A DNA stretch of 35,800 nt from NCBI GenBank assembly GCA_946481345.1, contig CAMLMY010000022.1:1-35800 (forward strand). Direction: 5' to 3'. Below are positions 1-35,800 of this stretch, one piece after another. Under the pieces are notes generated by a model. It was not told the DNA's origin. It was given only the letters and a program-made list of their open reading frames with translations, and made no database searches. Position 1 is the first letter of the stretch. Every line of letters begins with the position of its first letter. The translations under genes and the position numbers were made by a program. The stretch comes from an uncultured Gilliamella sp. GTDB taxonomy: Bacteria > Pseudomonadota > Gammaproteobacteria > Enterobacterales > Orbaceae.

Positions 1-25
1 TGACATAAAAAGACCCCCAGTTATT

Positions 26-48
26 GGTTGTCCAACTATTGGGGGTCA
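26..48 (+). mobile_element. IS3-type terminal inverted repeat (end of an IS lying mostly outside the window)
   Basis: The stretch ending in CCAACTATTGGGGGTCA matches the usual right end of IS3-family (IS150-like) elements, which end in ...GTCCAAC...GGGGGTCA. It also forms an 8-bp inverted repeat (GACCCCCA at 12-19 with TGGGGGTC at 40-47). No transposase is visible, so this is either the tip of an element to the left or a solo end. The family assignment rests on the end motif only. Confidence 0.45.
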
Positions 49-685
49 CTTCATTTGAGGGCTTTTTGTTTTAGGATACATATCCGATTTATTATAAGTT
101 TCGTTGAATTTGCTCTCCTGTTATTCATCCTTTTTGTTGCTAATTCAGTTTAAAATTTTAACAACGCTAATACCCAGTTGGTCCATATTTACTCATCAGA
201 CCTTGAACTAACCACGTTTTATTACGGTTATGAATTCCTATTTGATGGTAAAAAGGGTAATGTAGATTTTTATTAGGTGCGGTTATATACTTAGAAAAAT
301 CAGGTACGGACATCTTGTATAGAATGGGAGTATGTCATGTTTGCTGAAAATTTTTGGATGTCATTTGCAGTGTTAGCGCAATGGTGGACGATTTGCATCA
401 TCTCCAGCCGTCAATCGGTGAGGTTAATGGCGACCATTTTTATTTCCGTTACTCTCAATTTACTAAAACAATGAACCAATATAGTTAATACCATTGATTT
501 TTGCTTAATAGATCGACAATACCTTTTCATATTGTATTTCAATTTGTCACAATTTTGCTTAATTGGCTAAAAATGATTTAACAAAGATAATTATTTAGTA
601 ACTAAAAAGCAGTAATAGAAGTTACCAGTTAAAATCAAAACACTTTCCAAAAATAATAGAACATGAATATGTAAGGAGATAAATC
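49..685. other. AT-rich region with decayed coding fragments upstream of the GDSL hydrolase
   Basis: There is no confident gene here. An open stretch at about 163-275 reads ...SSDLELTTFYYGYEFLFDG... and ends at a TAG without a start codon, so it looks like a remnant. A 45-codon ORF (337-474) has a good ribosome binding site and is listed separately. In another frame of that ORF, 381-487 reads MVDDLHHLQPSIGEVNG..., so which frame is the real or former one is uncertain. The last ~150 bases are very AT-rich and probably hold the hydrolase promoter. Confidence 0.4.
337..474 (+). CDS. possible small membrane protein (45 aa)
   Basis: The ATG is preceded by GGGAG with six bases between, a good ribosome binding site. 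The product is hydrophobic and basic (it begins MFAENFWMSFAV, then a stretch ICIISS...LMATIFISVTLNLL) and could span the membrane once or twice. I do not recognise a family. It sits in otherwise decayed DNA next to an IS end, and a second frame across the same bases also looks peptide-like, so it may be a remnant rather than a working gene. Confidence 0.25.
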   Translation: MFAENFWMSFAVLAQWWTICIISSRQSVRLMATIFISVTLNLLKQ

Positions 686-2524
686 ATGTCAGTCATTAAG
701 CAACAAACCGGTGAAAGTATACAGCGGATATTAGATACTTTACCCGAAGACTACAATAAGCTACATCTAATAATGGCAAAAATGGCGGCCGGGGAAGATG
801 TTAAAATTGCATGTTATGGTGATTCGACCACCGATGGTATCAATACAACAAACCATAAAAAAAATATTACAGGAACAGATCATAATCTCAATGCCCCTAA
901 TGCGTGGCCAGCTCAGCTACAATTGTTGCTTAGAGAAATGTATCATAATAATAATATAAACGTTTTTAATGCAGGATTTAGCGGGAAACGAATAGAAAAC
1001 GGTTGGGCAACAGATAATTATGAGGCCAATATCACAAAAAATCCGTACTACGGAGTATGTGATATGGTTATCATCAACTTTGGATTAAATGATGCCGCTA
1101 GAACTAATCGGCTATATCGATATATTAATCAAACAGAGTTATTAATTAAAAAAGTTATAAAAGATGGTTCAACCCCTGTGTTGCTATCATGTAATCTAAC
1201 ATATCTATCAAAAAAGGACGGAAGCGAAAGGGATAAAAAAGATGTTACTCAACAATATAATCAAGCTAAGGAATATTTAGCCCAAAAATATAATATCCCA
1301 TTTTTTGATTTATCCAATTCAATGATTAGTTGGTTACAAAATAACAATCAATATAAATGGGGTGAATTGCAACCCGACGGATTACATTTTGGTGATTTGG
1401 GGCATAAATATCAAGCAATGTGGCTAGCGAGTCGTTTATATTCAAATACCGTTATTATTAATGATTCCACACCGTATCAATCAATTAATTTTATGGATAG
1501 TAAATCTAATTCTCCATTTGGCTATGCAAGCCAATACACTGGCACAGGTACAAAATATTTATCAATTGTACTCGCGAAAGATGTTAAGAAATTCATTAAC
1601 CAGCCAACCATGGAAGTTTATGTTTGGTGTGAAACTAACAACGTTGCGTGCGTTTATCGTCAAGCTTCATATGAAAATGCCACGGGCAGCTATGTTATGC
1701 ACAAAGATATTATGAGTGATGTAGTTAACTCGTATAGGATCTTACCTAGATTTGATATGACAAACGGGAAAACCAGTTATGGAGGGGTTGATGTTCCCCG
1801 GTATCTGTGCGATTTAAAATATGGGTTAAATAAATTGTCATATATTTATGGCAAAGATAAAGAAATTGACACAACTGATTTTTATTTTGGTTTTTTTGAT
1901 TTCGTTAAAAATTATGAATCTAATTTTAATCCCCGTAATTTATTATATAAATCCGGCCCTATTCGGAGTATTGCAACGGTTCCGGCGCGCAAGAATATAG
2001 TCAATTATATTAGAAGAGATCTGTATGATCAGACTGGACAGGATTCACTGCAATTATTTGTTGATGGCAAAAAAACATATTTATATTTAGAATTTGAAGG
2101 ATCAGAGCTAAATGGAATTGTGTTAACACAAACCAGAGGTATGCGTAAAATGTATAACGATGGCTTTATGCTGTTTAAATTGGATGACTCTAATTTATCG
2201 GCGCATGTCATTAGGTCATCGGTTAAAACAAATGAAACAACATATTCAACCGCTGCAGAGGGTATTATCCCAATTTTTATTGATAAAACAAATTGTAAAT
2301 TATTATTAGAATTCTATATTGATAAATCTAACAATATTATTATGAATTCATTAAACGAACAGTATGGCTTATTAAGTCATCATGTTATTTCGCCACTGTT
2401 TGCATTTCCCTTTTCAGGTATTTTTGGAAATATTTTTAGTAAAAATATATCGCGAGATGAGGATATTTCAACACAATTTAATATAACAAGGGCGGAGGTA
2501 TGGTACAAAGATAACATAAATTAA
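686..2524 (+). CDS. SGNH/GDSL-family hydrolase with long C-terminal beta-rich region
   Basis: Predicted serine esterase/lipase-fold enzyme. The SGNH blocks are visible in order: GDS with nucleophile Ser47 (VKIACYGDSTTDG, residues 39-51), block II around NAGFSG (95-100), block III GLND with Asn135 (133-136), and block V DGLH with Asp231 and His234. The catalytic domain therefore covers about residues 35-255. The remaining ~350 residues have no family I can name; they look beta-rich with many aromatics and may bind a carbohydrate or serve as a fibre-type domain. No signal peptide is visible. The ATG has a strong AAGGAG site five to six bases upstream. The gene stands alone, bordered by decayed DNA and an IS end, with a weak hairpin after the stop. 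Known SGNH enzymes deacetylate polysaccharides or cleave esters; the substrate here is unknown. A capsule/tail-fibre esterase is one possibility. Confidence 0.75.
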   Translation: MSVIKQQTGESIQRILDTLPEDYNKLHLIMAKMAAGEDVKIACYGDSTTDGINTTNHKKNITGTDHNLNAPNAWPAQLQLLLREMYHNNNINVFNAGFSGKRIENGWATDNYEANITKNPYYGVCDMVIINFGLNDAARTNRLYRYINQTELLIKKVIKDGSTPVLLSCNLTYLSKKDGSERDKKDVTQQYNQAKEYLAQKYNIPFFDLSNSMISWLQNNNQYKWGELQPDGLHFGDLGHKYQAMWLASRLYSNTVIINDSTPYQSINFMDSKSNSPFGYASQYTGTGTKYLSIVLAKDVKKFINQPTMEVYVWCETNNVACVYRQASYENATGSYVMHKDIMSDVVNSYRILPRFDMTNGKTSYGGVDVPRYLCDLKYGLNKLSYIYGKDKEIDTTDFYFGFFDFVKNYESNFNPRNLLYKSGPIRSIATVPARKNIVNYIRRDLYDQTGQDSLQLFVDGKKTYLYLEFEGSELNGIVLTQTRGMRKMYNDGFMLFKLDDSNLSAHVIRSSVKTNETTYSTAAEGIIPIFIDKTNCKLLLEFYIDKSNNIIMNSLNEQYGLLSHHVISPLFAFPFSGIFGNIFSKNISRDEDISTQFNITRAEVWYKDNIN

Positions 2525-2527
2525 TTA

Positions 2528-2544
2528 ACGGTATTTTTTACCGT
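2528..2544 (+). terminator. weak hairpin after the GDSL hydrolase
   Basis: ACGGTA and TACCGT pair around a five-T loop immediately after the stop codon. The stem is only six base pairs and the following tract is TTGAATTT, so termination would be weak. Confidence 0.35.
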
Positions 2545-2934
2545 ATTGAATTTATTATTTAATGCTTAATTAATTGTTATGATGAAATCCTAAAGAAAAC
2601 ATCTTAAGAAAGGATAAATGTGAATGTCCAGCCTGCAATGAAGTTATATATGTTTGCCCGAATCTTGCCAAAGGGAGTGAGATTTATGATGATGAGCTTA
2701 GTCCTAAGTGTGCATAAAGGAATTAAACACACAAAAGGTGGTTTGGGGGAAACATATTGAATGCTGCGGGTTTGGCCTGAGAGGTAATTATAATCAAAGA
2801 CACATTAAAAAAATAATAAAGTGTAATCATTAATCTTGATAAGCAAAATATCCTAAAGTCAATGTTTGCTAATCGAGGGTATAGTGATAAACAACCAATC
2901 GATCATCAATCGGTAGTATGTCACTTTAACCAAT

Positions 2935-3149
2935 AAAGGTAAAGTTAGTTTCACCAGAATAGTAAATTATGATAACCGCAGAGATACAATTACCAAAAAA
3001 GCTGATCTCTGTATTTGTTGCCGAGAAAGTCAGGCATTTGCTCTCTACAGGGGGAAAACCTGTCAAAAAGTTTCAGGTTAACTGTACGTTTGAGTATAAA
3101 AATTAATAAATAATCTTACTTTATATTCACTGAACATAGGGATAAACCA
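2935..3149 (+). repeat. ~215-bp direct repeat, copy 1 (partner at 6880-7097)
   Basis: Collinear similarity to 6880-7097 is obvious by eye: shared blocks include GTAAATTATGATAACC, GATACAATTACCAAAAAAG, CCGAGAAAGTCAGG, GTCAAAAAGTTTCAGGTTAA and TACGTTT. Both copies end in a degenerate type I-E CRISPR repeat (here 3123-3149). The block GTCAAAAAGTTTCAGG...TACGTTT (3062-3104) recurs alone at 13779 and 15259. The repeat has no intact ORF. Short translated bits (KKFQVN.TF) faintly recall the zinc-binding N-terminus of IS1-type InsA, but that is speculation. Confidence 0.7.
3123..3149 (+). repeat. fossil CRISPR repeat (27 nt, short form)
   Basis: The 3' half reads CATAGGGATAAACC, nearly identical to the repeat of the intact array at 7360. 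The 5' half (ATATTCACTGAA) is degenerate. Its length, 27 rather than 29 nt, matches the fossil at 5964-5990, which lacks the same internal TA. No spacer-repeat unit follows, so it is a solo remnant. Confidence 0.5.
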
Positions 3150-3427
3150 TAAAATGAACAATTTAATAAAAACTAAACTTTTTTGAGCGCAAAAACGCAA
3201 ATTTTTAGCAAACAATAAGTTAAGTAATTAAAATAATTGTTTGGTTGATTGTTTTTTGTTCAAAGATCTGTATAGAATTGAACATTTATGAATTTTAGGT
3301 GTGAAAAAATGCATAATCCAAATAAATGAAAAATATTCCAATAAAACGTGATTTTTTTTAAAGTTAGCTTTAATTAAAAATTTAATTTAAAATATAATTT
3401 AATTATTTTTGTGAATAAATTATTGTT

Positions 3428-4006
3428 ATGAATAGCCCAGATCAAATAAAAAATAACATTATCAATTGGATATCCAATGGTGACTCAATTTATGAATATC
3501 ATGATAACGATGTTATTATTGATGAGCTCTGTTTTTTGGAGAGAAAAAATAGAGCTGACCTTGTATATGCAAATGGTAAATTAACAGCTTTTGAAATTAA
3601 ATCTAAAGCAGATAGTTTGGCTAGATGGGAATCTCAATGCTCTGCATACTTAAAAGTTTTTGATGCGGTTTGGTTATGTTGTCACAATAAACATGCTTTG
3701 AAATCTATAGAAGTTACCCCTAAAGAAGTCGGTATTATAATCGTCGATGATACTAAATCAGGTTTGGCGATACTTAGAGATGCTAAAATAAATAAAAATA
3801 TAGATTCATATTACCTATCCGATTTACTCTGGCGTGTAGAGCTTGATGAGTTGTGTCTTGAAAATAATTTGAAGGTAATAAAGAAAGAAAAAATAAAGGA
3901 AGTCAGAACTCGAATAAGCAATGAACTTCCTATTGAAATTATTCGACAAAAAGTATTACAAAAGCTTAAATTGCGTTATGAAAGTTTAAGTCATTCTAGC
4001 AATTGA
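3428..4006 (+). CDS. sce7726-family protein, putative PD-(D/E)XK-type nuclease fold
   Basis: The sequence fits the sce7726 family, known mainly as a partner of sce7725/beta-family proteins and of unknown function. Residues 42-58 read RADLVY...AFEIKSK: Asp44, then Glu56-x-Lys58, which is the D...ExK core of PD-(D/E)XK nucleases. The conserved continuation (K60-ADSL-R66, Q70, Y74, VFD) is also present. The C-terminal third is lysine-rich and helical. There is no signal peptide or membrane segment, so it should be cytosolic. The ribosome binding site is poor. The gene converges on the beta-family gene and their 3' ends overlap by 21 bp, whereas such pairs are usually described side by side. Nuclease activity is inferred from the motif alone. 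A role in phage defence or a selfish module is plausible from the neighbouring S24 repressor and CRISPR locus but unproven. Confidence 0.7.
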   Translation: MNSPDQIKNNIINWISNGDSIYEYHDNDVIIDELCFLERKNRADLVYANGKLTAFEIKSKADSLARWESQCSAYLKVFDAVWLCCHNKHALKSIEVTPKEVGIIIVDDTKSGLAILRDAKINKNIDSYYLSDLLWRVELDELCLENNLKVIKKEKIKEVRTRISNELPIEIIRQKVLQKLKLRYESLSHSSN

Positions 4007-5014
4007 AGTAATATGTTGATTAATTCTTATGCCGTTCCATGTTCCTGAATTACCATTATTAATGGTTTTATTTGCAATGTGATAAATTTGAGAGTCTCCC
4101 CAACTAAAATTATTACCGTGATAAAAACTTTCAGAAACAAGGCAATTAGCTAAATCAACGAATTTATTAAATTCATGACTATTGCCAGTTTTCATTTGAT
4201 ACCAATGATAATTATCATAGTAAGTTACACATGGTATTATTTGCATTCCAGGAACATATTCCATTGGAGATGTTGGGTTAGTTGCTCCATAATCTCCATA
4301 AATTAAATTTATTCTTGGAAATGAACTTTTTAAGTTAAAATATAGGGGTAAGTCAAGGTTAGGTATTTCTTCCCACATATCTCGGCTGGATGTTTTTTGT
4401 GATGGATATGATGTTGATATAACTGAGACATTAAGACCACTATATAAATTTGAGAGTCTATATAAAAAATCGGATAACCGATTCTGAATTGTATTAATAT
4501 TTTCACCTACTATAGATCCTATATCACATAAAACTAAAATTGAATTTTGATCTGATGATGAAGCTAATAATGCAAATAAATTATTAATTGAGTTTTCTGA
4601 CAAATCAGTTACACGTATTGCAATTTTTCTGTATGGTCTATTTTGTAGTTTAAATAAGAAATGTACATTATTCCTCATTGTTGATGTAGGCAAGATACTA
4701 ATAACAGGAATTAGATTAGGATTTACCTGTAAAATCTTTTCATAAAAATCATATTTATGTTGAAAATCGTTACTATGATCTAATAAACCATTAGCTTGAT
4801 TATATTTATCATACATATCTGGTGCAATTAAAGATGCGTCAACTAAAAATGGATACTTCCCCCAGTTAGGTAGAAAATTATTAAATAAGTAATCATTCTT
4901 TAATTCTCCTCGTGTATTAATAAAAGGTAAAACGTAATTTTTATCATTATTATCAATATTAATTAGAGCATTAATATCATTCATTCCAGATTTTAAATTT
5001 ACTATATGGAACAT
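3986..5014 (-). CDS. beta family protein (T4 beta protein-like, sce7725-type)
   Basis: 342 residues with hallmarks of the beta-protein family (named after a phage T4 protein of unknown function). The N-terminal region has a long alpha/beta portion (IPVISILPTS, KIAIRVTDLS, ILVLCDIGSI), and the C-terminus carries the family-typical SWGDSQIYHIAN...GTWNGIRINQHIT. No catalytic motif is evident and there is no signal peptide. The ATG has an AGGAG site eight bases upstream. Members commonly sit beside sce7726 proteins; here the partner lies on the opposite strand and the two genes overlap tail to tail by 21 bp, so each transcript contains antisense to the other's end. The S24 repressor follows upstream on the same strand, separated by a terminator, so this gene has its own promoter in about 5015-5060. 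Function unknown; association with mobile or defence loci is inference. Confidence 0.7.
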   Translation of the reverse strand: MFHIVNLKSGMNDINALINIDNNDKNYVLPFINTRGELKNDYLFNNFLPNWGKYPFLVDASLIAPDMYDKYNQANGLLDHSNDFQHKYDFYEKILQVNPNLIPVISILPTSTMRNNVHFLFKLQNRPYRKIAIRVTDLSENSINNLFALLASSSDQNSILVLCDIGSIVGENINTIQNRLSDFLYRLSNLYSGLNVSVISTSYPSQKTSSRDMWEEIPNLDLPLYFNLKSSFPRINLIYGDYGATNPTSPMEYVPGMQIIPCVTYYDNYHWYQMKTGNSHEFNKFVDLANCLVSESFYHGNNFSWGDSQIYHIANKTINNGNSGTWNGIRINQHITSIARMT

Positions 5015-5063
5015 TGCTTTCTCCTCTTTTTATATGATTAAGATTATCTGTTTTGGGCTTATT

Positions 5064-5082
5064 AAAAACCGCGAAAGCGGTT
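5064..5082 (-). terminator. rho-independent terminator of the S24 repressor gene
   Basis: On the minus strand AACCGC-TTTC-GCGGTT is followed by TTTAAT, about 22 bases beyond the stop of the repressor. It isolates the repressor from the beta-family gene downstream. Confidence 0.65.
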
Positions 5083-5104
5083 CGTTATTTATGCGCAATC
5101 CTGC

Positions 5105-5779
5105 CTAGCCATGTTTCCTTAACATCATCGACTGGCTTAACATTACTTTGCCATGTATATAAAGCTGATCAATTTCTTCTTCACTAATATCCCAATTTTG
5201 ATATTTTTTATTATCAGATATAACAATCAGCTTATTTTTTATTAATTGTAAACGTTTTACATACAAACCACGATCAAAAGTAAAAACATAGATACCATCG
5301 CTTTGGAATTGATTAACCGTAATATCTATGTATATAGCATCACCGCTTTCAAAAGTTCCTTGCATTGAATCGCCAGAAACATTAATTATTTTTAAGTTTT
5401 CGGACGGTATCCCATTAAATAATGTTGTTGCGTGTTCATTGTAAAACTCAATACATTTTATAACTTCTACAATATCATTATTCAAAAATCCGTTTCCTGC
5501 ACTGGCATTTATATTTAAAACCTCAATTACATAGGTATTATTATCAAGTTGATATTGATTATTACAGTTCAATCTTGCTAATTGGGTATTATTTTTATCT
5601 AAATAGAATTGAGGCATACCGTAATCGTACTCTAAACGACGAGCCGATTTTTCCCCAAAAGAAGCCTTACCACTAATCAATTGAGAAATATAGCTCTTTT
5701 CTTTTGGTGGAACTGTTTTATTTGAAAACCATTGTTTTAAATTTTTAGCTCTAAGTTCTTTTAATTCAGTTTTATTCAT
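5105..5779 (-). CDS. phage-type repressor, HTH plus S24 (LexA-like) self-cleaving peptidase
   Basis: CI-type transcriptional repressor. An XRE-like helix-turn-helix covers about residues 5-60 (SYISQLISGKASFGEKSARRLE), followed by a linker and an S24 peptidase domain at about 90-220. The autocleavage apparatus is complete: Ala94-Gly95 scissile bond (NASAGNGF), nucleophile Ser138 (VSGDSMQGTF) and general base Lys175 (GLYVKRLQ). It should therefore respond to RecA-dependent DNA damage signalling. The ATG has an AGGAG site. Two near-perfect palindromes lie 20-65 bases upstream, in the position expected for autoregulatory operators. The divergent cro-like gene is broken, so the repressor may now control only itself and possibly neighbouring islet genes. 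It is the clearest phage-derived gene in the window. Confidence 0.88.
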   Translation of the reverse strand: MNKTELKELRAKNLKQWFSNKTVPPKEKSYISQLISGKASFGEKSARRLEYDYGMPQFYLDKNNTQLARLNCNNQYQLDNNTYVIEVLNINASAGNGFLNNDIVEVIKCIEFYNEHATTLFNGIPSENLKIINVSGDSMQGTFESGDAIYIDITVNQFQSDGIYVFTFDRGLYVKRLQLIKNKLIVISDNKKYQNWDISEEEIDQLYIHGKVMLSQSMMLRKHG

Positions 5780-5801
5780 AGAAGCTCCTATTTTTTATAT
5801 T

Positions 5802-5823
5802 TTATTTAGTATTTACTAAATAA
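5802..5823. promoter_or_regulatory. putative repressor operator 1 (22-bp perfect palindrome)
   Basis: Half-site TTATTTAGTA is followed by its exact reverse complement TACTAAATAA around a TT centre (10-2-10). It lies 23 bases upstream of the S24 repressor start codon, overlapping the likely -10 region of that gene. Binding by the repressor is inferred from position and symmetry. Confidence 0.6.
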
Positions 5824-5827
5824 GCAA

Positions 5828-5844
5828 AAAGTAAACTTTACTTT
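5828..5844. promoter_or_regulatory. putative repressor operator 2 (17-bp perfect palindrome)
   Basis: AAAGTAAACTTTACTTT is an 8-1-8 perfect palindrome. Its centre is about 23 bp from the centre of operator 1, close to two helical turns, as for adjacent phage operators. Core AGTA/TACT elements are shared with operator 1. Confidence 0.55.
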
Positions 5845-5902
5845 GTTTTCGGTCTGGTTTTAAATAAACTATATTAAACTTTTAACTAAACCTAAGGCGA
5901 AG

Positions 5903-5963
5903 ATAAAATTATCAGAGTATCTGTTTCATCTTTCAAGAGGCGGTAAAAGCCAATTTGCTAAAA
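5903..5963 (+). pseudogene. decapitated and truncated cro/YdaS-like regulator
   Basis: Divergent to the S24 repressor, where phages carry cro. The frame from 5903 reads (I)KLSEYLFHLSRGGKSQFAKNV, matching the N-terminus of YdaS/Cro-like proteins, which begin MKLS-YL...RG-KS-LAK. The expected ATG is ATA here, with a purine-rich AAGGCGA just upstream, so the start codon appears mutated. After KNV the frame runs directly into a CRISPR-repeat-like sequence at 5964 and stops at TAA within it. About 20 of the expected ~65-75 codons remain. Confidence 0.55.
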
Positions 5964-5990
5964 ATGTTCCCTGTACACAGGGATAAACCG
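5964..5990 (+). repeat. fossil CRISPR repeat at the break of the cro-like gene
   Basis: ATGTTCCCTGTA followed by CACAGGGATAAACCG: identical to the intact array repeat except G to A at the first base and loss of one internal TA (27 nt). It is solitary; no second repeat lies 61 bp away. It joins the cro-like remnant on its left to a different coding fragment on its right. Confidence 0.65.
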
Positions 5991-6128
5991 CTAGTTCGCA
6001 TTGAATCGAAATTAACCGAATATAATGGTGGCTATAAAATAATATCAATAGAGCATAACGGGGATTTATATGGTTTTAATTGGCATAGTAAATTAGTTTG
6101 TATTTGTGGAAAATTTGACAAGGTTTGA
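5964..6128 (+). CDS. 54-aa ORF initiated inside a CRISPR-like repeat (possible gene remnant)
   Basis: The only in-frame ATG is formed by the first bases of the fossil CRISPR repeat, so the first nine residues (MFPVHRDKP) are repeat-encoded. The rest (LVRIESKLTEYNGGYKII...) has a protein-like composition, with EHNGDLYGFNWHSKL and a CIC near the end, and runs to TGA at 6126-6128. I recognise no family. Most likely it is the 3' end of a gene whose start was lost when the repeat-containing junction formed; translation is uncertain because no ribosome binding site precedes the ATG. Confidence 0.3.
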   Translation: MFPVHRDKPLVRIESKLTEYNGGYKIISIEHNGDLYGFNWHSKLVCICGKFDKV

Positions 6129-6164
6129 TATAATTAGCATTTTCAAAACATTAAGGAATTTGAG

Positions 6165-6494
6165 ATGGCCGTAAAGTATTGCACCCTTTGTCAACGAAAT
6201 GTTACTCCAAAACGAAAAATCGGGGTGGGCACACTAATTGGCGTTTTTTTTACAGGATTTATTTGGGTTTTATTTATTCCTTTTTATAAAAAACGATGTC
6301 CTTTATGCTTGGGCGACAAATTAACAATAATCCCAGCAGTGTCACCAAATAAAAAAGATAATAATATTAAATTAAATCATAATTCTAATTTATCTGTTTC
6401 TGATGAACTAAAAAAATTACATGATCTAAAAGAAAGTGGTGTTTTAACACAAGAAGAATTTGATTTTCAAAAAAGTAAACTATTAAATCACTAA
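6165..6494 (+). CDS. small zinc-ribbon membrane protein with C-terminal SHOCT domain
   Basis: 109 residues in three parts. First, CTLC at 6-9 and CPLC at 45-48 form a split zinc ribbon. Between the two knuckles lies a hydrophobic segment (about 20-40: IGVGTLIGVFFTGFIWVLFIPF) that would cross or dip into the membrane. The C-terminus (about 80-108: DELKKLHDLKESGVLTQEEF) is a typical SHOCT domain, a short module usually at the ends of oligomerising or membrane-linked proteins. The ATG follows AAGGAATTTGAG. No enzymatic motif is present. It is the last gene of the repeat-flanked islet, before the fossil CRISPR unit. Function unknown; the domain calls are fairly secure. Confidence 0.7.
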   Translation: MAVKYCTLCQRNVTPKRKIGVGTLIGVFFTGFIWVLFIPFYKKRCPLCLGDKLTIIPAVSPNKKDNNIKLNHNSNLSVSDELKKLHDLKESGVLTQEEFDFQKSKLLNH

Positions 6495-6507
6495 TTATAA
6501 AATAAAT

Positions 6508-6607
6508 GTGTTCCCTGTATGTACAGGGATCAATCCAATTCCAATGCCTCGTCGAATGCAGCTAATTTAATGCTCCCTGTATATCTTGCCATTACAGAAT
6601 CACAGGG
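6508..6607 (+). CRISPR. fossil repeat-spacer-repeat unit
   Basis: Repeat 6508-6536 (GTGTTCCCTGTAT, GTACAGGGAT, CAATCC; about five mismatches to the intact array), a 33-nt spacer-length gap (6537-6569), then a second repeat beginning at 6570 (ATGCTCCCTGTATA) that is split by ~17 extra bases before CACAGGG at 6601. The exact repeat phasing shows this was once a true array, now decaying. Confidence 0.6.
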
Positions 6608-6768
6608 CGCACAAATGTGGTTAGTCAAATCTCTTATGTGGTCAGACACCAATTCATAGATAAATATTCATTTACACTATTTCACACGAAATATCAGATT
6701 AATATAATTATATTGTATAAACTACATGCATATTCACAGTGGATATAAAGACAATGTGAGGATGTGTC
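6608..6768. other. non-coding stretch upstream of the truncated ORF
   Basis: AT-rich, no ORF; probably the old promoter region of the gene beginning at 6769. Confidence 0.3.
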
Positions 6769-6802
6769 ATGAGTAAGCAAATAGCCGTTTTGGACAATGA
6801 AG
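6769..6802 (+). pseudogene. 5' stub of a gene truncated by an IS end
   Basis: The ATG has a GAGG site eight bases upstream and begins MSKQIAVLDNE; after Glu11 the sequence passes straight into an IS3-type end (TGACTCC...) and stops three codons later. The rest of the gene is gone, so its identity cannot be told. Confidence 0.45.
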
Positions 6803-6824
6803 TGACTCCATAAAGTTGGACACT
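6803..6824 (+). mobile_element. IS3-type left terminal repeat (solo remnant)
   Basis: TGACTCCATAAAGTTGGACA is typical of the left end of IS150-like IS3-family elements. About 60 bases later the sequence joins the 215-bp direct repeat, so no transposase remains. It is the counterpart in type, though not necessarily the partner, of the right end at 26-48. Confidence 0.5.
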
Positions 6825-6879
6825 TTTATTAAGCGGTTTTTTATGTCTGAAAACCATAAACATTTAAATTAAACTTAAG

Positions 6880-7097
6880 GTGAAGTTAATTTCACCATAA
6901 GAGTAAATTATGATAACCATTGCGATACAATTACCAAAAAAGTTGATATTTGTATTGGTTACCGAGAAAGTCAGGTATTTCCTCTATATAGGGGTAAAAT
7001 ATGTCAAAAAGTTTCAGGTTAACCATACGTTTCAGTATAAATATCAATAAACAATTTAGCTTAACTTTATGTTCCCTGTACACACAAGGATAAATCG
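6880..7097 (+). repeat. ~215-bp direct repeat, copy 2, ending in a fossil CRISPR repeat
   Basis: Collinear with 2935-3149. The terminal part 7069-7097 is a full-length (29 nt) CRISPR repeat with four mismatches to the intact array (positions 1, 13, 19 and 27). It sits about 260 bases upstream of the intact array and leader. Together the two copies bracket the sce7726/beta/S24/SHOCT islet. Confidence 0.7.
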
Positions 7098-7199
7098 GCA
7101 GGCATCAATATTACATAGTATTTTTTACTATTCAAAAAATCACAATTATATATTTCATTGTTTACTTTTTTTTAATTATATGAAAAATATAAATTTATC

Positions 7200-7359
7200 G
7201 GTAGAATCTCGTAGAATGTAATTTTAATTTCTATTAATTTTAATTAATTAAATAAAAACATAGTGTTATAGAATGTGATTTTAATGAAAAATATCCCAAA
7301 AAATCGGTAGAAATTTGACAGTCAATATTTTAATTATAAAACAGTATGTTATAATTAGA
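7200..7359 (+). promoter_or_regulatory. CRISPR leader, type I-E
   Basis: AT-rich sequence immediately upstream of the first perfect repeat. The proximal part, GGTAGAAATTTGACAG (7311-7325) through to GTTATAATTAGA, follows the same order of elements as the E. coli I-E leader (GGTAGATTGTGACTGG ... GGTTATGTTTAGA). An internal near-repeat (TAGAATGTAATTTTAAT and TAGAATGTGATTTTAAT) is present. AT-rich segments could host IHF, which bends the E. coli leader during adaptation. Orientation agrees with the degenerate last repeat at the far end. Confidence 0.65.
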
Positions 7360-7877
7360 GTGTTCCCTGTATACACAGGGATAAACCGGTTACGAAATTG
7401 AAACTAAAAGTGTTAATTATGTGTTCCCTGTATACACAGGGATAAACCGCACATGAATATATTATTAAACAGTCGCTTAAAGTGTTCCCTGTATACACAG
7501 GGATAAACCGCAATCGGCAGGGATTACATCAATTAACAATTTGTGTTCCCTGTATACACAGGGATAAACCGGCGGACCCGAGCGATTACCAGGTTCGCCG
7601 CCCGTGTTCCCTGTATACACAGGGATAAACCGGGTACAACACTATTATTAGGTGATAAAAATCTGTGTTCCCTGTATACACAGGGATAAACCGTAAATAG
7701 ACCCAGTGGTACTGGGGCTATGGTTGTGTTCCCTGTATACACAGGGATAAACCGGTCGATGGATTTAGAGAGCGTCAAGTTGACATGTGTTCCCTGTATA
7801 CACAGGGATAAACCGCAGTGCTGATATCGTCGAAAGCGTTAACTTAACGTGTTCCCTGTATACACAGGGATAAACCA
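7360..7877 (+). CRISPR. type I-E CRISPR array, 9 repeats and 8 spacers
   Basis: Eight identical 29-nt repeats (5' half GTGTTCCCTGTATA, 3' half CACAGGGATAAACCG) start at 7360, 7421, 7482, 7543, 7604, 7665, 7726 and 7787. A ninth at 7849-7877 has its final G changed to A, marking the trailer end. Spacers are 32 nt (seven) or 33 nt (the last). The repeat contains CCCTGT/ACAGGG inverted arms, as in E. coli I-E repeats, and the crRNA stem-loop would form there. Spacer 4 (7572-7603) is about 72% GC, in sharp contrast to the AT-rich host. No cas genes lie anywhere in the window, so the effector complex must be encoded elsewhere or be absent. Confidence 0.97.
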
Positions 7878-7968
7878 ATATATTCTATAGATAAAACTCG
7901 TTATTATTAATAAGCACTATATTGCTAATTTAAGGATAATTTTTCAGGTAAGCGTGTGAGAATGATAA

Positions 7969-8485
7969 CTTAAAAAAATTATAAAAAATCTTCTAAAAAA
8001 GGGATTTAATTATCATAAACCAAATGATATGGTTGATTTCTTGAAATTTCGGACTTTTCCCAAATCTTATTGGTCTCACGATAATTTTTTGTGTATCAAA
8101 CAATTTATTTTGTTAGAAATGGTACTCAAATATGATTTATTGCCAATTTCGAAATTAACCAAGAAAAAACAATTATGATGATAAAACATTTAGAAGTTAC
8201 ATCAAACTATTTGCTAAATCTAAAACGTCGAAATTGAGATAATGATTTTTAGTTGAATTAGTTAATGAAGTAAACAATTTAATTAGTTCTGTTAACCAAA
8301 TAATTACTGCAATAATAATTCATGATGATAATAAATTACTTTTAGCAGAGAAAATAAGAGATTTGCTTAATAAAATTAAGGCAAATGGAGTTTATCTTGA
8401 CAAAGATAATAACTCGGGTTCAATCATAGCCAGTGCTAAATGGTTAAAAAAGATTGGTAATATTCGACCTACAGATCTATTTTGA
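7969..8485 (+). pseudogene. decayed gene next to the CRISPR array (one frameshift, two stops)
   Basis: Three coding-looking segments follow each other. Frame A (7969-8178) includes YHKPNDMVDFLKFRTFPKSY and WSHDNFLCIKQF and ends in TGA. A +1 shift near 8168-8178 enters frame B (NNYDDKTFRSYIKLFAKSK...), which meets tandem stops TAA-TGA at 8240-8245 and then resumes in the same frame (LVELVNEVNNLISSV ... LLAEKIRDLLNKIKANG ... SAKWLKKIGNIRPTDLF) to TGA at 8483-8485. Restored length would be about 170 residues. No start codon opens frame A. I do not recognise the family; the product would be a soluble, helix-rich, basic protein. Confidence 0.5.
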
Positions 8486-8897
8486 TATCTTTGGTAAGAT
8501 CTTAATGTGATAAGGTAGTGGTGATTTACCATGATTATTGATAACAAATGTTGATATTGCCCATATTTAACAATTAGTTTTGGTTTGATTTTTCTTGTTT
8601 TTATTAAAATAATTTAAACATGATTATATTAATTTTTTATTTATGACGATGCTTTCCTTTCGTTTTTTGGTACATAGTGTTACCAGTCTTTATAACAGGA
8701 ATATTGTCGATGTAGTTTAATAGAAATCAACGAGAAAAGCCGAATAATAGAACTTACTATCTATAAATTAGGATAGTTTACTGTTATTTTAATTGATTTT
8801 ATTATATCACTGCTTGCTATTTTAGCTGTATTCGATTAGTGAGAATTTTATAGGAAACAGACTTAAGATCAAAATAGCTATAAATTCTTAAGAAGAA
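8486..8897. other. non-coding stretch, nothing recognised
   Basis: AT-rich with frequent stops in all frames. It lies 3' of tRNA-Val on the minus strand and probably contains that transcript's end, but no convincing terminator hairpin was found. Confidence 0.4.
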
Positions 8898-8974
8898 TGG
8901 TACGCCCGGGTGGACTCGAACCACTGACCCCCACCATGTCAAGGTGATGCTCTAACCAACTGAGCTACGGGCGT
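8898..8974 (-). tRNA. tRNA-Val (GAC)
   Basis: Minus-strand cloverleaf: acceptor ACGCCCG pairs with CGGGCGT, then discriminator A and an encoded CCA. D arm TAGCTCAGTTGGTTAGAGCA; anticodon loop TTGACAT with anticodon GAC; T arm GGTTCGAGTCC. The sequence is very close to E. coli tRNA-Val(GAC). No direct repeat of its 3' end was seen nearby. Confidence 0.95.
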
Positions 8975-9259
8975 ATATCGGAAACACGCAAATATTAACG
9001 GGCAATTCGATTTGTATCAAGTAAAAAATTTAAAAATAGCCGTTTTTTTAATCTGTCGAAACATAACGTTGATAAAATAATCAATAAATGGTATTTAATT
9101 GTTAAGTTAAAGATGATTGTTAGATGAATGTTTTCTCATTGTTTATGTTAACCGAAAAAATTTATGCTTTATATAAATAGCAAATAAATGTAAGTCGGTG
9201 GTGGTTTGTTGAAATTATTTTAGCTATACTCCCTGAATTAATAAAAGGGGTTATTTGTT

Positions 9260-11107
9260 TTGGTTAATATGTCGATAAAAGATCAGATTGAAGATGTTTT
9301 ACACAATGTATTTGGTTATAAATCATTTAGAAATCAACAAAAAGAAATTATTGAATCAATTATCGATGGACGAGATACATTAACAATTATTCCAACTGGT
9401 GGGGGAAAATCGTTATGCTATCAAATTCCAGCGGTACTATTGCCAAGCACTGCGTTAATCATTTCCCCATTAATTTCATTAATGAAAGATCAGGTTGATC
9501 AATTGCTTGCTAACGGTATTCCGGCGGCGCTTCTCAATGCTACTCAGTCCTTGGCAGAACAGCAAGAGGTAGTTGAAAAATATTTAAATCACTCGATAAA
9601 ATTATTATATATCTCTCCTGAAAGGCTTGCCGTAGGTTCATTTATATCAATGATTCAAAGCCATCCCCCTTCACTCATTGCGATTGATGAAGCTCACTGC
9701 ATATCACAATGGGGGCATGATTTCAGACCTGATTATCGACAATTAGGACAGTTGTCCTCTCGATTTCCGAACGTTCCGATTGTTGCGTTAACCGCCACCG
9801 CCGATAAGATGACACAAACGGATATCATTCATCAACTTCAATTGGTTGATCCTTTAGTTGTTGTTCGTAGTTTTGATCGCCCCAACATCCGATATACTGT
9901 TGTCGAAAAATTTAACTTAACAGAACAAGTGGTCTCTTTTATTGAAACGCAAAAAGGAAATAGTGGGATAATTTATTGTTCTAGCCGTTCCAAAGTTGAA
10001 GATATGACAACTCGACTTGCCAGTCGGGGATTTTCCGTTATGGCTTATCATGCAGGGCTTTCTTATAGTGAGCGTCAAATAGCCCAGGAAGCATTTTTAA
10101 AAGATAATGTGCAAATCATTGTTGCTACCGTTGCATTTGGCATGGGGATTAACAAACCTAATGTTAGATTTGTCGTGCATGCTGATTGCCCTAGAACTAT
10201 CGAAGCCTATTATCAAGAAACGGGCAGAGCGGGGCGAGATGGCGTCCCTGCAGAAGCAATCTTATTGTTTAATAAAAATGATTTGAATTGGTATTATCAA
10301 CAAATCGCCGAAAAAACAGATGGGGTACATAAAGATATTGAACAACATAAAATTGAGGCTATGGAATCATTTGCACAAAGTTTAACTTGTCGGCGAATTG
10401 TATTGCTTAACTATTTTGGCGAAAAACGAACGGAGCCTTGCAATAATTGTGATATCTGTCTTTATCCACCTGAACAATACGATGGCTTAGTTGATGCACA
10501 AAAAGTTTTATCTTGCATTTATCGAGTAGAACAACGTTATGGTGCACAATACATTGTTAATGTTTTACGAGGTTCTGCTCGTTCTCAAATTAAAGACAAT
10601 GGTCATGATAAATTGTCCGTTTATGGTATTGGTAAAAATCAATCTAGTAATTATTGGCTAAGTGTGATTCGACAGCTAGTTCACTTAGGTTATTTGATTC
10701 AAAATATTTCAACTTCTTCAAGTTTGCCAACCTTACAATTAACTCAAGAAGCTAGAAAAATACTTAGAGGTGAAATTCCATTATCGCTAGCCAAACCTCG
10801 CCTTGAAATTGTTAAGAAAAGCCGCCTAAATCGTTATGCTCGATCAATAAATATGACAGCGATGTTATCCTTTGAAGAGCGTATGTTATTCAATAATCTG
10901 AAACGATTACGTAAAGATATTGCTGATAGTGAAGATGTACCACCTTATATTATTTTTAGCGATGCAACATTATTAGAAATGGTGCAAACAACGCCAGCAA
11001 GTAAAAAAGAGCTAATTAATGTTACGGGAGTTGGAAAAATCAAATTGGAAAAATATGGCAATCTATTTTTAGAGGAAATTAAAGATTTTATAGTAAAAAA
11101 TATATAA
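9260..11107 (+). CDS. recQ: ATP-dependent DNA helicase RecQ
   Basis: 3'-5' superfamily II helicase of the RecF recombination and fork-restart pathway. Co-linear with E. coli RecQ (609 aa) over its whole length: Walker A TGGGKS (about 48-53), DEAH box with the aromatic-rich loop ([16 protein letters not shown]), motif V/VI ([29 protein letters not shown]), the zinc cluster C...CNNCDIC (about 376-400), a winged-helix RQC domain, and a C-terminal HRDC domain (about 535-610). The start used is TTG at 9260, nine bases after AAGGGG; the ATG at 9269 would be 18 bases from it and is less likely, though it adds only three residues. It is a single gene with its own promoter. Confidence 0.96.
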
Positions 11108-11195
11108 CCTGATGAATAATTCCGCCATAATAACGATTATCGAAAAAATATAGTATTTCAAAATAGTAAATAAAAATAGTAAAAATGGAGTTTTT

Positions 11196-12446
11196 ATGTC
11201 ACCAATGAATGACATGCCACAAATGTTGGCATTAGTGCTGTTACTGGTTATTCTTTATCTTGGCGATATCGTTTCGATCCGTACCAAAGCATGGGTTCCG
11301 TCTGTATTTATCTGCGCTGTTCTTTTTTTATTAGGATATTGGACATTCTTTCCTACCGATATTGTGGCACGAGCAGGAGTACCAACAGTCGTTGCTGTTA
11401 TGTTTATGTATTTACTCATTGTTAACATGGGTACACTTTTATCAGTTAAAGAATTATTATTGCAATGGAAAACCATCTTAATTTCTCTTGCTGGAATTGT
11501 TGGTATTATTATTGTGGCTATCATAGTTGGGTATCTGCTCTTCGATTTTAATACGGTAGTGGTTGCTATTCCTCCTTTAGTGGGTGGTATTGTTTCGGCA
11601 ATTATTATGGCTAATGGGGCAAAAGACGCGGGATTGCCTGATTTGGCTGTTTTTGCCATTATTATTTATGTGATGCAAGGATTTATTGGTTATCCACTTA
11701 CTTCTATTATGCTAAAGCGCGAAGGGCGAAAAGTTTTAAAGCAATATCATGCAGGCACTTGGCATGTAAGTGATGACCCTAAATCCTCCATTGATAAACA
11801 ACAAGCAACATCGTCTGATGAAAATCCAATGCCAAGTTTGTTTGCAAAAATTCCCTCTAGCTATAATTCATCGTATTTCATTTTTTTACGTATTGCTATC
11901 ATCGGTTTTTTAGCTTACTTTGTTTCAGAAGTTTTAAAACCAATAGTTAGTGTAAGTCCATTTGTATTATGTTTGTTATTTGGTGTAATTGCTGCATCAT
12001 TTGGTTTTTTAGAACGCCATCCATTAAAAAAAGCAGGTGGATTTGGAATAACGGTGATGGGGTTAATGTTATTTATTTTTGATACATTAAGTCGAGCAAC
12101 ACCCGAAATGCTTATGCGTTTGCTAACGCCTCTAGTCATCTTTATTTTATCTGCAGTTGTCGGTATGTTTATTTTTTCAGTTATTGTAGGCAAAATATTA
12201 AAAGTGAGTAAAGAACTGGCTTTTTCAATTGCGCTTACAGCGTTGTATGGTTTTCCTGCCGATTACATAATTACTAATGAAGTCATTAATAATTTAACAA
12301 AAGATCCAAAAGAGAAAGAAATTCTAACCAGTCATATGTTACCACCAATGTTGATTGGAGGATTTATATCGGTGACTATTGTTTCAGTTGTATTAGCAGG
12401 AATAATGGTGAATATGATAGTAGGCCCTGCATCAGCAGTGCAATAA
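11196..12446 (+). CDS. polytopic membrane transporter, family uncertain (about 10 TM helices)
   Basis: 416 residues, almost entirely hydrophobic segments of about 20 residues, in two halves separated by a hydrophilic loop at about 175-225 (HVSDDPKSSIDKQQATSSDE...). Gly/Pro-rich segments (IPPLVGGIVSAIIMANGAKDAGL in half one, LTALYGFPADYIITNEVINN in half two) resemble the paired re-entrant motifs of Na+-coupled carboxylate/glutamate symporters, but I cannot name the family. The ATG has GGAG six bases upstream. The next gene downstream on the same strand is an M20 amidohydrolase, which suggests uptake of N-acyl or aminoacyl conjugates that the enzyme then hydrolyses. The two genes are 148 bases apart and may or may not be cotranscribed. 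Confidence 0.75.
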   Translation: MSPMNDMPQMLALVLLLVILYLGDIVSIRTKAWVPSVFICAVLFLLGYWTFFPTDIVARAGVPTVVAVMFMYLLIVNMGTLLSVKELLLQWKTILISLAGIVGIIIVAIIVGYLLFDFNTVVVAIPPLVGGIVSAIIMANGAKDAGLPDLAVFAIIIYVMQGFIGYPLTSIMLKREGRKVLKQYHAGTWHVSDDPKSSIDKQQATSSDENPMPSLFAKIPSSYNSSYFIFLRIAIIGFLAYFVSEVLKPIVSVSPFVLCLLFGVIAASFGFLERHPLKKAGGFGITVMGLMLFIFDTLSRATPEMLMRLLTPLVIFILSAVVGMFIFSVIVGKILKVSKELAFSIALTALYGFPADYIITNEVINNLTKDPKEKEILTSHMLPPMLIGGFISVTIVSVVLAGIMVNMIVGPASAVQ

Positions 12447-12594
12447 TTAATTATAAAATCCAAAAAATTTGATAATCATCTTTATTAGCATTATCAATAG
12501 CAATTAATGGAAATTAACAGTATTTATTTAATGATAGCTCAACAATGGCTAGTGTTATAAAAGTAGAACAAATTGAAATATTAAAGGTAGTGAA

Positions 12595-13773
12595 ATGACG
12601 AATCCAAACATAAAAAAATTAATACAACAAAATATTGATGAGATGGTCGCTTTTCGTCGCGATCTTCATCGTCATCCTGAATTACCGTGGGAAGAGTTTA
12701 GAACCACAGATAGAATTGCTCAGGAGCTTGATAAAATAGGAATTGCCTATCGACGTACGGAACCTACAGGGATTATCGCTGAAATTCAAGGAGGCAAGCC
12801 AGGTAAAAGAATTTTATTAAGAGCAGATATTGATGCGTTACCCGTACAAGAACTGAGTGAAAACATTGATTATAAATCAACGATTGACGGTAAAATGCAC
12901 GCTTGCGGTCACGATACCCATGCTTCTATGTTACTGACAGCGGCAAAAGCGCTTTATGAGATTCGCGATCAACTAAAAGGTAATGTAAGACTTGTTTTTC
13001 AACCCGCTGAAGAGGTTGCTCAAGGTGCCAAAGGCATGATTAAACAAGGTGTGCTTGATGGTGTAGATAGTGCATTTGGTATGCATATTTGGTCACAAAT
13101 GCCAGTGGGTAAAATATCTTGTGTAGTCGGATCGAGTTTTGCTTCTGCTGATTTATTGACTGTGCGTTTTAAAGGAAGAGGTGGTCATGGTTCTATGCCA
13201 CATGATACCGTTGATGCAGTAATGGTTGCTTCCGCATTTGTTATGAATGTCCAATCCATTGTGTCGCGTGAAGTGTCGCCACTTGATCCCGCTGTTGTGA
13301 CAATTGGTCGTATGGATGTTGGTACACGCTTTAATGTTATTGCCGAAAATGCGGTATTAGATGGAACAGTGCGTTGTTTTAACGTTGCCGTGCGTGACAA
13401 AATTGAATCAGCAATCCGACGTTATGCTAATCAAGTTGCTGCAATGTACCGAGCAACAGCCGAAGTTGAATATATCTATGGCACTTTGCCAGTAATTAAT
13501 GATAAAGAAAGCGCATTACTAGCCCAAAAAGTAATTGTCGAATCATTTGGTGAAGAGGCACTATACTTTGAAGCACCAACAACAGGTGGTGAGGATTTTA
13601 GTTACTATACAGAAAATATACCGGGTGCTTTTGCTTTAGTTGGTTCGGGTAATCCTGATAAAGATACTCAATGGCCACATCATCATGGTTGTTTTAATGT
13701 GGATGAAGATGGAATGGCATTAGGCGCTGAATTCTATGCGCAATATGCTTGGGCTTATTTAAATCAAAATTAA
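12595..13773 (+). CDS. M20 family amidohydrolase (hippurate/N-acyl-amino-acid hydrolase type)
   Basis: Cytosolic metal-dependent amidase, 392 aa, the normal length for the HipO/AbgB/YxeP group. Motifs: HRHPELPWEEF (25-35), LRADIDALPVQE (75-86), metal ligands Cys104 and His106 in MHACGHDTHASM, QPAEE with Glu139/Glu140, His164 in GMHIW, the dimerisation-domain GGHGSMPHDTVDA, and the C-terminal GGEDFSYY and HHHGCFN. All ligand positions for a two-metal site are intact. The start is supported by AAAGGT upstream and by the family length. Substrate cannot be told from sequence; likely N-acylated amino acids or similar conjugates delivered by the upstream transporter. Confidence 0.92.
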   Translation: MTNPNIKKLIQQNIDEMVAFRRDLHRHPELPWEEFRTTDRIAQELDKIGIAYRRTEPTGIIAEIQGGKPGKRILLRADIDALPVQELSENIDYKSTIDGKMHACGHDTHASMLLTAAKALYEIRDQLKGNVRLVFQPAEEVAQGAKGMIKQGVLDGVDSAFGMHIWSQMPVGKISCVVGSSFASADLLTVRFKGRGGHGSMPHDTVDAVMVASAFVMNVQSIVSREVSPLDPAVVTIGRMDVGTRFNVIAENAVLDGTVRCFNVAVRDKIESAIRRYANQVAAMYRATAEVEYIYGTLPVINDKESALLAQKVIVESFGEEALYFEAPTTGGEDFSYYTENIPGAFALVGSGNPDKDTQWPHHHGCFNVDEDGMALGAEFYAQYAWAYLNQN

Positions 13774-13778
13774 ATTTT

Positions 13779-13820
13779 GTAAAACAGTTTCAGGGTAGCT
13801 ATACATTTATGTAAAAATTC
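13779..13820 (+). repeat. ~40-bp dispersed repeat, copy 3
   Basis: GTAAAACAGTTTCAGG, then GTAGCTATACATTTATGTAAAAA. It matches the block at 15259-15300 and those inside the 215-bp repeats (3062-3104, 7003-7045). It starts six bases after the amidohydrolase stop codon, same orientation as the other copies. The rest of the ~280-bp gap to 14056 holds nothing else recognised. Confidence 0.65.
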
Positions 13821-14055
13821 TGTTTTTAGTATAGCTTGCCTTGGACTATTTGGTGTTGTGAGTTATTGCTTTTTTTAGATTATAGCTAAATTTGAAAATT
13901 CAATATATCATCATTTTATACCTACATCTTCTATTATCAACAACACGTATTTTTGGGTCATCTTTTTTGTTTAAACACATTGCCTAAAACCTACAGATTA
14001 GTCATTGTTGTTACTTAACTTACTTCATTAAATTTAATTAATAATAAAGTATTTA

Positions 14056-15060
14056 TTAATTAAATAAAGGTCCATCAATACTTGGAAAAAAAGGTTTAAT
14101 TGTGTTATATAAATGATCAGCTTGTTCTGTATTTCCTGCACATTTAGCTGCAAGTCGAGCGTAACAACCACATGGCCAGTTTTTTCTTTTACTTTTTTCA
14201 AAGCAATCATATAACGTATCATATATTTCAATAAGTGTTATATCTATATCACCAATTTTTACCACATCAATATTTTGTTGCTTAAAATACTTAAGTAAAA
14301 TAGCTCTGGCTAAGTAATAAATAATATAATAATCCGATCCAGTAATCTCTTTTCTCTTGCTCCAAAGTAGTATGCCAATTGATATCACGTCATCATGTTT
14401 AAATTGCTTAGCAAGTGAACAAAACTTACTGAGGGGAAAATCAGGATGAATAAGTTCAGGAGGTGTTTCGTAAGCGTTGCGTGTCCACATTATTCCTGTT
14501 TTTATTGTTTTGGCTGGAGAGCCAGCAATCATTGAAAAATCTGAAAATGATCTATTAACGATAGTTCTTGCACCAACAACGCAGCCTTTATTGATTTTTG
14601 CTCCTTTTAATACAATCGTATCGCGGGCTAACCAGACTTTATCTTCAATGATAACATCTTTAGAAGGATTTATTCTTTTGCGTGTTTGCATATCATAAAC
14701 ACCATGCAGGTCTGAGTTATAAATCCTACAGTTGGCAAATAAACAATCATCACCGATATGAATTGCTCCATTTTCAGCCACATGTATAAAAATCAGATCA
14801 TTACAAATTAATCCATTGCCTATAAATAATTTGCAATTTGGTTCAATGATAATTCGACCTCTTAATTCGCATAGATCGCCGATTTCTAACTCTCCACCGT
14901 TTCGAACGGTTATCGATGCGGAATTGAGTTTAGTTCCATAGCCTATTTTTATTTTTGGGTTGGTATCTAAAAATTCAATATATGAGGAATTCATCTCAAT
15001 TCCTTTTGAAATTTCAAACGGTATATCAGTTTTATTGTCTAGAGTTTTTAATATATTCAA
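14056..15060 (-). CDS. hexapeptide-repeat (left-handed beta-helix) O-acyltransferase
   Basis: 334 residues. The N-terminal ~195 residues carry imperfect hexapeptide turns (ITVRNG, LEIGDL, LFIGNG, IHIGDD, VIIEDK, VWLARD, IVLKGAKINKGCVVGARTIV) and end with the family-typical SMIAGSPAKTIKTGIMW, as in LPS/exopolysaccharide O-acetyltransferases of the WcaF/galactoside acetyltransferase type. The C-terminal ~140 residues are helical with no motif I recognise. The expected donor is acetyl-CoA and the acceptor a surface glycan; this is family inference. The start is TTG at 15060, seven bases after GGAG; the first in-frame ATG comes 22 codons later. The gene is alone, oriented opposite to both neighbours, and flanked by two direct copies of a 40-bp dispersed repeat, which suggests it was inserted between the amidohydrolase gene and dnaX. 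Confidence 0.82.
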   Translation of the reverse strand: MNILKTLDNKTDIPFEISKGIEMNSSYIEFLDTNPKIKIGYGTKLNSASITVRNGGELEIGDLCELRGRIIIEPNCKLFIGNGLICNDLIFIHVAENGAIHIGDDCLFANCRIYNSDLHGVYDMQTRKRINPSKDVIIEDKVWLARDTIVLKGAKINKGCVVGARTIVNRSFSDFSMIAGSPAKTIKTGIMWTRNAYETPPELIHPDFPLSKFCSLAKQFKHDDVISIGILLWSKRKEITGSDYYIIYYLARAILLKYFKQQNIDVVKIGDIDITLIEIYDTLYDCFEKSKRKNWPCGCYARLAAKCAGNTEQADHLYNTIKPFFPSIDGPLFN

Positions 15061-15399
15061 AATTTTTCTCCATTAATAAGAAAATGTTTTAAAAAATATC
15101 ATATCATAAAGAGACTGTACATAATTGAATACTCGCTCTTAATTATTAGTTAATATTGATTGCTTATTTTTTATTAAATAAGGATTTTTTAACGAAAGGA
15201 ATATACTTTTTCAATTTTATTAAGTCTAATATTAAATTAATTAGTTTATCACTACTTTGTAAAAAAGTTTCAGGTTAAGCATACGTTTATGTAAAAAGAT
15301 GCTGTCTAATATTAGGCCGGTTATTGTCTTGTTGCAGACTAACTTAGGACTTTATGCTATGATAAAAACCAATTTCATTAGTAATAAGCAATGGTGATT
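15061..15399. other. divergent promoter region between the acyltransferase gene and dnaX
   Basis: Contains the dispersed repeat copy 4 and, near dnaX, a TATGAT at 15358-15363 that could be a -10 element; the matching -35 is unclear. No ORF. Confidence 0.35.
15259..15300 (+). repeat. ~40-bp dispersed repeat, copy 4
   Basis: GTAAAAAAGTTTCAGG, then TTAAGCATACGTTTATGTAAAAA. Same orientation as copy 3; the pair encloses the acyltransferase gene (14056-15060). Confidence 0.65.
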
Positions 15400-17466
15400 A
15401 TGAGTTATCAAGTTCTAGCACGTAAATGGCGACCTAAATCATTTTCTGAAGTGGTTGGTCAACAGCATGTTTTAAAAATTTTATCTAACGCGCTATCTCT
15501 AGGACGTGTTCATCATGCTTATCTGTTTTCGGGTACTCGAGGCGTTGGAAAAACATCTATTGCTCGTCTATTAGCAAAAGGTTTAAACTGCGAAACAGGT
15601 ATAACCGCCACACCTTGCGGTGAATGTGATAATTGCCGTGATATTGAGTTAGGACGCTTTGTTGATCTGCTTGAAATTGATGCTGCTTCTCGAACTAAAG
15701 TAGAGGATACTAGGGAGATCTTGGATAACATTCAATATCTTCCTACTAAGGGGCGTTTTAAAGTCTATCTAATTGACGAAGTGCATATGCTATCACGCAG
15801 TAGTTTTAACGCACTACTTAAAACATTAGAAGAGCCACCAGAACACGTCAAATTTTTGTTAGCTACGACTGATCCTCAAAAATTACCTATTACTATATTG
15901 TCGCGCTGCTTGCATTTACACTTAAATGTTCTTGATACGTCGCTCATTGGTGAGCAACTTACTCATATTTTAAAATTGGAGCAGATTAAAAACGATCCAA
16001 AAGCGATATCGTTATTGGCTAAAGCGGCTAATGGCAGTATGCGTGATGCATTAAGTTTAACTGACCAAGCCATCGCACTTGGTAATGGCGAAGTTGATAC
16101 AGCATCAGTGACGTTGATGTTAGGTACTCTTGATAAATCCATCCCTTTTTCACTGATCGAAGCACTGTACCATAATGAGGGTAATGTCTTAATGCAGCAA
16201 ATTGATATGGCAGCAGCACAAGGTGCAGATTGGGATAATTTATTAGCAGAAAGTATTGCACTTTTACATCAAATTGCTTTGTTGCAAGTTGTACCAACCG
16301 CATTAGGCGATTATACCGATCAAGAAGAACGTATTCGTTTTCTAGCAAAATATATGGCGCCAAATGACGTGCAGTTATATTATCAAATCCTATTGATGGG
16401 TAGAAAAGATTTGGCGTATGCTCCAGATAAAAAAATAGGTACTGAAATGAGTTTTTTACGTGCTTTAGCTTTCATGCCTAAAAATAATGATACAACTATA
16501 GCACCTAAACCAAGTATTAAACCACAGGTTGAGCCATCAATTGTTGCTGAACCTAAGTCACACATACAATCAACACAGTTTTTATCAAAAAAAAAGTGCA
16601 ATCCAGAATCGGAATCTAACTTAACTTCAAATCAAAATAGCAACATACCTGTTGACTCTCAACCTGTACCGATTGCTCAATCAAATGTTCAAGATCTATC
16701 TATTCCTGATGATGCATCCTCTGTTACAAAAAACATATTAGAAATGAGGATGCAGTTAATCAAAGGAGAACAAAAAACAAAAAAGTCTGAACCCAAAGTC
16801 GAGCCTTTGCAGCCAAAATCAGAGGTAATTCATTCATCATTAACTCATGCTAAAAATATTACTCAACTCGCTGATAATAAACAAGTCGATATTAAAGATA
16901 ATGATGAAGATGAGCATGACAATGAGACAGAAGAAGTCATTACGGCTGAAAATTATCAGTGGCAAGCTTGTGGTTATGTTGAGACTAAAGATGATTTAAT
17001 TATTGACACTAAAACTTTTCGGGAATCGCTCAACGGTGATAAAACACCTGAAATGACAAAAAAATTAATTGAGGAAATGGCAGAGAAAGATGCGTGGTGT
17101 TTTGAAATAGAACAGTTGGATTTATCGCCACTTATCAAACAAATTGTCAGTAATTCGTTTATTGAACAGACAGATGAAAATAATATCATTTTACATATGC
17201 GATCTGCGGTAAAACATCTGATCAATTCATCAAGTAATGTGACTAAAGTTGAAAAAGCGATAGCTAATTATCGCCAACGAGCATTAAATGTTAAGATCAT
17301 TCTTGATGATAATAAGGATAATAAAACGCCTTTAGAAATGCGTGAAGATCTTTATCAACAAAAGCTTGCACAAGCTAAGGTGACCATAAATGAAGATCCA
17401 AAAGTATCGATGATCTGTCAATATTTTGAAGCGAAGATTGATGAGGCGAGCATTCGTCCTGTATAA
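15400..17466 (+). CDS. dnaX: DNA polymerase III subunits gamma/tau
   Basis: Clamp-loader ATPase and replisome organiser. Residues 1-~220 are nearly identical to E. coli DnaX: MSYQVLARKWRP, Walker A GTRGVGKTS (about 45-53), the four-cysteine zinc site around CGECDNC, IDEVHMLSR, and the SRC arginine finger. The clamp-loader collar follows to about 360, then a long low-complexity, charged linker and the tau-specific C-terminal domain (about 540-688) for DnaB and polymerase alpha contact. The ATG at 15400 gives exactly the E. coli N-terminus; an ATG three codons upstream (15391) is possible. The linker begins near a run of nine A (16587-16595), the expected place for gamma formation. ybaB follows after 32 bases, the usual dnaX-ybaB order. 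Confidence 0.97.
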   Translation: MSYQVLARKWRPKSFSEVVGQQHVLKILSNALSLGRVHHAYLFSGTRGVGKTSIARLLAKGLNCETGITATPCGECDNCRDIELGRFVDLLEIDAASRTKVEDTREILDNIQYLPTKGRFKVYLIDEVHMLSRSSFNALLKTLEEPPEHVKFLLATTDPQKLPITILSRCLHLHLNVLDTSLIGEQLTHILKLEQIKNDPKAISLLAKAANGSMRDALSLTDQAIALGNGEVDTASVTLMLGTLDKSIPFSLIEALYHNEGNVLMQQIDMAAAQGADWDNLLAESIALLHQIALLQVVPTALGDYTDQEERIRFLAKYMAPNDVQLYYQILLMGRKDLAYAPDKKIGTEMSFLRALAFMPKNNDTTIAPKPSIKPQVEPSIVAEPKSHIQSTQFLSKKKCNPESESNLTSNQNSNIPVDSQPVPIAQSNVQDLSIPDDASSVTKNILEMRMQLIKGEQKTKKSEPKVEPLQPKSEVIHSSLTHAKNITQLADNKQVDIKDNDEDEHDNETEEVITAENYQWQACGYVETKDDLIIDTKTFRESLNGDKTPEMTKKLIEEMAEKDAWCFEIEQLDLSPLIKQIVSNSFIEQTDENNIILHMRSAVKHLINSSSNVTKVEKAIANYRQRALNVKIILDDNKDNKTPLEMREDLYQQKLAQAKVTINEDPKVSMICQYFEAKIDEASIRPV
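16587..16619 (+). other. dnaX slippery site and gamma stop codon
   Basis: Codons TCA AAA AAA AAG TGC contain a nine-A run. A -1 shift at A-AAA-AAG continues GTG CAA TCC AGA ATC GGA ATC and stops at TAA (16617-16619), giving a gamma form of about 406 aa (E. coli gamma is 431 aa). A +1 outcome also stops within about ten codons. No clear Shine-Dalgarno-like stimulator precedes the run, and I found no strong downstream hairpin, so transcriptional slippage, as known for the Thermus dnaX A9 run, is an alternative to ribosomal shifting. Confidence 0.6.
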
Positions 17467-17498
17467 TTATGGGCTAAATTTTTTAATGAGGAATAAAT

Positions 17499-17837
17499 AT
17501 GTTTTCAGGTGGAAAAGGTGGTTTGGGCAATTTAATGAAGCAAGCTCAACAAATGCAAGCAAAAATGCAACAAGCACAAGAAGAGATTGCCAAATTAGAG
17601 GTGACAGGTGAATCAGGTGCTGGTTTAGTTAAAGTAACAATAAATGGTTCACATAACTGTAAACGTGTTGAAATTGATCCCTCTTTAGTTACGGAAGATG
17701 ATAAAGAGATGTTGGAAGATCTAATTGCTGCTGCCTACAATGATGCGACTCGTCGTTTAGATGACGCACAAAAAGAGCGAATGGCACAAGTAACTGGCGG
17801 TATGCAGTTACCACCAGGCTTTAAAATGCCGTTTTAA
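17499..17837 (+). CDS. ybaB: YbaB/EbfC nucleoid-associated protein
   Basis: 112 aa, the normal family length (E. coli 109). Begins [20 protein letters not shown], with a glutamine-rich N-terminal helix (about 10-35) that forms the arm of the tweezer-like dimer; then [20 protein letters not shown] and the C-terminal PPGFKMPF typical of gammaproteobacterial members. Small DNA-binding dimer with a role in nucleoid organisation and possibly gene regulation. GAGG lies eight bases before the ATG. Directly after dnaX and likely cotranscribed. recR, the usual third gene of this cluster in E. coli, is not next; a hairpin and then ruvA follow. Confidence 0.95.
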
Positions 17838-17872
17838 TTGATTTTATTATATTAATTTAATCTTACTTTTTT

Positions 17873-17896
17873 GCCGATTATTAAACAGTAATCGGC
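17873..17896 (+). terminator. hairpin terminator after ybaB
   Basis: GCCGATTA and TAATCGGC pair (8 bp) around an 8-nt loop, followed by GAATTTCTTT. The U tract is interrupted, so efficiency is uncertain. Confidence 0.5.
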
Positions 17897-18097
17897 GAAT
17901 TTCTTTCAGCTATTGCCTGTCTATTTATACAGTTTTTCTTTATTAATTTTTTTCTATCAGGTAAACTAACGACCAATTACTTTCAAATTAATTGCTACTC
18001 TTGTTCGTCAAATAAAAATTAATGATTAAATAATGAATATTTTATTTTCAAGAGCCGTCAATTATTTCAACCAACAGTAAATTACTAAGGATAAATT

Positions 18098-18706
18098 GTG
18101 ATAGGTCGTCTACGTGGAACCATTATTGAAAAGCAACCACCTAAAGTTCTGATTGAAGTGGGTGGCGTCGGCTATGAGGTTTTTATGCCGATGACCTGTT
18201 TTTATGAACTTCCTGACAATGGGCAAGAGGTCATTGTATTAACCCATTTTGTGGTGCGGGAAGATGCGCAAATATTATATGGCTTTAATCAAGAGCAAGA
18301 ACGAGAATTGTTTCGTGAATTGATTAAGGTCAATGGTGTAGGCCCTAAATTAGCGTTGGCAATTTTGTCTGGAATGTCTGCACAACAATTTATTAGTGCC
18401 GTTGAGCAGGGTGAAATTAAAACTTTAGTTAAATTGCCAGGTGTTGGCACTAAAACAGCAGAACGTTTGATTGTGGAAATGAAAGATCGCCTTAAACGTT
18501 TTGCTGAGCAGCTTTCACCGATAAGTACAGTTATAGAAGCCAGCAGCGTTAAAAAATCATCTAACCAAATAGAAAGCGAAGCTGTATCAGCACTCATCGC
18601 ATTAGGTTATAAACCACAAGAAGCCAGTCGAATTATTAATAAAGTTATTTTACCTGATATGGATTGTGAAACGCTTATTCGCGAAGCATTAAAATCAGCA
18701 TTATAA
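18098..18706 (+). CDS. ruvA: Holliday junction branch migration protein RuvA
   Basis: 202 aa (E. coli 203). N-terminal OB-fold ([15 protein letters not shown]...[11 protein letters not shown]), two helix-hairpin-helix motifs ([13 protein letters not shown] and [16 protein letters not shown]), and the C-terminal RuvB-binding domain (about 155-202, [20 protein letters not shown]). Tetramers bind the Holliday junction and load RuvB rings. The start is GTG with AAGGAT seven bases upstream; the product length and MIGRL N-terminus confirm it. ruvB follows 13 bases after the stop, so the pair is one operon; ruvC is not adjacent. Confidence 0.96.
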
Positions 18707-18719
18707 ATAGGGATTTACT

Positions 18720-19724
18720 ATGATTGAAGCGGATCGCTTGATTGCACCTCAAGCCAAAAAGGAAGAAGAATCACTGGATCGTGCTATTCGTCCTAAAAGT
18801 TTGGACGAATATATTGGGCAAGCACAAGTACGTGAACAGATGAAAATTTTTATTCAAGCTGCCAAGCAACGTAGCGATGCACTTGATCATGTGTTAATTT
18901 TTGGTCCGCCTGGACTAGGTAAAACAACTTTAGCTAATATTGTTGCTAACGAAATGAACGTTAATTTACGTACCACTTCCGGCCCTGTATTAGAAAAAGC
19001 AGGTGATTTAGCTGCAATGTTAACCAATTTAGAGCCTAACGATGTGCTATTTATTGATGAAATCCATCGCCTTTCACCTGTAGTAGAAGAAATTTTATAT
19101 CCAGCTATGGAAGACTATCAGCTTGATATTATGATAGGGGAAGGTCCCGCAGCACGTTCAATTAAAATCGATTTGCCTCCATTTACACTTATTGGTGCAA
19201 CTACGCGAGCGGGTTCGTTAACCTCGCCATTACGTGATCGTTTTGGTATTGTGCAACGCCTTGAGTTTTATCGGGTTGAGGATTTGGAATATATTGTTAG
19301 TCGTAGTGCTAAATTTTTAGGTATGGACTTATCTGATGAGGGTGCTCATTTAATTGCCAAACGTTCACGCGGAACGCCTCGAATTGCTAATCGTTTATTG
19401 CGTCGCGTGCGTGATTATGCTGATGTAAAATCAAAAGGTGTGATTGATCAAAAAATTGCGTCCCAAGCACTTGATATGTTAGATGTAGATAACGAAGGTT
19501 TTGATTATATGGACCGTAAATTATTACTCACCATTATTGAAAAGTTTATGGGTGGGCCTGTAGGTCTTGATAACATTGCAGCTGCCATAGGTGAGGAGCG
19601 TGAAACCATCGAAGATGTGCTCGAACCGTTTTTGATTCAACAAGGTTATATTCAAAGAACGCCAAGGGGTCGAATTGCAACACCACATGCTTATCGACAT
19701 TTTGGTATTATTCAAGATGAGTGA
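18720..19724 (+). CDS. ruvB: Holliday junction helicase motor RuvB
   Basis: 334 aa AAA+ ATPase (E. coli 336), hexameric motor of branch migration. Walker [11 protein letters not shown] (about 60-69), Walker [11 protein letters not shown], sensor 1 [10 protein letters not shown], arginine finger region SPLRDRFG, and a C-terminal winged helix ([17 protein letters not shown]). AGGGA lies upstream of the ATG. Cotranscribed with ruvA; a strong bidirectional terminator follows. Confidence 0.97.
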
Positions 19725-19755
19725 TTACTTTTTTTAAAAAGTAAAAAAGATATAC

Positions 19756-19786
19756 AAAAGCGCGACTCAAACTTGGTCGCGCTTTT
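19756..19786. terminator. bidirectional terminator between ruvB and cysK
   Basis: AAAAGCGCGAC and GTCGCGCTTTT form an 11-bp GC-rich stem with a 9-nt loop; A and T runs on the two sides let it serve both the ruvAB transcript and the convergent cysK transcript. Confidence 0.85.
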
Positions 19787-19802
19787 CGTTTCGAGGTTTG
19801 GT

Positions 19803-20768
19803 TTAACCAAGTTCTTTTTCAGTAAAAATACCACTAAATAAATCCGTACTAAGATAACGCTCACCAGATGACGGTAAAATTACCACAATGGTTTTATTGG
19901 CATTTTCAGGTAATTTTGCTAAACGATCAGCTGCATAAACGGCTGCACCAGATGATATACCTGCTAAGATACCTTCTTTTTCCATTAATTCTCTCGCAGT
20001 TTCAATGGATTGTTCATTTGTGACCTTTTCAACTATATCAATCAAGCTTAAGTCTAAATTTTCTGGAATAAACCCAGCTCCAATACCTTGAATTTTGTGT
20101 GGTCCTGGTTTAATTGGCTCACCCGCTAGGGCTTGGCTAATAACTGGAGATGTAGCCGGTTCAACAGCTACGGCTGTTATGTTTTTGCCTTGAGTCTTTT
20201 TAATATACCGAACTGTACCTGTAAAAGTACCTCCAGTACCTACACCAGCAATAAAAATATCTACTTGGCCATCCGTATCGTTCCAAATTTCTGGTCCAGT
20301 GGTTTTTTCGTGAATTTCTGGGTTGGCTGGATTACTAAATTGTTGCAGCATGATGTTTTTTTGAGGATTACTAGCAACAATCTCTTCGGCTTTTTCAATT
20401 GCGCCTTTCATGCCTTTTGCCGCTTCAGTCAAAATTAGATTAGCACCTAAAGCTTTAAGTAATTTTCGACGTTCTATACTCATGCTTTCTGGCATGGTTA
20501 AGGTTAGTTTATAACCTCGTGCTGCAGCGACTGCTGCAAGAGCAATACCCGTATTACCACTAGTAGGTTCGATTAATTCAACATCCGATGTTAATAACCC
20601 GCGTTTTTCTGCATCCCAAATCATATTTGATGCAATACGACATTTAACACTAAAACTAGGATTGCGAGATTCCACTTTGGCTAAAATATTACCGTTACCA
20701 AAATGTTTTAAACGAACTAGAGGCGTGTGACCGATGGTTTGAGAATTATCATCAAATATTTTACTCAT
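19803..20768 (-). CDS. cysK: cysteine synthase A (O-acetylserine sulfhydrylase)
   Basis: 321 aa PLP enzyme forming cysteine from O-acetylserine and sulfide. Schiff-base Lys42 in [22 protein letters not shown], substrate loop [14 protein letters not shown] phosphate loop GTGGTFTG, and C-terminal [11 protein letters not shown], all as in E. coli CysK (323 aa) rather than CysM. The ATG is preceded by an AGGAT-type site. Single gene, convergent with ruvB. The 250 bases upstream are AT-rich and contain the promoter; I did not identify a CysB site with confidence. Confidence 0.96.
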
Positions 20769-21021
20769 TAAATAATCCTTATAAATAACTTTAAAGGGAA
20801 TAGCGTTTTAATAATCGCTGACGATAACAATATTATAAAGATTACTTAAAAAGATGATACTAAATAATAATTATAACAATATTCGTTTTTGATATAAGAA
20901 AGATGTAATTTTATTGATAACTAAAAATGTATTCATAAAATAGTACACAATTGAAGTTAATATAATTTGATATCATCCCAGTATAAAAATTCAGAATTAT
21001 TTGATAAATTATTGACTTTTA

Positions 21022-21114
21022 ATGAAGCAAAACGATAAAACAGGTACTGTTAGATTAGTAGGAAATAAGATTTTATTTATGGATGGATGTTATTTAAGGA
21101 AATCGAATGTTTGA
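21022..21114 (+). CDS. 30-codon ORF coupled to the SUKH gene (possible remnant)
   Basis: Encodes MKQNDKTGTVRLVGNKILFM plus ten more residues and stops at a TGA overlapping the start of the next gene (AATGTTTGA). Such coupling is common between a toxin tail or leader peptide and its immunity gene. The peptide itself is not recognisable and there is no strong ribosome binding site, so it may be just the last piece of a lost upstream gene. Confidence 0.25.
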   Translation: MKQNDKTGTVRLVGNKILFMDGCYLRKSNV

Positions 21115-21751
21115 ATCAAAATATGCTGTGCCAAGAAATATTGATAAGCTTATTTCTAAATTAAAAATTACAACAGATTCTCATAATTCTTATATTAAAT
21201 TTTTAAAGAAATATAATGTCATTGCCTTTGATGAGGATGTGTTTGATTATTCCATTGACTGTCAAGGTGAATCACTTCCGCTTGAAGTAATGTTCGGATT
21301 CTCTAAGAAACGAGATCGGGAAGATGTAATTGCTAATAACTGGATGTATTTAAATAGAATCCCTAAACGGTCCATTGCTATAGCATCTTTAAATTTCGGA
21401 GATTTACTTTGTTTGTATCCAAATGGCAAAGTTTATCATTGGGATCATGAAGTAAATGATCTATATTTTGATATGACAGTCAGAAATGGTTATTTAGAGC
21501 AGAATCTAGATTTAAAGCTTGTCGCTAATTCCTTTGATGAATTTCTAACAAAAATTATTAAAACCGAAATCGAAGATTTTGATCCTAATGTTCCTTATTC
21601 TGATGATTACATAGATTTTTTGATGAACGATTCTAAATACTTTTTTATGTCTTCGAAAAAAATAATTCAGGTGCGTTTAAAAAAATTAGAACTTTCTGAA
21701 AAAGGACGTGAGTTGATAGCGAAATTTAAAAGAGAAGGGCTTGTAAGGTAA
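21107..21751 (+). CDS. SMI1/KNR4 (SUKH) family immunity-type protein
   Basis: 214 aa, soluble. The middle portion IPKRSIAIASLNFGDLLCL followed by GKVYHWDHE, with an N-terminal acidic strand region (NVIAFDEDVFDY), is the signature of the SMI1/KNR4 or SUKH superfamily. The C-terminal SFDEFLTKI is the usual end of the fold, with ~60 extra residues after it. SUKH proteins are widespread immunity proteins against nuclease and other polymorphic toxins. AAGGAAATCGA precedes the ATG. No toxin gene is present in the window, and a second, broken gene follows after 33 bases, so this looks like an orphan immunity array, as left by Rhs/CDI-type toxin exchange. The specific toxin target is unknown. Confidence 0.72.
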   Translation: MFESKYAVPRNIDKLISKLKITTDSHNSYIKFLKKYNVIAFDEDVFDYSIDCQGESLPLEVMFGFSKKRDREDVIANNWMYLNRIPKRSIAIASLNFGDLLCLYPNGKVYHWDHEVNDLYFDMTVRNGYLEQNLDLKLVANSFDEFLTKIIKTEIEDFDPNVPYSDDYIDFLMNDSKYFFMSSKKIIQVRLKKLELSEKGRELIAKFKREGLVR

Positions 21752-21784
21752 AAAAGGGATAATTTCATCAAAAGGAGCATCCAA

Positions 21785-22334
21785 ATGATAGATATTAATG
21801 CAGATATAATAAGCTACAAAACTTTGGGTAATATTGAGATTGGTCGTGATGTGGAATTTTATGCAGACGAATTATATGAAAATTTTGATGTTGAAGAAAG
21901 CACGTGGGAAAAACCAAGTTCTTCAAATAAAGTTGGATACGAACTAAAATATTTGTATTGTTTGAATAATGGAACAATAACTATTTCTACAAATTGAAAT
22001 GGTCGAATTGAAGAGTTATGGTGTAATCAAAATTATAAAGGAAAATACACAAATAAATATAAAAATGAATTATATGCTGGCATTTCAATGGGAGAACTGC
22101 TTAATTTAACCAAAAAATAGCTTATTTTTTTGGGATGAACTTATTCCTGATGACGACTATGGTATAGCTATTGCACTTCCTTCTCCATGGGATGAACTCG
22201 ATGACTATTTTAAAGATCTTCCATCAGATTTAACGCTAAATGAGATTTATGTTGGTAATCGTGATTGTTATCGGACAGTATATAAAAAAAAGAGAAGAAA
22301 AAAATCAAAGTGGAAAGCAAGACGAGTTAGATAA
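21785..22334 (+). pseudogene. broken accessory (probable immunity) gene: in-frame TGA plus frameshift
   Basis: A strong AAAGGAG site precedes the ATG. The first 70 codons (MIDINADIISYKTLGNIEIG...) end at TGA 21995-21997, but the same frame continues at once with coding-like sequence (NGRIEELWCNQNYKGKYTNK...) to TAG at 22118. Skipping one A in the six-A run 22112-22117 opens a third stretch (LFFWDELIPDDDYGIAIALP...LNEIYVGNRDCYR...) to TAA at 22334. The restored protein would be about 183 aa, acidic and soluble with a basic tail. I do not recognise a family; position after a SUKH gene suggests an immunity protein. A sequencing error could explain the frameshift but not easily both lesions. Confidence 0.6.
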
Positions 22335-22335
22335 T

Positions 22336-22383
22336 AAAGCCGATATAATAAGCCCTAAATTTATAAGAAATATTGATGTTTAA
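22336..22383 (+). repeat. tandem remnant of the preceding gene's 5' end
   Basis: GCCGATATAATAAGCCCTAA... reads ADIISPKFIRNIDV and parallels codons 6-20 of the broken gene (ADIISYKTLGNIEI). It suggests that two or more related genes once stood in tandem. Confidence 0.45.
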
Positions 22384-22514
22384 TGTAATTTCAAATTCTA
22401 TTCTATTGAATCATATTATTTTATTGTAATGAAACAACTCTTTTAAGTACCTAGTTCTTGAGCGAGACAGATGTTAAAAGCTGTATTAAAAAAGAGCAGA
22501 TGTAAGCAAATAAT

Positions 22515-23021
22515 TTAATCTAGGCTATCGTTTTCCATTTCTAATTCAATTTTTTTTATCGCTTGTTCACAGCGGTAGATTCGATTATCCAATGTAGCAA
22601 CTTTAATATGATCAATTGAATCAGATGAAAGTTCAAATTCATATTTCATATCTTGTAATCGCCTTAGATAATCCAAATGTCTTGAGTGTTTTTCGGCAAG
22701 TGTTTCCAGTATAACATAGTCGGTAGGCTGCTTACGTAAATGTCCAGTAGCAAGCTCGCGGGTAAGGGCGGAGATTTGATCAATAAGCTTTTCTGAAAAA
22801 AATTCAATTTGCATCAATTTTTGAGAGAGTACCGCATCGCAAAGGGCTTGATAAGTCTGCTTTATTTTATCAAGATAGAATTGGTTATTGGATTCGATTT
22901 TGCTAGTGTTAAACAAATGTTCATCGAAATAATGTTCTTGAAAAGATTGTTGATCTGTTAAATTGATCTCTTGTTCAAGTACATTAATTTGATTTTTTAA
23001 TTTTTCCAAAAAATTTTGCAT
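22515..23021 (-). CDS. priC: primosomal replication protein PriC-like
   Basis: 168 aa, all-helical and charged, matching PriC family layout: an N-terminal coiled region (LEKLKNQINVLEQEI), a conserved FDEHLFNT motif near 31-38, ISALTRELATGHLR at about 84-97, and a C-terminal helical hairpin with DYLRRLQDMKYEFE and AIKKIELEMEN. PriC helps reload DnaB at stalled forks through Rep/SSB in a PriA-independent route. It lies 13 bases downstream of yfbV on the same strand and is probably cotranscribed with it. Sequence divergence in this family is high, so the call rests on motif order and length. Confidence 0.75.
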   Translation of the reverse strand: MQNFLEKLKNQINVLEQEINLTDQQSFQEHYFDEHLFNTSKIESNNQFYLDKIKQTYQALCDAVLSQKLMQIEFFSEKLIDQISALTRELATGHLRKQPTDYVILETLAEKHSRHLDYLRRLQDMKYEFELSSDSIDHIKVATLDNRIYRCEQAIKKIELEMENDSLD

Positions 23022-23034
23022 GAGTTAATCTTCA

Positions 23035-23508
23035 TTATTGGCTAGATGCATCATCATCTTGTCCAAAATAATTACCTAAATGAATTTTAGATAAGTTTAT
23101 AAGTTGCATTAATGATTCAAACGTTAATTTTTCATTTGGGTTTGCGTTAACATTTAATACTTTTTTCTCGATGAGTTGTAATTTGATTCGGTTATAGCAA
23201 TCCACTAAATTAAGGGGTAAAGGTGATTGTGAACGTCGACCCAACCAAAATATACCTTGTAATGGTAAGCTCAAGGCAAACAAAATAGTTAAGATTGTTA
23301 CTGCAAGCTGCGCTGGCATATAATATTGCCAAACAATTAGCCCTACAATACAGGGTGGCAAATATTTTGTTATGGTTTTTATGTGGTTAATGATTTTTAA
23401 TTCAGGAAATGAATGCATCAATTGCTGATCAGTCGGACAAAGCTTCATATACCTTTGTCCAGCCTTAAATGTATTAACTAAATTCATCTTGTTGGGATTC
23501 CTCGACAT
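23035..23508 (-). CDS. yfbV: YfbV/UPF0208 inner-membrane protein
   Basis: 157 aa (E. coli 151). Two membrane segments (about 48-66, LPPCIVGLIVWQYYM, and 68-90, LAVTILTILFALSLPLQGIFWLG) followed by RRSQSPLPLNL, a highly conserved family signature, and a cytosolic C-terminal tail. In E. coli YfbV has been reported to insulate the Ter macrodomain. It diverges from ackA-pta exactly as in enteric genomes, which supports orthology. It precedes priC in an apparent operon. Confidence 0.92.
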   Translation of the reverse strand: MSRNPNKMNLVNTFKAGQRYMKLCPTDQQLMHSFPELKIINHIKTITKYLPPCIVGLIVWQYYMPAQLAVTILTILFALSLPLQGIFWLGRRSQSPLPLNLVDCYNRIKLQLIEKKVLNVNANPNEKLTFESLMQLINLSKIHLGNYFGQDDDASSQ

Positions 23509-23682
23509 TCACTTCTTATTGTCTTAAAATAATGTCATTCAAATTGGAGACTCTCTCTATTTTATCTCAAAAAGCAAGATATCAGAAGTCACCTTAACGT
23601 AGTCACATCGATTTTTAAATCATGTGTTGAGTTACCAATTTTGATTGGTATATATCTTTTTATTCAATTTATAGGAATTACT

Positions 23683-24888
23683 ATGTCATCAAGTAATAAC
23701 GCTCTTGTTCTTAATTGCGGAAGTTCTTCATTAAAATTTGCCATTATTAACCCTGAAAATGGTGATGAGTTTTTATCGGGGTTAGCTGAATGTTTTAATC
23801 TTCCTGATGCACGTATTAAGTGGAAACTTGATGGTGTTAAGAACGAAGCTTCTTTAGGTGCTGGCGCTGCTCATAGTGAAGCAATCAGATTTATTGTTAA
23901 TAGCATCTTCCCTCAAAAACCAGAATTATTAGATAGTATTAAATCTATTGGACACCGTATCGTTCACGGTGGTGAAAAATATACTCAATCTGTCGTAATT
24001 GATGATTCAGTATTAAAAGGTATTGAAGAAGCTGCAGCATTTGCACCTTTACATAATCCTGCGCACTTAATCGGTATTCGTGAAGCTTTTGCAGAGTTCC
24101 CTCATCTAAAAACTAAAAATGTTGCTGTATTTGATACTGCATTCCATACAACTATGCCAAAAGAAGCTTATTTGTATGCTATTCCTAACGAACTTTATAC
24201 TAAACACGGTATTCGTCGTTATGGCGCACACGGCACTAGCCACTATTATGTTAGCCGTGAAGCTGCAAGATTATTGAATAAACCAGTTGAAGAAACAAAT
24301 GTAATCACTTGTCATTTAGGTAATGGTGCATCAATTACTGCTGTTAAAAACGGTAAATGCGTTGAGACTTCAATGGGCTTAACTCCACTTGAAGGTTTAG
24401 TAATGGGTACACGTAGTGGTGATATCGATCCTGCTATCATGTTCTTCTTACACGATAACTTAAATATGTCAGTTGCTGATATTAACAGTCTTTTAAATAA
24501 AAAATCTGGTCTATTAGGTTTAACAGGTGTAAGTAGCGATTGTCGTTATGTAACTGACAACTATGGCAAAGATGAAAATGCAACAAATGCTTTAGATGTC
24601 TTTGTTCACCGTTTAGTTAAATACATTGGTGGTTATGCAATGCTTTTAGACGGTCGTTTAGATGCAATCGTATTTACTGGTGGTATTGGTGAAAATTCTG
24701 AAGAAGTTCGTCGTATGGCCTTACAAAAATTAAGTATTCTAGGTTTTGAACTTGATCAAGAACGTAACCTTGCTGCACGTTTTGGCAAAGGTGGTACAAT
24801 CACTAAAGACGGCTCTGCTATTGCAATGGTGATTCCAACCAATGAGGAACTTGTTATCGCTCAGGATGCTGCGCGTCTAACTGCTTAA
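23683..24888 (+). CDS. ackA: acetate kinase
   Basis: 401 aa (E. coli 400). Converts acetyl phosphate and ADP to acetate and ATP, the last step of acetate overflow. N-terminal [22 protein letters not shown], the phosphate-binding [16 protein letters not shown], and C-terminal FTGGIGENS are all present. The start chosen is the ATG at 23683 with AGGAA five to eight bases upstream, matching the E. coli MSS... N-terminus; a longer frame from a TTG at 23641 exists but is not supported. A small inverted repeat (TACCAA...TTGGTA, 23633-23650) lies just upstream. pta follows after a hairpin. Confidence 0.97.
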
Positions 24889-24898
24889 TAAACGATTA

Positions 24899-24925
24899 AA
24901 ACCGCCGAAATGGCGGTTTGTTTTT
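24899..24925 (+). terminator. intercistronic terminator/attenuator between ackA and pta
   Basis: AAACCGCC-GAAAT-GGCGGTTT (8 bp, GC-rich) followed by GTTTTT. It is a good intrinsic terminator, so pta is either expressed by read-through at a lower level or from its own promoter. Confidence 0.75.
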
Positions 24926-24953
24926 ACATAAAAGAATTAAGAGGAAAATAATT

Positions 24954-27104
24954 ATGTCTCGTACTATTATGCTAATTCCAACCGGAACCAATGTAGGGTT
25001 AACAGGTGTGAGTCTTGGTGTTATTCGAGCTATGGAGCGTCAAGGTATTAACTTAAACGTTTTTAAACCAGTTGCGCAGCCAAGAGCAGGTGGTGATGCC
25101 CCTGACAACACCACGACATTAGTGAGTAATAACACATCAATTCCCGCTTTAAAACCACTTAAAATGAGCCATGTTGAAAACCTATTAGGTTTAAATCAAC
25201 AAGATGTGTTAATGGAAGAAATCGTTGCCCTTTATGCTGAAAATACTAAAGGTGCTGATGTTGTATTAGTTGAAGGTATTGTTCCAACTGCTGATTATCC
25301 GTTTGCTAATGAATTAAATAATAACATCGCTAAAACGCTTGGCGCTGAAATAGTTTTTGTTGTTAATATGGGTAAAGACACACCAGAACAATTAAAAGAT
25401 CGTATTGAAATTGCCCGTTCTAATTTTGGTGGCGTTAAAAATGAAAAAATCGTGGGTGTCATTGTTAATAAAGTAAATGCACCTGTAGAAGAGCAATCTC
25501 TTGCTCGTCCAGATGTTGCAGAAATTTACCATACTCATAAATTTGATGGTGAAAAAATCACAATTGAAGATTTAAATCGTCATAGCCCAATTCCTGTGCT
25601 TGGTTGTATTCCTTGGAATATTGATTTAAGTGCTTGCCGTGCAATTGATATCGCTAAACATTTTGATGCCAAAATCATTAATGAAGGTTCAATTCAAAGC
25701 CGTCGTATTAAACATATCTCATTCTGCTCACGCAGTGTGCAAAACATCATCAGCCATTTGCAACCAAATGCATTACTTGTGACTTCAGCTGACCGTTCTG
25801 ATGTATTAGTAACAATCAGTTTAGCTGCTATGAATGGTGTGGCAATTGGTGGTGTATTGTTAACTGGCGGTTATGAAATTGATGAAAAAATCTATAAATT
25901 ATGCCAACCAGCTTTTGATACAGGCTTACCTGTATTTACTGTTAAAACAAATACATTCCAAACTTCAATTAATTTACAACAATTCAATTTAGAAATTCCG
26001 GTTGATGACAAAGAACGTATGGATAATACACAAAACTTTGTTGCTGACCATATTGATGCAAATTGGATCAAATCATTAAATGAAGTGGTGAATTCAACTC
26101 GTCGTTTATCTCCGCCAGCTTTCCGTTATCAGCTAACTGAGCTTGCACGTAATGCGAAAAAAGTGGTTGTTTTACCAGAAGGTGATGAACCAAGAACAAT
26201 CAAAGCTGCAGCTATCTGTGCAGAGCGTAATATTGCAAAATGTGTACTTATTGGTAATCCTGATGAAGTTCGTAAAGTAGCAGCGTCTCAAGGCGTTACA
26301 TTAGGTGCTGGCGTTGAAATTGTTGATCCAGAAAATATCCGTGAAAAATATGTGCCGCGCTTAGTTGAATTACGTAAAAATAAAGGTATGACTGAAGTTA
26401 TTGCGCGTGAGCAATTAGCTGACAATGTTGTGCTTGGTACAATGATGCTTGAAGCTAACGAGGTTGATGGTCTAGTATCAGGTGCGGTTCATACCACTGC
26501 CAATACCATTCGCCCACCATTACAATTAATTAAAACTGCCCCAGGTAGTTCACTTGTATCATCTGTCTTCTTTATGTTAATGCCAGACCAAGTTTATATC
26601 TATGGTGACTGTGCAATCAATCCAGATCCAAACGCACAAGAACTTGCTGAAATTGCTATTCAATCAGCAGATACTGCAATTGCCTTTGGTATTGAACCAC
26701 GTGTTGCGATGATCTCATATTCAACAGGTAGTTCTGGTCAAGGCGCTGATGTTGAAAAAGTGAAAGAAGCGACTCGTATTGCTCAAGAAAAACGCCCAGA
26801 TCTAATGATTGATGGTCCATTACAATATGATGCAGCAGTTATGCCTGATGTGGCTAAATCTAAAGCACCAAATTCACAAGTAGCGGGTAAAGCAACAGTG
26901 TTTATCTTCCCTGATTTAAATACTGGTAATACCACATATAAAGCAGTACAACGTTCTGCTGATCTTGTATCAATTGGTCCAATGTTACAAGGTATGCGTA
27001 AACCTGTTAATGACTTGTCTCGTGGTGCATTAGTTGACGATATCGTTTATACTATTGCATTAACAGCTATTCAATCAGCGCAAGAGCAAAATGCTGGTAA
27101 ATAG
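24954..27104 (+). CDS. pta: phosphate acetyltransferase
   Basis: 716 aa (E. coli 714), the long enteric type. Interconverts acetyl-CoA and acetyl phosphate. N-terminal P-loop-like domain ([18 protein letters not shown], about 5-22), a central DRTGG domain (about 220-335), and a C-terminal catalytic PTA_PTB domain from about 390 ([16 protein letters not shown] ... [18 protein letters not shown] ... [18 protein letters not shown]). The ATG at 24954 has GAGGAAA upstream and gives the [12 protein letters not shown]-terminus of E. coli; twelve extra upstream codons are not needed. Works with AckA. Confidence 0.97.
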
Positions 27105-27126
27105 TTTATATTGATGTTTCAATTTG

Positions 27127-27151
27127 TGAGAGGTTATTCAATAACCTCTCA
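27127..27151 (+). terminator. long perfect hairpin after pta
   Basis: TGAGAGGTTATT and AATAACCTCTCA form a 12-bp perfect inverted repeat around a single C (about ten paired bases in practice). It lacks a U tract on the plus strand, so it may act as a transcript-stabilising end or a weak terminator. Confidence 0.55.
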
Positions 27152-27476
27152 TTTCAACCAAACTATAACGTTTTGTCCTTTATAAAAACAAAAATAGTTA
27201 AAAATAATGTTTGTTATATATTGTTTATAGCTGTTATTGCGTTCAAATTCATTACATTTAAGAATAATTTATTTAGTTTAATTTATTTTTAGTTTTAAGC
27301 TAATTCTATTTTTAGTGATCTAATTAAATAGTTATTTTTTGTATTTGCTCATTTCATTCATTTTTAAATGACTAAACAAGTAATGTTTATGTCAGTAATT
27401 CTAATTTACTACATAAAAATAACTCTTATCTTTTAATAAATTGGTTTTAAATTAATGTTATTAGAGGTAAAACGAA
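27152..27476. other. intergenic region, no gene recognised
   Basis: Very AT-rich; presumably the promoter of the HlyC-like gene. No ORF of note. Confidence 0.4.
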
Positions 27477-27953
27477 ATGAACCGTTCTAATCAAAACTTA
27501 ATTCAAGTCATTGCACCAAATATATATCAAGATACTGCGTGGAATGAATCCGAAGTATTAGGCTATACCATGTGGTTATGGAATAGAAACCCTAATTATC
27601 GAAATGCGGCGATAAGTTCAGCATTAGAAGCATTACTTCCTATCATCAAGTCTAAAAACTTTATTTTATTGATTAAAAATAATAGACCATTAGGGTACCT
27701 CAATTGGGCTTATTTGAATAAGGAAGAAGAATGGCAATATTTAAATAAAATGAAAAGTTATCTCAATTTTGTCCAATGCAACGAAAAGGATGAAACGAAA
27801 CGGCTATGGCTTTTATCTTTTTTTTGCCCATTTGGATTGAATGAAATTTTACTCATGAAATCAATATGTAAAAAAGTATTAAAAAATAATCTTTGCTTTT
27901 TTGGTTATCACAAGTCAAAAGCAAAACCTGTTATTAAAACAGTTCAATGTTAG
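27477..27953 (+). CDS. HlyC-family (RTX toxin-activating acyltransferase) protein lacking catalytic residues
   Basis: 158 aa. Co-linear with HlyC over ~115 residues: LGYTMWLWNRNPNYRN against GHVSWLWASSPLHRN, LLPIIKSKNFILL against VLPAIQANQYVLL, PLGYLNWAYLN against PVAYCSWANLS, and LLSFFCPFG against FIDWIAPFG. HlyC attaches fatty acids to lysines of RTX toxins using acyl-ACP. Its essential His23 aligns with Tyr41 here and its Asp92 with Ser114, so catalysis by the known mechanism is not expected. The C-terminus is short and ends in Lys/Cys-rich sequence. AGAGGTAAAACGAA precedes the ATG. No RTX toxin or type I secretion gene is adjacent; the next 850 bases look decayed. It may be a relic, or may have a new non-catalytic role. 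Confidence 0.72.
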   Translation: MNRSNQNLIQVIAPNIYQDTAWNESEVLGYTMWLWNRNPNYRNAAISSALEALLPIIKSKNFILLIKNNRPLGYLNWAYLNKEEEWQYLNKMKSYLNFVQCNEKDETKRLWLLSFFCPFGLNEILLMKSICKKVLKNNLCFFGYHKSKAKPVIKTVQC

Positions 27954-28800
27954 GGTATATAAGCCAAGAATTTTGAATCAAATATCTATAAAAATTAATA
28001 TTATTATTGGTGCGAGCTTTGTTTGTCCTGAATTAGTAAGAGGTATTACTCAATAAATCATAACAGTTTTAATTTTATCGATTTAACATTTTACTTATAT
28101 TGCACAAAAGTGCTTATGGATTCTGTTAAATGTGACAAACTAGTACGGTGATAACAATATCAATACTGCAACAGTAACTCTAAATCTTATGCAAGTTTTT
28201 ATATTTGTACTCAAAGTTAATTACATGAGTAACTTATCGTAATTAGGATAAATCACGACAAATGGCTATGATTTATACCATCGTCAATGTTTGGCACGAT
28301 TTTACAAAATCTAGTCACGTCGATAAGTAAATACCAATTTGAAAAATATAATAATACTGGAGGGAATTGGTAGGAGCTAAAACACCCATAATTAAAGATA
28401 CTTATTTATTGATATACGTTTTGAACATGATTCTGGCAATACTATACCGGAAGATATCGAAATAATATTGGTGTTGAAAAAAATGGTAGTTGTTGTTTCA
28501 AATAGAAAGCAAACAATAAACTAATATACTAATTAATATATACCTAATGAAATTATATTTACTGTGTATATATTTCTGTTTTTCAGATATTTTCCTTTAA
28601 ATATTGATCAGTGAGTAAGCCTGCAAATACCTCAGCTATGCTTCACCTTAATTGCAAGTTTTATTTCCCTAATATGCTAAATATCTTTTTTATGAATATT
28701 TATTACATAAAAAATGCTGATACGCTATTTAAGCATAATGATTAGATGATACAATACCAAGCAATTTTTATATTGGCTTATATTTTAGGAATTAAAATTG
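27954..28800. other. decayed DNA between the HlyC-like gene and guaA
   Basis: No intact gene. Short coding-like pieces without starts occur: about 28150-28250 reads GDNNINTATVTLNLMQVF to a stop, and about 28412-28523 reads IRFEHDSGNTIPEDIEI... to a stop. The first could be a scrap of a repeat-rich toxin that the HlyC-like protein once served, but it is too short to assign. The last ~150 bases contain the guaA promoter. guaB is not adjacent. Confidence 0.35.
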
Positions 28801-30384
28801 ATGAATAAAGACATCCACCAACAGCGTATATTGATTTTGGATTTTGGTTCACAAGTAACGCAATTAATTGCTCGAAGAGTTCGTGAAATCGGTGTGTATT
28901 GTGAACTTTGGCCATGGGATGTTTCGGAAGAAAAAATTAAACAATTTAATCCTAAAGGCATCATTTTATCAGGTGGCCCTGAAAGTACGACCGAACAAAA
29001 TAGCCCAAGAGCGCCTGAATGTGTATTTAACGCTGGCGTGCCTGTGTTAGGTATCTGCTACGGTATGCAAACTATGGCAATCCAAGTAGGTCAGGGCGGA
29101 CAAGTTACAGCATCTAATCAACGTGAGTTTGGTTATGCTAAAGTTGATATTGTTGCAAAATCCAAATTAACCGAAGGTATTTTAGATAGCACAAGTGATG
29201 CGGGGCTTGAGCAACTCGATGTTTGGATGAGTCATGGCGATAAAGTCACTTCATTACCCGACACGTTTACTTTAATCGGGCAAACAGAAACATGCCCATT
29301 TGCCATTATGGCTAACGATGAAAAACAGTTTTATGGCGTGCAGTTCCATCCGGAGGTAACGCATACTGTTAAGGGATTAGAGTTACTGCAACGTTTTGTT
29401 ATTGATATCTGCCAATGTGAAAAATTATGGACACCGTCCTCTATTATCACGGATGCAGTTGCTCGTATTAAAGAAAAAGTTGGCAAAGATAAAGTATTAT
29501 TAGGTCTTTCTGGTGGTGTTGATTCATCTGTTACCGCATTATTATTACATCAAGCTATTGGGGATCAGCTAACTTGTGTCTTTGTTGATCATGGTTTACT
29601 GCGTTTAAATGAAGCAAAGCAAGTAATGGAGATGTTTGGTGATAAATTTGGCTTAAATATTATTGCCGTTAATGCTGAAGACCGTTTTATGGCTGCATTA
29701 AAAGGCGAAACCGATCCAGAAGCTAAACGTAAAATTATTGGTCGTGAATTTATTGCCGTTTTTGATGAAGAAGCAGCAAAATTAAAAGATGTCAAATGGC
29801 TTGCTCAAGGAACCATCTATCCTGATGTTATTGAATCTGCTGCTGCTGATACAGGTAAAGCTCATGTCATCAAATCTCACCATAATGTGGGTGGATTACC
29901 TGAAGATATGAAAATGGGCTTAGTTGAACCATTACGTGAATTATTCAAAGACGAGGTACGTAAAGTCGGTCTGGAACTTGGTTTACCTTACGATATGCTT
30001 TATCGCCATCCATTCCCTGGACCGGGTTTAGGTGTTCGGGTATTGGGTGAGGTGAAAAAAGAGTATTGTGATTTATTAAGACAAGCCGATGCGATTTTTA
30101 TCGAAGAACTCTACAAAGCCGATTTATATCACAAAGTTAGCCAAGCATTTACCGTATTTTTACCAGTACGCTCGGTTGGCGTCATGGGCGATGGCCGTCG
30201 ATATGATTGGGTTGTCTCACTGCGTGCCGTTGAAACCATCGACTTCATGACCGCCCATTGGGCTCATCTTCCATACGACTTCTTAGGAAGAGTATCGAAC
30301 CGCATTATCAATGAAGTAAATGGCATATCACGAGTTGTATACGACATAAGCGGAAAACCACCTGCGACTATAGAGTGGGAGTAA
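28801..30384 (+). CDS. guaA: GMP synthase (glutamine-hydrolysing)
   Basis: 527 aa (E. coli 525). Makes GMP from XMP, ATP and glutamine. N-terminal class I amidotransferase with nucleophile Cys86 in GICYGMQ and the HPEV histidine/glutamate pair; ATP-pyrophosphatase P-loop GLSGGVDSS (about 232-240); C-terminal dimerisation domain ending in [17 protein letters not shown]. The ATG at 28801 is used, ten bases after AGGA; a TTG codon directly in front (28798) would add one residue. Standing alone rather than in guaBA is a departure from the E. coli arrangement. Confidence 0.97.
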
Positions 30385-30453
30385 AGATTTAGCTTACTTT
30401 AAATTCTAAAATCTTCCATTAAACCTTGTTATATCAATAGATTAACTGGTTTT

Positions 30454-30705
30454 TTGGTTGTTAACGTTTATTCGATGGACCATTACTTAGGTCAAGGATA
30501 TGCAGAAAAAGAGACATTAGCTATGACTTCAATGAATTTAGGGCTTGGTGATATGAATGGATTAAGAATGTTTATGGTAAAAACGGAGAAGCGAATGAGT
30601 AAAATTCCACTGCGTTTACCTAAACTAATGGAAAACATAGGTTCAAAAAAAGTTAGTATTTATCTGCATATCAAGCAAAATAAGTTTCCTAACAATTCAA
30701 AATAG
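30454..30705 (+). CDS. doubtful 83-codon ORF after guaA
   Basis: The frame is open from 30403 and ends at TAG 30703-30705, but starts are poor: TTG at 30454 has no ribosome binding site. Downstream Mets exist, for example at about 30553 after GGGCTTGGTG. The product (YLGQGYAEKETLAMTSMN ... KIPLRLPKLMENIGSKK) has no recognisable motif. It may be a fragment of a lost gene. Confidence 0.2.
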   Translation: MVVNVYSMDHYLGQGYAEKETLAMTSMNLGLGDMNGLRMFMVKTEKRMSKIPLRLPKLMENIGSKKVSIYLHIKQNKFPNNSK

Positions 30706-30900
30706 GAGAAAGATTCGTAGCAGGGTTAGAAAGCGCTACAGATTTGTTACGTTTTTTTTATATATTAGTAACGGTTTAATTTTATAGCGTTTCATAGCTA
30801 GACTATGATTGAATCCGATTACTCGCTAAAGTGAATAGCAAACATTAACATATTAATTGTTAGCGTAGTTTTACTATGCCTAAGTACTATGAGTTATTAT

Positions 30901-31929
30901 TTAATTATTGCAAAATAAAGTTTTTGATACATAGCTAAATAAATAGTTACTAGCAGAATTTTCATCATTGAATGACTTACAATATGTCCCTATCTTTCTA
31001 TTATTTTTTTTAACTTCAACATTGAAAGAAGTTTTTGTTTCTATAAGTTCAATAGAGAATATCGCATTTGTAATTATGCATTTTCCCCGAAATGATCTTT
31101 CTCCAGTAGGAATCCAATCGATATTTTTTCGTATTTTTTCAATAGCTTGCCTAAATTCTAAAGCGCTCTGATATCTCTGATCTGGAGAGGGATTACATGC
31201 CTTATTGATAACTTTTTTTAGCTTTAAGGGAATAAATGGAGCAAAACCCAGGCTATCGATAAGCTGTCCAGAATTTATAAGAGTTGTTAGATTTGGGATG
31301 CATTTAACTTTACTATCCCAATTGTCAATATAATTACAAGCTCTAAAGAGCGTTACACCAGTAGCAAATATATCCGTTAATACCGTTGTACAATTCCATT
31401 CGAAATACTCTGGTGGTAAATGAGTTATATAGCCTCGTGGAGAAGCTGCTTCCTGTATACCTAAAACAGTAGCCAAACCAAAATCAGATAACTTTGCTCC
31501 AATATCACAAAGCATAATGTTTGCAGGTTTAACATCACGATGGAGTATACCATTTTTGTGGGCATACTCTAGGGCAAACAGGCAATCAACTATTATGTCT
31601 AGAGTATCATGTATAGAAACTCTTCTCTCTTTAATTGCATTTTCAAAGTTTCCTTTTGGCAAATATTCCATATCAATAATTACATGCAATTTTGAATCAA
31701 TATCACAAACATTTGCTTCATTTAATTTCACAATATTTTTATGCGGGTATTTGTAAAGAATCTGAGCTTCCTCAAGTTTTTTCATTACGTCTTCAACATT
31801 CGGCGCATTAAGTATTTTAATCGCTTTTTTCGCATTAAGACCAAGATCAAGAGCCAGATAAACATACCCGAAAGCGCCATTACCTAAAAATTCTAATAAT
31901 TCATACTTTCCAATTTTATTTGATTTCAT
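30901..31929 (-). CDS. cytosolic Hanks-type serine/threonine protein kinase
   Basis: 342 aa. Complete kinase core: Gly-rich loop GNGAFGYVY (16-24), ATP Lys38 (KKAIKIL), alpha-C Glu at 53/54, catalytic HRDVKPANIML (130-140, Asp132, Lys134, Asn137), DFG 149-151, and PPEYF in place of APE (172-176). The C-terminal ~75 residues (about 268-342) after the kinase lobe form a separate beta-rich domain (RSFRGKCIITNAIFSIELIE) of unknown type. There is no membrane segment or PASTA repeat, so it is not the usual cell-wall kinase. Its ATG lies inside the last codons of the upstream gene (14-bp overlap), implying translational coupling. Free-standing kinases of this sort occur in phage-defence settings (for example Stk2 and the PglW of BREX), which makes a defence or stress-switch role reasonable but unproven. 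Confidence 0.88.
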   Translation of the reverse strand: MKSNKIGKYELLEFLGNGAFGYVYLALDLGLNAKKAIKILNAPNVEDVMKKLEEAQILYKYPHKNIVKLNEANVCDIDSKLHVIIDMEYLPKGNFENAIKERRVSIHDTLDIIVDCLFALEYAHKNGILHRDVKPANIMLCDIGAKLSDFGLATVLGIQEAASPRGYITHLPPEYFEWNCTTVLTDIFATGVTLFRACNYIDNWDSKVKCIPNLTTLINSGQLIDSLGFAPFIPLKLKKVINKACNPSPDQRYQSALEFRQAIEKIRKNIDWIPTGERSFRGKCIITNAIFSIELIETKTSFNVEVKKNNRKIGTYCKSFNDENSASNYLFSYVSKTLFCNN

Positions 31930-32377
31930 ACATCACCATCCAAGCTGATAAAAGTGCATATTTTTGATGTTTATCCCATTTTGGTTTAAACATTCCAAAA
32001 TTTTTATCTATATAATCATAAATATCCACAGATTTATGCATACCAAATTTCGATGCAGTAAAATTTCTAGGAACAAATTCAACAGTTTTTATTTGATTTT
32101 TATAAGATAGATTATGTATTAACCCCAAGGGATAATACCAAGGGGCGATCTCATCTTTTTTAGCATCTAAAGTTACTTTCAAACCAATAATGGTTGGAGA
32201 GAAATTAGTAATCAAATTTTGAAAAGTAGTTTCATACCAATTCATTAACTTTTGTGGATTGTGGGAGAGACTTATTTCGATTTTATTGAAATTTATTATA
32301 GTAGGACTATCATTATTTCCATCTAAAACACAATAGCGAAAACCATTTTTAACTAAACTTATACCTAGTACAGCCAT
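31916..32377 (-). CDS. small protein, possible RNase H/RuvC-like fold, partner of the kinase
   Basis: 153 aa. Begins MAVLGISLVKNGFRYCVLDG, a beta-hairpin pattern like the first strands of RuvC/RNase H-fold proteins and small families such as DUF3010. A second strand, FSPTIIGLKVTLDAKK (about 79-94), sits where RuvC-type enzymes have strand four, and the C-terminus (HQKYALLSAWMVMYEIK) resembles the last helix. The acidic residues expected at the ends of strands one and four are Ser and Lys here, so if the fold is right the protein may not be a nuclease. It is the first gene of the pair: the kinase starts within its last five codons. It has its own AGGAT-type site. The fold call is inference from pattern only; no family hit can be claimed. 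Confidence 0.5.
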   Translation of the reverse strand: MAVLGISLVKNGFRYCVLDGNNDSPTIINFNKIEISLSHNPQKLMNWYETTFQNLITNFSPTIIGLKVTLDAKKDEIAPWYYPLGLIHNLSYKNQIKTVEFVPRNFTASKFGMHKSVDIYDYIDKNFGMFKPKWDKHQKYALLSAWMVMYEIK

Positions 32378-33143
32378 ATAAAATCCTTATTGTGATAATC
32401 TGAATATTCAAAAAAATGCTAACAATTCAGTAGAAAGCATTATTACTGTAAACTTAGTATTTTTGCTTTCTGTTATAGTTGTTGTCTATATAAAATATAA
32501 ATTAATAAAAAAATCTATATTGGTTAACCAGTATTGTTCTTTTTTTCCTATATATAATTTTTTCAATTAATTTAGCAATTTTATCTATAATATCATAGGG
32601 ATTAGTTCGATTTAAAAATCTTTTTCCCAAAAAGTTAATACAGAGCTTCTTTTGGTGACGCTTTTATTTAGTTTTATTTTTATATGTTTTAACTATATCT
32701 CAGATATTATAACAAATTTTGGGGCAATAACTTTATCCTTTTTTCCTAATCTGCTCAATTAACTGATATATTGTGAAATAATTAAGACTTTTCTCTATTT
32801 CATCCATTACACACATACTTTATTAAACTCTCATAGATTCCGTGCTGACGATAATATGATCGATAAGCCAAAATTAAGTAAAATATACTTCGATAAGACG
32901 GTCAGTTCTACAGAGATATTCTTTTGAAAAAACTAATCATCCTGATAGACGGTTATAAATACCAATAACATGATTAGCATTTTCATTATGGTTAAGCGAT
33001 ATATTTTCTTAGACCTAACGGGAACAGTTTTTAATATCCATAAAGCAATAGGTTTAATATGAAAGATATAACCTGCCTCTTTCATGCTAATAATCCTAAA
33101 ATGGTAAAGTATGACAGCGTTGTAAGAGTCAATAGGAAGTGAT
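32378..33143. other. AT-rich region between the kinase operon and merR-type gene
   Basis: The left part carries the kinase-operon promoter on the minus strand. Otherwise there are no ORFs except the 50-codon minus-strand frame at 32933-33085, listed separately. Confidence 0.4.
32933..33085 (-). CDS. possible small membrane protein divergent from merR
   Basis: 50 codons, ATG with AGGAT about eight bases upstream. The product (MKEAGYIFHIKPIALWILKT ... LTIMKMLIMLLVFITVYQDD) has one hydrophobic helix near the C-terminus and a basic middle. It diverges from the MerR-type regulator with 58 bases between starts, the usual arrangement for a MerR target, but no homology supports it. Confidence 0.3.
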   Translation of the reverse strand: MKEAGYIFHIKPIALWILKTVPVRSKKIYRLTIMKMLIMLLVFITVYQDD

Positions 33144-33488
33144 ATGAAAATTGGTGAATTATCAAAATTAAGTCAGATCAGTGTTAGAATGCTTAGATAT
33201 TATGAAGAAGAAGGACTTCTTTCACCAAAACGCACAGTTTCAGGTTATCGTCAGTTTGAAATAGAGGACATTGACCGAGTAAAACTAATTCATAAGTTAA
33301 ATAAGGCTGGATTAACATTAAAAGTGATTCGTAGGATCCTCCCTTGTTGGCAAAATCAGAAAAAAAAATTTTCTCCCTGTGAAGAATTCAAAATGGGGTT
33401 GAGTGACACTTTATTAAAAATAGATGAGCAAATTCAACTTTTACAGCAAAGCCGTAATCATTTATTAACCTTGTTAGAAGAAAATTGA
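33144..33488 (+). CDS. MerR-family transcriptional regulator
   Basis: 114 aa, short for the family. N-terminal winged helix: MKIGELSKLSQISVRMLRYYEEEGLL, then TVSGYRQFEIEDIDRVKLI (1-50), the classic MerR signature. A dimerisation coiled coil follows at about 85-114. Two cysteines (Cys68 in ILPCWQ and Cys79 in FSPCEEF) are spaced eleven apart; they may bind a metal or sense redox state, though they are not the CueR/ZntR arrangement. AGGAAGTGAT precedes the ATG. It probably represses and activates a promoter in the short divergent region. Its inducer is unknown. Confidence 0.85.
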   Translation: MKIGELSKLSQISVRMLRYYEEEGLLSPKRTVSGYRQFEIEDIDRVKLIHKLNKAGLTLKVIRRILPCWQNQKKKFSPCEEFKMGLSDTLLKIDEQIQLLQQSRNHLLTLLEEN

Positions 33489-33818
33489 AATTCATTTTTC
33501 AATTCCTGAATAGGTTTAAATAGCTAAATGTTAAAATAGAGTAGGCAATTGCATTATTGCTACTTGTAACAAAAGAAAATATTACATCTACAAAAAATCT
33601 AACTAATTTTTTACTTTTAAATAAGATTATATGGATCAATGATCATTCTCAACATTAATTTTAAAAGGTAAGTAGTATTTTTTTGAAAAGTCTTATTCAA
33701 TAAGGTTTTTAAATGTATTAGGTTCATATTTGAGGACTTAAAAGTAAAATTAATTAGCTTTTAGATATATCTTTGATATCATGAATTTTAATAATTAGTT
33801 AATTATGAAGGCAATTTA
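33489..33818. other. intergenic region, nothing recognised
   Basis: AT-rich, stops in all frames; contains the promoter of the phosphatase gene. Confidence 0.4.
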
Positions 33819-34343
33819 ATGTTTAATCTTAAAAAAAATTTAATCGGTTTATTGGTGCTGTTTAGTGCTTCTTGTTTTTCGCTTGATCGTGTTGTCATGT
33901 TTGTTTGCACCGGTAATACTGGACGTAGCCCCATGGCAGAAGCTTTAGCTAAAGATTATGTGAAAAAACATAATTTAAATATCTCAGTTCAATCACGTGG
34001 TGTGAATGTTGATCCTAATGAAATCAATCCCGAAGAAGGCACCGTTAAAATATTAAAAGATAGAAACATTGATATCTCTTCGCACAAAGCGACTCAATTA
34101 GTCAAAGAAGATATTGATTCATCAGATTATTTATTAACAATGACACAAAACCATAAAGATCGTATTTTAAGCAAATACCCAGAAGCTGAAGGTAAAGTAT
34201 ATACATTGGCTGAATTTGCAACAGGTAAAAATGAAGATCTTTCTGATCCTTATAAAATGCCAATAGCTGCTTATATCAAGGTTGAAAATCAATTAGATAA
34301 ATTTTTACCATTAGCGCTTGATAAAATTGCAAAAGAGGAATAA
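33819..34343 (+). CDS. low-molecular-weight protein-tyrosine-phosphatase family protein with signal peptide
   Basis: 174 aa. The signature loop VCTGNTGRSPMAEA (29-42) has nucleophile Cys30 and Arg36, and the general acid Asp143 lies in DLSDPYKM, so the active site is complete. The N-terminus is unusual: KKNLIGLLVLFSASCFS (about 5-21) is a positively charged hydrophobic segment typical of a Sec signal peptide. A cysteine (Cys19) follows in a weak lipobox-like context. LMW-PTPs, which usually act on cytosolic tyrosine kinases such as Wzc, begin directly with the strand before the P-loop. This one is therefore predicted to be exported or membrane-tethered. Start: ATG with AAGGC upstream. Single gene next to an NRPS. 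Confidence 0.85.
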   Translation: MFNLKKNLIGLLVLFSASCFSLDRVVMFVCTGNTGRSPMAEALAKDYVKKHNLNISVQSRGVNVDPNEINPEEGTVKILKDRNIDISSHKATQLVKEDIDSSDYLLTMTQNHKDRILSKYPEAEGKVYTLAEFATGKNEDLSDPYKMPIAAYIKVENQLDKFLPLALDKIAKEE

Positions 34344-35022
34344 TTCATAAATTAAATTTAGTTTAGTCAGTTTATAAATACCCAGATATTTTTTACTTAA
34401 TAATTATGGAATTAAATCTTTGGGTGTTATTAAAGCAACTTAATAGAATTAAGAAAAATTAGTTTACGTAACATTGTTAGTTTAAAAAAATTATAGATCA
34501 ATAATACAAAAAATTTGTTTTAATCTAATTTTTGCTATTTATCAAAAAAAGAAAAAAAATGTGGCTAATTAAAATAGCTAATATGGTATATTATTATACA
34601 TGACTTTTTAGGGTAGATTAAAGTTTAATCAAAGTCACCAATATTTGTCCATCAAAAAAGTTTTGTAAATAAAATTAAAATTTTGTAAATATTAATAATA
34701 TTTTACAACTTTCTAATTTTTTTAAACATATTTTATTTTGTCAAAAATACTCCATTTTTGGAGCCTACTAAAAAATCTTTTCACACATTACTAAATCAAT
34801 GAAAAATCATAAATATCAAGATGTTAATGTAAATTTTACTTAAACAGTTTACATAAACCGATAATCTATATAATATTATAAATTGTAAAGAATGCACAAA
34901 TTAAAAGCATTATTTACTAAGCTTTTATAAAAAATATGAAAGCTTGTTTTATAGAATAAAAAAAGTAGAAATACATAATGATTATAAATTAATAAAGTTA
35001 ATACAATTTTGCAGGCAAAAAA
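34344..35022. other. long AT-rich upstream region of the NRPS gene
   Basis: About 680 bases without a gene. Contains a small hairpin CTCCA-TTTT-TGGAG (34748-34761) and extended A/T tracts that could bind nucleoid proteins. The long non-coding leader suggests dedicated control of the NRPS, but no operator is identified. Confidence 0.4.
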
Positions 35023-35800
35023 ATGAAAGAAATAAAACTCACTCCTTATCAATCAATATTTTATTATGAATGGCTAGCCAACCCGTCAAGAAGCGATTAC
35101 AACATTGTCTCTGATAATATAATCTCTGGAGAGCTTAATAAAGAAAAACTTTTTGACAGTTTCAAGAATATTATTAATGAGCATTTTGTTTTTCGCAGTT
35201 TCATTGTAAATCAGGATGATGGTATTTTTTGGAAAAAAAGAGAATCAATTACCGAAGAGAATTTAAAAACGCTCTTAGTCTATCATGATCAACCCTTAAG
35301 TAACGAAGATATCAGTAAAATAGTTTCGGAGCCCTTTGATTTAGAGAAAGATATTCCTGCACGATTCCATATTATCAAAGTCGGTCATCAACAATATCGA
35401 AGTATATTAGTCTTTCATCATATTTTAGTTGATGGAGTAAGTACTCAGGAGTTTTGGGATAAACTAAGTCAATACTATAACGATATACCGTATGAGCTAC
35501 CGTCTTATGAAGTACAAGCTCAAATGCATCAAGAACTTAATGATTCGTATCATGAAATTTTAACGACTCAAAAACAACAGATGGAAGATTTCTGGAAAGA
35601 AGAGTTACAAGATGTTAAAAATATCGATTTTACTTTCTTAAAGTTATCAACCGAAAAACCAACGCAATCAAATCAATTTAAGCCTTATATTAGTGAATTT
35701 ACTTTTAGCTATGACGAAAATATTTATAATCAAGTTAAAGCAATCCGACGTAAACATAAGATAACACCTTATTTATTCGGCCAATTGGTAATGGCTTTGT
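35023..35800 (+). CDS. nonribosomal peptide synthetase, N-terminal condensation domain (runs off the window)
   Basis: Open from the ATG (CAGG about eight bases upstream) to the window end, 259 codons. MKEIKLTPYQSIFYYEWLAN matches the start of condensation domains (LTP-Q...), the core is FHHILVDGVSTQEFW with the HHxxxDG active-site motif at residues 139-145 (second His and Asp intact), and the following helix-strand pattern (FWKEEL, KITPYLFGQLV) is typical. A starting condensation domain suggests either a lipo-initiation module or an enzyme receiving a chain from another protein. Adenylation and carrier domains would lie beyond 35800. Confidence 0.85.
   Translation, partial: MKEIKLTPYQSIFYYEWLANPSRSDYNIVSDNIISGELNKEKLFDSFKNIINEHFVFRSFIVNQDDGIFWKKRESITEENLKTLLVYHDQPLSNEDISKIVSEPFDLEKDIPARFHIIKVGHQQYRSILVFHHILVDGVSTQEFWDKLSQYYNDIPYELPSYEVQAQMHQELNDSYHEILTTQKQQMEDFWKEELQDVKNIDFTFLKLSTEKPTQSNQFKPYISEFTFSYDENIYNQVKAIRRKHKITPYLFGQLVMAL

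Follow-up and report, generated by a model that had tools for sequence, protein, structure and literature searches.

The islet that precedes the CRISPR array in the window (the whole stretch of 35,800 nucleotides that was analysed) is probably a wreck of prophage pieces within and next to a decayed CRISPR unit, together with recombination involving CRISPR modules of both phages and the chromosome. Related phages that carry small arrays beside extra genes hint at the origin of this mixture of phage and CRISPR DNA.

A composite direct repeat upstream of a CRISPR array

Two collinear copies of a direct repeat, in the same orientation (+/+) and about 83-84% identical, occupy positions 2936-3149 and 6877-7097, and the alignment of 2936-3147 with 6877-7095 scores 249, versus 47 for the best of 200 base shuffles. 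An earlier note on this DNA had described such a pair of about 215 bp, each copy ending in a degenerate form of the repeat used in the array at 7360-7877. Both observations hold, the alignment confirming the former and repeat-like sites within four edits, at 3126 and 7072, the latter.

The same note took the copies for the ends of a cargo cassette, a reading that is not supported: each is made up of the start of a phage terminase gene (roughly its first 100 bases), a 42-bp intergenic element and a fossil CRISPR repeat. In copy 1, the terS-terL junction and the 5′ end of the terminase large-subunit gene (2936-3058, + strand, clearly homologous as far as about 3037; the intact gene in G025 has PF04466) are followed by the element (3061-3104, +) and the fossil repeat (3123-3149, +). 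Copy 2 comprises the terminase large-subunit start (6877-6999, +), the element (7002-7044, +) and a fossil repeat (7069-7097, +) 291 nt upstream of the array's first repeat. The element is dispersed, with 48 matches in the genome, i.e., 46 besides both copies. At the terminase cut (3038-3058 and 6978-6998) there is a possible fifth repeat-like site, at 5-6 edits where scored, which aligns to the terminase too.

At up to four edits, the repeat-like sites in 1-7355 are those at 3126, 5967, 6511 and 7072 only, all on the + strand, and 40 dinucleotide shuffles gave none. Allowing five edits (up to four substitutions and two deletions) adds in 1-7355 only the palindromic reverse of the 6511 site, and no site appears on either strand of window positions 9001-35,800 or of 155,010 bases of recQ loci from ten relatives. 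The islet interior holds two more fossil repeats. One, at 5964-5990 (+), separates two truncated phage genes, and the other, at 6508-6536, opens an array remnant (6508-6581, +) composed of a repeat, a single 32-nt spacer-like stretch and a partial repeat, without a leader. Downstream lie a CRISPR leader region (7098-7359, +), with full-length matches of 86-90% in G002, G005 and G012, and the intact type I-E array (7360-7877, +) of nine repeats and eight spacers, all of 32-33 nt, the type I-E cas genes being found elsewhere in the genome (G000). Two pieces of the window spacers gave no exact viral match. A candidate leader remnant after copy 1 (3149-3427) was discarded, as its best 24-mer match was equalled in 5 of 200 shuffles and the stretch is prophage-homologous.

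Prophage pieces between fossil repeats

The cargo had been proposed to be derived from phage or defence genes, and this is borne out by a CI/cro immunity block, a baseplate-hub end and the sce7726 and beta genes. The immunity block, a 2.8-kb piece (3150-5963) flanked by two fossil repeats, is homologous to prophages from 3150 (G006, G007) to 5962-5968 (G006, G007, G011). It contains a sce7726-family gene (3428-4006, +; PADLOC model 'cll'; NF033832, PDLC02989), a Beta_protein-family gene (3986-5014, −; PADLOC 'beta', also PD-Lambda-2_C; PF14350), an S24/CI-like phage repressor (5105-5779, −; PF00717, phrog_4) and a cro remnant that ends at the fossil repeat (5902-5963, +; by alignment with G006, G007 and G011). 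Both sce7726 and beta have PHROGs families, beta has no match among 50,697 phage records, and none of the papers listed in a literature search on the two was to the point; adjoining a CI repressor, they are probably prophage-borne defence genes.

Beyond the second fossil repeat come the 3′ end of a phage baseplate-hub gene (5991-6135, +; PF22759 on the intact G020 gene, whose protein has relatives in 619 phage records) and a SHOCT-domain gene (6165-6494, +; PF09851), whose counterparts in viral contigs and in G008 are accessory genes of phages; in G008, too, SHOCT stands ahead of an array. The array remnant is followed by a pre-PAAR region (6586-6793, +), homologous to the L041 stretches that precede intact PAAR genes and ending in the first codons of a truncated PAAR gene (6769-6793), and by a segment of mixed origin (6794-6876, +), of which 6833-6876 is common to the G012 units described below and a scrap at about 6798-6850 matches L078 DNA adjoining a pair of transposase ORFs. 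Upstream of the islet, a gene for an SGNH/GDSL protein resembling phage tail-fibre proteins (686-2524, +; Pfam PF13472, PHROGs tail fibre) and the 3′ end of a phage terminase small-subunit gene (2850-2930, +; PHROGs on its L044 relative) were found. Altogether, the wreck includes structural and lysogeny genes of prophage type: the terL start, the terS end, CI/cro and the hub end.

Three of the four edges of the pieces 3150-5963 and 5991-6494 lie at fossil repeats, a coincidence that chance breakage does not by itself explain. The junction at 5963/5990 is known from this genome alone, the assembly being 75% complete and in 97 contigs. The source is a bee-gut Gilliamella genome.

Several mechanisms could be envisaged for such edges. 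Phage-matching spacers might have recombined with their targets, so that each spacer was lengthened, up to kilobases, by phage DNA beginning exactly at a repeat edge. Besides the three edges, this would agree with AAG being the commonest flank of matched spacers (11 of 22), with the AAG (G006) or TAG (G007) that adjoins the left edge of the first insert (3150-5963), and with spacers from another genome of the genus that match terS/terL of this prophage family. However, the expected PAM position is TCT at the right edge of that insert, and TCG in five of eight relatives at the edge of the second (GCG, TCA and TTG in one each); a PAM match at one of three edges is weak, and short shared sequences at the edges are a simpler cause, making such extension unlikely. 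Insertion of kilobase 'giant spacers' by Cas1-Cas2 would fit the layout, in which three repeats are separated by 2.8 kb and 0.5 kb and the third is followed by 32 nt and a partial repeat, as well as the AAG next to the left edge in G006, but is extremely improbable in view of the intact array's eight spacers of just 32-33 nt and of the G002 repeat preceding cargo, whose degenerate 3′ end is as expected of an ordinary array end. More broadly, it is conceivable but not likely that leader-repeat modules serve as recombination ends at which phage accessory genes and chromosomal islands exchange cargo, and that spacer-target recombination or adaptation with long inserts can bring kilobase phage pieces to lie exactly between repeats.

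Relatives at the recQ/tRNA-Val site

The islet lies near a tRNA-Val(gac) gene (8898-8974, −), and homology with 30 other relatives starts at this gene or further on, in no case more than 8 nt ahead of it. At this recQ/tRNA-Val site three genomes carry three different cargos, each beside CRISPR remnants; the suggestion that other cargo would be found at the same site is upheld to the extent that another cargo lies between CRISPR arrays in G002 and another adjoins CRISPR remnants in G012. Cargo lies between repeats in six of the eight relative loci tabulated, the exact repeat-edge position having been scored in this islet only.

In one relative, G012, the terminase scrap and the element are present twice, in tandem 4.24-kb units of scrap, array and PAAR gene whose order is matched by the landmarks of the islet. 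Since these units carry the scrap and the element, the 215-bp copies are probably signs of CRISPR units having been duplicated and not the arms of a cargo. Of the earlier proposal that a cassette was inserted at, or duplicated with, a CRISPR leader/repeat boundary, the duplication of a leader/array unit is seen in G012 and the cargo does sit at CRISPR repeats, but the 215-bp copies as cassette ends are not supported. Nor do copies and cargo always travel together: scrap and element occur in G012 without this islet's cargo, and G017 has a repressor fragment and the beta gene without 215-bp copies or a CRISPR repeat in the 19.9 kb examined. Cargo without the repeats, and repeats as a dispersed element unlinked to the cargo, two findings that would speak against a cassette, were thus both encountered in part.

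That the copies act as homologous arms, loading and swapping cargo between them, would be compatible with G002 having different cargo between arrays at this chromosomal site and with the duplicated scrap of G012. Nevertheless, these arms consist of terminase scrap and a dispersed element, their 128-bp terminase part has no match in the G002 genome, and the G017 repressor fragment and beta lack them, which leaves this explanation quite unlikely.

That whole arrays were duplicated recently in G012 is not supported, none of the 20 L041 spacers being common to its three arrays. Four of the five long PAAR matches of G012 lie at array loci or at the recQ locus, the recQ copy carrying a stop; as a rule, a link between PAAR genes and arrays is weak, as long copies occur elsewhere in G002, G005 and G000 too. 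None of the papers listed in literature searches on CRISPR arrays with genomic-island cassettes or T6SS cargo was to the point.

Repeats and mini-arrays in related phages

The exact repeat was found in 15 IMG/VR contigs, nine of which show no phage markers from the marker set near the repeats. In some related prophages and viral contigs, the space between the hub and baseplate genes is taken up by accessory genes and a mini-CRISPR array or single repeat: repeats are bracketed by hub and baseplate genes in L115, L122, L130, L133 and L136, and also in L141, L144 and L149, the order in L130 and L133 being hub, SHOCT, array, HicB, baseplate. Among the seven related genome prophages compared, two have a repeat or mini-array at this accessory site and five have none; G008 presents a mini-array and SHOCT in the prophage interior, and G025 (L122) a leader and one repeat, the single repeat (6185-6163) lying behind a leader-like stretch whose putative promoter is judged from leader likeness. 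Leader matches occur in 8 of the 16 loci tested, that of L127 spanning 20 nt only, and are absent from L115, L130 and L133. A weakly Cse1-like ORF lies near some of these arrays. Relatives of some of these accessory genes also occur in array islands on the G002 and G012 chromosomes. Viral-contig relatives exist for 5 of 15 island and window cargo proteins, while for the other ten, including PAAR, sce7726, beta, S24 and DUF7079, a search of 47 viral loci chosen for repeats or the hub gene gave none.

Integration of a prophage into a CRISPR repeat that served as attachment site, or that resembled repeats carried by the phage, with later decay of the prophage, overlaps with the preferred explanation. 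Phage-borne repeats are known in this prophage family, and viral integration into arrays via solitary repeats is mentioned as a proposal in PMC8616872 and PMC10651486. Yet none of the islet ORFs was recognised as an integrase or transposase, no att core was identified, and the pieces follow another order than the genes of the G007 prophage; integration may be deemed possible but not likely. Of the 38 repeat families, the 20 listed include no tRNA-end repeat; as the contig starts at window base 1, a far end located before it would fall outside the sequence.

How the islet may have been assembled

For the prophage wreck in a decayed CRISPR unit, the following course could be proposed. A prophage of this family would once have resided near recQ/tRNA-Val. 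Fragments of that prophage would have been joined to chromosomal leader-array units and to a phage-borne mini-array accompanied by SHOCT, and the joined units tandemly duplicated and later deleted, with leaders, repeats and short shared sequences as the likely sites of recombination. The 215-bp copies would then be the corresponding upstream flanks of two leader-array units, the array of the left one having presumably been worn down to fossil repeats. Several events are needed, as the order terminase, immunity, hub differs from that of the G007 prophage, where CI/cro and terS/terL lie within one prophage region.

If prophages of the genus often carry leader-bearing mini-arrays by their accessory genes, the adaptation machinery of the host could update phage-borne immunity. 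Leader and repeat DNA would then constitute a recombination platform common to phages and chromosomes, which would help to explain why, in some Gilliamella genomes, CRISPR arrays and genes of secreted, immunity-like or defence type take turns along the chromosome.

Comparison with known systems

Prophage remnants in genomic islands are a known general kind of structure. Like them, the islet has pieces of terminase, CI/cro and hub genes close to a tRNA gene; it differs in that these are interleaved with CRISPR arrays and fossil repeats.

The phage-borne arrays recall the virus-borne mini-CRISPR arrays of Medvedeva 2019 (PMC6858448): in both, short arrays of host-type repeats sit in phage gene clusters, here some with a leader match, whereas the phage mini-arrays with which that paper draws a comparison are said to be leaderless. 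Those arrays belong to archaeal viruses, while the present ones belong to bacterial phages, with accessory genes alongside and the Cse1-like ORF near some. Among the sequences compared here, spacers of two viral contigs (L126 and L127) match other prophage-type regions of Gilliamella, flanked by AAG.

The G025 prophage, with its leader and one genus-type repeat of putative function, is reminiscent of the solitary repeat units, or RNA anti-CRISPRs, of PMC10651486, although several cases here have at least two repeats. The joining of phage DNA to a CRISPR array is shared with the spacer-phage recombination mentioned in PMC8616872; the islet differs in showing a PAM at only one of three edges.

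Make-up of the direct repeat

The earlier note described two collinear copies on the same strand, and the description holds: 2936-3147 aligns with 6877-7095 at ~83-84% identity, with a local alignment score of 249 vs. a best of 47 among 200 shuffles. Both copies were also seen to terminate, as it had described, in a degenerate version of the repeat that the intact array at 7360-7877 uses, an array with nine repeats and eight spacers. The direct repeat is a composite, made of a terminase scrap, then a 42-bp element and then the fossil repeat. Judged by the intact gene of the relative G025 (408 aa, PF04466), 2936-3037 holds the terS-terL junction and the 5′ beginning of the gene for the large subunit of a phage terminase, with the end of terS at 2850-2930; the 128-bp terminase part is present in four of the 60 genomes searched, the window's own genome (G000) being counted among the four. 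The 42-bp intergenic element (first copy, 3061-3104) occurs in at least 46 further places of G000, a count that may be a lower bound because 40 of the 73 first-look candidates were scored; altogether, its 48 matches lie on both strands (e.g., window 15258-15300, and locus L033), and its predicted fold is unremarkable (z -0.87). On contig 27 of G000, the element stands in tandem at a spacing of ~190 bases.

Fossil repeats and edges of the inserts

A search of window 1-7355 that allowed ≤4 edits gave four repeat-like sites, at 3126, 5967, 6511 and 7072, each on the + strand; two belong to the copies, and therefore two further fossil repeats are internal to the islet. No such site appeared in 40 dinucleotide shuffles at ≤4 edits nor, at ≤5 edits, in the window from 9001 onward or across 155,010 bases of the recQ loci of ten relatives. 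The layout at 6508-6581 is that of a repeat, a 32-nt spacer and a partial repeat.

Insert 1 is flanked by repeats at 3123-3149 and 5964-5990, and insert 2 begins at 5991. The fourth edge is inexact, the homology of insert 2 to the relative G008 stopping at 6497, ten bases short of the repeat at 6508. For a PAM test, 273 unique spacers were matched against the DNA stretches analysed. Non-array matches were obtained for 22 of them, with 5′ flanks AAG (11), ATG (3), AGG (2), GAG (1) and other (5); a spacer with two places was scored by its first row, and the rows s45 and s255, whose flank is a repeat, were dropped. The left edge of insert 1 reads AAG in G006 and TAG in G007, its right edge TCT, and the edge of insert 2 is TCG in five of eight relatives, with GCG, TCA and TTG in one each, so that the test is positive, weakly, at one edge of three. 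Short sequences common to the edges, such as ATAAACC in G006, allow for illegitimate joining.

Prophage debris as cargo

A phage or defence origin of the cargo had been suggested earlier, and both inserts bear out the phage part: the first matches prophage immunity regions and the second opens with the end of a baseplate-hub gene. Homology of 3150-5963 to immunity regions starts at 3150 in G006 and G007 (at 3162 in G013, where the match is shorter) and stops at 5962-5968 in G006, G007 and G011. This block comprises sce7726 (PADLOC 'cll'), beta (PADLOC 'beta', also PD-Lambda-2_C), a CI-like S24 repressor and a cut cro. Among 35 genus genomes, beta is present in two (G000 and G017) and sce7726 in three (G000 and matches of 33% and 39%). 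In G017, beta follows a fragment of a repressor gene, and the stretch examined there has no CRISPR repeat. The 3′ end of the hub gene covers 5991-6135, as assigned by PF22759 on the intact G020 gene, and the SHOCT gene comes next. Since CI/cro and terS/terL lie ~9 kb apart in G007, with phage genes in between, the pieces of the window fit one phage family, from which their gene order differs.

The same site in relatives and a tandem counterpart

At recQ/tRNA-Val, G002 carries an array, two other genes, two repeats, a leader and an array, and G012 a leader remnant, PAAR, a terS gene, a terL piece, a hub fragment and one fossil repeat. Eleven other recQ loci have no array within the stretch examined (just 2.4 kb for L087), and the homology that 30 other relatives show to 8640-9560 starts ≤8 nt before the tRNA-Val gene. 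At L077, L078 and L079, in G012 and at the matching place of G002, small genes running in one direction (DUF7079, lipoprotein-like, OB-fold) take turns with CRISPR arrays.

Another G012 locus, L041, has three arrays in a row with one degenerate repeat ~290 nt upstream of each, as in the window. They are separated by two PAAR-DUF4225 genes and small ORFs, and a Pfam search of the tested small ORFs gave no match. The terminase scrap and the dispersed element recur there with a period of 4238 bases, and a second leader before the degenerate repeat was recognised in two of the three units. The window keeps this landmark order, with phage cargo in its left unit: scrap, element, fossil repeat, array remnant, pre-PAAR, shared segment, scrap, element, fossil repeat, leader, array. 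The PAAR gene is broken off after about eight codons. A stretch of ~290 nt between element and fossil repeat in G012 is absent from both window copies, from which we infer one common deletion, with the duplication later than it; alternatively, the stretch would have been gained by G012. The L041 arrays have no spacer in common, which implies either an old duplication or turnover of the arrays.

CRISPR modules carried by phages

The interval from hub to baseplate was compared across seven genome prophages. It is empty in G020 (71 nt) and G011 (190 nt) and without a repeat in G034 (910 nt) and in G003 and G027 (~2.5 kb each); G008 has SHOCT, a three-repeat array and HicB, and G025 an OB-fold gene, an antirepressor-type gene, a leader with one repeat, and HicB. 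Furthermore, exact repeats of two variants were found in 15 IMG/VR contigs (13 and 3, one in both). Hub and baseplate genes bracket them in three (L130, L133 and L136), L137, L131 and L138 carry one phage marker of the set used, and nine carry none of these markers, L128 nonetheless having phage-type ORFs. Identity was ≥72% at 13 of 32 hub loci; the interval exceeds 900 nt in eight of these, three of them repeat-bearing, and no repeat was found in the five with short intervals or in the 18 assessable of the remaining 19. There is overlap among these sets: a single contig underlies L136 and L149, the contigs of L132 and L134 agree in length and layout, the leader of L144 is identical to that of G025, and L130 and L133 resemble G008. 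Of 15 cargo proteins from array islands and window, relatives in the 47 viral loci exist for five, and two of these (from G002 and G012) are mutual relatives; the other ten, namely PAAR, DUF7079, sce7726, beta, S24 and five others, have none there. Viral-contig spacers of L126 and L127 have AAG-flanked matches in other Gilliamella prophage-type regions.

A possible history and the known kinds

Most likely, prophage fragments and both phage-borne and chromosomal CRISPR modules would have been joined beside tRNA-Val, and the joined pieces then duplicated and worn down there, a path from prophage to wreck that we infer. This same history of joining, duplication and wear could include integration or spacer-target recombination among its steps, and the odds of these rival readings therefore overlap. 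The parts of the arrangement are covered by known kinds, virus-borne mini-arrays (PMC6858448) and solitary repeats that act as RNA anti-CRISPRs (PMC10651486), and integration of viruses into arrays by repeat homology is mentioned as a proposal in PMC8616872. The portions examined of the Gilliamella literature hold no description of this arrangement.

The cas locus

The G000 assembly is incomplete (75% complete, 4.62% contamination, 97 contigs), and the window takes up contig 22 in full. The type I-E cas genes lie on contig 5 (L031), adjoining a second array, with Cse1 and Cse2 domains within a single 727-aa reading frame at 11516-13699; no cas3 was noticed on visual inspection of the ORFs listed for this locus. 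Upstream of cas8e, at 14190-14280, stands a pair of degenerate repeats ~23 nt apart, presumably akin to a small regulator of the cas operon that resembles a crRNA. A similar pair adjoins a 363-aa ORF in the G008 prophage (L115, 14211-15419). This ORF has a weak likeness to Cse1 (PF09481, E 0.0028, below the cut-off) and 26% identity to the G000 Cas8e over part of its length. Each of the viral contigs L130 and L133 has one repeat-like site along with a stretch resembling Cas8e, ordered as in L115.
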